Shown here piece after piece: positions 1-64,000 of a stretch of 64,000 nt of DNA. A program made the translations under genes and the position numbers. The stretch is from Chloranthus sessilifolius (lineage: Eukaryota > Streptophyta > Magnoliopsida > Chloranthales > Chloranthaceae). The stretch is from contig CM037590.1 of NCBI GenBank assembly GCA_021018995.1, positions 80,446,097-80,510,096 of the forward strand, read 5' to 3'. The notes under the pieces are model-generated. The model saw only the letters and a program-made list of their open reading frames with translations. It was not told the DNA's origin and did not search any database. Within the stretch, counting starts at the first letter, position 1. Each line of letters begins with the position of its first letter.

Positions 1-1613
1 AGAGAAGTATGGAACAATTCGAACAGAAAAATGCACTACAGAGTCCTTTTCGCAAAGAACCTGTACTTTTCGCAAAGAACCTGAAACTCTGCGAAAAGGA
101 ATAAAACTCCAGGCGTAGCATTCGAAGAGCATCTGAACTGTTCGAAGAGAGGATTGAACTTTGCCAAAAGAAGAAAACATAATTTGAACAGAACTAGAAC
201 ATTGCGAAAAGAGCTTCAGGAGTCACAACACTTTGCGAAAAGGCCCCTAAGCTGTGCGAAGAGGCATTCTGGAGATTCGTAGCTTTAACAAGGGCAATTC
301 AGTAATCTATTGCATGCATCCCAATGCATTTTAAAACCTAGGGACATTTCAGAGGGTTCTAAGCATGAAGTGAAGGAATATTCCACCCCACGTGAGCACC
401 TAGAGAGGGAATAACTTGGCGGGAACTTCTAGAAACTCTAACAAACTTTCAAAATGCATAACAGAATTGATGCCTTTTTCACCTGATTGGCTGAACCAAA
501 TCGAGGAATTCTGATTGGCCAGAACAGATCTGGATCCCCGTGCTCGACTACCATTGGTCAATACAGATCTGAGAACCTCTGATTGGCTGATACACATCTG
601 AGCTGGACCTGGGGAAAGCTGTAAATAGACGAAGCATTTACCCAATTGGGGCATCCAGATTTAGAATTTCATTTCTAATCCCCCATTTCCCAGCCAGACA
701 GCTTGTCTGCAATCCTTGTAATAGCCTACTTTGTACTTGCATTTGAGAGTCAGTGAGATCTTTGTCAGAACTCAAAGGAGAGTTTGCATCCAAGACCGCA
801 AATCCGAGAGCTATTAAGCCGTGCTCAGAATTGTAAGGATGAATTTTAAAAGGTTGTAAACTATGCATTCTCCATTGGACTCATGTCAAGGGTTCCTCTG
901 ATCTCCTCGGACATTAGACTCCTTTAGATTCATTGTTTTGCATGCAATTTCCCTTGATTCATTAATCCTGTGAGAATTAGTGTTTGTAACCTAGTCTCTT
1001 ATAGCATTTGTAGTGATGTTTCTTGTTCTGAATTGAGGATTTGGATTAAAGACTATTGGATGGTTTGTGGCCATTAAAGTGGACAGACCATAGCCATAAG
1101 TGTAAGCCTAATCCTTGAATTAGATTTATCTCTCTTACATCTGTGCTTGTAGCCAGATGAAGATTGGATCACCTCTGTTGAGCTGCAGTTATTCTCATTA
1201 GATTTCAAAGACCAAATCAGATTTAGATATTACTTCTCCATCTTTGTTTCAATCATTCCCCCAACTCGGATCTGGATCATTTAGTTTAAATTTTTCTTTG
1301 TTTTTAGTTAGTTAAACGTGACAAATTCAAACCTCTCATCTTATCAGTTTTCTAGATAGGATAAGAAGCCAGATCTGGTAGCTTAGATCTGGAGGTTTAT
1401 CTTACATTTTAGACAAATTCTCTGTGGACGATCTTTCACTCACTTACTTTTAAAACTTGCTACAATTGGCCCTGATCTTGCAGGCTAATTCTCTTCTAAC
1501 TGTGCTGATATTTCTTTCTTTTTTTTTTATATAGTCTAGAGCCACTGTAATTTAGCAGCTATAAATCTATTTTCAAAACACACATAAATCAAGCACACTA
1601 AGAAGCAACAACA
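1..1613 (+). repeat. Athila-1 5' LTR, 5'-truncated by window edge
   Basis: Base 1 corresponds to 12614 in the 3' LTR, so about 235 bases are missing. The end at 1613 (CAACAACA) is fixed by the matching 3' LTR end at 14215 and by the primer site that follows 6 bases later. It holds the palindrome array (46-265), a damaged TATA box at 620-628 (TGTAAATAG, where the 3' LTR has TATAAATAG) and a stretch of about 16 bases near 1378 that the 3' LTR lacks. The damaged TATA suggests that this copy's genomic promoter is weakened. Confidence 0.95.
46..265 (+). promoter_or_regulatory. Palindrome array in Athila-1 5' LTR U3
   Basis: About ten copies of a short inverted-repeat motif, consensus CTTTTCGCAAAG or its complement CTTTGCGAAAAG, with variants centred on TTCGAA. 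It lies about 350-570 bp upstream of the TATA position. The same motif recurs in the 3' LTR and, notably, upstream of ORF3 (7357-7660). Function unknown. Confidence 0.8.
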
Positions 1614-1619
1614 AGTTTT

Positions 1620-1637
1620 TGGCGCCGTTGCCGGGGA
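1620..1637 (+). promoter_or_regulatory. Primer binding site, tRNA-Asp
   Basis: TGGCGCCGTTGCCGGGGA is complementary to the 3' end of plant tRNA-Asp, the usual Athila primer. It starts 6 bases after the LTR end. This is where minus-strand cDNA synthesis would begin. Confidence 0.95.
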
Positions 1638-1816
1638 ATTTGCTCTAAAATAGGTAGACCTAAGTTTTTACCTTTATTTTTTTATATCATTACTAAACTA
1701 TTCTATTGTTTATACCTGTGCAATTATTCATGTCGAATTTTTGAAGAAGGGAAACTACTTAAAAAGAAATTCTGAAGGTTTGCTATGAATAATCAGATTT
1801 TTTTGTTCTGAGTTGA

Positions 1817-3178
1817 ATGTTTGGTAAGAGGACTCTCAGTCCTGAGATTGTCCCACTGAATTTAGAAGTTGAAAGGCTACTACGAACCAAACAAACAACA
1901 CAGAATTCTGCTACTATGGGTGAAGAACCTCGACTTTTGAGGGATTACTTTGCACCTGGTGCTTATAACTCTCCCTTTTGCATTCAATTTCCTACTGTTG
2001 AAGGAAATTATGAGATCAAGTCATCAACTATCCAAATGCTTCCTTCCTTCCATGGGTTGAGTAAGGAAGACCCATACAAACATGTGGATGAATTCTTGAC
2101 TCTTTGCACCACATTCAACATAGCTGGACTTGGTCCAGAAGCAACCAAGCTTAGGCTCTTTCCTTTTTCATTAAAGGATAAAGCTAGAGCATGGTTATCC
2201 ATGTTAGCACCAAACAATATCACTTCTTGGAATGATTTGCAGTGTCAATTTTTAGCCAAATATTTCCCAATGTCTAAAACAAGCCAATTGAGACAAAGTA
2301 TCATTTCATTCTCCCAAAACTCAACTGAAACTTTCCATGAAGCATGGGAAAGATTTAAGGAACTTTTAAGGCAATGTCCTCATCATCAAATTCCTAGATG
2401 GCAGCTAGTTCAAAGCTTCTATCAAGGAATTGATCAAAAAGGCAAAAATAAGGTGGATGCCTCCTATGGAGGCACTTACTTGCAAAAAACAGTTGAAGAG
2501 GTTTGGGACTTATTTGAAGTGATTGGTGAAAACTCAACTCAGCAGGAATCTCTGTCAAGAGAAATTGAAAATCCTGCTAGGTTGAACAATCACCAACCCA
2601 CCAAAGGGAAGATCTATGAGGTGAATGAGTTGGAAAGAAAGATGGACAATCTAACCACAAAGTTTGATAGATTGATGGACTCACTTAAAAATCCAAATGT
2701 TTCAAGAGTAGAGGAGGCATGTCTGATATGCCAGTCCCCTACTCATTCAATTGACCAATGTCCTGCTGCATCACAGTTCCCAGATTTAATGGTGGAACAA
2801 GCTCATGCTGCTCAATCATTTGGACAGATGCAGTCAAATGAATATCCATGGAGAGCACACCCCAATTTGAGGTGGAACCAAGGGAATTACCAATCCCAAC
2901 AACAGCAACAACCAAAGAATCAAATGCCTTTCAAAACTGCACAGCCTTATCAGCAGAATTTTTATGTCAAACCAAACTTTCAGCAGCCCATTCCACAACA
3001 ACCTGTGCAGCAGTCTGCCCCAGTTCAAACCCCCTCCAGGTTCCTTTCTTTTGAAGATCAAGTCCTAAATTCACTTCAGAATTTAGATTCAGAATCGATC
3101 GTGAACTTTCAGAGCATAAAGAAGATTGAAGAAACATTGGGACAGCTTTCAAATACCTTGGCAAAAAAGAGGAAGTAA
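1817..3178 (+). CDS. gag: Athila-1 Gag (capsid/nucleocapsid), open
   Basis: A 453-residue intact reading frame. Gag builds the cytoplasmic virus-like particle and binds the RNA. Residues about 70-210 carry the retrotransposon gag domain (FHGLSKEDPYKHVDEFL, then LFPFSLKDKARAWL). A canonical CX2CX4HX4C zinc knuckle (CLICQSPTHSIDQC) lies near residue 300. The tail is rich in Gln, Asn and Pro, and a Leu-rich heptad stretch ends the frame. The ATG at 1817 is the first long-frame start after the primer site. It ends in TAA; the continuation toward protease is in another frame (from about 3179), so Gag and Pol are no longer in one frame here, probably through a small indel. Confidence 0.92.
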   Translation: MFGKRTLSPEIVPLNLEVERLLRTKQTTQNSATMGEEPRLLRDYFAPGAYNSPFCIQFPTVEGNYEIKSSTIQMLPSFHGLSKEDPYKHVDEFLTLCTTFNIAGLGPEATKLRLFPFSLKDKARAWLSMLAPNNITSWNDLQCQFLAKYFPMSKTSQLRQSIISFSQNSTETFHEAWERFKELLRQCPHHQIPRWQLVQSFYQGIDQKGKNKVDASYGGTYLQKTVEEVWDLFEVIGENSTQQESLSREIENPARLNNHQPTKGKIYEVNELERKMDNLTTKFDRLMDSLKNPNVSRVEEACLICQSPTHSIDQCPAASQFPDLMVEQAHAAQSFGQMQSNEYPWRAHPNLRWNQGNYQSQQQQQPKNQMPFKTAQPYQQNFYVKPNFQQPIPQQPVQQSAPVQTPSRFLSFEDQVLNSLQNLDSESIVNFQSIKKIEETLGQLSNTLAKKRK

Positions 3179-4110
3179 AGTTATCCAGCCAACCTTTGAA
3201 CAATCCCAAAGGACAGTTCATGGTTGGAGAAGCTTCTAATTCACATGAAGAAGTAAAAACTGTCACCACTTTGAGAAGTGGAAAAATGATAGATAACAAA
3301 GTGGGTACTGAAGAAGAAAGAAATGAGGAAGAGGATAAAGATATGCAGCAAGAGCAGCATAGTGATAGCAGTGGGGTTGCTGATGTACCTCAGAAAAACC
3401 AAAAAAATGAAAAATAGAAAAGTAAAAAAATTTCTGAAAATACTTCTAAAGCTGTAGATGAAAGATTAGTTCCTCATTTACCATTTCCTCATGCAATGAA
3501 ATCTGTATCCCCTTTTGATAAAGGGAACACAAAAATAGATGACATGATGGAGACTTTCAAGCAAGTCAAGATAAATTTACCTTTGCTTGAGGCAATCAAA
3601 CAAATTCTAGCATATGCAAAATTTTTGAAAGATGTTTGCACTCACAAAAGACAGTCTAGGATACAGTTGTCCAAGAAGGTCTTTGCTGTGGAAAGAATTA
3701 ATCAGGTGTTATCCATTGCTACACCTCCTAAACTTCAAGATCCTGGAATCCCTACAATCCCTTGCATTATTGGGGAACACACCATTGAAAATGCTTTATT
3801 AGATCTGGGTGCTAGTGTCAACCTACTTCCATATTCTGTATATGAGAAACTAGGTTTGGGAGAATTAAAACCCACTCATGTGGTGTTACAACTAGCAGAC
3901 AGATCTGAAAGAAAGCCAGTAGGAATGATTGAAGATGTATTGGTGGGAGTAGATAAATTCTTCTATCCTGCTGATTTTCTAGTTTTGGATATGGAACCAA
4001 CCAAAAGCAAAACTTCCATCCCTGTCATTTTGGGAAGACCATTCTCACAGCTGACAAATGCTTACATTCAATGCAGTCCTGTATTATGGAAATCTCATTT
4101 GGAAACATGA
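3179..4110 (+). pseudogene. pro: Athila-1 gag-pol linker and aspartic protease
   Basis: The frame continues from the Gag end through a charged linker (acidic Glu/Asp-rich, 3290-3410), one TAG at 3415-3417, then the retropepsin. Protease matures Gag-Pol. The catalytic loop reads LLDLGASVNLLP (around 3800-3835), the Athila form of D-T/S-G-A, and the second conserved block VILGRPF lies near 4025-4045. The frame ends in TGA at 4108-4110 shortly after the domain. Between 4111 and 4300 the frame is lost and only short fragments of Athila sequence can be followed. Key residues are present, but the protein cannot be made as one piece. Confidence 0.88.
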
Positions 4111-4274
4111 AGGTAAAATAAAATGTTTATAATGCAGTCACACCTCAATTCACTCAAGAATGTTTTCATGTTGATCTATTGGGTCAACTTGTGGAAGGCA
4201 CTTTGCAACAATTTCTAGGTGAAGACTTCACCAGATGTTAAAGATGCTTGGGGATATGCTGAAATAGAAGCAAG

Positions 4275-5640
4275 TTGTATCTCAAATTAGGAAATAAATG
4301 TTGTGCAAGGAACTCTTAATCAATCGCAAGTTTCTCTTCTTGGAAACTGCTACTCTCCCCTTCCACAAACGTCTAAGGTACCTTTGTTACCTTCTATTCT
4401 CAATTTAGAACAATTTAGAACTAAAGCATTTGAGTATGTGTTCTTAGGTAATCATAAATCATTGCACATTATTTCTTCCTCTCTCACAAAGGAGCAAGAG
4501 GAAGAGTCATTGATAGTCTTGAAAGAACATAAAGGGCAATTGGTCGGACTATTGGATTTAGGAGGAATCACCAAATTGCTTGCATGCACAAAATCCACTT
4601 GGAAGAAGATGCAAAGCTTTCTAGGGAAATGCAAAGGAGGTTGAACCCTCATATGCAAGAAGTGGTCATGAAAGAAGTTGTTAAGTTGTTGGATGCAGGG
4701 GTCATTTACCCCATTTCAGATTCAGCTTAGGTGGCACCTACACAGGTGGTACCTAAGAAATCTGGAATCACTGTTGTAACCTCAGATTCTGGTGAGCTTA
4801 TGTCAACCAGACAAACAACTGGATGGAGAGTCTGTATTGATTACAAAAAATTAAATGCAATGACTAGAAAAGACCATTTCCCCCTCCCATTCATTGATCA
4901 GATCTTAGATAAGCTAGCAGGAAAAGCTTATTACTGTTTTCTTGATGGTTACTCTGGTTACAACCAGATTCCTGTGTACCGACAAGATCAGGAAAAGAAC
5001 ACATTCACTTGCCCTTTTGGCACTTTTGCCTATAGGAGAATGCCTTTTGGTCTTTGTAATGCTCCTGCTACCTTCCAAAGATGCATGTATGCCATTTTTT
5101 TTGATATGATTGACCAATTTATGGAGATTTTTATGGATGATTTTTCAATCTATGGTGAAAGTTTTTCCCAGTGTTTACACCATCTCAAATTGGTACTACA
5201 AAGATGTGAAGAAACCAATCTGGTTTTGAGCTGGGAAAAGAGCCATTTCATGGTCACCCAGGGCATTGTCCTTGGCCATGTTGTTTCCCACAAGGGCATT
5301 GAGGTGGACAAAGCAAAAATTGAGTTAATTGCACATTTACCACCTCCCAAAACTGTTAAACAAATCAGAAGTTTCCTAGGACATGCTGGATTTTACAGAA
5401 GGTTCATCAAGGACTTCAGTAAAATAACCAAACCTCTTTGTCATTTGTTGTGCCAAGATGTCCCTTTTGTTTTCAATAATGAATGCATGAAGGCTTTTGA
5501 ATTCCTAAAGAACTGTTTGATTTCAGCTCCAATATTGCAGTCTCCAGATTATTCATTACCTTTTGAACTGATGTGTGATGCATCAGATTATGCTTTGGGA
5601 GTCATTCCTTGGATAGAGAAAAGATAAGCCTCATGTCATA
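4275..5640 (+). pseudogene. RT: Athila-1 reverse transcriptase
   Basis: Ty3/gypsy reverse transcriptase, which copies the element RNA into DNA. Athila-type sequence runs from about 4300 (KSLHIISSSLTKEQEEE), changes frame near 4640, meets a TAG at 4728-4730 (where the family has Trp), then stays open to 5627. Visible blocks: GWRVCIDYKKLNAMTRKDHFPLPF, written here by ends only (GWRVCIDY at about 4823, DHFPLPF at about 4872), CFLDGYSGYNQI, FTCPFGTFAYRRMPFGLCN and the catalytic FMDD (5132-5143, aspartates intact). Near 5600-5645 two small frame changes and a TAG break the link to RNase H. Confidence 0.92.
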
Positions 5641-7288
5641 GCTTATGCCGAGATCAATGATTGATGCACAGCTCAATTACACAACAACTGAGAAGGAGCT
5701 GCTGGCAATTGTTTTTGCTTTAGAGAAATTCAGGTCATATGTCTTGGGTTCACAAATAATGGTGTTCACTGGCCACTCTGCTTTGAAATACGTTCTTTCT
5801 AAGAAGGACACTAAACCAAGATTAATCAGGTGGATTCTCCTATTACAGGAATTTGATCTACAGATTAAAGATAAAAAGGGGGTGGAAAATGTGGTGGCTG
5901 ATCACCTCTCCAGAATTTTAACTGCTGAGATTGATAGGTTGCCTATCAATGAATCTTTCCCTGATGAGCAACTTTTTGCCATTAGTGTACACACTCCTTG
6001 GTTTGCAAATATAGTCAACTTTTTGGCTACTGGAAGAATTCCTCGACATTGGAATAGAATGGATAAAGATCTTTTCTTCTCAAAGGTTAACCACTTCATC
6101 TGGGAGGATCCTTATCTGTTTAAGAGTTGTGCATATCAAATAATAAGGAAATGTGTCCCTGACCAAGAATTTCATAGAATACTTTCTATGTGTTATGAAC
6201 AGGCCTGTGGAGGTCATTTTAGTGGGAACAAAACTGTTGCAAAAGTTTTGCAGTGTGGATATTATTGGCCTACACTTTTCAAGGATGCCCTGCAGCATTG
6301 TAAGTCCTGCCAGAACTGTCAGAAATTAGGCAGCATTTCCAAGAGAAACTCAATGCCTTTACAGCCTATTTTGATAGTAGAATTGTTTGATGTTTGGGGG
6401 ATAGACTTCATAGGTCCCTTCCCTCCTTCCAATGGGAATAACTTCATTTTAGTAGCTGTGGATTATGTATCCAAATAGATTAAAGCCACAACTACTAAAA
6501 CAAATGATCACAAAGTGGTTCTGAAATTTCTTAAGAATCACATTTTTTCCAGGTTTGGTTTTCCCAGAGCCATTATCAGTGATGGGGGAAGCCATTTTTG
6601 TAATAGACATTTTGAAACTTTGTTGAAGAAATACTCTGTGACTCATAGAGTAGCCACTCCATATCATCCACAAACTAGTGGACAAGTGGAGATTTCCAAT
6701 AGAGAAATCAAACATATTTTGGAAAAGACTGTGAAGAAGGACAGAAAGGATTGGTCCTTTAAGCTGAATGATGCATTGTGGGCGTATAGGACAGCCTATA
6801 AAATCCCAATTGGTATGTCCCCATTTAGGTTGGTCTATGGCAAAGCATGCCATTTACCGGTAGAGTTAGAATATAAAGCTTTTTGGGTCATTAAAACATT
6901 GAACATGGATCTGACTACTACTGGTAATCACAAGAAACTGCAACTTGATGAGTTAGAAGAACTGCGAATGGATGCATACACAAATTCAAGATTGTATAAA
7001 GAGAAAGTCAAAACTTTTCATGATAAAAATTTATTGAGAAAAGAGTTCACAGCTGGTTCTAAGGTATGGTTATTTAACTCAAAGCTCAAGTTTTTCCCAG
7101 GAAAACTGAGATCCAGATGGGAAGGGCCATACACTGTCATTCAGGCAGCCCCTTCGGGAGCTGTTGGCATCCTTGATCCAAGTAATGGAAGAATCATAAA
7201 GGTAAATGGTCAGAGGCTCAAACCATGCATTGAAAATATCCAGGAGCCTGTGCTGCCCATCTATCATCACGAATCTCCAAAAATCTGA
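5641..7288 (+). pseudogene. RH-IN: Athila-1 RNase H and integrase
   Basis: RNase H removes the RNA template; integrase inserts the cDNA. RNase H (5645-5920) has TEKELLAIVFALEKFRSY and ends in the Athila signature VADHLSRI. A conserved Asp appears as Gly (FTGHSALKY, family usually TDHSALKY). The integrase zinc domain (about 6170-6330) keeps the CKSCQNC cysteines but its first His is Tyr. The catalytic core has Asp in GIDFIGPF (6400), Asp in ISDGGSHF (6575) and Glu in GQVEISNRE (6688), so D-D-E is complete. A TAG at 6476-6478 replaces the Trp of the usual VSKW. The C-terminal domain ends RWEGPYTV...GQRLKPC, stop at 7286-7288. Confidence 0.93.
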
Positions 7289-7356
7289 TGGTAGAAAACT
7301 GTACATTATGTTTGTATATCATAGTTTTTGCTTATTTTCTCTGTTTCTGCTTTTAT

Positions 7357-7680
7357 CTCTTTTCGCATAGTTTAAACATGCTCAAAGTTAAGTCGCAAAG
7401 TAATAATTCTCTTTTCGCAAAGTCCAATTTACTTTTCGAATAGACTCTGGATCTGTGAGGAACTGCTCGAAAGCAAGAATTTGCTTTTCGAATAGTTGGT
7501 GCTGAAGCCATTTTCTTTTCGAAAAGATAGTTCTGAAGCTAATTCCTTTGCGAAATAATGTTTCTGAAGCTGTTAACTTGTCGAATGGTACTGATGCCAT
7601 TCACAATTGTAAAAAGGTCTCTTTTGGAACTTTTCGAAAACTTAAAGGCACTTTGCGATATTAACTTTGAGTATATTTAA
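7357..7680 (+). promoter_or_regulatory. Internal promoter of ORF3: palindrome array plus TATA box
   Basis: Between the integrase stop and ORF3 there are about a dozen copies of the same CTTTTCGCAAAG-type palindrome seen in the LTR U3 (for example 7357, 7414, 7430, 7484, 7512, 7546, 7628, 7650), followed directly by GTATATTTAAA at 7671-7681. The order array, then TATA, then leader, then ATG copies the order in the LTR. I infer a second promoter that shares regulation with the LTR. The rest of 7289-7984 is non-coding leader. Confidence 0.75.
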
Positions 7681-7984
7681 ACCCTTTCGACAGTGGGGTT
7701 TCATTTCAAACTCTCTCTGCAGAGCGACTCTTTCCACTGAAACCCTACTTCGTTCTTTCCTTGCACGATTTAAGAAGCTTACTACACTTTTGTCTCTGTT
7801 GTTCGATCATTTGCGTTTGCAGAGAAGGATTTCAGCTTTTAATCTGGGGGATTTCTGCAAGCAAACAACTCGTTCAAACATAAACCCTAGATCTCGGTAT
7901 TTCTCTGCCCATTCTCTCTGGTTAGCATTTAGTAATTTGATTCTGTGTCAGCATCTATTTTGGGCATTTTTACATCAATCTAGA

Positions 7985-10555
7985 ATGGGAAAAGCGAGAA
8001 ATCATTGGTCGCTATGTTCCCCACATCCTCTGCTAAGAAAGTGAGCAAATCGACCCCAAAAGCAAAAGGAAAAGCCAAAACTTTAGCTAAACGGAAACTA
8101 TCTATGGATAAAGCAGATAGGGTGGAGAAAGGAAAGAAAATTAGACATGAGGAACCCATCCCTGCTGCTACTAGCCCTGAGCCTGAGCTTCCTCCTCTGC
8201 CCATTCATTTGGTCTTACCTAACCCCTTCATTGAAGCTCAGAAACTAATACAGTGATGGTGGGCGAACCTTTTTCCGACACCAAACCAGATTGCTTACCA
8301 TCCTTAAGATACATTAGAGAGGCTTCACTAAGCAATATCCTTACCCCCTTGCCAGAGAAAATTTACCCAAGAATGGTGAAGTTATGGTACCAAAACCTAA
8401 TCAAGGTCACTGAAAGAGATGTTGATGTCCCTACCCTAGTCATTTTCATTGATGATTACGATCTTACTGTGACATTTGAAGACATAGGGAATGCTTTAGG
8501 GATACCATTCCAATTTGATCCCTCTGGTCCTTTGGCTGCTCGAAGCTTGACCTCCTTTAGAGAGATGGCTGCACATTTAACCCAGGGTATTATGGGCACT
8601 GGGTAGTCCATCATGAGAAGAGACCTTGCCCCCCAATTTCTATTAATGGATTCAATTTTAAGGGGAAGCTTCTATGTCACTGGGCACAGCCAAGAGAGGA
8701 GAACACCAATTTTAGAGGCCCTCTTTCATTTCTCCAAGGGGCAGTTTTTCAATGCCCCTATGCTAATTTTTGAAGCCATGTCTGACATTAGTGCCAAGTT
8801 GAAAAAGGAGCAGAAGCTAGCTGGCCTACCATTTGGTAGATTGATCACAGCCCTCCTCAGAGCCAAATTTGACATTGATAGTGAGGAGCCATTTGAAGTC
8901 ATTACCCCTCACAATTTTGGGAAAAAGGCTTGGACTACAAGCTAGGCTATGCTAAGAAGGATGAGAGAGGCAGGTGAACCTGCACATGCCCCTGCTGCTG
9001 CACCTAAACCTGCAGCTGTGAGTGAACCTATCCCTGTAGCTGTGAGTGAGCCAGAACCCATCCCTACAGATGAGCCTGCACCTGAACCCATCACTGCAAC
9101 TGAAAGAGAGACTGCACCTGAGCCTGCCCCTTCAATTTTGCCAAATCCAATTTTGTCAGAATCAACTTTGCCAGATCCAGTTTTGCCAACTCACATGGTG
9201 ACCACTCTTATTACCACTTCTTGAACCAACTCACTTCGTCCTGTGGTGACCAGCTCCTTAGCTGCACCCATTGTTGATAAAAATCCCCTTCCTTTGGTGA
9301 CCAGCTCTTCAACTGCACCTACTCTGGAGGACGTTGGCCTTGCACCCTACTCCCCTACTCCAGCCCCCGGCATTTCACCTATCCCATTGTCCCATCTCCC
9401 ACACCCTCCATCATTCCAATTGTGGATTCCCCCTCTACACCAACCACTCCAACCATTCTCACACCACCAATTTCGCCCTCCAATGCCCAAGTTTTAGAGG
9501 AGTTAGCTGCAGATTTTATTGCCGCAACTCCCTGCACTCCTCTGCTCCAAAGCCCCTCACCTTCCCCTGCCCATTCAGCCCACACACCTGAGGTCTCCCA
9601 TACACCAACCTCGCCTTCACTACAAGAGGCCTACTCTTCCTTAATGGGTTCTATTTTTTGAATCCACGGAACTTGAACCTACCCCTATACCGCTCCTCAT
9701 CACTTCACTCACTTCCCTACCTCTCCTTTACGCCCATTGCACCTCCACCCTCCACATCAGTTGTCCCACCATGCCATGCCCACCTCTCCCACACCATCCA
9801 TTTCCCAAATTCTTACCTACCTCAAATCCATCCAAGCCCAACTCCAAATCAACACAGACAACCAGTCTGTAACCAATGAACTGCTCCAAACCTTAGCTTC
9901 CACATCCCAAACAACCACCATTACCCCTGTACCTATTGTTGATTCCCAGGCCACCCAAACTGACCCAGAGATATTATTGGTTGATCTGACCACCCCCACC
10001 ACTACTGCCCATGCAACGCTAATCAACTCAAGTCCCTTGGTTGCATCCCCTCCACCACTCCCCATTTTCTCTGAGCAAGCCACTCAGACAGACCCTGCTG
10101 TCAACCTTCTAGACACTTCTTCCCCCCCTCCCACAGCTGGGACACCTTTGGTCCCCTACCATTCCATTCCCCTCCCCCGATACGCCACCCTCATCAAAGC
10201 CATGGAAGATAATCCCTATATCCACAGAGATGTTCAAAAGGGGCTAGCTGATTTACAAGCTTACATCCGTACCCCTTATGAAAACCAGATTCGAAAGTTG
10301 GAGATCTTTATGAAATTTGAAAGAGAGAAAATGAAGGACCTGATGGGTCAAACACAGCTGGTGAGGACTGAGCAACACAAGGTGTCCATGTTGCAAGCCC
10401 AACTTGACCAAGAAAAATTGAAGACCACTAGCCTTAGCAAATACCTTGGCTTCACCAAAAAGATCAAATCTGAGGAGTATACTGATCTACAAAAAACCAT
10501 TCCGGAGAAAGCTCAATCAAGTTCAGACTCCAACACTGACTCTAGCTCTGATTAA
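7985..10555 (+). pseudogene. Athila-1 ORF3 (env-position, proline-rich nuclear-type protein)
   Basis: Accessory protein of Athila elements in the place of a retroviral envelope. Starts are possible at 7985 or 8014 (MFPTSSAKKV). Order: Lys/Ala-rich basic N-terminus with KGKAK and KKIRHE, nuclear-signal-like; a folded domain (8253-8945) of the kind annotated as 'putative plant transposon protein' (EKIYPRMVKLWYQNL, FEDIGNALGIPF); a long Pro/Ser/Thr low-complexity region (8950-10140); and a C-terminal helical part (10150-10555) with the block AMEDNPYIHRDVQKGL and a Ser/Asp tail. Stops at 8254, 8604, 8943 and 9222 and frame changes near 8250 and 9420-9740 make it a pseudogene. No signal peptide or membrane segment is seen, so an envelope role is not supported. 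Its own promoter lies upstream. Confidence 0.85.
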
Positions 10556-10780
10556 GCGGTGACTCGATTGAGCCACTTGAACCAACCTATGATACAGATT
10601 TTGACCCCAGTTATTAGCTCTCATTGTACTTTTTGTGTTATAAAGTTGTAATAGAAAATCCTGTTTTGTGTATACTACTATGCATTTCTGTTTGTCTTCT
10701 TGCCATCATTACTTTTGTTATTTTCTTTCTTGCATATATTTATCCTCTGTTTTGGACCAGTATGGACCCTGCTACCCTTT

Positions 10781-10794
10781 GGTTTGGGGGTGTG
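10781..10794 (+). promoter_or_regulatory. Internal polypurine-tract-like site
   Basis: GGTTTGGGGGTGTG, nearly the sequence that precedes Athila LTRs (compare 35391-35403). It sits 1.6 kb before the true 3' LTR, just after ORF3. The same site occurs at the same place in Athila-2 (33731) and Athila-M (59850 down to 59837). It may be a second plus-strand primer or a relic; function inferred. Confidence 0.6.
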
Positions 10795-12356
10795 ACAGAA
10801 ATAGCAATAATCAATAAAGGAGTTAACATCAGTACAGTTTTGGATCAGCAATTTTTTTTTATATATTTTTCACACCTGTTGTTTTGAAATATATTAAGAA
10901 GTTAAAAAAAAAAAAAACTCTTTAAAATTACTTTCCTGTGTAATTCTAAAAGACTTTCATGAAGTAAATGTCAGGAAATTTCCAAAAGAAAATTGATGTT
11001 TTAGTAAACCTAAAATGAAGGAAAACAGTGAAGATATACCTCAAGAAGTTGATATAAAACCACACCCAGTGAGGTTTGGGCCTGAAATGTATTCTTTGGA
11101 GGTATGCTTTGGCAATCTTTTCTGCTTCTGGGACTATGTGAATCTGCTTACTTACACTAGAAGTTACACATATCCAAATCGAAATAATTTGATAGCACTC
11201 ATGATATTAAAGACATGATGTAAGGCCTCCTTTTGGACAGTTTGAACCTTACAAAGCCCCACCTTTTGAAACTGCCCTTGATACACACCATTTGAGCTAA
11301 ATAAATCTATGATTCCTTTGAAATCTCCCCCAATAAACCTCATCAATCTCATTTAGCCTAACCCTACCTCGAGAAGGCAGAAGATAAAGGGAAGGAAGCT
11401 GAGGAAGGAGAATTGAGTGACAATTTAATAGCAAAAGAAGGGTAAAAGTTGAAGGCAATGATGAAACAACAGAGGGAATGTGGCATGCAGTCAGTGCTAA
11501 TTCGAAAAAGAAAAGAAAAATATTTGAGCAAAACAAAAGAAAGAAGGCATTTTCATTGGAAGTTTGAAAAAGAAAGAGAAAAAGATGGCCACTTTGGCTC
11601 TGGAAATTCAAAAGAAGAAGATGAAACTATGCTGAAGAAGAGTGGGTTTGTATATAACCTCCTGACCTTAACTGACTTCTCAAATATGAACACCATTCCA
11701 ACCCTTTTGAGAAATTTCACCCATAAGCCACAATAAAACCCAAGTAAAAGTCCTTACTGATCAATGATGGATTGAGCTATCACATGGAGATAAGAATTTG
11801 TGTAATCTATGGTGAAAGGAGCAGTGAATTTATAACTAAAAGCAATGCCTATGCTCCTCGCCACACCCTATTTGAGGATCAGAATCTCTTAAGTGTGTGA
11901 AATAGTACAGCCCTCTCATTTGCTTATTGAGTGAAAATTCTGGTGAGAATTGGGTTTAAAATCAACTGATTAGGGCAACATCGAAGCTAGATTCCTAAAT
12001 CAAAGGCTAGCTGTTCGTTAATTTTCCTTGTAAATGGCCTCTGACATAAATCGACTGAGTAGTAACAAGAATTATTGCAGAATTTTAGTTTTAAACTGAT
12101 ATCTTTCTTGAAAAACTTTCTTACAAAATAACTGATGCAGGTGTGAATAATCAATTGAGGAAAGTGGTACATGTAATCGCAGTGATCTTAACTAACTTAT
12201 TGAAGAAGTTTGTGGGTACCTTCGAAAACCCTCAGAGACTTCCTCCACTAGGGATCACCTAGGGGTTTAAAAGGCTTGTTGCATATGCTAAATGCAACGT
12301 GCTCCCTACAAAAGTGGCTTTTACTTTGTTTTTTTATTTTGTCTTTGCTCGTGGAC

Positions 12357-12378
12357 TAGCAAAGCTTAGGTCTGGGTG
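12357..12378 (+). promoter_or_regulatory. Athila-1 polypurine tract
   Basis: The G-rich stretch AGGTCTGGGTG directly before the 3' LTR start TGTTGGCAAG is the plus-strand primer position. It is less pure than the Athila-2 version (TTAGGTTTGGGGGTG). Confidence 0.7.
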
Positions 12379-14215
12379 TGTTGGCAAGTGAAAATATCAT
12401 TTTCACCCCTAACTTGAGTCTTGATAGACCTTTGAGAGAACTAAATAAGTGTTTTAAGTGCTTATGTTGCATTAACAATAAAGACAAAGCTTAACCATAA
12501 AAGCGTTAAAAGTGCCAATAAGATGACAATCCATGTCAATCCAAAGGAAGAAAGTGAAGAAACAACCTCATCAGCTGTTGAAAGGTCTGAATAGAAGAAG
12601 CAAAGACCTGGAAGAGAAGTATGGAACAATTCGAACAGAAAAATGCACTACAGAGTCCTTTTCGCAAAGAACCTATACTTTTCGCAAAGAACCTGATACT
12701 TTGCGAAAAGGAATAAAACTCCAGGCGTAGCATTCGAAGAGCATCTGAACTGTTCGAAGAGAGGATTGAACTTTGCGAAAAGAAGAAAACACAATTCGAA
12801 CAGAACCAGAACATTGCGAAAAGAGCTTCAGGAGTCACAACACTTTGCTAAAAGGCCCCTAAGCAGTGCGAAGAGGCATTCTGGAGATTTGTAGCTTTAA
12901 CAAGGGCAATTCAGTAATCTGTTGCATGCGTCCCAATGCATTTTAAAACCTAGGGACATTCCAGAGGGTTCTAAGCATGAAGCGAAGGAATATTCCACCC
13001 CACGTGAGCACCTAGAGAGGGAATAACTTGGCGGGAACTTCTAGAAACTCTAACAAACTTTCAAAATGCATAACAGAATTGATGCCTTTTTCACCTGATT
13101 GGCTGAACCAGATCGAGGAATTCTGATTGGCCAGAACAGATCTGGATCCCCGTGCTCGACTACCATTGGTCAATACAGATCTGAGAACCTCTGATTGGTT
13201 GATACACATCTGAGCTGGACCTGGGGAAAGCTATAAATAGACGAAGCATTTGCCCAATTGGGGCATCCAGATTTAGAGTTTCATTTCTAATCCCCCATTT
13301 CCCAGTCAGACAGCTTGTCTGCAATCCTTGTAATAGCCTACTTTGTACTTGCATTTGAGAGCTGTGAGATACTGCTGTAACTCAAAGGAGAGTTTGCATC
13401 CAAGACTACAAATCCGAGAGCTGTTAAGCCGTGCTCTGTAAATTGTAAGGATGAATTTTAAAAGGTTGCTGTAAACTATGCATTCTCCATTGGACTCATG
13501 TCAAGGGTTCCCTCTGATCTCCTCAGTACATTAGACTCCTTTAGATTCATTGTTTTGCATGCAATTTCCCTTGATTCATTTATCCTGTGAGAATTAGTGT
13601 TTGTAACCTAGTTTCTTACAACATTTGTAGTGATGTTTCTGGTTTTGAATTGAGGATTTGGATTAAAGACTATTGGATGGTTTGTGGCCATTAAAGTGGA
13701 CAGACCATAGCCATAAGTGTAAGCCTAATCCTTGAATTAGATTTATCTCTCTTACATCTGTGCTTGTAGCCAGATGAAGATTGGATCACCTCTGTTGAGC
13801 TGCAGTTATTCTCATTAGATTTCAAAGACCAAATCAAATTTAGATATTACTTCTCTATCTTTGTTTCAATCATTCCCCCAACTCGGATCTGGATCATTTA
13901 GTTTAAATTTTTCTTTGTTTTTAGTTAGTTAAACGTGACAAATTCAAACCTCTCATCTTATCAGTTTTCTAGATAGGATAAGAAGCCAGATCTGGAGGTT
14001 TATCTTACATTTTAGACAAATTCTCTGTGGACAATCTTTCACTCACTTACTTTTAAAACTTGCTACAATTGGCCCTGATCTTGCAGGCTAATTCTCTTCT
14101 AACTGTGCTGATATTTCTTTATTTTTATTTATATAGTCTAGAGCCACTGTAATTTAGCAGCTATAAATTTGTTTTCAAAACACACATAAATCAAGCACAC
14201 TAAGAAGCAACAACA
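12379..14215 (+). repeat. Athila-1 3' LTR (complete, 1837 bp)
   Basis: Starts TGTTGGCAAG and ends CAACAACA. The palindrome array is at 12657-12873, an intact TATA box CTATAAATAG at 13231-13240, and repeated AGATCTG(A/G) words follow around 13137-13210. Followed at once by Tat integrase sequence of element D. Confidence 0.95.
12657..12873 (+). promoter_or_regulatory. Palindrome array in Athila-1 3' LTR U3
   Basis: Same CTTTTCGCAAAG-type motifs as at 46-265. Array to TATA distance is about 360-570 bp. Small differences from the 5' copy (for example CTTTGCGAAAAG where the 5' copy has CTTTGCCAAAAG) show the palindromes are still close to consensus here. Confidence 0.8.
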
Positions 14216-14216
14216 G

Positions 14217-15303
14217 CAGTACATCATCCATGAAGAACACGCCAGTACCTGCGGCGCTCCCGCTGGAAGCCAAAGACTCTCCAAGAAGATAATAAGACAA
14301 GGATACTGCTGGCTTACGATGATAACGGATTGCCACGTCTATGTCCAATGCTGCAAACATTGTCAAGAGCATGTTGCACTCATCAAAACCCCATTAGTTG
14401 CGCTAAACCCCATGGTCTCACCATGGCCGTTCTCGATGTGGACCTTCGATATAATTAGGCCTTTCACAGACTCCGTCGGAAACATGCACGAGTGCGCCTT
14501 CATTCTCACTGCAACCGAATACTATACCAAATGGGCAAAAGTCGAGTCATATGTCAGAATCACTGCTTCAACACTCGCAAAGTTTATTATTTAGAACATC
14601 ATTATCAGGCTTTGAATTCCCAGAATGATCGTCACCGATAATGGACATAATTTATCGCCAAGAAAACAAAGAGACTGTGCAAGAGATACGACATCGACCT
14701 GCAACACTCGTCACCTTTCTACCCCTAGGGGAATGGACAAGTAGAGGTCATAAATAAAATGTTGATCAAAATTCTAAAATGAACAGTGGAGACGATCAAT
14801 GGACCCAACTAGCCTGATTGATTACTGAAGGCACTCTGGACCTATAAAACTTCTATTCGCACGGCCACTGGCCAAACTCCTTATCTTCTCACATATGGAA
14901 TGGAAGCAGTTCTGCCTTATGAAATGCAAGTACCATCTCTATGTGTCCAACTTGACGATCAACTATCCATAGATGAAAGGAGAGTTGCTCTGCTCACCTA
15001 GCTAGAACAACTCGATGAGACGCGTTTAAGGACAACCGACCATGCACAAGTATATCAAATGGGAGTGGCTAGAGTTTATGATAAGAAAGTCCTCAAGTGA
15101 ACTTTCGAAATTATAGAGTTAGCCTTGAAGAAAATCATGCCCTCTAAGCATGCTTATCCAAAAGGAAAACTAAAGCCGAATTGGGAAGGACTGTATGTTA
15201 TAGCAGCCGCATACCCCTGAAATACATATAAGCTAGTGAACAAAGATGGGGAGGAGCTTCCTAACTCATGGAATGCCATGTTCTTGAGAAAATACTACCC
15301 CTA
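14217..15303 (+). pseudogene. IN: Tat-type integrase relic of element D
   Basis: Starts exactly at the Athila-1 insertion, so its front part lies left of the window. Open from 14217 to 14594 with the zinc-binding CCKHCQEH and TFDIIRPFTDSVG (first catalytic Asp). The rest can be followed through several frames: IVTDNGHN (second Asp), GQVEVINKML (Glu), then ALWTYKTSIRTATGQTPYLL and a C-terminal GEELPNSWNAMFLRKYYP end near 15303. These are Tat/Ogre integrase landmarks. Many stops and frame changes show that D is older than the elements inserted in it. Confidence 0.9.
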
Positions 15304-16829
15304 GCACCATGATCATCATGTCCTATAGTCAGACGTAGATACTTATATTTACCGCCCTCGTAGTCATCACAAGTCATTCATTGGTCGTACGTCATTATTT
15401 TTGAGAATATCTTTTAAAATCTTTTAACTCATCGCCCACCTCCTTATTGGGGTGATCTGATCGAAAGGACTAGTGGAATACCCAACTTCTTTTAAAAAGC
15501 ATAGGTAACACCCAATTCTTACCCCTTTCTCTCACCATTGGAGTTGACGTTAGTGCATAAAATAGGAAGATGTCACACTCAATCGAAACTCACTATTCTT
15601 GCATTAGCAGACTGCTTTCAAAATATATATTTGCTTCAAGAGAGAGACAAAAGCGAGAGATCAAAAGAGAGAAAGAGAAAAAGCATAATAGAGAGAGAAC
15701 AATATGACGAGTGAACAAGTCAATGAGCCCAAGGAAGCATAAGCGAATTGTGAGGACATTCCTGGTAATCTTACTAGAAAAGTATAAGCAAACAGTGAGG
15801 GCATCCCTAGTGACTTATTTTTACTAGATATCACCGTAAGGTGGTGGGAGGAGGACAAACTCCTGCTAACCATAGAATGTGAGACTTTGATAGTGTCGAA
15901 ACATGACGGAGAGCTCAACTATGGTACCACATACTACCCAAGAAAAAGACGGTTGCCTATCCTTTTTAAAGTTATTGAGTTGAAAACTGTCCCTACATCA
16001 TTGAGCCTTTCCCCTCTTTCACCCTCTTGTTTTATTTTTGACGATGAGTCAAGACCTCACCTAACATATTTTCATAAATAAAATTGAAAACTCGTGAGTG
16101 ATGACTAATGTAATCACCTATCACCTATCGCTCACCCCCTCCTATCAAGACTACGGGATATGACGGTCGCTGTGAAAGGTAAAACCCAGTATACGACAAA
16201 TGTAACCAAATTTCCCCTTTTGATGCGGCAATATTATCAAGAATTTTTCTTCAAAATTATCTCTCCATGCACACACATAGCTCTCCATAAGACCCAAGTA
16301 CTCACAAAACCCCAAGAAAGCTCCATTGTAACTTGATGTTGGGGCATTTATTTTATTCAAAAAAGGAATCACATCAAGGCCTCTATTTGTAGTTGGATGT
16401 AAAACAACAAGGTTATCATTCGAGGAAGACTGCCAAAGATACTACACTGCCTGCCCTATCACACTCCTACACTGGGGCATTTTTTTCTTTTAAAGTTTTT
16501 AGTCTTCGGATTTTATTTTAGTATTTTGCTTTTCCTGTTGCTTTATTTTCTTTCCTTGTAATAAAAAGTAGATACAAAAAAAAAGATACAATGATACTTC
16601 CTTTTGTTACCAAACTCCGGTTTGAGATACCCCCCCCTTGACAATTAGTAAGGGGGAAAACAAAATTACTAATGATATTGACTTGTGCAGATATAAGTAT
16701 CCTTCAACTGCTACAAGGCCAACTCGAAAGCATCCATGTCCCAATAACAGATGAGACATCAGCAAGCAACTAAAGAGTAAAAAATTGATTAAAATGGGAA
16801 AGCAGAAAAGGTACATCTGAACAAAACCC

Positions 16830-16860
<31 letters not shown>

Positions 16861-16941
16861 AAAATTTTCTTTTTACATAAATCACTGGGGGCGTAACCAC
16901 TGTATATACAATGAAGAAAGGGGAAAAAGATAAAAAATTCC
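15304..16941. other. Non-coding 3' part of element D
   Basis: No credible gene. Ends with an A/T microsatellite (TA)13 at 16831-16856. By position this is the stretch between integrase and the antisense gene of D. Purine-rich GA runs occur at 15640-15700. Confidence 0.6.
16831..16856. repeat. (TA)n microsatellite
   Basis: Thirteen uninterrupted TA units between the element D non-coding region and its antisense gene. Confidence 0.95.
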
Positions 16942-19330
16942 CTACTCCCTCCGCTGCCTCTGGGATGGTTGGCCGCTATAGTCTCTAGTGTCATCGACCT
17001 GAGGATTAGGAGTATGATCCACCGAGATCTCAAGTGAAGCCCCCGGAGTGGGCAGAGGCATCCTGGGAGAAGGCTCGATGATGGATCCTCCCTCACTTGC
17101 CTGACTGATGGTCCGCTTGGACTGCGAACATGAGGGACCACCAGAAAGCAGCTCATGAAAGACAGAATCCTCGTGAGCGTAATCCCTAACACACTCACAG
17201 GTCATACAACGTGGCTGACCAGCCAAGGAGCCAGTAGCCACCACTCCAATTTAGCCAGACAGCTGACCATTCCCCACATCCCCCACTCCCTCCTCTCAAG
17301 CTGGTACCGAAGACCATCTATCGTGGCCTGCATCTTGGCTCGCACACTCTCACTAATAGTGTTCAGCTCTATCATGTGGGTCGCTTAACGGATGACCAGG
17401 TCTACACAATCCTGCTCAGAATCTCCTGTGCTCACACGTCGTCTCACCCCTTGGGTGGTGCAAACTCGCTCAACCTCTAGATGGGACTCCTCGAGCAGAC
17501 GAGCCTGCATAGGAACACATAATTAAGAACCAAGTACCCAACAAAGGAGGAGAACACTGAAGAAGAAAAAAAGACAAGACTAACGTACCAAGAAGGCCCT
17601 TTTGAAGAAGGCCGACCATCTCAAGCGAGGCACCACCGTAGGCTGCTATAAGAGAAATAAAGATGCATCAGATAATGTTACACTCATAAAACTAGAAACA
17701 AAATTACACTAACTCAACATACTTGAGGAGGAGAAGTGGAATCCTAAGGAGGAGCCTCAGGAGCAGAATCAATGATGACCTGCACAAGATAAAACAAACA
17801 ACAAACACAAACACATCTGACAAACAAAATGAACAACACATACACACATAAACTAAAACACATACTATACTTGACTCTCTGGGCACAACGAGGCAACTGT
17901 GGCCTCCCTCATCCGAAAGTCCTCTGCGATCTTACGCTGAACACATTTCAACCTAATATTAGGAAAGGGCATCAAAATAAATAAATGAAATAAAACAACC
18001 CAAACACAAGATTCACCCAATTATCTAACTCAGCGCGAAGCTGAGCAATCGTTGGGTCCTCATGACTAGAGGACGTCGCTGAAGATGGATCGAAGGCTGG
18101 GGCAGACACCCTGAAAGCGGCGAGTTCTGCCCTCTAAAAACATAAAAAACAACACATTAGAAACATAAAACCCTAAAAATTAATTAAACCAATAGAAGTG
18201 TACCAATTGCTCAATCTCTGAGTGCATGTTGGCCTGCACCTCACGTCCAGCTAGCTGCTTGCCCTGAAGCAACTCAATATACATCTCTGAGTGCATGTTG
18301 GCCTGCACCTCACGTCCAGCCAGCTGCTCGCCCTGAAGCAACTCAATATGCTTCTCGCGACAGGCAACCTCATCCTTTGCCACACCCTGAATAATTAAAC
18401 ATCAAAGAAAGCACATTAGCCTAACTAAAATAGAATAAACAAATTATGCATAACAAATAAAATCAACAACTCACCAGAGCTCGCCGAGCCTCCGCCAACT
18501 AGGCCCTCACCTAGTCCTCCGCCGTCGTAGCCTCAAAGATAGAGGTCGTCAAAGACCTCAGAATCTCCTCATCTGGCCGAGGGGGGCATCCATCGCTCCA
18601 CGAACCCCAGGACTGATATGGCCCTTCTCCAAAGCTGCCAGCCTCTCCCTCAGCACCGAGGCCAAGTTAGGTCCCCCGACACCAAAGGAACTGCTCCCTT
18701 AGAAGGACCGCGTGAAGAGACAATCCCCACCGAGAGCCTGGAACCACCTTGAAAACTCCCAAGTGTCGGCCTCATTGCATGCCCCTGTCACTACGATCCC
18801 CCCAGCTTTGAAGTCATCTATCTAATCCTTCATCTTCTTCTCAAAATCCCTGCCGGAGGGACCAATCATCCTCTTCGCCACGCGAGGGAAAATCTCTGAG
18901 GGGACTCCTTGAGGGAACTCCAGCTGTCGTGGCACTCGAGATAAGTGGACACACTCCACTTTCTTAAAATAATGGACCCATATGTCCACTCTGAAGAATG
19001 CCTTACCAGACTAAATGATAGCCTGGCCAGCATCCCCTCCGGCTGCATAGGGCCTCAAGATAACCTATAACCAAAAATAAACCAAACAACTCGTTAGTAA
19101 AACCTAAAACTCAAAGTAAAACAAGCTAACAACGTAAAGTATCCATACCTAGCCCTCGTGCATGTCGTCGAAAAGACCTCGTGCCGTCTGGAGGTCTGAA
19201 GACCAGTGATGGCTCCCCATCACCCTTCACTATACACTCATATGTGGGAAGGTGTACTAGATACCTATGGGAACTCGCGGGCGTAGGAAAGCAAAGTGAT
19301 CATATGCCCAGAACTAAACAAAAGACACAA
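16942..19330 (-). pseudogene. Antisense intron-containing gene of element D (plant-mobile-domain-like, C-terminal part)
   Basis: Minus strand, opposite to the D integrase. Exon-like coding blocks alternate with AT-rich introns that have GT..AG borders on the minus strand. An exon at about 19311 after TTTAG reads FWAYDHFAFLRPRVP. An exon at about 19065-18480 reads HYFKKVE...SRVPRQLEFPQGVP, resembling the late part of plant mobile domain proteins (aminotransferase-like, MAIN/MAIL1 and PP7-long relatives). A coiled-coil exon at 18389-18205 has a 24-residue tandem duplication (IELLQGEQLAGREVQANMHS). A Ser/Pro-rich tail stops at 16942. Stops occur inside exons. The front half is missing: Athila-M was inserted just upstream. 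Position between pol and the 3' LTR fits the extra antisense ORFs known in Tat elements. Family call moderate. Confidence 0.6.
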
Positions 19331-19434
19331 GTATCAAAATAATCACTATAAGAAAAATAAAATGATGAAAAACTTATAAAATACTAATAACTAGCTAAGC
19401 CTCACTTGAAGAAAGGGGAGGAAGCCTCTAATAG

Positions 19435-20974
19435 TGGTGATCGTTTTATTTCAAAACCTTGCAATTCGAATGTACTAGGGCAAGTACAAGGGTCCCGAAC
19501 CACAAGTCTTTGTCATTTACCTCTTATTTAATTCCTATTTTATTGAATATTTTTTAACATTAGATTTCCTAAATTTAAATAAATAAAGAAACCTAAATAG
19601 TTTGGAAATAAGAAAAGAGAAGGCAGTCAGGAATCTCTCTTGGATTTCAGATTAGTGAACAATAAAACCTATTTCTTTTCTATCGTGAATCTCAGGTACC
19701 CCAACTCCTAGCTACAAGCTCAGCTACTTCATTTATGAATTACAGAGATCTAATCACAAGTTGGATAAATCTAATTGTCAAGGCATCATTGCACATAACC
19801 AACTAAGACTACCATACAAGGTCTAGCCTGTCAGCGAATATCCTATCCAATCTAATCCCAATCCCTACAAGGCCACTGAAATTAGATTAAACAGAATTAA
19901 ACCATTACAATTGCTCGTTCTCAATGACTCTCAAAACCTCCAACATGCAATCATACCATTAAAACGGACTTCAAAATAAATAAAGAAAATAGACTTTTAT
20001 TGAATACTTATCCGAAATTAACAAGAGATCCTCGGCCGAAGCTTTAAGCACGTATCGATTCAAAGACATTTATCATCATTGAATCAGGCTCTGATTGATG
20101 ACAACAGTCAATCTCTCTCCATTCCAGAGCTACTCCTAACCTAAGGTACGGTAACTCACGTCAAAGCCCTCTAGAATTGTTCCAGCATGCGAGTCATCTA
20201 AAACCTAACCCTAGGGTCCTTATTTATAGATTACAAGGCCCAAGAACAAGTATACACGATAAGTAACTCTCTAAGATCCCTAAAAATCCTCTAAGCTAGA
20301 TGAATCTGGAAGGAATCCACACTGCTTCGGAGTTATCCAATCTATTAGAAGAGAAATCCGGAGAAGATCTCGACGTTGAAGCATATCCACAGTTGTGCAA
20401 ACTGATTTTTTGCTCAGAAATTCTACTATGATCGATCAAAAATGGAGTATTGACCGGTCGACTTCAAGTCCCTTCTCCAGGTTGAAGACGCTCCACAAGG
20501 TTTCCGCTTTCTTTAATTTGCTGACCGATTGAACCAACTATGACTGGGTAAAATATTCTTTTCTTCCCTCTGCTTGTTTCATATTCGACCGGTCGAATGA
20601 ATTCTGACCGGTCCATCTTAACTTTTTTGAAGCTTTAAGATTCCTGACCAGTCGAATATGGAACTATGACCAGTCCATTTAAGCCCTATTCTCTTCCTAT
20701 GTTTTACTCCTCTGCTGTGCTATCCTGACCGATCGAGTTTGTAGTTTTGACCGGTCACAAAGACCTTTTAGGGCATTCCTTCAGCAATTTCTTCTTGGGT
20801 TCTTACTGTTACTCTAGGTTTCTTCATAACTTTGCTCTTATAACATTTTTTATATTTAACCAGCTTTTACACCTATTACCTCACAACACGAACTAAAAGC
20901 ACATATTAGTCGTTAAACAAGGACTAACATGGTCAAGATTCGGGGATAAATTATACAACTTTTGAGTTCGATCA
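19435..20974 (-). repeat. Athila-M 3' LTR (about 1540 bp)
   Basis: The start (high coordinate) is set by the polypurine tract at 20975-20990; the low end is estimated from the change into the antisense gene of D. Minus-strand TATA box TCTATAAATA at 20230-20221, palindrome array at 20420-20757 upstream of it. Confidence 0.7.
20420..20757 (-). promoter_or_regulatory. Palindrome array in Athila-M LTR U3
   Basis: About ten copies of a GACCGGTC-centred motif, consensus TTCGACCGGTCGAA, usually in pairs 20-28 bp apart (20451, 20587 with 20607, 20648 with 20670, 20727 with 20749). Upstream of the TATA box at 20230-20221. The same motif recurs in the ORF3 promoter of this element at 60954-61268. Confidence 0.8.
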
Positions 20975-21243
20975 AACCCCCAAACCTCAACTTTTCTAGT
21001 CCTCGAGCAAAGACAACATTAAAACTATAACCCAGAAGTAAAATTTTCTAATATGTACAAACTAATGTATGAAATAAAAAGCCACTTTCATAGGGAGAAC
21101 AATTGCATTTACCATATCCAACAAGTCTTTAAACCCCTAGCTGATCCCTAGTGGAGGAGTTGTGTCTCCTGAGGGTTTTTAGTGAAGACACCCAAAAACT
21201 TTCAAAAGCAGTTTTTTTTTAAAACTATCGGTAAAAGAGTTTT

Positions 21244-21367
21244 TGTGCAACCGTGGATTTCATAGATCTATCGCGACGATGCACTTGTTTAATAAAAAAA
21301 CTAGAGTCGCCACCCAGAGCTTTTGGTGTCCCAGGAAACCTCAAATCAATATTAAATGCACTGAAGT
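21244..21367 (-). repeat. Element A 3' LTR, terminal 124 bp (outer piece)
   Basis: Matches the first 124 bases of the A LTR copy at 56997. The LTR resumes at 42555 after B. The last five bases (21363-21367, GAAGT) are repeated at 42555-42559, the target duplication of B. Confidence 0.93.
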
Positions 21368-23057
21368 TGTGCAACCGTGGGATTTGTGACCATCCCGTCG
21401 CGGCGATGCGCTTGCTTGCAAAAATATATAGAGTCACCACCTGGAGCGTTTGGTCTCTCAGGAAACCTAGTTCATTTTTATAAGCACCAAAGTGCTAAAA
21501 ATATGACTCTGAATCTGGTCCACACCAAAGGTTCTTGGGTAGGGGCTTCGATTATCGATCGGGATGGTGTTATGCACCCGATCAACCCGCTTAACGCGGT
21601 CTCTACTTATGGCCAAAAATAAAATGAAACAAAAGAAAGGAAAATAGCTTCCTCTTGCCTAAAAGGGCTTAGAATCCTATTTGTGCTCCTCCACTCCTAT
21701 CGAAAAGTCGACGGCGTAACGACACAAATGGGAGGATGGAGGGAGCTAGAAAGAGATAGGAAAAGAAAGGGGAGAGCCGGAGCCCTCGGGCCCTTGTAGC
21801 ACCGTAGGAGAGCCTTGCGTTGCCTTGCTTTGATGAGCTTTTAATGGCTTGTATGCTTGAGAATGGGTTCTAACTCTTTAGGAGAGATAGTTAAGAGGTA
21901 GAGGGAGGTTGCTAGGATAGAACACACACCTAACCTAGAGGTTTTTCATGAAAAACAAGGGTGGGGAAGAGGTTTAGAATTGTGGTTTTTGTATGGGAAG
22001 TATGAACCAAAGGGAGAAAGATCTTCTCACTTTAAGCTCTTTCTCTCTTAGGTAGAAATTCTCAACCCCTAAACCAAGGGGTGGGGGGGCTCTATTTATA
22101 GGAAAAGGGTGGGTTAGGAGGCTATTTAAGAGCTAAATGGGTTTAGCAATTAGGTAATCTCACATCTAAGGATTCCTAGGTTTTTGGAGCCTTGAGATGT
22201 GTGAGAATGTCCTCCAATGGTGGATGATGGGGTGAGGCTTTAAGCCACTTAAAGGGTTGCAAATAGGGTGCAAATGGGTGTAAAAGAACTAGCAAAACAC
22301 ACCCCAAAGGTCGAGGTGGTCAACAAGTCAAACCCCAATCACAAAATTTAGGGCAAAAACCAATAGTTATTGTTTATATGCCTGGCGCAACTAATAGTTG
22401 CACTAGGAAAATGTACAGTAAAATAGTGCCTGGAAGTTGGCTATCCGAGGTGGGGTCCATAATTAATATTGGTGCAACTATTCGTTGCGCCAGGCTTAAA
22501 TCGTGGGAGAAGTGACCTGGCATAACTAATAGTTGTGCTAGGCAAAATTATCACTGGCGCAACTATTAGTTAAAATAGTTGTGCCAGGCCATTTCTGGGG
22601 AGAAATAGCCTAGCGCAACTATTAGTTGCACCAAATCCCTATGGGGCCCACCTGATTTTACTCTTTTGTCCTCTTAGTTCGGACCGTCGTATCTTTTGAT
22701 GTATAACTTCGATTGGGGCGATTATTTGACCGTTGGAAAGCTGACGCCCCCTACTTTTCAATGGTATGAGATATGTTCATAGTAGACCGTCATAGCTAGT
22801 TTCGATGCACCCCTCCTCATCCATAGCTTGATAGGGTTTGGTTTAGGATTTAGAATGGGTTCTAAGGGTCAGGATTGGTTTCTAAAGGTTTGAGGTAGGT
22901 TCCTAAGGGATCTAGGGTAATTTCTAAGGGTTTGGAGTGATTCCTAAGGGTTCTAAGGTGGTTCCTAAGGGTTCCATACATGCCATCAAAAGCCCAGAAG
23001 TGTGCCTCTCTCGGAAGGTGTTTTCATCGGGCCTTGGGCCAAATTTGGGTGTCTACA
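21368..23057 (-). repeat. Element B 3' LTR (1690 bp, complete)
   Basis: TGTGCAACCG to TCTACA. Minus-strand TATA box CTATAAATAG at 22101-22092. Five B-type palindromes at 22383-22633. Near its upper end (22890-22975) is a short degenerate direct repeat of GATTCCTAAGGGTT type shared with A and E. The 3' LTR partner at 41665-42554 lacks the first 500 bp and an inner 300 bp. Confidence 0.93.
22383..22633. promoter_or_regulatory. Palindrome array in B 3' LTR
   Basis: Five copies centred at 22394, 22481, 22529, 22566 and 22622. Arms TGGCGCAACTA around one central A or T. The fourth copy has about 9-10 extra bases duplicated in its right arm. Lies about 290-530 bp upstream of the LTR TATA box (minus direction). 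Confidence 0.88.
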
Positions 23058-23073
23058 GATGCCCTTCTTTAGT
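23058..23073 (-). promoter_or_regulatory. Element B polypurine tract
   Basis: Minus strand CTAAAGAAGGGCATC directly before the LTR start TGTAGACACC. Homologous to the A tract at 43962-43977. It fixes element B as minus-strand. Confidence 0.85.
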
Positions 23074-24775
23074 ATCTGATCACTAATGATAGTATGCTAA
23101 GGAAAAGAGACATTCGAAGAGGCCCAAGGTATTACTGACGGGTCCATTGCATTAAGAACGAACTTTAAATATCGGATGAGTAACACGGTGAGAAAATGAA
23201 AGCCCTGGGATGCCAGGCTAAACATTCCTTTCTCGAGGTAATCGGTTCCCAAGCGCTTAGCGACATTACTGGGTAGAAACGAGGTGGAATGAGTTACGAA
23301 AGCCCAATAGCTGGGAAAAATGTCTGCTTCTTGAGTTGCAAAGCCCGTTAGTCGGGAAAAATGTCTACTGCTTGAGATAATTTGAAGGTGATTAATGTTC
23401 AAGATTCATTTTGATTACAACAGCTTTGTAAGTAAGAGGGGTGATCGACCCATATTCAAAGATAGGCGCAAAGCAAAAATACGCAAGGCTCCACAGTTTG
23501 CGTCCAATCGCATGAGACATTTAATTGCCCCCTCCGATTGTTCACGAGTGCCCCTGCTGAAAGCAGGGTTCGAGGCCCTTGGGCAAACCCATTGACCCCG
23601 AAGTTTATTTAGCATGACTATCCGAGCGGAGCGAATAGAAGTCGTAACGCTTTTTGAGAGGATGTGCCATTTTTGAAGACATGCCTTAGATTAACATGAT
23701 CTAGAGCATCCAGCTTCGACTACCTTGAATAGATCCAACCAAACATTAGGGTGTCTCCTTAAAGGGACATCCAATCCTTGTCTCTGCTGACAATGATCAT
23801 AAACATCAATTAACTATGCATAATCATGCACCCATCAGGGGCAATAAGCAACAACAAAGGCGATGGAAGCCCCGACCTAGACCCACCTGGGTATAATTTA
23901 CGGGGATAAACGGCCATCATACGGATACCCAGATGCATGGTGTACACTTTATAGGGATACCGCTGCCCATACAGGTTTTAAGCCTGCAGAAAATAAAGGG
24001 GAAATGAACCCTTTTGAATGCATGGTTGCACATAGTTTGATTGACACATAATCTCATTCTCAACAGGTTGGCCTCAACCAGCGATTGACCTTTTCCAACG
24101 AAAAATCTGAAGCTTAAGACACTAAAGTTTATATGAGTCCAAAATAGAGCGCTCATCGCAAAGATTTAGCAGTGGAGTCGACTCGATCGAAACATTGACT
24201 GTTTCACCGGGACTGATACCGTTGCTCCTACCTTAAAGCAAGATCCAAAGATCTGAGGTGAACCCTAGACTCGGGACCTTAATATGGCACAGCTACATTG
24301 CTGATCAAATATTGATATTTTACCGCACTGAAAACATGCAAGTGTGCGTCTCTGTGGGGAATACAAATCTGTTTTTGAAAAAAAAAAAATTTGAATTTTT
24401 TTCAACTATCACTTTATGTGATTTTTTTTGGAGTTTATTATTTTGTGATTTTTTTGAAATTTTAAAGCTATTATTTTATGTGGATTTGTTAGAATTTTAA
24501 AGCTATTTTTTATGTGGATTTTTCTTGTGAATACTTCCGGCTTCTCTGTGGGGATTCTTCTTTGTTGGATTTTCTTTATATTTTCTGTGTAGGACCGGGG
24601 TGCTCATTGATCTTGGTCTGTCTTTATTCTAGCACGACTTTCTTAGCAAGTCGAAGGATGATCGAAATGCCGCCTTGGGAGCACGTGCATCTGCCAGGAG
24701 CGACCAAATAAAAGGAGCGGGAGAACCGGCCTTCCTGTCTGGCCTGTACCAGGCCCAAAACCCGGCCTAAGAGCC
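23074..24775. other. Element B 3' non-coding region
   Basis: No credible gene. The first 550 bp match element A 43978-44530, including repeated AAAGCCC..GGGAAAAATGT words. 24360-24510 is T-rich low complexity with repeated TTATTTTATGTG-like units. Confidence 0.75.
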
Positions 24776-24919
24776 TAGCACAACTATTAGTTGCGCCAGG
24801 CCACTAGGGGCCTCAAAATAACCTGGTGCAACTAATAGTTGCGCCAATCAAGTGGTGGGTACAATTTTGCTTGGCGCAACTATTAGGTGCGCCAGGCTTG
24901 GCTGGGGGAATTTAAATAG
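24776..24919 (+). promoter_or_regulatory. Promoter of B antisense gene 1: three palindromes plus TATA
   Basis: Palindromes centred at 24787, 24835 and 24883 (exactly 48 bp apart; unrelated 25-base spacers), then ATTTAAATAG at 24910-24919, then CCCGAGTT. The last palindrome centre is 28 bp before the TATA start. The same layout precedes antisense gene 2 (28942-29093) and exists as a relic in A (44902-45085). Confidence 0.8.
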
Positions 24920-25103
24920 CCCGAGTTCGGGCTGGGGGCTTTATTTCAAATCTTTCTCCCCCCTCCTTTATCTTTGAAACCGAAAACCATCTCCTCCTAG
25001 GGTTCCTTTACATTGCCTCTATGCGTGCCCCATTGCCATTGCTTTACCTGTGTGGATCGAACGTCGGCTCACGCTAGATCAAAGACCCCTTTTCTCTCTA
25101 AAG

Positions 25104-26127
25104 GTGACCATTAAAACTTATTTTCTTTGATTTTTCTTGCTTTTTCTTGTAGATATGATCATGATCTAGTATTCTTTGATGAGTAATGGTTTATGTTTAT
25201 GGTGTGTATATTTATTGATGATGTGTGGATGATTCTTTATGAATAACACCCTATTTTGTTATTTCATGGATTTATTGGTGCCTAATATATATATTTTTTG
25301 TTGTTTTTATTTGTGTATATGGAATGATTATTTTTTTTTGTTGCTTTTTGTTTGTATTTTTTTTGTTGTTTTTTGTTTTGCATATAAAGCAATGGATTTA
25401 GGGTTATTATTTTTTGTGAATATTGATTTAGGAAAAAGAGGATTTTTTTTTTATTAGAGAAAGAAATGATTTTTGCTTTCCATTTTTTGAAAGTTAGGGA
25501 AAATGATGATGATTTTTTGCATATATATTTTTGACCGACTAAGGAAAAAGGCTTTTTTGTTTTGTTTTTGTTAGTTTTTTTGTTTTTTTGTTTTTTTTTT
25601 TTTATAAAACATAAGGACTTTTTCTCCGTTTTTTTTTGTTTTAAAAGAAAGACCTAAAGCAAGACTTCTCTCTTTTTTTGTTTTTATTAGAATAAAGTAA
25701 AAGATTTTTTTTCTGATGATTTTTTTTGCAAAGTAAAGGGTTTTTTGTTTTTAATAATGCAAGGATTTTATTATTTTTACGATTTTTGTAAGCAAAGCAA
25801 AGGTTTTTTTTCTTGCTTTTGTAAGAGAGAAGGGCCCCCCCTTTTTTTTTATTAGAAACATAAATGATTTCAACTTACTTTATTTTCGAATACAGGAAGG
25901 GGAAATTTTATTTATTTTTGTCACTTTCTGAAGGAAAGATTTTTTTTTTTGCATTTTCAAGCTAAAAGGGATCTCTCTTTTTCATTTAGGCATGTGTATC
26001 TCTTATTTATGAAAATATATGAAAAGAAAGGGGAAGGGTGAGCATACTTACCTCCTGTTTGCAACATAGAATATCATGGCTCTTTATCAGTGATATGCTC
26101 TTACGTGATTGCTTTTTGTTGCCCCAG
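25104..26127 (+). other. Leader intron of B antisense gene 1
   Basis: AAAG|GTGACC donor at 25104 and TTGCCCCAG acceptor ending at 26127, two bases before the ATG at 26129. The interior is extremely T-rich (runs of 8-12 T), as in plant introns. Element A keeps the homologous leader and donor (AAG|GTGATC near 45273). Confidence 0.6.
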
Positions 26128-26128
26128 A

Positions 26129-28575
26129 ATGTTGAGTGAGGGTGAGCATATTCCCGAGGAGGGCCACGAGGAGGGGCCCGAGATTGTATACAGCCCGCGG
26201 GGGGAGCAGTTCATTTGGGTAGAGTGGAGGGCAGGCGGATGGCTCGAGATGCAAGGCGAGGCTGCCCGAGTCGGCCTCCTTCACCAACAGCATACCCACA
26301 TTTCAAATTTCGGGATAGCGGGCAAGGTAAAAGAGAGGTTCAATTTATTTCTATTATGCACTTTTTGCTTGGTCTTTGTGGTCTGAGGGGCATTTTCTTG
26401 GGTGCAGGACCTGCCCAACATCGTATTCCATGGCGGGTGGCTCGACTTCCATGAGTTCTACCTCTATGTCCCTCCCGTGGTGAAGGTCTTGCTGGCACAG
26501 GTGGGCTTTCGAGAATTTCTATCTTGCCCTGCCATGAGGGCCGACGCTGCCTATCTGAAAGCCCTGATTGAAAGGTTTCGCCCTGAGACAATGACCTTTC
26601 ACATGCCGTATGCAGAGATGACTTTGACGCCATTTGATTGGGTCATGATTACCGGCGTCAGGATAGGGGGGATACCGATATCCGATCTCACAGTGCCGAG
26701 TCGAGAGGACATCGTTCAATTGATTGGGGCCTATCCTCCTCAAGGGCAAACCCATGGCACCGAGGTTAAGATGTCTTGGCTGACCTCACTTTACACCCCT
26801 GATGAGTTAGTGGATCTGGGTTAGCCAGACAGGGCGCTCTACATCACGCTAGAGTGGGCGATCGTCCTAGCCCTCATCACTCTCCTACTCTTACTGGGCA
26901 AGACCCTTTTTACTAATGCCAGCGGGGGCCGAGTCAGCCTGGCATTGCTGAGTGTGATGGACAATTGGGGTGACGTCCACGTGTACCACTGGGGAGGGGC
27001 CGAGTACGCGTGGCTAATGTACAATGTAGCTCGGGTAACCACTAGGGCTTCTAAGTCTGCTGTCAGTTTTTGGGCCACCTTAGAGGTAATCCCTCATTAT
27101 TTTACTTTTGTTAATTTTCTTGAATGATCTTTATGTGCTACTGACCTGCTCCTATGTACTGTCTCCTTTTTTAGGTATGGGGATATCATCACTTTCATCC
27201 TAGGCACGCGCTTCTTCACTCGGAGGTGCTTACCTATCCTCTCCTTAGTAACTGGAATCAGGCCCGACATCGTGTTGTGGACCTAAAGCATTTGGAGATG
27301 GGTCTGAGGTCCCAACTTGACTTGATGGTTCCCGAGAAGGTAAAACCCTCTTTCAACCCTTGTTGGTTATAGCTCGGAAATATCCTTTGACTTACATGCT
27401 ACCTGCTTGGTTTCTTTTAGCTTGGACAGATCCTCCCTAACCCGTACCTCACATCTCCCTTCTGGGATCGGGTAGCTGTAGGCCCCTCTCGCCTGTTCAA
27501 TAACCGTCACATCATTTTCTTCTATGGAGCATGGGCCAGATTTTATTATCTGGAAGAGCGGGTGGTGCACTAGTTCCAGGGCTACTACGCCATACCTGTG
27601 GACCCTTCGAGGAACATTTGGAATCTCGTTGGTAGTATCGAGGAGCTCACAGTGGCCTTTTTCAACAATGGGCTCCCTATCCATGCTCTCCATGTGCCCG
27701 AGGACTATCATCTTTGGTACGAGTGCCTACCCCATCGGTTCCTCTTGCCGCGCTTTGTACCTAGCGCCAATTTTCTTGCATTTGGTGGCCCACTCGGTCA
27801 GGTAATTTATCTTGGCTTGGATTAATTCCCTTTATGCTTTTATTCGGCTCTTGTCCCTTCTAATTGGATCTTTAATTTGTTCATAGTTTGCTTCAGGGGA
27901 TGATTTAGATGGTGAAGGTGAGCCAAGTGCGGCTGGTATGTTAGGGGTGGATCCCTCTGGTGTTGGTCCTTCTTGTGCAGCCCCTCCGGTGAGGGCTCTT
28001 CAGGTGCTGGTCCGTCGGGGACTTCTCATGCTGGTATCCCTGGTGGCAATCCGCCCGTGGTTTACGGGACCTTTCGATGCCTGGATGATAGTTTCCTTTC
28101 GGGCCTCTGCGTTGACGTAGAGATCGACAGGCGCGGCTTTCCGTTGAGGCGGCCCGTGTTCCTCCTCCTGAGGTGGTTCCAAGGGTAATTCTTCTGATGA
28201 CCCAATATCTCTTCATTTCGGTTTCCTTCTATACATGCTTTTTAAGATTGTCCTGATAACTGATATTGTATTATTCTAAACATAGGACTTCAACTCGGCC
28301 ATAGAGTATGCGGAGTATCATCATCACTTGGCGGAGCTTAGGGAGGTGGAGATGGTGTCTTGCTATTCAACTCCTCTTCATTTATTCCATTACCCTTTGT
28401 CCCTCAACTGATCCTGACTCTTGATTTTGATCATGTCTTGCAGCGTGCCCTTGTCAAGGAGTCGCGCTCCTTTCTCAGTAGGATCTCACTGGCGTGGTCT
28501 AGGGTGGGGGCCATGCGGACTTTCCAGAGCTCTTCTCGCCGTCGCAAGAAATCCAAGGGTGCAAGTAAGGAATAG
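26129..28575 (+). pseudogene. B antisense gene 1: plant mobile domain (PMD) protein, seven exons
   Basis: Antisense to element B. Exons read from splice sites: 26129-26326, 26408-27085, 27175-27339, 27421-27801, about 27887-28185, 28286-28354 and 28444-28575; the first four joins keep phase 0. The PMD core is in exon 2: LKALIERFRPETMTFHMPYAEMTL, given by its ends LKALIERFRP and YAEMTLTPFDWVMITGV (26545-26660). Then a Trp-rich block (MDNWGDVHVYHWGGAEYAW region), exon 4 with WARFYYLEERVVH, a Ser/Gly-rich linker and a basic end RRRKKSKGASKE suggesting nuclear entry. PMD proteins MAIN/MAIL1 in Arabidopsis act in silencing and genome stability; most PMD genes lie in transposons. Defects: TAG at 26822 and in exon 4 (near 27571), frame change in exon 5. 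GC content is visibly above its AT-rich surroundings. Confidence 0.82.
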
Positions 28576-28941
28576 TCTTCTAGTTTTTGGCTTTGAAAAA
28601 CTCAGTACTCTTTTGGGATTTGATTTGGATTTGTTTAAACATGTTGGGGATGGTTGATGTGATACTTCGGATTATTACTTTTGGGAAAATATTTCTGCTT
28701 TGATTTTATGCCATGATTTCTTTGTATTGGATCTGTTTCTCTGTAAGATGTGCTTGCCCAAAATGCTCAGAAAGTGACCTTTTAGGTTGTAAGCTTTGAT
28801 GTAGGATCAGTCCTACACATGAATAAACAAAACAAATGTCCAATTGTTAAATGAAAAGAGGTGTGTTAACAAAGAAACAAAAGGGGTGTAAGTCCCCACC
28901 GCTAGGTCCCAAGATGGCTGAAGAGGGGGGGACTTGTAGTG
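28576..28941 (+). other. 3' flank of B antisense gene 1
   Basis: No gene seen. AT-rich sequence between the two antisense genes, probably the 3' untranslated end of the first. Confidence 0.6.
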
Positions 28942-29093
28942 TGGCGCAACTATTAGTTGTGCCAGGTTGAAATCTCAGGCAATTTGTGCTGGCACAACTA
29001 ATAGTTGCGCTAGGCAAAATGGGGACCAAAATGCACTGGCGCAACTAATAGTTGCATCAAGTTTATCCTGGGGGGCAGTGGGTCCTTATATAC
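28942..29093 (+). promoter_or_regulatory. Promoter of B antisense gene 2: three palindromes plus TATA
   Basis: Palindromes centred at 28953, 29001 and 29048 (48 and 47 bp apart), then TTATATAC at 29086-29093 and CCCGAGTT. Same order and spacing as the promoter of antisense gene 1, with different spacer sequence. Confidence 0.8.
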
Positions 29094-29221
29094 CCGAGTT
29101 AGTCTAAAAATCAGCTCTTTTTTGTTTGACTTGGCCTTTTTGACTGGTTCCTTTTGCTCTTGCATTTCCAAGGTGGGTCCATCACCATATATCAATTTTT
29201 ATCTCCTCAAAAGATCCCTGT

Positions 29222-30605
29222 ATGTTCATGGACCCGCTTTCTAACCTTCCCTTATGCGGAGGGCCTGGAGCCGATTTACCCCCTTTGTTGGGCTTGAGGC
29301 CCAAATTTTTAACGGCCTGGTTCGGGAGCTTGAATTAAAATGAGAGTGAGCTCGCCGACTTGGAGCGCCTTGGGCTATCTCGCCTTCCTTCCTTTCTAGA
29401 GGTTCCTCCACGATGGGAATTCCTTTTCGCTGCCGCTTCATTTTGGGATGTGAATTCCTATGTATTCCATTTTGGGAAGTGGGAGCTAGCCCTAACCCTT
29501 GAGGAGCTATCCAATCTGTCTGGCCGAAGCTTCACAGGGGCCTTGCAAGAGTCACGCCTCGGTCGGGCTACTCCAAATCCGTTCACCTTACTCTCGGTTT
29601 GAAGAAACTTAAGTATGAGAAAAGTTTCATTGGGGGGCCCACAAGGTGTTCGTTAAAATTCCTCAAAGAATTTTTTGGTGATGAAAGCCTCCGAAGATTG
29701 CCAGTTAGGAATATTTTCAATGTGAAAGCTCTAGCACTCAGTCTCATTTATGAAATCCTCTTCTTTACTGGGGGGAGAGCTTCTCATTGGCAATTTACGA
29801 TACTTTGACCGAGCTGGAGGCCGGACGATCCATGATTCACTTGGTGCTTGCCGAGCTGTATCGATGCCTTGATTCATTTGCTTTGGGAAAGGTGGAGGGC
29901 CTTTGAGGGTGCCCTTTATTGCTTCAGGTCTGGTTGGGTGAGCACCTTGTTGTTCTAGGGCCTGTGCCCCACTTTTATATTGCCCGAGGTGAGGTGGCTC
30001 AGTGCTTTCTGGGTAGGTGCCACTTCCTTCCACAGGGTGATGTGTCTGCTCTGAAACTGTGGTTGAGTGATGTCGAGCTGACATGGAGGCTTCTTTGGTT
30101 GGACCGGACCTTCCCAATAGTTCGCAGTAGAGGCCATGAGGGCATTACCCTCCTAGGATTGACTGGCAGCACCTTCTACTTCCCATTCTTGGTACTGCGT
30201 TAATTTTGCTGCCCTCAGTAGGTGCCCTGCGAGACCAAACCCCCTCTATGTGATTTGATCTTTTCTAGGGGGTCCTCTGGAGACATGGATCAGATTGCTG
30301 CTCTCTGAGAGACGCGTCAGTCGATGTTGATGTGTGATATCGAGTAGGGGGATTCGGTTAGAACTTCTCCTGAGTATGAGGCCTGGCTATTGATTGAGCA
30401 GCCTGTTGCCGATGGTCTAGATTTGGCAAAGATTGTTGATACTGGAGGCCCCTGGCCAAAGAAGGAGACGGCACTCCGAGCCCGTATCGAGCTTCTTGTG
30501 GACGAGAAGAGGGTCCTGCAAGAGTCTGATGGATCCCCTGAGACGGCACTCCGAGCCCGTATGGAGCCAAAAGACAATGGGGGATCAGCAGGAGTCTGAT
30601 GGATC
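29222..30605 (+). pseudogene. B antisense gene 2: DUF7745/PMD-like protein, degenerate
   Basis: A start at 29222 or 29228 (MDPLSNLP). After one TAA near 29337 the frame runs to 29602 with FAAASFWDVNSYVFHFGKWE and LALTLEELSNLSG, the pattern of the plant DUF7745 / mobile-domain group (fold of a substrate-free, transposon-linked domain). Two frame changes later come LAELYRCLDSFALGKVEG (about 29850) and LLLQVWLGEHLVVLGPVPHF (29915-29975), landmarks of the same group. A C-terminal coiled coil (ALRARIELLVDEKRVLQ, about 30470) ends at the deletion junction with Athila-2. Several stops and frameshifts; not functional. Family assigned from motif resemblance only. Confidence 0.6.
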
Positions 30606-30612
30606 CCCAGAA
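30467..30612 (+). repeat. Imperfect direct repeat at the B / Athila-2 junction
   Basis: GGCACTCCGAGCCCGTAT occurs at about 30470 and 30546 and GAGTCTGATGGATCCCC at about 30522 and 30593. The second copy is shortened inside. The sequence then enters the Lys-rich Athila-2 ORF3. This looks like filler duplication made during end joining at a deletion. Confidence 0.7.
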
Positions 30613-33502
30613 GAAGAAGAAGAAGGCTGAAGCTCAGGTTGTTTCTGAGCAAGGAGAGGAAACTGCTGTTGCAAAGGCCTCCCCTGCTCCCAAAAAGGTG
30701 GCTAAAACTCCTGCTCCCAAGAAGGTAGTGCAAGCTCCTGTCACTACTGATTCTGCAGCAATACCTCCATCCACAACACCTGCCCCTCCACCAGTTTCTT
30801 TGCCTATTCCATCTCTCCCTTTCCCTCTCTTATCTCCCTTTTCCATTTCACCTCCCCCTGTGATTCGTTCCTGGGTGGAAAGTGTTGAACCCCATGACAG
30901 CACTCCCCCTTCACCCACCTTACCTCAATACACAGTCCCAGTATCTCCAACATCATCTGAACTGAACCCCGACAGCCCTCCCCTGATATCCTACATTAAA
31001 AAGAAAACCTCTCACACAACCCCAGCCAGATCCTTACCTAAACCAACCACCCCTATCATTCCCACAGAAACCCCACATATTGACCCAGCCACCATCCCAA
31101 CCATCCCTACCTCACCTCCACTCACAGACCTTGACTTTAACCTAGCCACTACTTTCGGATATCGGGCCTTCATGACTACATTGCTTGACACCCTATCAAC
31201 CCATGATATCCCTCTCCCAGATTCCCCACTCCCTTCACCACATCACTCACCAGACCTTTCATCTTCTCCCCCTATAACTTTCCATCATGCCCCCACTTCC
31301 CCTTTCCAACCTGTTCCCTCCTCTTCTCATACTCCACCCCAACTAACCTCAGACACCCTTACCCATATCCTTTCCTTAATACATGACATCCAGACCCAGC
31401 TATCCACCACAACATAAATCCAAGACCAAATGCAGACTGACATCACCAACATAAAATCCACCCTTCAAACATTGACAAACCCACCCATCTCTACAAAACC
31501 TCCTACCACCCCACTCATCCAGGCCCCTTCCACCTCTGACTCCACAGTGCAACTAGACCTCACCCCAATTGACTTAACTACACCCTTCACCCTCCAAGAC
31601 ACCATACCCCACCACTCCTTCCCCACTCTACCTATCCTTCCCCCACTCATATTACCTCCACCATAATTTACCAACACTTCCACCCAAACAGACCCCATTC
31701 CTTTCCCATCCACCTTTCCCATTCAACCCCACATATTTGTAACCCCACCACTTCCATTTCGACCCTTCACCATTCCATTTTTCCCTTACCTAGAACCATC
31801 CACCTCCACTGACCATCCTTCATTTAATTTTCCACCCATGCCTTCCATTCCACCTCTTATTCTACCCCCTCCTCAATTCACTGACCACTCAACACAGACT
31901 GCCCCAACAACTTCTACCCCTCCTCTAGACTTCATCACTACAACCCCCACTTTACTCCCCCAGGATCAATCACCTTCTACTTCTTCCACTCCATTTCTAC
32001 TAATCTTACCCAGACACTCCTATTACACCTCTCCCTACTTCACCCTCCTCCATGCCATGAGGGACAATGCCTATATCAAGAGGGATGTCCTGAGGGGCAT
32101 GGCCCAACTTTGACAAGCCATTGAGTACCCCTTGCTGTAGAAATTCAGTGACCTAAAGCTTGCTCACAGGCAGAAGCTGCGAGATGTTTCAAAGGGGTGG
32201 GAGGCAATTTTGGAGACACTCAATGTGAAGAAGGCTGAGGCAACCTACTATAGAATGACTACAGAGATGGAGAAGGCAAATGCCCAGCATGCACAATCGA
32301 GAGCCAGGTTGTTAGAAAAGAAACTGAACAATGCTCAGCAGATCAACAAACTCAGTAAGGAGCTTTCAGATACCAATCTCCTGTATGCTACCAAGAAAAT
32401 TGAGATTTTGGAACAGAGGGTTGCCTTCCTACTAGCCCAACCAATTCAGGCCACCCCTCTCGCCACAGCACCCACACCCTGAGGCCCCATCTTCTTCCAC
32501 ACAACCAGGGCCATCTTCTTCCACTCCCCCTGCCCCTACACCTACAGAACCTGTTACCCCACCTCCTACAACCCCAACTCCGGTAGCTCCTCCGGCTCCT
32601 ACTCAAGTTCCTACTCCTGCTAAAGTACCTACTCCAGCTCCTACTCCTATCTCAGTGCCTCCCCCTGTTCAATCTCCTACCCCCAAAAGAAAAAGGACTC
32701 CTTCCACCTCCAAAAGAGACACTGTAGCCCAAAAGGGAAAAAGGCCAGCCCCTCCATCGCCACCTCCAAAGGTCACCAGAGCTTCTGCTCAGGATGATCC
32801 CCATGGTCGCCTACTTTCCAAAGAGGAACACAGACAGGCTGCTGCAGCCCTTGGTTTGGATCCCACTGAGCTTTTTCCTGCTGACTCAGACTCTAATTCT
32901 GCACCACCTATGGATCCAAGTGCCAAGACTCTTGTTGCTGCTCCTTCATCAAGCCCTGCTGAACAAACTTATCCACAGAGAAGGAAAGTTACAGCTAAAA
33001 GAACTTCTCACACTTCTGCCTCTCTAAAAATTAGAAAAGAAACATCTGCCCAGTCTGAGGAGGCACCACCAATGAGCCAGCCAGAGAAGGGGAAGAGCCC
33101 TGCCCTGCAGTAAAGGAATAAGAAAAGTCTTCTGTGGCTGCCCCTAAGCTTGACAAAGGAAAAAGTCCTCTCCTGCCTCAGGTGAAAGAAAAAGATAAAT
33201 CCCCTGTTGTCCCTCCTAAGCCAGAACAAGCCCAATCCCCTCTCATTCCCCCTTAGCCTTAGCCAGGGAAGGGCCCAAAAGGGAAGAGCCCCAAAGGAAA
33301 AAGTCCTATCAAATCCCCTCAGCCGACCACTGATAAATCTTTCGTGATCCCTCTTCAACCAAAAACCAGAAAAATGAGGGTCAGGGCACCAACCATGCCG
33401 AAAGCTGCAGCCCAAAGAAAGGAAGAGAGGGAACGAAAGAAACAAGAGGAAGAGACTTACCTTCAAGAGCATGCCAAGAAGATGGGTTGGGACACGTTTT
33501 GA
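30599..33502 (+). pseudogene. Athila-2 ORF3 (proline-rich accessory protein), N-terminus missing
   Basis: Counterpart of 7985-10555. Begins in a Lys-rich stretch (KKKKKAEAQ) at the deletion junction, so the folded N-terminal domain is gone. Then about 1.4 kb of Pro/Ser/Thr-rich sequence, the conserved block LLHAMRDNAYIKRDVLRGMA (about 32050-32105), a helical region (32130-32440), and a Pro-rich, Lys-rich tail with repeated GKSP and end HAKKMGWDTF (TGA 33500-33502). Stops at 31415, 31664, 32111 and 32480 and frame changes near 32480 and 33115. Much basic, disordered sequence suggests nucleic-acid binding; no membrane segment. Confidence 0.78.
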
Positions 33503-35401
33503 TCCAAATTCTGATTAGATTGTACCTAGGATTTTTTCTGTTTCTGCACTCTTTTACTTCTGTTTTCTTTTAGTTTGTACATTTCTCATTTTCAATAGAA
33601 TTTCTTCTTTTATCATTACTATTTTGCTTTGTCTGTTGTGTATTTTGCTCCATGTTATTTCCCTTTCTTTTTACCATCCATAAATCTGCTGCACATTCAC
33701 TTTGAACCAGTGAGGACACTGCTCCTCATAGGTTTGGGGGTGTGGCAGGCAGACCCTGCCAATGGAATAGTTAACCTAAGTGCAGCATAGTCATGTGAGT
33801 AATATGAAAATTGATCTATGTTCACTTAAGAATCATGAAAAATAAGAAATTAAAAATTTCTACAAACTTTAGACATTATAAACTTTTAATATTTCATATT
33901 TTCATGATGATATCACCAAGGAAACTTACTTGTATCAGCACTTAGTGAATCATTAGAGAGAGAAAAAGCTCAGGACATACTTAAAAATTCAAAGGAAGAC
34001 CATAACCAGGGAGAATTGGGCCTATAAAATTTTTTTTCATCCTTTGAGGAGTGACTAAGGCAATTTCTTCTAGTTCTAAGGACTGGCTGAGTCACTGTGC
34101 TCACTAGAAGTTAGGCAACTCCAAGTTGAAACAACTGACAGCACTCATGAGACTTAGGAAAGGATCAAGGCCTTCTCTTGGACAGTTTGAGCCTAAATAG
34201 ACCAACCTTAAACAACTGCCCTTGTCCATACCCCCTTTGAGCTTTAAATCCTAAATTTCTTCAAAATACACCTGAGTACTTGTACCTGAACATATGAACC
34301 TGATTCAGTCTACCCTCACACTGAGAATTCAGAAGGTAAAGGAGAAAGAGTTGAAGATGGACTAGCTATGGTCAACATTAGGTGAATGGAGAAGTATCTC
34401 AAAATTCTGGCAGTATGGTAACTGAGAACATGGTGGTATTTCAGAAAAGCAAAAAAAAAAATAAAAAGAAGAAAATTCCATCAAAAAGAAATAAAAGTAA
34501 TAATGAAGAGGAGTATGAGAGGAGTTAAGAGGAACTTTCTTTTAGAAAATCGAAATCAAGAAGAGAAACTGATCACTTCAAATATGAAAATCTCAAAGAA
34601 GAAGAAAGGAGCAAAAATCAAGAAGGTGAAGTCATGAATCACCTCTTTCACCTACTGATTTCTCAATTTTGAACCCCTTTTCAACCTTCCATTCTTTTTA
34701 ACCCCACTCCATAAGCCACATTACAGCCTAGTTAAAAGCCCTTGTGATCCAAAGTTGAGTGAGCTGTCATGTGGAGATAAAGAGTTACCCAATCTATGGT
34801 GAGGATCTGTCAATGATGCCAGAACTTCAAAGCTATGCCTATGCTCATGCTTACAGACCCATTTGGGGGATGTAACTGCTCTTGAGCCTGAGAGCAAATG
34901 AACCCCTCAACAAGAGCCTTATGAGAGTATGCCTTGGAAAGTTTTGGGTCTGATCTTGAATGCATTAGGTATGACCTATAACCTAATTTTTGATTTGATG
35001 ATGAGCTCAGTGCTGGCACACACTTGTATAGTTTTCTGTGGTTATAAACTGATTGGAAATGCTGTACATTCATGAGAAGTTTATGCTGTTTAAATTACTG
35101 TGCAACCAATGGATTAAATTTCTTTTAATGTTTACTGATTCAAGAGTAAACTAAGTCTGCTCCTTGACTGCTCACTTGATGATATTGCACTTTTGTTAAC
35201 TGTTTCATTGAGAAGTTTGTGAGTGTCTTCACTGAAAACCCTCAGGAGACTTCACTCCTCCACTAGGGATCACCTAGGGGTTTAAAAGGCTTGGTACATA
35301 TGCTAAATGTATCCGTGATCCCTACGAAAGTGGCATCTAATTTTTGTAGTAGATTTAATGTAGCTTTGCTAAGGGACTAGCAAAGATTAGGTTTGGGGGT
35401 G
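33503..35401 (+). other. Athila-2 3' untranslated region
   Basis: No credible gene. Internal polypurine-like GGTTTGGGGGTGTGG at 33731-33745, A-rich middle, then the conserved end block (CTCCACTAGGGATCACCTAG near 35252-35275; hairpin arms GGTACAT 35293-35299 and ATGTATCC 35307-35314) and the polypurine tract TTAGGTTTGGGGGTG ending at 35401. Confidence 0.8.
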
Positions 35402-37793
35402 TGTTAAGACCTAAAAAGTACCACTTTTCACCCCTTAACTTAACCTTTGATTAGACCCTTAGCCATCTAATAAGTTCTTGTTAAGTGTTTTATGTAGGTA
35501 ATAATCAGCAGTGAAAGAAGGCCAGGAATCCTGCTAAGGAGCCTGTTTTAGCACCAAAAGTCCCTCAGAAGGATGGACTCTAAATCCAGACCTGAAATGA
35601 GCCTCGCGCAGCTGACCCAAGCTTTAGAGGATTCAGGAGAAATATGCCTCACGTAGTTCGCTCAGAATGGCTGAGGAGAGAGCTTCAGAAGACTCTTCGC
35701 GCAGCTGTCGCGCAGTAGTCGCAGGATGCAAATATCAGAAGAAAGCATCCTCTGAAGACAGATCCATCCTCGCGAAGATTAATTAAGATATGGAACCTCG
35801 CGCAGTTCAGAACTCATTAAAGCCTCGCGAGGAAACTCGTGAAGTCCATTGAAGAGAAGTGCTCGCGTAGTTCTTGCGCTATTCAAATCCATCCTCGCGA
35901 AGATCAACCCAGCGAATGCACAGCTACCTCGCGACTGCTTGAACTCCAACCTCACGACATCTGAGGCTTTGATGTCTACTCAACCTCGCGAAGCCCAATC
36001 CAGCGAGAGTGTAATTCTCTATCGCGCAACTGCCTGAAGAGCAAACCAAGGCAACCTTGCGACGGTTGAAACTTCAATGTCAAACCATCCTCGTGAAGAG
36101 CAAGAGCTACCACGCTACAAGTCTGGGAAACAATAGCTACCTAGCGAAGCTCTGAACTTCAACTTTCATCGCTTCAGCAGAGGACTTTCTGGGAATTTCT
36201 AGCAATTAGGGCACGCACTCCCATGCTTAAATCTCCATGCACGTGCCCCGAGGCATCCAAGGATCACTATTAGGCCACGTGGCATCGTCAAAATTAGGGT
36301 TTCCTAACCCTAATGCGCCGCCACACCACTGCTATATAAACCCATACTTAGCTTAGGTTTAGATATCTTAGAACACATCTCATATCTTAGAAACTGGATC
36401 TAAGATCATTTTTCTTTTCTTTTGTAGCTGTAAGTAGTTTTCTTTTTCTTTTTCCTTCTCTCCATAGTCCAGCACTTGCTGGCTATGTCTTTGAATGCAT
36501 TTTGAACTAGTTTAATGGAAGTTTTGTAATAGGATTTTTACATTATGGGATTTGTGTTTGAATGTGATCTACTCTGTGCAAGGCTGCTACCTTGTGATCC
36601 ACCATTGCTTTGGCTGTGATTCAAAGCAATAGAGGACTAATTCTAAGGGCCACTCAGATCCAAGAGACCTGTGTGTCTGGGCTATCATGGTCCTATACAG
36701 CCTTAGCCCCACTACAGGACCCACTAGATCTGAAATCCCCATGGGAGCTTGAGTTGGTAGCCTTGTGACCATGGTGGTGGCAGCGATATTCTTGTTTTGT
36801 CTTGGGCTCCGTGAGGAGGATAGCCTCTGAGATAGTCTGTGACCATTCAAGTGGACAGGTTATAGCCTTAGGGTGATTCTAATCCACCGATCCAAGATGG
36901 ATCCTTCTTCTCTGCACCTGAGCTTGTATTAGCCTGCTGGGAGATTGTACAGAGGCAGACTCCCCTATATTTGTATAGATCTGCTATCAAATGTTAGATC
37001 TGATCTGGTTATAGAGGTTGTAAGCTTGTGACTGGACCATTGTAGCCTCACTCAAGAAATGGACAGCTAGATCGAAGGCTGTACTCAATCTCTTGCTAGT
37101 TCTATGTGTCTGGGCTATCATGATCCTATACAGCCTTAGCCCCACACATAGAGCTTTAGAGGTTGAGGTTCCCTATGGATTCTTGAGCTGGTAGCCTGGA
37201 TGAAATAGTGCCTACAATGATTAACTTGTTTTGGCCCATCTATGGATTGTGGTTCCCCTATGGGATAGTCTATGACCATTTGAGTGGACAGGTTATAACC
37301 TTAAGGGATTGAATCATGGCACAGAGATGGGTTGGATTCTTTCTCCCCAGTGGTGATAACGTAGCCATTGGACAGGATTTCTATAACATCATATCTGAAT
37401 CTGAGTTACAAAACTCCTCTAATCTAGGCTCAATAACATACTTCTCACCCTTTTATATTTATTTTTCACACTCCATCCATCCTCTCAACCCACTCTGTAG
37501 TTTAGACATTAGGCTACCTTAGATCTGTAAACTAAGTGACCTTAAACTCCCTTCCCTTAAGGACTGCCAGATCTGTAGTCAGATCTGGAGGGACTACTAG
37601 AGATGGCTCCCTTGGAGCTGTAGATCATCTTTCCCTATGGGACAAACTCTTACTTATCAAAACTTGCCACAATGGACCCTGTATCTTGCAGGTCTAGGAC
37701 TTCTCAGTTGTGCTGATTTCATCCCCTGTTTTATTTTGATTTTAAATTTCTTTTACCACAAACAAATAAAGAAAGCATAGCTGGGTACCAACA
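35402..37793 (+). repeat. Athila-2 3' LTR (2392 bp)
   Basis: Starts TGTTAAGACC after the polypurine tract and ends TACCAACA. TATA box GCTATATAAA at 36331-36340. A block containing GGGCTATCATG..TCCTATACAGCCTTAGCC occurs twice (about 36678-36713 and 37112-37142), an inner duplication of roughly 430 bp period. Confidence 0.88.
35601..36152 (+). promoter_or_regulatory. Palindrome array in Athila-2 LTR U3
   Basis: About twenty TCGCGA-centred words, consensus CCTCGCGAAG or CTCGCGCAG, spaced irregularly, ending about 180 bp before the TATA box at 36331. Same position as the arrays of Athila-1 and Athila-M, different sequence. Confidence 0.78.
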
Positions 37794-40608
37794 GGTGTAG
37801 GAGGAATGATTTTCTCGACGTTGCTCAAATCCTAGATTGTGTGCTTCAATGGGAAGCAGTGATCAGTTGGGTGACCCGGACCCTGATGAAAATTGCAATG
37901 GGTATTCGGGTCATAGTTCTTTGGGATCAGGTGAGGAGGAGGTTGCGATTGACAGATAGTGATTAATCCCTTTTCCACTAACAAAGGCAGAAGTAAACTC
38001 AACGATTGCCCTAGGGGCATGAAAACTCGATCGTAGCGGGCTCTCCTTTGCTCTTGAGTCATTTGCATTCCTTGCCCATTCCCTATTCGCTGCATCTGCT
38101 CAGGCCTGACTGGTGCAAGTGGGGCTACCTGAAATTAAAATGGGATAATGTTATTATTAAGCCTGGTATTGGCTATGTTCTGGACCTTGCCCCCTGTTCT
38201 CTTATCGTTCCTTTACTCCGAAAATGTCCTAACCCCACTCGGGCCACTTGGCATGTTCTTACTCAGATGACCCTCCCTGATGGCATCCTCACATCAGTTA
38301 GCATTTCTCGCCAGATCAGTAAAGCTGGACTGCTGCTGGTACACCAAAAAGACCAAGATCCCTGGCAGAGTATTCTTTGAGATCATCTCTATCTGCTCAT
38401 CATCAGGAATTTTGTTTCTGACCTGAGCTATTAGTGCTCTCCAGCATCCCAAGTAGTCGCTGAAGGTCTCATTCTGGTTCTGTTTTAAGCAAGCCAAGTC
38501 TGGCTTTCATGGCTCAATGTCTATGTTGTAGACATATTGTTCTTGAAAGGGGTGTGTCAAGTCCCTCCATGTTTTTATCATGGATGGTTCTAAAGATGTG
38601 AACCATCTCCCAGCCGGACCAGTCAGACTCTTTTGAAAGACTTTTATTATTAGTCTCTCATCCCCTCCATATTGGCACATGTCCCCACAGTAAGACTTTA
38701 GGTGTGCAATAGGATTGCCAGTGCCATTATATTTATCGAAGGCTGGCATTTTAAATTTGGGGGGCAGGGAGACCTTAGGGAACAAGCACAAATCCGTGAA
38801 GTCCATGGCGTGGATTTCAGCACCACCCATTTTCATTAGTTGCTTCTATGTTTTGTCCAACTGTTCTTTCAGCTGTTTTGACTCTTTTGATGCAGGGGCC
38901 GTTTTCTCGGCCATTATCGACTGGACTTCACTTTGGGCCACCAAGGGGTGGGCATTTATAGGAGGAGGGTTAAGGCTGGTCAATGCCCTAGCGTAGGCCC
39001 CGCTATTCCTAATCTCATCCTCCTCATATTGTTGGTCGGCATAATGTGCAGTGAAGGCGGGATTTTCTTATTGTTGTTGCCCGGGTTGGACTGGGAATGA
39101 CATGAGTGGGGGTGGGGTGAGCCTATTTGGGGTGAGGAAAGGTTTGTTGGGTGATGGGAATTTGGTTTTGTCAAGGGGCCTGATGGGGCCATTGGGTATG
39201 GGGGGAGGTTTGAAGATGGCCTTGGAGTGTGGGGCCATGGGGAAATTGGGTTTGGGGTAAGGCATTGGTTTGACCTGAAGGTTGGGTGAAATGTTGACGG
39301 TATTGTGGATGGTGTGAGTGTGGAGTTTGGGTTTGGGCCATGAAGCCTTGTTCATTTTGTGCTATAGGCCACTGATGGGTTTGGGCCAGGGGCCCTTGGT
39401 AGGTTTGGGCCATGGGCCCTAGGTAGGTTTGGGCCAATGGGCTTTGGTGGGTTTGGGCCAAAGGGCCTGGATAGGTTTGGGCAAATGGGCCATGGTGGGT
39501 TTGACCCAATGGGCCTTGGTGGGTCTGGCCATGGGCCATTTGAGCGTTTGGGTCGTGGGCCCTTGATGGGTCTGGAACATGGGCCCTTGATGGGTCTGGC
39601 CTAATGGGCCATTTGAGCATTTGGGCCGTGGGCCCTTGATGGGTCTGGACCATGGGCCCTTGATGGGTCTGGACCATGGGCCCTTGATGGATCTGGCCTA
39701 ATGGGCCTTGGTGGGTATGGGCCATGGGCCCTGGGTAGATTTGGGTGGTGGGGTAGTGGGTCATGGGGCCCTGAGATATGTGGGACAAGGGGGTTTGGGC
39801 CAATGGGCCTTGGGGTATGTGGGAAAAGAGGGTTTGGGCCATTTGGCCTTGAGGCATGTGGGTAATGGGGGTTTGGATGGTGTGGATTATGGGGGGTTGA
39901 TGGGGGTCTTTGAGGAGTGAGGCATGGAGATTGGCTAGGGTGTGAGATGGGTTTAGGGATGTGGGGAGTGAAGGAGGGGAGGAGTTTTGAGAAGTCTTCC
40001 ACATGGAGTAGGCTTGGAACATCTCCATCATGGTCATGGAAGAAGGATTGGATGTGGGGGGTGGAGAGGGGAAATTGGGCGTGGCTTCGGTATGATCGGG
40101 CATGGCCATGGTAAGAGGTGGGATATGGGGTGGATTGGAGAGTTGAGGTGGGGTAAAGGATGGGGAGGGATTAGGGATGCTTAGGGATGGTGATTGGTGG
40201 GGTGTGGATGTTTGGAAGAAACCGGGCATGGCCCCGATAAAAAAGTTGCATGACCCGGGTAGATTGGGGGATTTATGGGAGGTTGGATAGGGAGGAATTG
40301 GTGTATGTGAATGTGGGTGGATCGGGCCTATAGGGGGAAGATGGGAAATGAGGCACGGATATGGATTGGGAGAAAGGATTTTGTGTGGATGTGGAAGGGA
40401 AATGGGCTGGACTTGACATGGGTATGGTTTGGACAAAAGATGGAGAATGGGGGGTTAGACTTTGGATATTTTGGGGGTGTCGGTTGGGAAAATGGGGGTG
40501 CCAAACGGGTCTGTAACGGTAAAGGGGGGTTGGGTGAGGGGGATGGTGGAAAAAACTTCTCCCGAATGAGAGTGGATCGACGTAAACCGGGTCCACTACC
40601 CACGACAT
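37794..40608 (-). pseudogene. gag: Element B Gag, interrupted by Athila-2
   Basis: Minus strand. Starts MSWVVDPVYV (40608), shared with A. A very long Pro/Gln/His-rich N-terminal region follows, with an octapeptide minisatellite (39365-39880), open as 421 residues at 40436-39171. The Tat gag domain is at 38836-38290: FDKYNGTGNPIAHLKSY, LTGPAGRWFTSLEP and WRALIAQVRNKIPDDEQIEM region. The zinc knuckle CNFHQGPGHPTDHC (about 37910-37870) has the CX2HX4HX4C form. Stops between blocks. It ends where Athila-2 inserted (37793), just after IIPPTP. Confidence 0.88.
39365..39880 (-). repeat. 24-bp coding minisatellite in B gag
   Basis: About twenty tandem 24-bp units encoding an octapeptide of type QTHQGPMA on the minus strand. 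A frame slip inside the array reads RAHGPDPS-like repeats. Element A has a shorter version (about eleven units, 54525-54790), so the array expands and contracts. Confidence 0.88.
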
Positions 40609-41664
40609 TCTTCGAGAGAGGGTCAGTAACGGTGCCTTGGATAAGGCCCAAAAATCCTCCTTCTTCCCCTACGAGATGACGGAGGGCAAGATGATGTCGT
40701 TATGCCGGCACTATAAACTATATTTTTTAGGTTTTTGATTTTATATATTTTTTGAATTTTTTTAATAATGTTTTGAAAAACAAAGGTTCCGAGGCCTTGA
40801 AATTCCCTTTTCGGGTGGCCCTCGTACCTTAATCAAGACCCGCGGCGACGATTCCAACGCACTTCAAAAGAATCGAAGGAGAACCTTCGATTTATTAAAG
40901 GCACAAAAATCAAGGCAAACAATCCGATCTCCCAGAATGAGCCAAAAAGAAGTTGCCGTCTTTTGATCGGTGGGGGTGTATTAGGTGTCGGAGATGGCGA
41001 GGCCTAAACAAGGCACTAAGCACACTGATTGGGGGACTCGGGAGGTGAAGGCCACAGATTCGGGCTGGTGTGCTGCTAAACAGACCTGGCGCAACTAATA
41101 CATGCGCCCAGGTGGCAGGGCACCATTTTTACACTGGCGCAACTAATAGTTGCGCCAAGCTAAAAGGTGGGATTTTAAAGCTAGCGCAACTATTAGTTGC
41201 GCCAATTATAAATTCCCAATTTTTGCACTGGTGCAACTAATAGTTGCGCCAAGCAAAAATGGGATTCCATAATGTTATGAAAGCAGAGACAGCAACCCAA
41301 AATGAGTCTCTTTTTAGGTTTTTTGTGGAAGCTGGGCTTTCGAGAACTGAGCTATTTTTCGGCAATCGATTCTCTCCTTATCGCACCTAACGGGTTTGAG
41401 TCCGGTATAACTCGCTAGCGCGCTCCCCAAGGGTTTTAAGCTTCAGAATAGGAACCCACCCGATATAACTCCGACGCAAGTGCCTTCTTAGATACTAGGA
41501 GGGCTGGGACTTTTCTGGATCATCACCACTAGGGGCTGCCGCCATACTAAGACCCGGGTGGTTGTGTGTTTGCCTAATCCTAACCCATTTAAAATCTATC
41601 CCGTAAAAATAAATTAATTAAGCTCCCTAACTTGGTTCAATTTTAACTTTTTCAAAGCTTTTCT
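40609..41664 (-). other. Element B 5' leader with palindrome array
   Basis: No gene. Holds four B palindromes centred at 41098, 41146, 41193 and 41240 (48, 47, 47 bp apart). 40735-40765 is AT-rich. 41290-41660 matches A 56205-56570. The primer site and the end of the 5' LTR are lost in the deletion at 41665. Confidence 0.8.
41087..41251. promoter_or_regulatory. Palindrome array in B leader
   Basis: Four copies of the B palindrome at near-constant period with unrelated spacers of about 24-25 bases. The matching A leader array (55998-56162) has a plus-strand TATATAAG 34 bp after its last centre; B has a weaker TTATGAAAG there. Confidence 0.88.
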
Positions 41665-42554
41665 CTTTAGGAGAGATAGTTAAGAGGTAGAGGGAGGGTG
41701 CTAGGATAGAACACACACCTAACCTAGAGGTTTTTCATGAAAAACAAGGGTGGAGAAGAGGTTTAGATTTCTGGTTTTTGTATGGGAAGTGTGCACCAAA
41801 GGGAGAAAGATCTTCTCACTTTCAGCTCGTTCTCTCTTAGGTAGAAATTCTCAACCCCTAAACCAAGGGGTGGGGGGGCTCTATTTATAGGAAAAGGGTG
41901 GGTTAGGAGGCTACTTAAGAGCTAAACAGTGCCTGGAAGTTGGCTATCTGAGGTGGGGTCCATAATTAATACTGGTGCAACTATTAGTTGCGCTAGGCTT
42001 AAATCCTGAGAGAAGTGGCCTGGCGCAACTAATAGTTGCACCAGGCAAAGTTATCACTGGCGCAACTATTAGTTGCGCCAAGCCATTTCTGGGGAGACAT
42101 AGCCTAGCGCAACTATTAGTTGCACCAAATCCCTAGGAGGGGGCCCACCTGATTTTACTCTTTTGTCCTCCGGATTCGGACCGCCGTATCTTTTGATGTA
42201 CAACTCCAATTGGGGCAATTCTTAGACCATTGGAACGTTGACACCCTCTACTTTTCAATGATATGAGATTTGTTCATAGTAGATGGCCATTGCTAGTTCC
42301 AGTGCACCCGTCCTCATTCATAGCTTGATAGGGTTCGGTTTAGGGTTCGGAATGGGTTCTAAGGGTCGAGATTGGTTTCTAAAGGTTCGGGGTAGGTTCC
42401 TAAGGGATCTAGGATAATTTCTAAGGGTTTGGGGTGATTCCTAAGGGTTCTAGGGTGGTTCTTAAGGGTTCCATACATGCCATCAAAAGCCCAGAAGTGT
42501 GCCTCTCTCGAAAGGTATTTTGATCGGGCCTTGGGCCAAATTTGGGTGTCTACA
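41665..42554 (-). repeat. Element B 5' LTR, truncated and internally deleted
   Basis: Matches 21871-23057 of the 3' LTR but lacks about 300 bp after GAGCTAAA (41926). The left edge joins the leader at a shared CTCTTTAGG-like word. Retains TATA (CTATAAATAG, 41890-41881 minus) and four palindromes centred at 41984, 42032, 42069 and 42116. Confidence 0.88.
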
Positions 42555-43961
42555 GAAGTGTGAAGTATGACTCTGATTAACCGATTCATGCCAAAGGCTC
42601 CTGGGTAGGGGCTTTGGTTATCGATCAGGAAGGTGTTAGGCACCCGATCAACTCTCTCAAAAGTGGTTTCTACTTATGGCCTAAATGAATATGAAAAAAA
42701 ATAGCACTTTCTCTTGCCCGAAGGTACTATGATCCTATCAAGCTCTCGTCAAATACCAAAAATTTGGCGACGTAATAGGTTAGATAAAGGAAAAGCAAGG
42801 AAGGTAGAGGAGTAGAGGGGAGAACCAGAGCTCTCGAACCCTTGTAGTACACTTGTGGACCTTAGCGTAGGTGCACTTGATGAGATTCCGATGGCTTGGA
42901 TAATGGAAGAGTGGGTTCTAACCTCTAAAGTTTGCTAGCTAAGGGGTAGGTGAGGAGGGCTAGGGGGGTAGCACTCACCTAATGTAGGAGATTTTTTATG
43001 AAAGGTAGGGTCTAAAGGAGACTTTGAAGTTATGGAATTTGTATGAAAATGGTGCACCAAAGGGGAGGAGAACTCTCTCTTAATCTTTTCTCTCTTTTGA
43101 ATTTTTTTCAAGCCTTTATAAAGGGAGGGGTGCCTCTCTCTATTTATAGGAAAATGAGAGGCTAGGGGGGTCCTTAAGGGCTAATTAGGGTTAGCAATTA
43201 GGTAATCCTAACATCTAAAGTTTCCTAGGTTTTTAACGTTAAGGATATGTGTGAGGATAGGTTCAATGGTAGATGATAGGGTGAGGTTTCAAATGACTAG
43301 AGGGTTACAATAGGGTAAATAGGGGTGCAACAGTCCTAATGAAACCCACCCTAAATATTGAGATGGTTAATAAGTCAAACCCTAAAAGTGAAATTCAGGA
43401 AAAAACCAACAGTTACTGTAGCTAAGCCTGAAGTGTATTTTACACACGCCAAACATTACTACAGTGCCAGAGAAGTTTAGAGACCGCTGGGGGCCCACCT
43501 GTACTTGGTGTGTGTAATTACACACCAAGCCATTTCTGAGAAAAAAATGCCCTGGCATGTGTAATACACACGCCATGCACCTCAGCCAGCGATAACTTTT
43601 AAGCATTCTTCATTTCGTCGTAACTTTTGAAGTACAACTCGAATTGAGGTGATAATTGGCTTTTTGGAAAGCTGGAGAAGTTCTCTTTCTAATGGAATAT
43701 AACTCAGCCCCAGCAAAGATTTGTATAAACTTTAGCACTCCTTCCAACCACTGCTCTAAAGGGTTCAGAAATTAGTCCGAGACAGGTTCTAAGGGGTTTG
43801 GAAAGGTTGGGGTTGATTCCTAAGGGTCGAGATGATTCCTAAGGATTTGGGAAGGTTGGGGATGATTCCTAAGGGTTTGGGAAATGCTATCGGAAGCATG
43901 AGGATGCGCCTCTCTCAAAGTATGTTTCGATCAGGCCTTGGGCCAGATTTGGGTGTCTACA
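42555..43961 (-). repeat. Element A 3' LTR, main piece
   Basis: Begins with the duplicated GAAGT, continues the LTR broken at 21367 and ends TGTCTACA. Minus-strand TATA CTATAAATAG at 43149-43140. Three A-type palindromes centred near 43440, 43517 and 43563. Confidence 0.93.
43430..43577. promoter_or_regulatory. Palindrome array in A 3' LTR
   Basis: Three copies, arms TGGCGTGTGTA or TGGCATGTGTA, spaced 78 and 46 bp. The first gap is long enough to have lost a copy. Flanking bases are those that flank the B array. Confidence 0.85.
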
Positions 43962-43977
43962 GGTGCCCCTCTTTGAT
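43962..43977 (-). promoter_or_regulatory. Element A polypurine tract
   Basis: Minus strand TCAAAGAGGGGCACC followed by the LTR start TGTAGACACC. Confidence 0.87.
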
Positions 43978-44901
43978 ATCCGATCACTAATGATCGAATG
44001 CCAAAGACAAGAGACATTCGAAGAGGCAGAAGGGATCACTGATGGGTCTGCCGTATTCAGAACGAACCTCAAGCATCAAGTGGGTAACATGGTGAGTAAA
44101 GGAAAGCCCCGTATGTCGGGAAAAATGTTTGTTCCTCAAGGTCTTCGGTCCCTAAGCGCTTAGCAACATTACTGGGCATAACCGAGATGGAGAGAGTTGC
44201 GAAAGCCCAATATGTAAAAAAAAAATATTCGCTTCTCGAGATGATTGAAGATGTTTGATGTTCAAGTTTTATTCTGAATAAAATAGCTCTGTAAGTGAGG
44301 GGGTGATTGACCCATACCTAAAGATAGGTGTGAAGCAAATATGCGAAGATCTGCAGTTTGTGTCCAATCATATGAGGCATTGATTGCGCCATTTGATTGG
44401 CCACAAGTGCCCCTGCGTGAAGCAGGGTTCGAGGTCTTTGGGCAACCCATCGATCTCGAAATCAATTTAGCATGACTACCCGAGCGGAGTGAAATGATGT
44501 CGCAACACTTTTTGAGAGTACATGTTGCTTTTGGAAGATACATATCCATATGTGTATGCTATTATTATTTTTTGTTATTTTTCGTATAATTATTTTTGTT
44601 ATTATATATATTTATTTTTATGTGGATTTTTTTTTTGTTATTTTATGTGAATTTTTATTATTTTATGTGATTTTTTGTGTTATTTTATGTGAATTTTTTT
44701 ATTATTTTATGTGATTTTTTTTTTATGTTATTTTATGGGATTTTTTTGTTATTTTATGTGAATTTTTGTATGTTCGAGGCTTTGAGCATGCTCATCGATC
44801 CTGAACCACTAATTCTAGCACAGCCTTCCGAGCAGATTGAATGGAGATCGATGTGCCGTTTGGGGGTGTGTGCACCACTTCGGGTCTGGGGAGGATCAGA
44901 C

Positions 44902-45290
44902 TCGGTGTGTACAATACACAAGCAAAGCCAAAATGGGCCAAGAATACCCTGGCATGTATTATACACGCCAGGCCAAATCTGGCCAGGAATAGCCTGGCAT
45001 GTTAATACACATGCCAGACCAAATTGGGGCCAAACATTGCTTGTCGTGTATTTTATACACGCCAAGCCAAAACTATGGGGGGGAAAGTTAAAACACCCGA
45101 GCCCGAGCCCAAAGGGGCTTTTTTCAAAATCCTCTTCTTCCCCCTACCCCAAACCAAAATGGAACTTCCTCCTAGGGTTCCCTTGCATTGATTTGAGCTG
45201 CGTTTCTGCCGGTGTTCCCTCTTGCCGATTAAACGCACGCTCCACGCCGGATCAAGGAACCATTCTTTTGAAGGTGATCATTGTTCTAAC
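44902..45290 (+). promoter_or_regulatory. Relic antisense-gene promoter and leader in element A
   Basis: Four A-type palindromes centred near 44912, 44960, 45005 and 45052, then GTTAAAACACCCGAG where B has TTTAAATAGCCCGAG, then a leader homologous to B 24945-25110 (CTCCTAGGGTTCC) and a splice-donor-like AAGGTGATC. No PMD gene follows: it has been deleted and the sequence reaches the integrase end instead. Confidence 0.75.
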
Positions 45291-47260
45291 CTCATTTCCT
45301 TTGATTTTTCTTGAATTTTTTTGCAATGTGGTTAGGATTCTTGCATTTTTAGATGATGAATGAGTGATTCTTCTTGCAAGTAGAATTATTTATGACTCAT
45401 TTGATTTCTTCCATGTGCATTGGCCTTGATTTTGAGCAAAAATATGATGATTTTTTGATTTTTTTAGTGATTCCCTACTCTTTTTCTCCATACGTTGATG
45501 TGATTAGGGGCTTTTCTTTCCTCTCTTTTGCGTGGATCGAGATGGTCTTTTTTTGTTTGTGCCGTGCACGAAGATGATGTTTTTTTTATTTATTTATATT
45601 ATTTTTTTCTGTTTTTGCATGTTTATTGTGTATATATTTTTGGGTTTTTGTTTGTTGGAAAAAAGAAAGACTTTCTTCTCTTTTTTGTATGTTTATACAT
45701 GTTTTGCTTTGCTTTATTTTTTATTTTTGTTAATTTTTTTTGTTTTTGTAAAATGGGAAACTTGGTATTGTTCCGATTACTCCTTTGGAGATGCAGTGCA
45801 CAGAGTGCGGCCTAAAATAGGAAATGAAAATTTATTATCTTTCGCAAAAGTGCCCTCCTCACCCTGTGATGGTGCATACAGTGTGGGTGTGAAAAATGGG
45901 AAAGAAAAATATATTATCTCTTATAAAAGTGGTCTTTCCGGTCATCAATCCAATCATCCTGGAGTGGGGCGTGCACAGTGCTAGCCTGAATATAGGAAAG
46001 GAAAGTTTATTATCTCTTTTTACTATTATTCTTTTGTGTTTTTGTTGGTTATTTTTTTTTGGTGCCTTAAACGTAAGGGGAAGCAAACAGATCCCAATTT
46101 TGAGCTTAGTCGAACACCTTCACGTGGTTGGATACGAGTGAGGTCAGCAATTTTACAGAGGCCAGAACATCCGCCCCTTTGGATCAAATTGACCTTTTCT
46201 CTTTACCCTGGGTCATATGTTTGACGGTGCAGCTATTTAAGACATTCTTGGTTGTGACCTGATTTGAGCTAACATGAGCGGCCCAGCAAGGAATTAGGTA
46301 GCACAGGAAGGTGAGTGAAGGATTCCTCTCTCTTTCCTCTCCTTTTTTCTATTTCTTCTTCCTTTTCTTTTCTTCATTTTTTCCTTTTTTACTCACAATG
46401 CCCAAGGTGGGTTTTCGTCATGCCCGTTATTTCACTCTTTTTTACCCGTAGCGTCCTTTCGGGTTTTCACTACGTCTATGGGTATACATTTTTAGCCCAA
46501 GCGCCTTTTAAGGTTTTCACCTGGTCCACACAAGCTTGTTGTTTTTACCCATGGCGCCCTTTCAGGTTTTCACTACGTCCATCTTGCTTTGAGCTTGTAT
46601 TTTTTTTTTTTTTTTTTACTTTATCAAAGGCCATGACATGGACGTCGATTCTGTCATAGCCGGCTGGATGGAATTCTTTTGTTTGTCTCATAGTTTGGCT
46701 TGTGCTAACTCAATAGATACTGTGACTAGTCGTGAATCTTAAAGAGGGCTTTATTCAGGGATGTATCTTGGCCATGGGTAAGGTTAGGAATTTTTAAGGT
46801 ATTACGGGTTTAAAAGGTTTCCTTGATAGAGTTCCAGTTGTCATAATACACTTCTTCCTTGGGAAATTTTAACTATACATGCCCCATTTTTTCTTTTCAA
46901 TTTTTGTTCTTTTTACTCTTTTTTTTTCAGACGTCCTCTTTTTGGGATTTTACTTTTTTGATTTTTTTGGATTTGGATTTTATGGTAACTCTTTTCTTCT
47001 TTCTTTTGATGGTGTATACACATATTTTTTTCCTTTTTCTGGGAGGGGTTAATGAAGGAACGACCTTTAGCTCAACAGGGATAGCAAAGGGGTATAAATG
47101 TTTAGGGCCACGTTTTGGCTACTTGGCTTTGAACTGATGGCCTCTTTTACTGGTTCCTTACGCAGTCATGTACCCATCTTATCAATCCTTATCCTACCAC
47201 AGGAGACTTAGGAATAGAAATGTCGGATGTATCCAGCATTGATAGGCTCAAGAAAGTGAA
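45291..47260. other. Element A region between integrase and relic promoter
   Basis: No credible gene. T-rich intron-like sequence (45300-45760), a repeated GGAAA..TTTATTATCT word (45820-46020), and 46395-46600 with three degenerate copies of a roughly 60-bp unit (TTTTACCC..GCGCCCTTT..GGTTTTCAC). A run of 18 T near 46599-46617. The unit probably derives from the basic tail found after Tat integrase. Confidence 0.65.
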
Positions 47261-48340
47261 CTTCATTCATGGTGGCGAGGCAGACGGTGTACCCCAGGAG
47301 TACTTCTCAGAATGACATAAGGTCCTTCCCAGTTGGGCCTGAACTTCCCTCTTGGATCAGTATGGAGGGAGAAGAAGATTTTCTTGAGTACGGTGTCTCC
47401 CACCTTCAGATCTTAATCGCATACATGTTTGTTGTAAAAGCGTACAATTCGGCCGTGATAAACTTGGGTATAGCACAAGGCTAGGAGTCTTTTCTCGTCT
47501 AGCAAGTTTAGCCGCTCAAAGCGAGACCTCTCCTTTTTAGCCTCATGTAGGCCTGATTCCATGAGATTGCGGAGTGAGGGTACTTCAACTTCAACTGGAA
47601 GAACTGCCTTGGTTCCATACACAAGAGAAAATGGTGCTGCCTCTGTAATAGTACGGATTGATGTTCGATAGGCCCATATTGTAAATGATAACTTTTCACT
47701 CCAATCTTGGTAGGTAACAACCATTTTCTCAAGGATGCAAATGATTTTCTTGTTAACGGCCTCCACAGCCCCATTGGTTTACAATCAATCAGGTGACGAG
47801 TGATGGTGCTTGATCTTGTATTGTTCGCAGAAAGCCCTAATGCGCTTGTTCGCAAAGTTGGTGCCATTATCCATGATAATGTCCTTGGGTAGGCCAAACC
47901 GACAAACGATGTTCTTGATGAATTTTTCAACGTGGCTGGTCGTGATGTTCATATAAGATGCGAACCTCTACCCATTTTGGTGAAGTAATCGATGGCGACG
48001 GGGATGAACTGATGCCCATTAGTTGCTTTTGGGTTGACCTTTCCGATGACGTCGAGGCCCCATGTAGTGAATGTCTAAGGAGTGGTCATGCTGTGTAGAT
48101 CAATGGCAGGAGCATGTATTAGACTGGAGTGTTCTTGGCATTTGTAGCACTTCTAAATGTGCCTGCAACAATAAGTTTCCATGGTGGTCCAGAAGAATCC
48201 CTGCTATAGAATCTTCTATGCAAGCATATGTCCGTTGACGTGGGCTCCGCATACTCCCTCATGGATCTCGTTCATGATGTTGGCTGCCTTGCCTTTAGTA
48301 AGGCATCTAAGCAGGATATTGTTGTATGATCACTTGTAGA
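47260..48340 (-). pseudogene. IN: Element A integrase
   Basis: Minus strand, read across frames. CYKCQEHSSLIHAP (zinc domain end, about 48155), GLDVIGKVNPKA (first Asp, about 48050), DIIMDNGTNFAN (second Asp, about 47870) and NGAVEAVNKKI (Glu, about 47770), so D-D-E is present. 47766-47413 is open with LSFTIWAYRTSIRT and PVEVEVPS. After a TGA the C-terminal domain is partly readable (LKVGDTVLKK, NWEGPYVI). Frameshifts make it inactive. Confidence 0.88.
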
Positions 48341-49560
48341 GGCACTCACCACAGTTGACATAATTAATCGCTAAACGTTGGATAGTCCGTCTTGGACGTA
48401 CCATTGGGGAAAGTACAGGTTTCGAGGAAATTCTTGATGTCTAAGAACCATGGAAGTTCGTCATCTAACCTTGTAGGTTCCTCAACCTGGAGGCTGAAGG
48501 ATGGCTCATTTCTTTGTTCAATCATGATCAACTTCATCTCGACTCCATGGGAGATTTCTACCATTGAGGCCAAAGTTGTTAATTCATCGGCAAAGCGAGT
48601 TCTTACCCGTGGGACATAGGACAAAGTAACATTATCGAAGCACGCTATCAGATCTTTGAGGTGCTCATGGTATGGGATCAGCTTCTCATCCTTTATCTTT
48701 CAATCTCTATTTTTCTAGCATATGATCAACTGTGAGTCACAAAATACGCTAACGTGAGTTACATCCAGGTACAAAGCTGCTTGCAGGCCTACTGCACAAG
48801 CTTCATACTCGGCCAAATTGTTGATGCAGGGGAAATTGAGTTTGATGGAAATTGGTACGTGGGATCCTTTTGGCAAAATCAAAATAGCACTGACTCCTTG
48901 ACCTTTGGCATTTGCCGCCTCATCAAAGTGCATTACCCAGGATTTCTCTGTCTCTACGATATGGTCCTCTGTCAAAAACAAGATATCCTCATCTGAGAAT
49001 TCAGTTCTTAAAGGCTCATAATCTAGTAAGGGATTGCCAGCAAAATGATTAGCTAGTGCCTGCCCCTTGATGGACTTCTGAGTGATGTACGTGATGTCAA
49101 ATTCTGATAACAGAAACTGCCAGCGAGCGGTTCGACTAGTGAGAGCCAACTTTTCGAATAGGTATTTCAACGAATCCATTCGTGGTAGGAGTAGAATGAC
49201 CTGGGATAACAAGGAATGGCAGAGCCTTTAGGTAGCCCATATGAGAGCCAGGCATGCTTTCTCCAGATGAGAAAAGAGTGTCTCGTAGTCAGTAAATTTC
49301 TTGCTCAGGTTGTAGATGACCTGCTCTCTTCTTCTTATCTCATCATGATGCCCTAGGACATATCCCATCGATACTTTTATCGTGGAGAGATACATTAAGA
49401 GTGGTCTCCCCGGCTTGGGTGGTACTAAAACTGGTGGGCTGAGAAGGTAGCCTTTGATCTTATCAAATGCTACTTGATAGTCGTCATTCCACTCAACAGG
49501 TGAATCTTTTCTCAGTAGTTTGAAAATCGGTGTGCAGATAGGAGTGAGTTGTGTGATGAA
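48341..49560 (-). pseudogene. RH-aRH: Element A RNase H and additional archaeal-type RNase H
   Basis: The first RNase H is fragmentary (PPKPGRPLLMYLS, then YNLSKKFTDYE and LEKACLAL, 49440-49240). Open 49212-48715 covers its end (WQFLLSEFDITY) and the second RNase H typical of Tat/Ogre: MHFDEAANAKGQGVSAIL, NLAEYEACAVGLQAAL and FCDSQLIIC with the Asp, Glu and Asp residues. A TAG follows. A linker (48624-48364) leads to integrase. Presence of the extra domain supports the Tat assignment. Confidence 0.85.
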
Positions 49561-49568
49561 CCGACTGA

Positions 49569-50771
49569 TTACTGTATCCTACCCAAGAACCCTTCGATCT
49601 CCTGAATAGACAGTGGTGGCATTTTCGTGATGACTTTTACCTTGACTGGATCAACTTCGATACCTCTCTTGCTGATAATGAATCCTAGTAACTTTCCTAA
49701 CATAGCGCCGAATGCGCATTTATGAGGATTCAAACATAGCCTGTATTTTCTAAGCCTCTCAAACAGCTTTTGGAGGTTTATCAAATGGTCACTTCTCTCT
49801 AGTGACTTGGCGATCACGTTGTCGATGTATACCTCAATCTCTCGGTGCATCATGTCATGAAATAGCACCGTCATGGCTATTCAGTATGTTGCGTCGGCAT
49901 TCTTCAACCAGAACGACATGACCCAATAGCAAAAAGTTCCCCAAGGGGTGATGAACACTATCTTCTCTTGGTCTGCTTCTTCCATCTTGATCTGATTGTA
50001 TCCGAAGAATCCATCCATAAATGACAACATCCAATGCCTGGCGGTGTTATCGACCAAGATATCGATGTGTGGCAAAGGGAAGTCATCCTTCAAGCTTGCT
50101 TTGTTTAAGTTCCTGAAATCAATGCATATGCAGACCTTCCCATCCTTCTTTGGTACCGAGATGATATTGGATAACCACTGAGGATACTTAGAGACCATGA
50201 GAAATCCTACATCATATTGCTTGATGACGCCGTCCTTTACTTTCAGCATGCATTCTGGTCGGAGACGTCTCAACTTCTGCTTGACCGGCTTAACATCAGG
50301 GTAGAGTGGCAACTCATGCTCGACCAAATCGGTGTCCAAACCAGGTAAGCCCTCATATGACCATGTGAAGATGTCTTGGTATAACCGAAGGAAATCAATC
50401 ATGCCTTTTCTTTCCTCGGGAGATAGCGATATTCCGATCTTGGTGATTCTAGGAGTCTCCTCGATCCCTAGATTGACATCCTTTGTTTCCTCTACGATAG
50501 GGGTAGGACCATGCCCAAAGTCAAAAAATCGTTCAAAGAGTTCATTAGGGAGCTCCTCAGTAGGGATTTCCTCATCCAAACTCGTGACTCCTACCTCTTC
50601 TTGTACTTCTACAGGAAAGGGGTCGACTTCACGTGAGACGGGATTTTTGATTAAGGCATCATATTCTTCGATTTTCTTGGGAATTTTGAAAGATAATATT
50701 TTTGGATTTTCCATTTTTTCTACTTTTTTAGATTTTTCTTTTTCTTTGGAGAGGGGCTCTTGGCAAACCAA
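49569..50771 (-). pseudogene. RT: Element A reverse transcriptase
   Basis: Minus strand, mostly open 50771-49881, then 49874-49569 in the same or adjacent frame. Blocks: KIGISLSPEERKGMIDFL, FTWSYEGLPGLDTDLVEH, VCICIDFRNLNKASLKDDFP, MLSFMDGFFGYNQIKM (first Asp present). The catalytic box reads YIDN (about 49830) where the family has YVDD, a CpG-type G to A change that removes a metal-binding Asp. A stop sits between ATFQ-type region (49880) and YIDN. Inactive. Confidence 0.9.
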
Positions 50772-51489
50772 GTCCCTATATATACATGGTATTGCCTGCC
50801 AAGGGCTTATCCCACTTTTTATAGGCTATTTTTTTTTAGAAAATGGGTGCTGAATTTCAGGCCACTTGCCACTTCCAGAGTTTGGGACATTGACGCCCAA
50901 TTCTGTACCTGTGGTGCTGCTCCTTTACCTGTTTGGATGGAGGGGGTTGACTGATATCGTTCATTGGAGTCAGCTCCCATCATGTTGATCCTAGGTTCGT
51001 CTGGGACTCTATCCTCAAATGTCAGCAAGGTCCTATGGTGCTTTACCATAGGGGGAGATTGTGCATGTATAGAAAATTCTTCCTCAAAGAGGGACAGAGT
51101 GGCTAGGTCTACTTCTAGGTTGGGGGGAACAATTTGAGGATTTGTGGGGTGGACGGGGGCTACTGGTTTATGTGGGGTTAACTGTGCTGCCCCATTCTAA
51201 TCAATCTTCACGATCCCTACGCTTACAAAGGTCTCCCTGATGTGAGGTCTAGGACGAGGTTCTTCTTCTAAGCTTATTCCCATGGCTTTTGCTGCAGCAA
51301 TTGCTCTAGCCTTCTCCTTGGCCTATCTTACTTCTTCTTCAGTGGGCTTATAGCCTAGCCCAAATCTTACTTGCTGGCCATCCTGGGCCCTAGCAAACTC
51401 TCTTTTGCCCTGTAATCGGGATCCCATCCACTTACCTTTTTTATAGCCCCATTTCTAGAGCATGGCCACCGCTGCGACCATTCGCCTTC

Positions 51490-52446
51490 GATTTTCAAGG
51501 TGATGTTTTCTGGGGCTCTGGGACTACCGCTGATACCTCATATTCGAAGTTGTGGAGATATGCATCTTTGATTGTGTGCGGCACATCTAATACCTTTGGG
51601 TTCTCAATGTTTTGGGTGGATTTTTTTCTTTCACCATGCCCTTCACCTATGATGGTGATGATCATCTGCTCAGTCACAAACTTAAGTTTCTGATGCAATG
51701 TTGAAGGTATTGCCCTGACCTGATGTAACTAAGGGTGCCCTAATAGCAGGTTCAAGGAGGACCTGATGTTCATCACTTGGAAAGGTATGGAAAAGGTCAT
51801 TGGCCCGATTACGAGCTCAAGATCAACTTCCTCGATTATCTCTCTCCTTGTGTTATCAAACCCTCTGGCACTGGTTTTTGTTAGCCTCAACATACAAGGA
51901 TGTACCACTATTTTGGTGGTTGTTCTCAGGGGACACACATACAAAGCAGACCCATTGTCGATCAATACTAATGTGATTACCATATTTCTAGTTTCTACAG
52001 TGATATTGAGGGATTTAGAATGATTATTTCCCTCCTCTGGTAAATCAACATCCGGGCTTACTTGAAGAGATACATGTGCATTTTTAATGCCCCATAAGAG
52101 CTTGAAAATGAAGCGGGGATGTCATTATTAAATCCCAAACTATGATATGGGCTGACATTCTTCTTAGCTGGGTTTTAGGTATGTGTTCTCGGCTCATCTT
52201 CTCAAATGAGTTTACCACAGTTGCATCTTTCTTCCCCTCTGGTTGGACTGGTGCTAGTACTGGTGCATCGAGTTGGTTGGAGATCTTTCCTGACTTGGTG
52301 ACAAAATCAACTGCCTTGTCCCTGCTGCTATCAGCATTAATATCTATTTGACTATAAATGAGTGGGACCTGATGAGGATCATAAGTTAGTCCTAGGATCT
52401 GGAATGGAATGACAATGGGTATTTGATGTGCTTGTACTGATGGCAT
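51490..52446 (-). pseudogene. pro: Element A protease and flanking linker
   Basis: Minus strand. Linker 52446-52084 (with REHIPKTQLRRMSAHIIVWDL). Protease 51983-51729: active loop VLIDNGSALYVCPL (Tat form D-N-G-S), then the RREIIEEVDLELVIGP and SLNLLLGHP blocks. Linker 51698-51495 follows (HNFEYEVSAVVPEP). Between 51490 and 50860 the frame is scrambled. Stops separate the pieces. Confidence 0.82.
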
Positions 52447-52464
52447 TGGAAAGGTGGGTAATAC

Positions 52465-55400
52465 CTAGTTAACTTCTAGAAGGGTGGAAAAGGTGGGCCA
52501 AAGGGGGTTATTGGGGGTGGCGGATGACTGTATGGGGGCTAATATGGGAGGGGTGGGCCACTGATAATTGGTTGGTGATGGAGGGACATGGGGGATAAAA
52601 TCGGCCATCGGGGAATTGCTCAGGGCTGCCGGGTATGGTTGATAGGAGTTGATTTGGACATAATTGACCGGAGGCGGTGATGGGAAATATACCCTAAGAT
52701 CTAAGGGTTCTGTTTGTGGCGTGGAAAAGTGATTTGCCAAATTCAAGGGTTCGATCACCCCAATACTTATATCTTCTTGGTCTCTCTGCCGCGGTGCCAT
52801 AAAATCCTCCTGAGCATGGATATAATCCGATGGATCAAATTCCTCCTTATCTTCTTCCAATGTGCTGATGGTAGGTCTTGGGCCTGCCCCTCCTGGTAGG
52901 TGTGGGTGTAGTGGCACCTGGTGTATATTGGCATGCTGACTGGCTTGGGGAAGTGTTGGAGGGATGATCTTTTTGGCCTCTGTCAAGTCTTGTATTACAT
53001 GTTTTAAAGGAAAACAATGATCAATTGGGTGGCCCGATCCCTGATGGAAGTTGCAATGGGTGTTAGGGTCATAATTTCTCGGGATTGGATTCGGCGTGAC
53101 TGGAGTGCTGTGACCAGACCCTTTTCAATTAACGAAGGCAACAGGATATTTAGTGCCTGCCCCAAGGGTGTGAAGATTCGATCAAAATAGGCTTTTCTCT
53201 GTTTTGGGGTCATCTGTGCCCCTTCGCTATTTCCAATTCTCTACATCGGCTCGCTTCTGGTTGGGGTTTGTTGGGCTGCTCTAAATTGGAATGGGATTGT
53301 GCTGATATTGGGTCGCATGTTGCCAATTGTTTGTACATCTGCCCCAGTTCTTCTTTCATTCCTCTGATCGACGAACCTCCGGACCCCACTGTTTATAGTT
53401 TTATTCAAATGCCCTTCTCTTATCGTATCCTCACAGCGATTGGCATTCCTAACCAATTCAATAAAGGTGGACTGCTGTTGGTATACTAAGAAGTCCGAGA
53501 TGACTGGCAGGGTGTTCTTTGATATCATTTCAATTTGCTAATCGTCAGGTATTCTGTTCTGGACTTCAGATGCCAGCGCCCTTCATCGCCCAAGATAATC
53601 ACTAAATGCTTCTTTGGGCTTCTGCTTTAATCAAGCTAGGTCAGATTTTCTAGGCTCAATGTCTATGTTGTAGATATGCTGTTCTTAGAACAAGTGGGTC
53701 AGGTCTTTCCATGTTTTGATCGTTGAAGGTTCCAACGACATGAACCATCTTAAAGCCGGGCCCGTAAGGCTTTTTTGGAAGACCTTTATGAGCAAATGCT
53801 CATCTGCCCCATACCGACACATGTCTCCATAGTAGGATTTGAGGTGTGCAATAGGGTTGCCTATGCCATTATATTTGTCAAAGGTAGGCACTTTGAACTT
53901 TAGGGGTAAGGGGACTTAGGAGAATAGGCACAAATCAGAAAAGTCTGTGGTGTGAATTTTGGTTCCACTAATTTTCATCAATTGTTTCTAGATTTTGTCC
54001 AGTTGTTATTTTAGCTGCTCTGATTCTTTAGATGGTGGTGCCGCTCTTTCAATTGTCGGTCTCCATTCACTCTATGTTGCCGGGGGGTTGGTGATTGTGG
54101 GTGGTGGAGGATGGATGCTTGTGTGTGCCCCTATGTAAGCCCCGCTATTTCTTATCTCATCTTCCTCATACTGTGGGCCTTCATAAAATTGGGGAAGGGT
54201 GAGATTTTCCTATTAGTGTTGAGTAGTTTGGAGGGGTGTTGGGTGGGACCACTACACATGGGGGAAGCTTGGTGGAATGATGGGATAAGTGGTGGTTAGA
54301 TTTTGGTTTAAGACCTGATGAGGCCATTGAGTTTGGAGGGATACTTGGGGATGGACTTGAGGTGCATGGGGATGGGTGAATTGGGGTTGATGAAGGGCAG
54401 GTGCCGAATACCCGTATTGGGTCGTGTGGGAGGCTTGTGGGTGAGCGAGATATTGCGGGAGTTGTGGTGGGTATGGGTATGAAGATCCAAGGTTTGGTCC
54501 TGGTTGGGCTTGGGTGTAGTGCATGGAGCCTGGATGGGTTTGGGTCATAGGATCCGGATGGGTCGGGACCATGGGGTTTTGGTGGGTCTGGCCCATTGGG
54601 CCTTGATGGGTCTGGCTTGTTGGGTCTTGGTGGGTTTGACCCGTTGGGCCTTGATGGGTGTGGGCCATTAGGCCTTTATGGGTTTGGGCCATTGGGCCTT
54701 GGTGGGTCTGGACCATTGCGCCTTGGTGGGTCTAGCCTGTTGGGCCTTGATGGGTCTGACTTATTGGGCCTTAGTGCCTATTCCATGGGTCCCCTGATAT
54801 ATGGGGGGCTTGAAGGGTAGGGATGATGGGGGGTTGATAAGGGTCATGGGGGAATGAGGCATGAAGATTTGATAATGTATGGGATGGGTTCAGAGGTGTG
54901 TGGGGTGGGGGAGGGAAGTTGTTTTGAGAGGCCTTCCAAGTTGTGTAGGTCTGGACCATCTCACCTATCATGGCCATTAGAGAGGGGGTGGATGGAGATG
55001 GTTCACTTAAGGGGATGTGGGGTGTGGATGAGGTGGATGTGTGGGAAAGATCGGGTATGGCCCTGGTAAAATTGGGCATGACCTAGGTAAACGGGGGGAT
55101 GTGTGGTGGGTTAGAGAAAGTGGATGTGGTATGGGTAAATGCGAAAAAATTTGGTATAGATTGGGGGGATGAGAAATGGGGCATGGTGGTAAAGGTGGGA
55201 AATTGGGGCAGGTCATGGGTGAATGTGGATGGAATGTGGGATGGATCTAGAATGGACATGGAGTTGGAGATGGGTATGGTTTGGGAAAATGAGGAAAAAT
55301 GGGGTGTCAGATTTTGGGTGTTTTGGGCGGCGGTGGATGGGAAAATGGGTGCACCGAAGGGCCCGGTGACGGTAAATGGGGATTGGGTGAGGGGGATGGA

Positions 55401-55490
55401 TGTGAAGACTTCTTCCGCATGGGAATGGGTTGGGGAATGTGACGGGGATGAATCGAGATTGGCGTATGCCTGATCCACTACCCACGACAT
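52465..55490 (-). pseudogene. gag: Element A Gag
   Basis: Minus strand. Same plan as B: MSWVVDQAYANL (55490), Pro-rich leader domain, octapeptide minisatellite (54790-54525), open 154-residue part 54716-54252, Tat gag domain 53891-53240 (FDKYNGIGNPIAHLKSY, LTGPALRWFMSLEPS, EMISKNTLP), zinc knuckle CNFHQGSGHPIDHC of CX2HX4HX4C type (about 53050-53010), and a Pro-rich tail 52986-52465 (EEFDPSDYIHAQEDF). Many stops, including TAGs at Trp-type positions. Confidence 0.87.
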
Positions 55491-55997
55491 GGCTTGGTGG
55501 CGGGTGGGGTACGGGTGCTTCGGATGGGGCCCGTAAAGCTTTCTCCTTCTCCCTCTGTAGGATGACGGAGAGTAAGGCGATGTCGTTGTGTCGGCACTAC
55601 AGGTGTTTTTTTTCTTAGGAGTTTTAATTTTTTCTTGATTTTTTATTTTGATTTTTGATTATTTTTGGATAAAACAAATGAACCTTTAGTACGGGTTCTG
55701 GGGCATTGGAGTTCCCCTTTCGGGTGGTATTTGTACCTTAAATAACTCCCGCGAGGGGATCTCGGCGTGCTTCGGAAGAGTTAAAGGGAAAACCTTTGAT
55801 CAATTGAAGGCATGAGAAACAATGCAAACAACCCGATCCCCCAAAGCCAGTCAATAAGAAGTTACCCTCTTTTGACTTGCGACGGCGTATTGGGTGTCGA
55901 AGAGTGTGAGACCTACCAGAGGAGCTAAACCACTAAGTGGGGGACTCGAGGAGGTGATAATGGCTTCAGATTCGGGCTGCCAAGCCTAGAACAGGCT

Positions 55998-56190
55998 TGG
56001 CGTATGCATTATATGTGCCAGGCCAAATTCTAGAGAATATGGATTGCCGTGCGTATTATACACGCCAAGCTAATTCTGTTCAGTTTTGGCTTGGCATGTG
56101 TAATATACACGCTAGAGCAATTCTGGGAAAATTAAGCTTTGTGTGTATTTTACACACGCCAATTATAAACAGAGTGTATAATTATATAAG
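55998..56190 (+). promoter_or_regulatory. Palindrome array and antisense TATA in A leader
   Basis: Centres 56009, 56056, 56103 and 56149 (47, 47, 46 bp). TATATAAG starts 34 bp after the last centre on the plus strand, the distance seen in the antisense-gene promoters of B (28 and 38 bp). This would drive transcription antisense to A, into its 5' LTR. Confidence 0.65.
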
Positions 56191-56976
56191 CAGTAGAACA
56201 ACAAGCTCGAATTCAGTCTCTTTTTCTAGTTTTTCTGAAAGCAATGCATCCGGGGACAAAGTTTTGCATTGTAACGGGTCCCTCCTCACCAAGCCTAGGG
56301 ATACAGGGTTGATTCGGGTCAACTAACTCATTCCCCCATGGTTTTAAGCTTCGTAACAAGATCAGTTACCCACCCTATATACCTCTGGCGTAAGCGCCTT
56401 CTCAGATACTGTATGGGGTGGTACTTTTTCAAATCATCACCACTAGGGGCTACCGCAGTACTAAGAACCGGGTATTTGTATCTTTGCCTAAAACTTCCAA
56501 CCCTTGATAAAATCTACCCCCGACAAAATTCAATTAAGTCACCTTCTTGGTTCAATTTTATTTTTTTTATTTTTAAGGGAGTTTTGCTTTAAATTCCAAA
56601 AATCGGGGGTGATGGTCCCGTGCCGCCTCTACGGGCTGACGTTCACTGGTACGATATGATTGCAATAAATTAAATGCTCACATAGGCTCACCAAACGGTT
56701 AAGGCTTGTAAATGCGCAAGTAAGCCCGCCAATTGGCTAAGGCATGTAAATGACGGAAAATAAAAGAATGGTAAAGACGATATTCAAGTAGGCCCGCCAA
56801 TTGGCTAAGGCACGTAAATGACAAAAAAGTAGGGGTAAGTAATAACAAGACCGAATTGTAGGGGTGAGAAAAATCAATGAAATCATAGGAGTGGGTGAAA
56901 AATTAGAAGAGACATAAGCAAATGTTAGTGAAAATGACAAAAAGGACAAACTTCAAGGGAAAGCTCTACTAGCTAC

Positions 56977-56994
56977 TCCCTAGTAGAGTCGCCA
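56977..56994 (-). promoter_or_regulatory. Element A primer binding site, tRNA-Arg type
   Basis: Minus strand TGGCGACTCTACTAGGGA, two bases after the LTR end. It matches the complement of a plant tRNA-Arg 3' end (TGGCGACTCCGCTGGGGA) except for three transitions. tRNA-Arg is a known Ogre/Tat primer. Confidence 0.78.
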
Positions 56995-56996
56995 TC

Positions 56997-58253
56997 TATG
57001 CAACTGTGGATCTCATCGATCTGTCGCGACGATGCGCTCGTTTAATAAAAAACCTAGACTCGCCACCTGGAGCTTTTGGTATCCCGAGAAACCTCAAATA
57101 AATATTAAATTCACCGAAGTGTCAAATATGACTCTGATTAACCGATTCACGCCAAAGGCTCTTGGATAGGGTACCCCTACCCAAGAGTCAGAGCTCTCGG
57201 GCCCTTGTAGCACACTTGTGGACCTTCATGCAGGTGCACTTGATGAGCTTCCAATGGCTTGGATGATGGAAGAGTGGGTTCTAACCTCTGAAGTTTGGTA
57301 GCTAAGGGGTAGGAGAGGAGGGCTAGGGGGGTAGCACTCACCTAAACTAGGAGATTTTTGTATGAAAATGTTGGACCAAAGGAGAGGAAAACTCTCTCTT
57401 AATCTTTTCTCTCTTTTGAATTTTTTTCTAGCCTTTGTAAAGGGAGGGGTGCCTCTCTTTTTATAGGAAAAAGGGAGGTTAGGGGGGTGCTTAAGGGCTA
57501 ATTAGGATTAGCAATTAGGTAATCCAAACATCTAAGGTTTCCTAGGTTTTTAAGGTTATGGATATGTGTGAGGATAGGTTCAATGGTAGATGATAGGGTG
57601 AGGATTCAAATGACTAGAGGGTAGCAAATAGGGTAAACAGGGGTGCAATAGTCATAATGAAACCCACCCTAAACATTGAGATGGCTAATAAGTCAAACCC
57701 TAATAGTGAAATTCGGGTAAAAACCAACAGTTACTGTAGCTAAGCCTAGCGTGTGTTTTACACACGCCAAACATTGCTATAGTGCCAGAGAAGTTCAGAG
57801 CCTGCTGGGGGCCCACTTGTACTTGGCATGCGTAATATACACGCCAAGCCATTTATGGGAAAATAAGGCTTGGTGTGTGTAATTCATGCGCCATGCACTG
57901 CAGCCAGGGGCAACTTTTATGCATTCTTCAGGTCGCCATAACTTTTGAAGTACAACTCGGATTGAGGTAATTCTTAGCTTGTTGGAAAGCTGGGGAAGTC
58001 TTCTTTCCAATGGAATATAACTAAGCCCTAGTATACATCTGTGTAAACTTTAACACTCCTCCTTCCAACCACTTCTCTGGAGGGTTCATAAGCTGTTCCG
58101 AGACGGATTCTAAGGAGTCCAGGAAGGTTGGGGCTGATTCCTAAGGGTTCAGGATGATTCCTAAGGGTTTGGGAAATGATATTGGAAGCTCAAGGGTGCG
58201 CCTCTCTTGAAGTATATTTCGATTGGGCCTTGGGCCAGATTTAGGTGTCTACA
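56997..58253 (-). repeat. Element A 5' LTR (1257 bp, internally deleted)
   Basis: Outer end TGTCTACA then GTTTT. Relative to the 3' LTR about 240 bp are missing after 57170; the junction is a short inverted repeat (CTCTTGGATAGGG / CCCTACCCAAGAG, 57168-57196). TATA-like CTATAAAAAG at 57470-57461. Three palindromes centred at 57758, 57835 and 57881. Confidence 0.92.
57747..57893. promoter_or_regulatory. Palindrome array in A 5' LTR
   Basis: Three copies with the same 77 and 46 bp spacing as in the 3' LTR (78 and 46). Confidence 0.85.
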
Positions 58254-58258
58254 GTTTT

Positions 58259-59953
58259 CATATAATATATACATTTTAAAATTGAAACCTATAATCAATT
58301 TCAGCATGCAAACTTTTATTTTTCAAATACCGATGTCATAACAATTCTACTGTTATTTATTCCAATCAATCCAATGCTTTGATCCTTAAACCAATCTTTC
58401 ATCCATGCTTAGAGTGTTGTGTGTGCATGTGCCAATACTTAAATTGTTTTATCTCTGGATTAATCCAAACCGGAAATCGTCGGATCCCAAGTCTCGACTC
58501 AATCCTCACTTTAGGTATTCACTCACAACAAAGTCACTCTGATGAATGGTCTACAGTTTCACTCACATGTGAGATGGAATAACAATAAGTTTTAAAAAGA
58601 TCTCACATGATATAAGAAACACGGTGCATTAAAGAAATAAAAAAGTAATCTCATAAAGAGTGATGTTCCTATCTTAAGCATGTTATACCACAAACCATAG
58701 TCATTGCATCATCACTCTCCACAAGGCATTTATCACTCGATATTGGATCACGAAGGACTTTTTGAGGGTTGTAATGGGGCTCAGATAGGGAATTTTGATT
58801 CAAATTTATCTAAGAAACCGAAAAAAGTTACATTTGATTTTCTCATTTTCACTTTCCCTTTTCTCGCATTTTTCATAATTTTTTTTTTCTTTTTCTTGCT
58901 CAACTTTTCTCCTTCTCATTCATTCTTCTTCTTTTCTTTGAATATCACCTCATATTTTTCATGCATTTTCTTATTTTTCTACCTTTTTCAGATATATATT
59001 CTTTTCACTTCTCTCTTTTTTTCTCCCCCTTTTAAATATATTCCTGCCATATATTTCCAGTAAACACCATTCTCATGCCTCTCCACTTACTCTCATATCT
59101 CGTTCTCAATTTCTTAGAGATTGAAGGGTAAAGCTTAAATTTTCAGAAATGGTGTTGGGGTATGGTTAACATGGCTTATCAAGAAATATATACAGGCAAA
59201 ATTTTCAACAAGCTCAAAGGGGTGCTAACGGTAAATAAGTATGAGGTGGGGCATTTTAGGTCCAAACGAGCCAAAAATGGTCTTTGATCTTCTCCTTTCT
59301 AGGTTGTAATAATGCCTATTTATTTTGAGTTCAAATACAGTGACTTCTAGTGCAAAAGTATAAAAATGTGTATTCAACAAACTAAGAAAAAGAATATGAG
59401 ATTAAAACCAATTAAACACAAATTTCACAGATACTCCGAATTCATTTTAACACTCATAAAAACGACGAAAAAGTTATAAAGCTTTCCTGCTTTAGTCAAT
59501 TTTAGAATTCTAGAATTCCAGATTTAAACTAATCCATTAATTTCCGAACCTAAGCATGGAAAAAAGTGTAAAAATTTTCTAAGCATGAATTTCAGACTAG
59601 TCCTTAAATGTTCACATTGGAATTAATTATCCTAAACAACAACAGTTTTACTATGGCATGGATATTGAAAAATCACAATCTGCACACACTCTACATGCAT
59701 CTTTGATTACATTTTGAAAACTACGGCAAAATAATTCATGATGGCTTTAAAAACAAGACAAGGTATTCAGGGTGTATATATAACAGTGGTTCAATATAAT
59801 ATATAGAAATAAGAATTATAAACCACACACTTGACACAACACCCCCAAACCTAAGTGGTGTTATGTCCTCATTGTACAAAAGAATAACCATATACAGAAG
59901 CAATAAGGCAATCTGAAAAAAATCAAATTAGCCCATGCACCAAGAAATTCAAC
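58259..59953 (-). other. Athila-M 3' untranslated region
   Basis: No credible gene. Internal polypurine-like GTTTGGGGGTGTTG at 59850-59837 (minus), then AT-rich sequence. A polypyrimidine-rich stretch (58820-59050, plus strand) matches the purine-rich segments in Athila-1 (11450-11600) and Athila-2 (34440-34620). Confidence 0.7.
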
Positions 59954-60736
59954 TTACTGTCCCATACTTTTTTGGGAAGATGAAGGGGGAGGAGGTGGCT
60001 GTAAAGTGACACCATTTCCATGAGAGGGGAAGGGAGAACCACCTAAGTCATCATCATCGGCATTGAGGACAATGGGAAACAATTGGTTACACAAGTTATT
60101 CATATCTTTCTCCCATTGTCGACGAGCCTCCACATGCTTTGAGGCAGCCTCCGCATAAGATCTGACAGTCTCCCTGCGATAATACTCCTCATATTTTAAT
60201 TTAAACTTTACTCCCTCATAGTCCTCCTGCAATGTGAACCAATTCTCTAGAAGAGAAACTGTCAAAGATCATTCGGCTTCCAAGACAACATTGGATTGGT
60301 GAAGTTCTTCCTCAAGAGCATCGGTATACACACTCAACGCATGGACAAAAGCGGCATCAACCCTGACCCGGGACCGAGTAGGTTCTCCTTGAAAAGGCAC
60401 AATGGCCCAATTGAGGGGTCAGACACAATGAGGTCAAATGGACCCTCGTGGCTCACAACCAGAGCTAAAGAGGTCCCATCCTCAGGCACCTCCTGTACAA
60501 TCCCCTGTGTGACTAGGGAGGAGGAGCTGAGCTCCTCTAAATCTATAGGCCCAAGAGCAATGCTAGCCTTCGACTCTCCCAATGCAGATGGGATAGCCGG
60601 TGGTGACTGTGGCACAATAGTCGATGACCTTGTGCTAATACAAATACCAGTACTAGGGTCGCAACACAATGGTTCGTGCCTTCTTCTTAAGCGGGGCATC
60701 CACCATGGGTGCCTTTCCTTTGTTGCGCTTCGTAAC
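59954..60736 (-). pseudogene. Athila-M ORF3 (short)
   Basis: Minus strand. ATG at about 60736 opens MVTKRNKGKAPMVDAP, a Lys-rich basic start like that of Athila-1 ORF3. Frame changes follow. The last part is open 60265-59954 with a helical, charged region (LQEDYEGVKFKLKYEEYYRR) and a Ser/Pro/Asp tail. Much shorter than the other two ORF3 copies: the folded domain and the long Pro-rich region are reduced or missing. Its promoter (palindromes plus CTATATAAAG) lies upstream. Confidence 0.65.
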
Positions 60737-60953
60737 CATTTCCTAAATTAAACTCAAGCAAAATAAAGTAAAAAGAGGAGCTCAGGATTAGCCTTGAAGC
60801 TTAAAAGACGTCGAATGCGACCACAAAGAACAATCTGTCAACTCCTATACTAACTTGATAGGCGCAGAATGCTACGTGACATGCAAACGATTCACAATTT
60901 ATAGGGGTTTTAAGAGCTTAAGGAAGAAGACGAGAATGCAAGGAAGTTAGGGT

Positions 60954-61268
60954 AGGACTGGTCGAAATGGGATTTCGACCGGTCTTAGGGCTTTATATAG
61001 CCCTAAGCTCTAAGATCTTGATCGATTGAAACCATTCGACTGGTTACAAAATTAGGAGAGACTTTATTTCTCTAGCAATGCTTTAGGTCTGAAGCAATAT
61101 CCCTGTTGATTGACTGGTAGAAACTATTTCCACCGGTCAAAACGCAACAAACAGAAATATGGCTTTCTGTTGACCGGTTGATCCAGGTTCGACCAATCAC
61201 AATTTCATGCGTTCTTCCCTTCTTCATTAAATTGACCGGTCGAAACCTATTTTGATCCGTCGAAGAAT
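60954..61268 (-). promoter_or_regulatory. Athila-M ORF3 promoter: palindrome array plus TATA
   Basis: About ten GACCGGTCGAA-type motifs, in pairs (61231 with 61252, 61165 with 61182, 61113 with 61130, 61023 with 61037, 60956 with 60975). Minus-strand TATA CTATATAAAG at 61000-60991. Same motif as the LTR of this element at 20420-20757. Confidence 0.78.
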
Positions 61269-61489
61269 TGGTAGAGAGCTTAATTCTCAGCCTAGAATTC
61301 TACTAACTTATTAATCTCTTTTTCTTTTCTTTTTTCATTTTATCTTTATTTTATATTCCTAGTACTTGCAAAAACCCAAACACATTAAATATAATAAAAA
61401 CTATCTAATCCTAAATTATTATTTTACAATGAACTTGGGTTGCCTCCCTAGAAGCGCTACGGATATGTCGGTAGCTCAACTAGGTCAAT

Positions 61490-62345
61490 GCTCATTGTGG
61501 TACTGGCGGGTCAGAGGAAGAAAAAGTCTCCCCATCCATGACATGACCTTTTGGATTATTTATTGCTTAGTATGGTAACTGGCTCTTGTCCCTTTTGTTC
61601 AAAGCAATCGCTAGTTGCCCAAGTTGGGTTTCTAGCTTAGCAATAGACTGCGTATGGGAATGGAGTAATTGCATTTTCTATTGAGACTATTGCTGCCAAC
61701 TTTGTGCTGCTTGCAACATAGTCTCTTCAAAGTTATTGTTACTCCAACGATGTCTATACTACTGTTGGCAATGGAATTGTGGGGGTTGTGATTTAAATGC
61801 AGGCCTAAAAGGCTGAACAGTTCCCTGATCCGCATTGCTTTTCCAAGCTAAATTCAGGTGATCACTCCAGTTTGAATTGTAAGTGTTTACAAAATTATTT
61901 TGATCTAACCTCTGGAAGGAATTTGTAGCATTAATATCCTCTTGCACCACCTCGGGGTATAATGGTGTGGCCGGACAGTTGGGAGGAGAATGAGCTGGGC
62001 TTTGGCATATGCCACAAACCTCACTTACTTGAGCATGGATTCAAATTTCTTTTCCAAGTCTTCGAGCTTAGTAGGAATATATGTCGTCGGTTTTAGCTTG
62101 TATATACCTCCTCGCTTAGGAGGTATAGCTCGTCAAACCTCAAGATTGATCCAATTCGATGCAGCTTGTTGCCCCGAATTCTTACTTAAGTTCTCAAACA
62201 ATTCCCAAGCGTCGTCCACGGTCTTTGTGAGAAACATCGCCCCACAAGAGGCATCTATCATCTATCGGTGTGACTCAGTCAACCCTTCATAGAAGTCTTG
62301 CACAATTTGGTTGATAGGGACACTTCCATAGAAGTTTGTTTAAGC
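61490..62345 (-). pseudogene. gag: Athila-M gag, 3' part
   Basis: Minus strand. VQDFYEGLTESHR and IDASCGAMFLTKTVDDAWELFENL (ends given; about 62310-62200), zinc knuckle CGICQSPAHSPPNC of CX2CX4HX4C form (about 62010-61970), then the Asn/Trp-rich NTYNSNWSDHLNLAW. All match Athila-1 gag. The upper end is cut by element E; the lower end passes into the ORF3 promoter with no protease, RT or integrase, so pol has been deleted. Confidence 0.82.
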
Positions 62346-62350
62346 GCTCT

Positions 62351-64000
62351 TGTGCAACCGTGGGATTTTTTTACGATCCCGTCGCGACGATGCACTCACT
62401 AAATAAAATATTTACTGTCACCACTTGGAGCTTTTGGTGTCTCGGGAAACCTACATCATTTTTATAAGCACCACGGTACCACAAATATGACTCTGAATCT
62501 AGTCTACGCCAAAGGCTCTTGGGTAGGGGCTTCGATTATCGATCGGGACGGTATTAGGCACCCGATCAACCTGCTCATAAGCGGTCTCTACTATGGCCGG
62601 ATCTATGTGGGCTGGTTTATATAATATATATATATATAAGAAGCAAAATAGGTGGCACTTCCCCTTGTCCGAAGGCACACCGATCCTATTGAGCCCTTCC
62701 CTCTTGCCAAAATTTGGACAGCGTAACGGCTAAATTCTAGGATAGAGGAAAAACAAAGAAGGTAGAGGAATAGAGGGGAGAGCCAGAGCTCTCGAGCCCT
62801 TATAGCACCGATGTGGACCTTCGCGTTGATGTGTCTTGGATGAGCTTCCGATAGAAAATGGGTTGAAGGATGGGTTTGAATCTCTAAGGCTTGGTAGCTA
62901 AGAGGTAAGATAAGAAGGGTAGGGGCCAGTTTTAGCTAGATCTCAAGGATTGATGGTAGAAAATGAGGTCTAAAGGATGAACTAGGGTGCTAGAATTTTA
63001 ATGGACAAATGCTACAAGAGGAAGAGAGGAATAGCTAAAGCCTTTTCTCTCTTTTAAAATTTTTTCAAGCCCTTTGCAAGGGGGGTTGCCTCTTTATTTA
63101 TAGAAAAAGAGAGGGTTAGGGGGTACTTAAAAGCTAATTAGGGTTAGCAATTAGGTAATGGGAAATCTAAGGTTTTTGGGGTTTTCTAGGGCTTGGAGAA
63201 GAGGGATTTGAGTTTCATGGTAGATGATAGGGTGGTGACTTGAATGGCAAAAGGGAGATAACCTAAGCTAATAGGGTCACTAGGGTCCTAAAGAAACACA
63301 CCCTAGACTTTTGGATGGTCCACAAGTCAAACCCCCAATGTCAATTTTAGCCATTTTTTGAAGGAAAACCAGGCCCAAACTATTGGAAGTTGAAGATCCG
63401 CAGAGGCCCAGCCCGATTTTATAATTTCCTGCATAAATCCGCGATCTTCATTTCACCATAACGTTTGATATATAACTCTTATTAAGGCGATTTTTGATTT
63501 GTTGGAAAGCTGGGGAAGTCATCTTTCTAATGGTATATAACTCAGCTTTATAAGAGGTTTGTGTAAATTTTGGCCTTGTTATCTTTAACTACTGCTTAGG
63601 AGGGTTCAAAACTAGCTCTATGGGTCCGATTTTGTAATTTCCTATACAAATTTGCAATCTTCATTTTGCCATAATTTTGATGTACAACTCTAAATTAGGC
63701 GATTGTTAGTTTGTTGGAAATATGAGAAGCTCTACTTTCCAATGGTATATGCCTTAAGTTGGGAAACTATCTATAAAAATTTTAACACTCCTCTTTCTAA
63801 CCGCTGTTCAGGAGGGTTCGAATCGTGCGCGGGAAGGGTTCTAATAAGTCTGGAAAGGCTATGGTTGATTCCTAAGGGTTCAGGATGATTTCTAAGGATT
63901 TTGGGATGATTCCTAAGGGTTTAGGAAATGCTTTCAGAAGCTCGAGGGTATGCCTTTCTCGAAGTATGTGTCGATCGGGCCTTGGGTAAAATTTGGGTGT
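62351..64000 (-). repeat. Element E LTR (A/B superfamily), runs off the window
   Basis: Starts TGTGCAACCG as A and B do; at 64000 it has reached AATTTGGGTGT, a few bases short of the TCTACA end. Minus-strand TATA CTATAAATA near 63103-63095. Bases 62346-62350 (GCTCT) should be one target duplication. No A- or B-type palindromes; a 213-bp tandem duplication is in their place. Orientation inferred from the LTR ends; it could be a solo LTR. Confidence 0.88.
63413..63832. repeat. Tandem duplication (2 x about 213 bp) in the E LTR
   Basis: Copy 1 at 63413-63625 and copy 2 at 63626-63832 both run from CCGATTTT.TAATTTCCT to AGGAGGGTTC. A and B have one copy of this segment. The copies have drifted, so the duplication is not recent. 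Confidence 0.85.

Follow-up and report, generated by a model that had tools for sequence, protein, structure and literature searches.

Two retrotransposons, one nested in the other, carry arrays of a long palindrome whose inner four bases differ between the two elements across a 64,000-nucleotide stretch of contig CM037590.1 of Chloranthus sessilifolius (the window). What are these palindromes, and how did dispersed sites come to carry a different block in each element?

Two nested Ty3/gypsy elements

Element B lies inside the 3' LTR of element A, and both are plant Ty3/gypsy elements, laid out as follows.

21368–42554, minus strand: element B, with target-site duplication (TSD) GAAGT at 21363–21367 and 42555–42559
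56997–58253, minus strand: 5' LTR of A, followed by the PBS-like TGGCGACTCTA at 56994–56984 (minus strand)
42560–43961, minus strand: main part of the 3' LTR of A, with its residual end (21244–21367) on the other side of B
47413–55658, minus strand: gag-pol remnants of A (gag, RT, RT-RNase H, second RNase H)

A is bounded by the 5-bp TSD GTTTT (21239–21243 and 58254–58258), and its TGGCGACTCTA at 56984–56994, adjoining the LTR, is what we take to resemble a PBS complementary to tRNA-Arg. The first-pass annotation needs the correction that A is split, its 3' LTR resuming at 21244–21367, past B; the 14 sites that it counted in A hold. The 5' LTR of B is without its PBS-side end. The RT of A matched PF00078 (32.3 bits, cut-off 29.6) and the gag of B matched PF03732 (27 bits, cut-off 24.1), while the gag of A was recognised by its similarity to that of B; no pol was found in our search of B. 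The segment at 47416–47778 of A is probably integrase, judging from its position, with no match in Pfam. In A, Pfam also matched RT_RNaseH_2 at 49231–49578 (2.8e-15) and RVT_3 at 48718–49227 (8.2e-05, 23.0 bits, cut-off 21.6), with a further RVT_3 match below cut-off at 48367–48699 (0.0022). Dual RNase H is given as a mark of Tat elements in PMC9289625, and on its two RNase H matches A is classed as Tat-like.

Palindrome arrays and the block that differs

We found 33 palindrome sites with a unit of 23 bp, 19 in B and 14 in A, grouped in nine clusters. These occupy the two LTRs, the gag leader and positions a short way upstream of the TATA-like boxes (assigned by eye) of antisense genes.

43429–43575, minus strand: A 3' LTR cluster (sites 43429, 43506, 43553; blocks TGTG/TGTA)
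44903–45064, plus strand: A antisense-gene cluster (44903, 44950, 44995, 45042), with TATA-like box GTTAAAACA downstream at 45087–45095
55998–56161, minus strand: A gag leader cluster (55998, 56045, 56092, 56139)
57747–57893, minus strand: A 5' LTR cluster (57747, 57824, 57871)
22383–22633, minus strand: B 3' LTR cluster (22383, 22470, 22518, 22555, 22611; block CAAC), site 22555 being split by a short insertion
24776–24894, plus strand: B aORF1 cluster (24776, 24824, 24872), with TATA-like box ATTTAAATAG downstream at 24910–24919
28942–29059, plus strand: B aORF2 cluster (28942, 28990, 29037), with TATA-like box TTATATA downstream at 29086–29092
41087–41251, minus strand: B gag leader cluster (41087, with one arm CATG; 41135, 41182, 41229)
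41973–42127, minus strand: B 5' LTR cluster (41973, 42021, 42058, 42105)

The clusters of A and B occupy equivalent positions except for the aORF2 cluster of B, a further kind that the first-pass annotation did not list. Two roles in A needed correction: because gag-pol is on the minus strand, 55998–56161 is the leader and 44903–45064 is the antisense side, upstream of an antisense-gene remnant. The last palindrome precedes the TATA-like box by 15 bp in aORF1 and by 26 bp in aORF2, and in the LTRs ∼280 bp separate the nearest palindrome from the TATA box of the minus strand, which lies downstream of it (three copies without the deletion). A homologous LTR at 62.4–64 kb was considered as a third family with an array and rejected, its corresponding slot being without palindromes.

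We counted 30 occurrences of the arm pattern TGGCGNNNNTA in the window, a few of them unrelated, such as the PBS, against 2.5 expected and a maximum of 6 in 100 shuffles. A two-arm scan gave 19 sites in B and 11 of 23 bp in A, and its five shuffled controls gave 0, 0, 1, 0 and 0. Three more A sites with a 1–2 bp indel (43506, 44950 and 44995) came from a looser scan, which also gave five stray rows elsewhere and 2–4 matches in its shuffled controls; these complete the 14 palindromes previously counted in A. The arm-pattern and two-arm shuffles rule out a chance origin and confirm that the palindromes are real and well above chance.

The half-site is TGGCGCAACTA in B and TGGCGTGTGTA in A, where the block TGTA is almost as frequent; the frame and block described earlier for the A arm are seen, although exact TGGCGTGTGTA is left only four times in A. 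Among the 38 arms of B the block is CAAC in 34, TAAC in two (one of them, at 22555, cut by the short insertion), CACC in one and CATG in one, so that 37 are nearer CAAC, none is nearer TGTG and one is a tie. The 22 arms of the 23-bp sites of A carry TGTG (9), TGTA (8), TGCG (2), TATG, CATA and CATG (1 each), of which 20 are nearer TGTG, one is nearer CAAC and one is a tie, and in the three indel sites every one of the six arms starts with TG by eye (TGTG, TGTA or TGTT). Mixing of blocks within one element, for which a check had been proposed, is therefore nearly absent, and free variation among the sites of one element is ruled out by these tallies. The off-block arms are the right arms of A 57871 (CATG), A 55998 (CATA) and B 41087 (CATG). 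The claim that the block had changed at every site holds for nearly every copy but not for one homologous leader arm, which is half-way, with CATG in B and CATA in A.

Alignments of homologous regions (LTR high-high, leader and aORF1 pairs) bear out the shared outer frame and the differing inner block, with A–B identities of 104/134 for the frame, a figure that may be inflated by the tendency of MAFFT to register frames with each other, and 10/75 for the block; the change is mirrored across both arms of the palindromes, as had been described. The flanks are homologous (521/846) and in that sense conserved as claimed, but the spacers are not (142/297; leader spacers 52/131). The frame is retained better than the flanks (P = 3e-4), although not clearly so in the LTR pairs alone. 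Against the 62% identity of the flanks the block is improbably divergent (binomial 7e-18) and lies under even 25% identity (P = 0.01), for sites that are not independent because of module copying (below). Within a table of two families, A and B, a block difference beyond neutral expectation at homologous clusters is thus supported, which bears out part of the first-pass interpretation. Plain CpG decay is ruled out as its source at positions 8–9 (TG against AC); at positions 6–7 (TG against CA) CG ancestry is possible for both, with A heavily TG and B heavily CA. In the 37 intact arms of B, decay affects 22 of 111 letters at the CG/CHG positions of the frame against 7 of 296 (P = 2e-8), and all eight G2>A changes in B arms are in CTGG context, which would fit methylation of the sites in the past. 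CG and CHG sites are absent from the inner block of B, and for this reason its uniformity after insertion partly reflects low mutability.

Antisense genes and known systems

Two antisense genes were found in B.

26387–27124, plus strand: aORF1, Plant Mobile Domain (PMD, PF10536, by Pfam), with one stop inside
29339–33110, plus strand: aORF2, broken, extent approximate, with a DUF7745-like N-terminal part

PF10536 matched 26387–26821 (4.8e-12, 46.1 bits, cut-off 34.9), with a weak continuation below cut-off at 26825–27124 (0.024, 14.3 bits). The PMD gene thus stands on the strand opposite gag-pol, behind a palindrome-bearing antisense promoter. The likeness of aORF2 to DUF7745 is weak (PF24924, E = 0.011, with 15.2 bits against a cut-off of 26); beyond the N-terminal part it has proline-rich and coiled-coil-looking pieces, and three of its pieces had no Pfam match. 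In A, with its different block, no recognisable PMD gene is kept, either by eye or by piecewise blastp against B (E = 1e-4), with Pfam covering part of the pieces of A. We know of no case of PMD as a DNA-binding domain.

The arrays would work like the VANC/VANDAL anti-silencing system of Arabidopsis (PMC5735166), where short-motif arrays are likewise described in the non-coding parts of a single TE family, the motif differs between related families with divergence tracking family, and the arrays evolve as repeated modules. A and B are nevertheless outside that system: VANDALs are Mutator-like DNA transposons, whereas A and B have LTRs, gag (B) and RT (A); the VANC21 motif YAGTATTAY is non-palindromic and in a single orientation (PMC5735166), unlike the 23-bp palindrome of A and B with its conserved frame and switched block; and VANC has DUF1985, which is absent from the antisense pieces scanned with Pfam. 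In foamy virus, Tas/Bel1 is a retroelement's own DNA-binding protein acting on the LTR and an internal promoter (PMC517496), much as we propose here. Foamy virus is an animal retrovirus, and A and B are plant elements. It is not known to have an antisense gene or arrays of palindromes that carry a family block. Tat/Ogre-like Ty3/gypsy elements resemble the present ones in dual RNase H (A), an extra PMD gene (B) and large size, but palindrome arrays are unmentioned in the description given of them (PMC9289625, citing Steinbauerova 2011). Arabidopsis MAIN/MAIL1 share the PMD with B, and a 'DOWN' DNA motif is overrepresented in the promoters of genes that depend on them; unlike aORF1 they are host genes, and direct DNA binding is not stated in that account (PMC7156037).

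In viral_contigs, the degenerate palindrome matched 85 stretches, with a perfectly mirrored block in 2 of 85 (one match per stretch), and an array pattern gave two loci, both among these matches; the B and A motifs gave no matches and the PMD pattern three, none confirmed. Protein searches returned 2399 candidates for one aORF2 piece (none at E = 0.001) and 617 for the PMD piece (no relatives), both kinds of search detecting similar-length relatives with exact shared words. Among the open-licence papers that literature searches returned, none was, by its title and abstract opening, about arrays of palindromic operators in LTR elements of plants.

Proposed operator sites, probable module copying and their rivals

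Palindrome intervals are mostly the 46–48 bp claimed earlier, with exceptions of 37, 56, 77 and 87 bp. The intervals 37, 47, 77 and 87 differ in ∼10-bp steps, and B has 87 where the corresponding LTR interval of A has 77, as if helical phase were relevant. With low-coordinate LTR copies and the 54-bp LTR spacers of A left aside, spacers of A are alike between clusters (mean z 3.2, 15 pairs), A–B spacers of the same cluster are less so (1.2, 18 pairs) and B spacers are hardly alike between clusters (0.7, 37 pairs). From the likeness among A spacers, part of the concerted change would probably have come from copying of ∼47-bp palindrome-plus-spacer modules, which spread the new block among several sites; the block did change in concert, while the claim that all of them followed the factor is qualified accordingly. 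The B palindromes are near-identical across all five clusters while their spacers are hardly alike between clusters, a pattern that selection on the palindromes would be expected to leave.

We favour, at a probability of about one half, the reading that the palindromes serve as operators for a dimeric regulator, probably encoded by the element, whose inner-block preference shifted and whose sites followed. Such a sequence-specific dimer would act in a Tat-like Ty3/gypsy retrotransposon on the leader and on the promoters of the LTR and of the antisense genes, and would activate or de-silence its own family; its most likely source would be the element itself, with the antisense genes as prime candidates. 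The TGGCG...TA outer frame and the dyad may be common contacts and the inner four bases family-specific ones. After A and B diverged, the preference for the inner block would have altered in at least one lineage, and the sites would have followed, in part through base changes and in part because modules of palindrome plus spacer spread from cluster to cluster.

It is common for plant LTRs to use host factors, and NAC factors bind DNA as dimers; the A half-site TGGCGTGTG presumably fits a NAC-type consensus. Host transcription factors, of which the heat shock factors of ONSEN are a named example (PMC12859917), could bind the palindromes, A and B having recruited different or differently tuned ones. 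The promoter positions would suit any such activator, but two unrelated host factors would be less expected to leave, at homologous sites, a common 5-bp outer frame around a wholly different block, and one long palindrome serves LTR, leader and antisense promoters alike; we regard this as unlikely, though the strongest of the rivals. Somewhat less likely still is concerted evolution under an unchanged factor, with a ∼47-bp module copied over the clusters of one lineage and the old array lost by drift or recombination. The between-cluster likeness of A spacers and the low identity of the leader spacers speak for such copying; yet homologous spacers persist where the block differs (first LTR spacer, z 5.6; last aORF1 spacers, z 3.7), the frame was conserved throughout the replacement, and a copied unit must still function. 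That the palindromes are RNA hairpins of the genomic RNA, for packaging, processing or as a small-RNA source, seems very improbable: the arms can pair and, judging from position, all clusters would be inside the genomic transcript, but the symmetry reaches a single central base (TAWTA) that a hairpin loop does not need, the antisense-promoter sites lie upstream of TATA-like boxes, and the intervals run in ∼10-bp steps.

A narrower form of the operator reading, which we hold tentatively and below even odds, is that the regulator would be an antisense-encoded dimeric PMD/DUF7745-like protein, the families having become mutually independent through joint change of block and protein, as an independently evolved counterpart of VANC/VANDAL. 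It is directly testable, because the sites predict the target of the protein exactly. The function of the PMD domain is called unknown in PMC9289625; if true, this reading would provide a function for the PMD genes that plant Ty3/gypsy elements carry in antisense, and would mean that private operator codes evolve in retrotransposons too, beyond the VANDAL DNA transposons.

Nested elements and their antisense genes

The window is plant-like DNA holding nested LTR retrotransposons, among which A and B are related Ty3/gypsy elements (A is Tat-like) with gag-pol on the minus strand. Over 21239-58258, B is nested in the 3' LTR of A, and the target duplications of both are clean.

58253 to 21244, minus strand: element A, target duplication GTTTT at both ends
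21368-42554, within the 3' LTR of A: element B, target duplication GAAGT
28942-33110, plus strand: second antisense gene of B, including a palindrome cluster and a TATA-like box of its own, with a weak DUF7745 likeness and then long proline-rich and coiled-coil-looking frames

The K2P divergence of the LTR pair is 0.21 in A (1,236 sites) and 0.083 in B (888 sites), consistent with A being the older insertion. Likeness between the two LTRs of B is uneven, at 97% for one stretch and 88% for another (21874-22137 and 41663-41926 against 22643-22942 and 42140-42439), perhaps owing to conversion or uneven methylation decay. A retains a decayed gag and pol, including RT, RT-RNase H, and a second RNase H, and its probable integrase stretch had no match in Pfam. 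B retains gag, and for pol it gave no match to A by blastn or piecewise blastp at the thresholds used. The plus strand of B carries two broken antisense genes: aORF1, a Plant Mobile Domain (PMD) gene (PF10536, E 4.8e-12), and aORF2, with a weak, sub-threshold DUF7745 likeness (E 0.011). No PMD is recognisable in the corresponding stretch of A, though the promoter region is present.

Palindrome sites and the difference in their inner block

The palindromes are 23-bp sites of two mirrored arms, in which a frame (outer letters and inner TA) holds a block of four inner letters per arm. There are 19 in B and 14 in A, the latter being the count of the first-pass annotation. In A and B alike, each LTR, the gag leader, and the DNA upstream of aORF1 carry a cluster, and B has an extra one ahead of aORF2. 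The distance from the end of the last palindrome in B to the TATA-like box is 15 bp at aORF1 (ATTTAAATAG) and 26 bp at aORF2 (TTATATA), with CCCGAG after both boxes; this sequence also follows the A counterpart GTTAAAACA (all three boxes read by eye). Palindromes of the LTRs are located upstream of CCTATAAA, a minus-strand box; in the 5' LTR of B, 286 bp between box and sites are deleted and one palindrome went with them. The AGCCCGAATCTG stretch after the leader cluster is conserved between A and B. At 56984-56994, a primer-binding-site-like TGGCGACTCTA matches the TGGCGNNNNTA frame, which is probably a coincidence.

The claimed spacing of 46-48 prevails between palindrome centres, alongside intervals of 37, 77, and 87; a single interval of 56 lies in a copy that carries a short insertion. 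For the distal interval of the LTR, B has 87 and A has 77 at the matching place. Such steps of about 10 bp, from two or three independent events, point to possible helical phasing.

The block difference proposed between the families is borne out: CAAC occupies 34 of 38 arms in B, and the 22 arms of A at 23-bp sites read TGTG (9), TGTA (8), or otherwise (5), three A sites with an indel being excluded, all six arms of which start with TG. Across the three aligned regions, the block is 13% identical, spacers (the DNA between neighbouring palindromes) 48%, flanks 62%, and the frame 78%, an upper estimate as the alignment tool may favour frame matches, from which the block figure gains nothing.

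Identity between A and B (LTR, the copies at high coordinates, B_LTRhigh/A_LTRhigh; site 22555, with a short insertion, excluded)
LTR: block 4/20, frame 25/37, spacer 30/58, flank 158/249, single central base 0/3
Leader: block 4/32, frame 47/55, spacer 52/131, flank 133/223, single central base 0/4
aORF1: block 2/23, frame 32/42, spacer 60/108, flank 230/374, single central base 3/3

The three remaining LTR pairings gave 4/20, 1/20, and 1/20 for the block and 21/37, 25/36, and 22/37 for the frame, so that the frame has no clear lead over the flanks in the LTRs (57-69% against 60-67%) and its excess comes from the leader and aORF1. The idea that flanking non-coding sequence is conserved holds for the flanks but hardly for the spacers.

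The third LTR of the same kind at 62380-64000, homologous to those of A and B and running beyond the window edge, has no palindromes in the corresponding slot. A further LTR-type element on the plus strand (1-13827; repeats 12.6 kb apart, 97-98% alike) has frames distantly like the RT and downstream pol of A, and a palindrome scan found no frame palindromes in it. Scans of viral contigs, the one further DNA collection covered, yielded no relative.

History of the sites

Spacers of different A clusters are alike (mean z 3.22, 15 pairs), and those of different B clusters hardly so (0.71, 37 pairs). Between A and B, the mean z is 1.16 within the same cluster (18 pairs) and 1.43 across clusters (52 pairs), the first LTR spacer being the top match (z 5.6); each score used 200 shuffles, with low-coordinate LTR copies and the 54-bp LTR spacers of A excluded. 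We read these likenesses as a sign that all clusters go back to one ancient palindrome-plus-spacer module, which was copied anew in the A line or whose spacers were lost faster in the B line. The sites would therefore not be fully independent witnesses of the block switch: the change in concert at dispersed sites stands as a difference across LTR, leader, and aORF1 clusters, but on partly non-independent sites.

The aligned leader sites 41087 (B) and 55998 (A) have right arms GGGCGCATGTA and TGGCACATATA, respectively. The block CATG combines letters 1-2 of the B block with letters 3-4 of the A block, and at this site it could be what is left of the ancestral block, a single arm pair being no proof alone. 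CATG also occurs in the right arm of A 57871, where it probably arose within the copy, since the LTR partner 43553 has TGTG.

In 37 B arms, positions 2, 4, and 5 are changed in 22 of 111 letters, always by C>T or G>A, while the other positions have 7 changes in 296; with the interrupted right arm of 22555, omitted here, the counts become 24/114 such transitions and 9/304. All 8 position-2 changes lie in CTGG (CHG context). From this pattern, the elements were probably methylated in the past, and the uniformity of the B block is partly due to its having no CG or CHG site.

A candidate operator system

Against a regulator encoded by the element itself, A cannot supply a matching protein, and PMD function is given as unknown in PMC9289625. 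In known systems, the DNA bound by VANC proteins consists of motif arrays in the non-coding parts of their own VANDAL family, and related families have different motifs in arrays that evolve as repeats (PMC5735166); unpublished results mentioned in a 2026 meeting report suggest coevolution of VANC structure and target DNA (PMC12859917). The logic here is similar, but the A/B system falls outside VANC/VANDAL, being an LTR retrotransposon with palindromes in which a VANC domain was not found. Foamy virus Tas binds both the LTR and an internal promoter (PMC517496). With two families compared, we favour reading the palindromes as candidate operator sites that would be bound by a dimeric regulator acting on the element's promoters, with the antisense genes of the element as its probable source.
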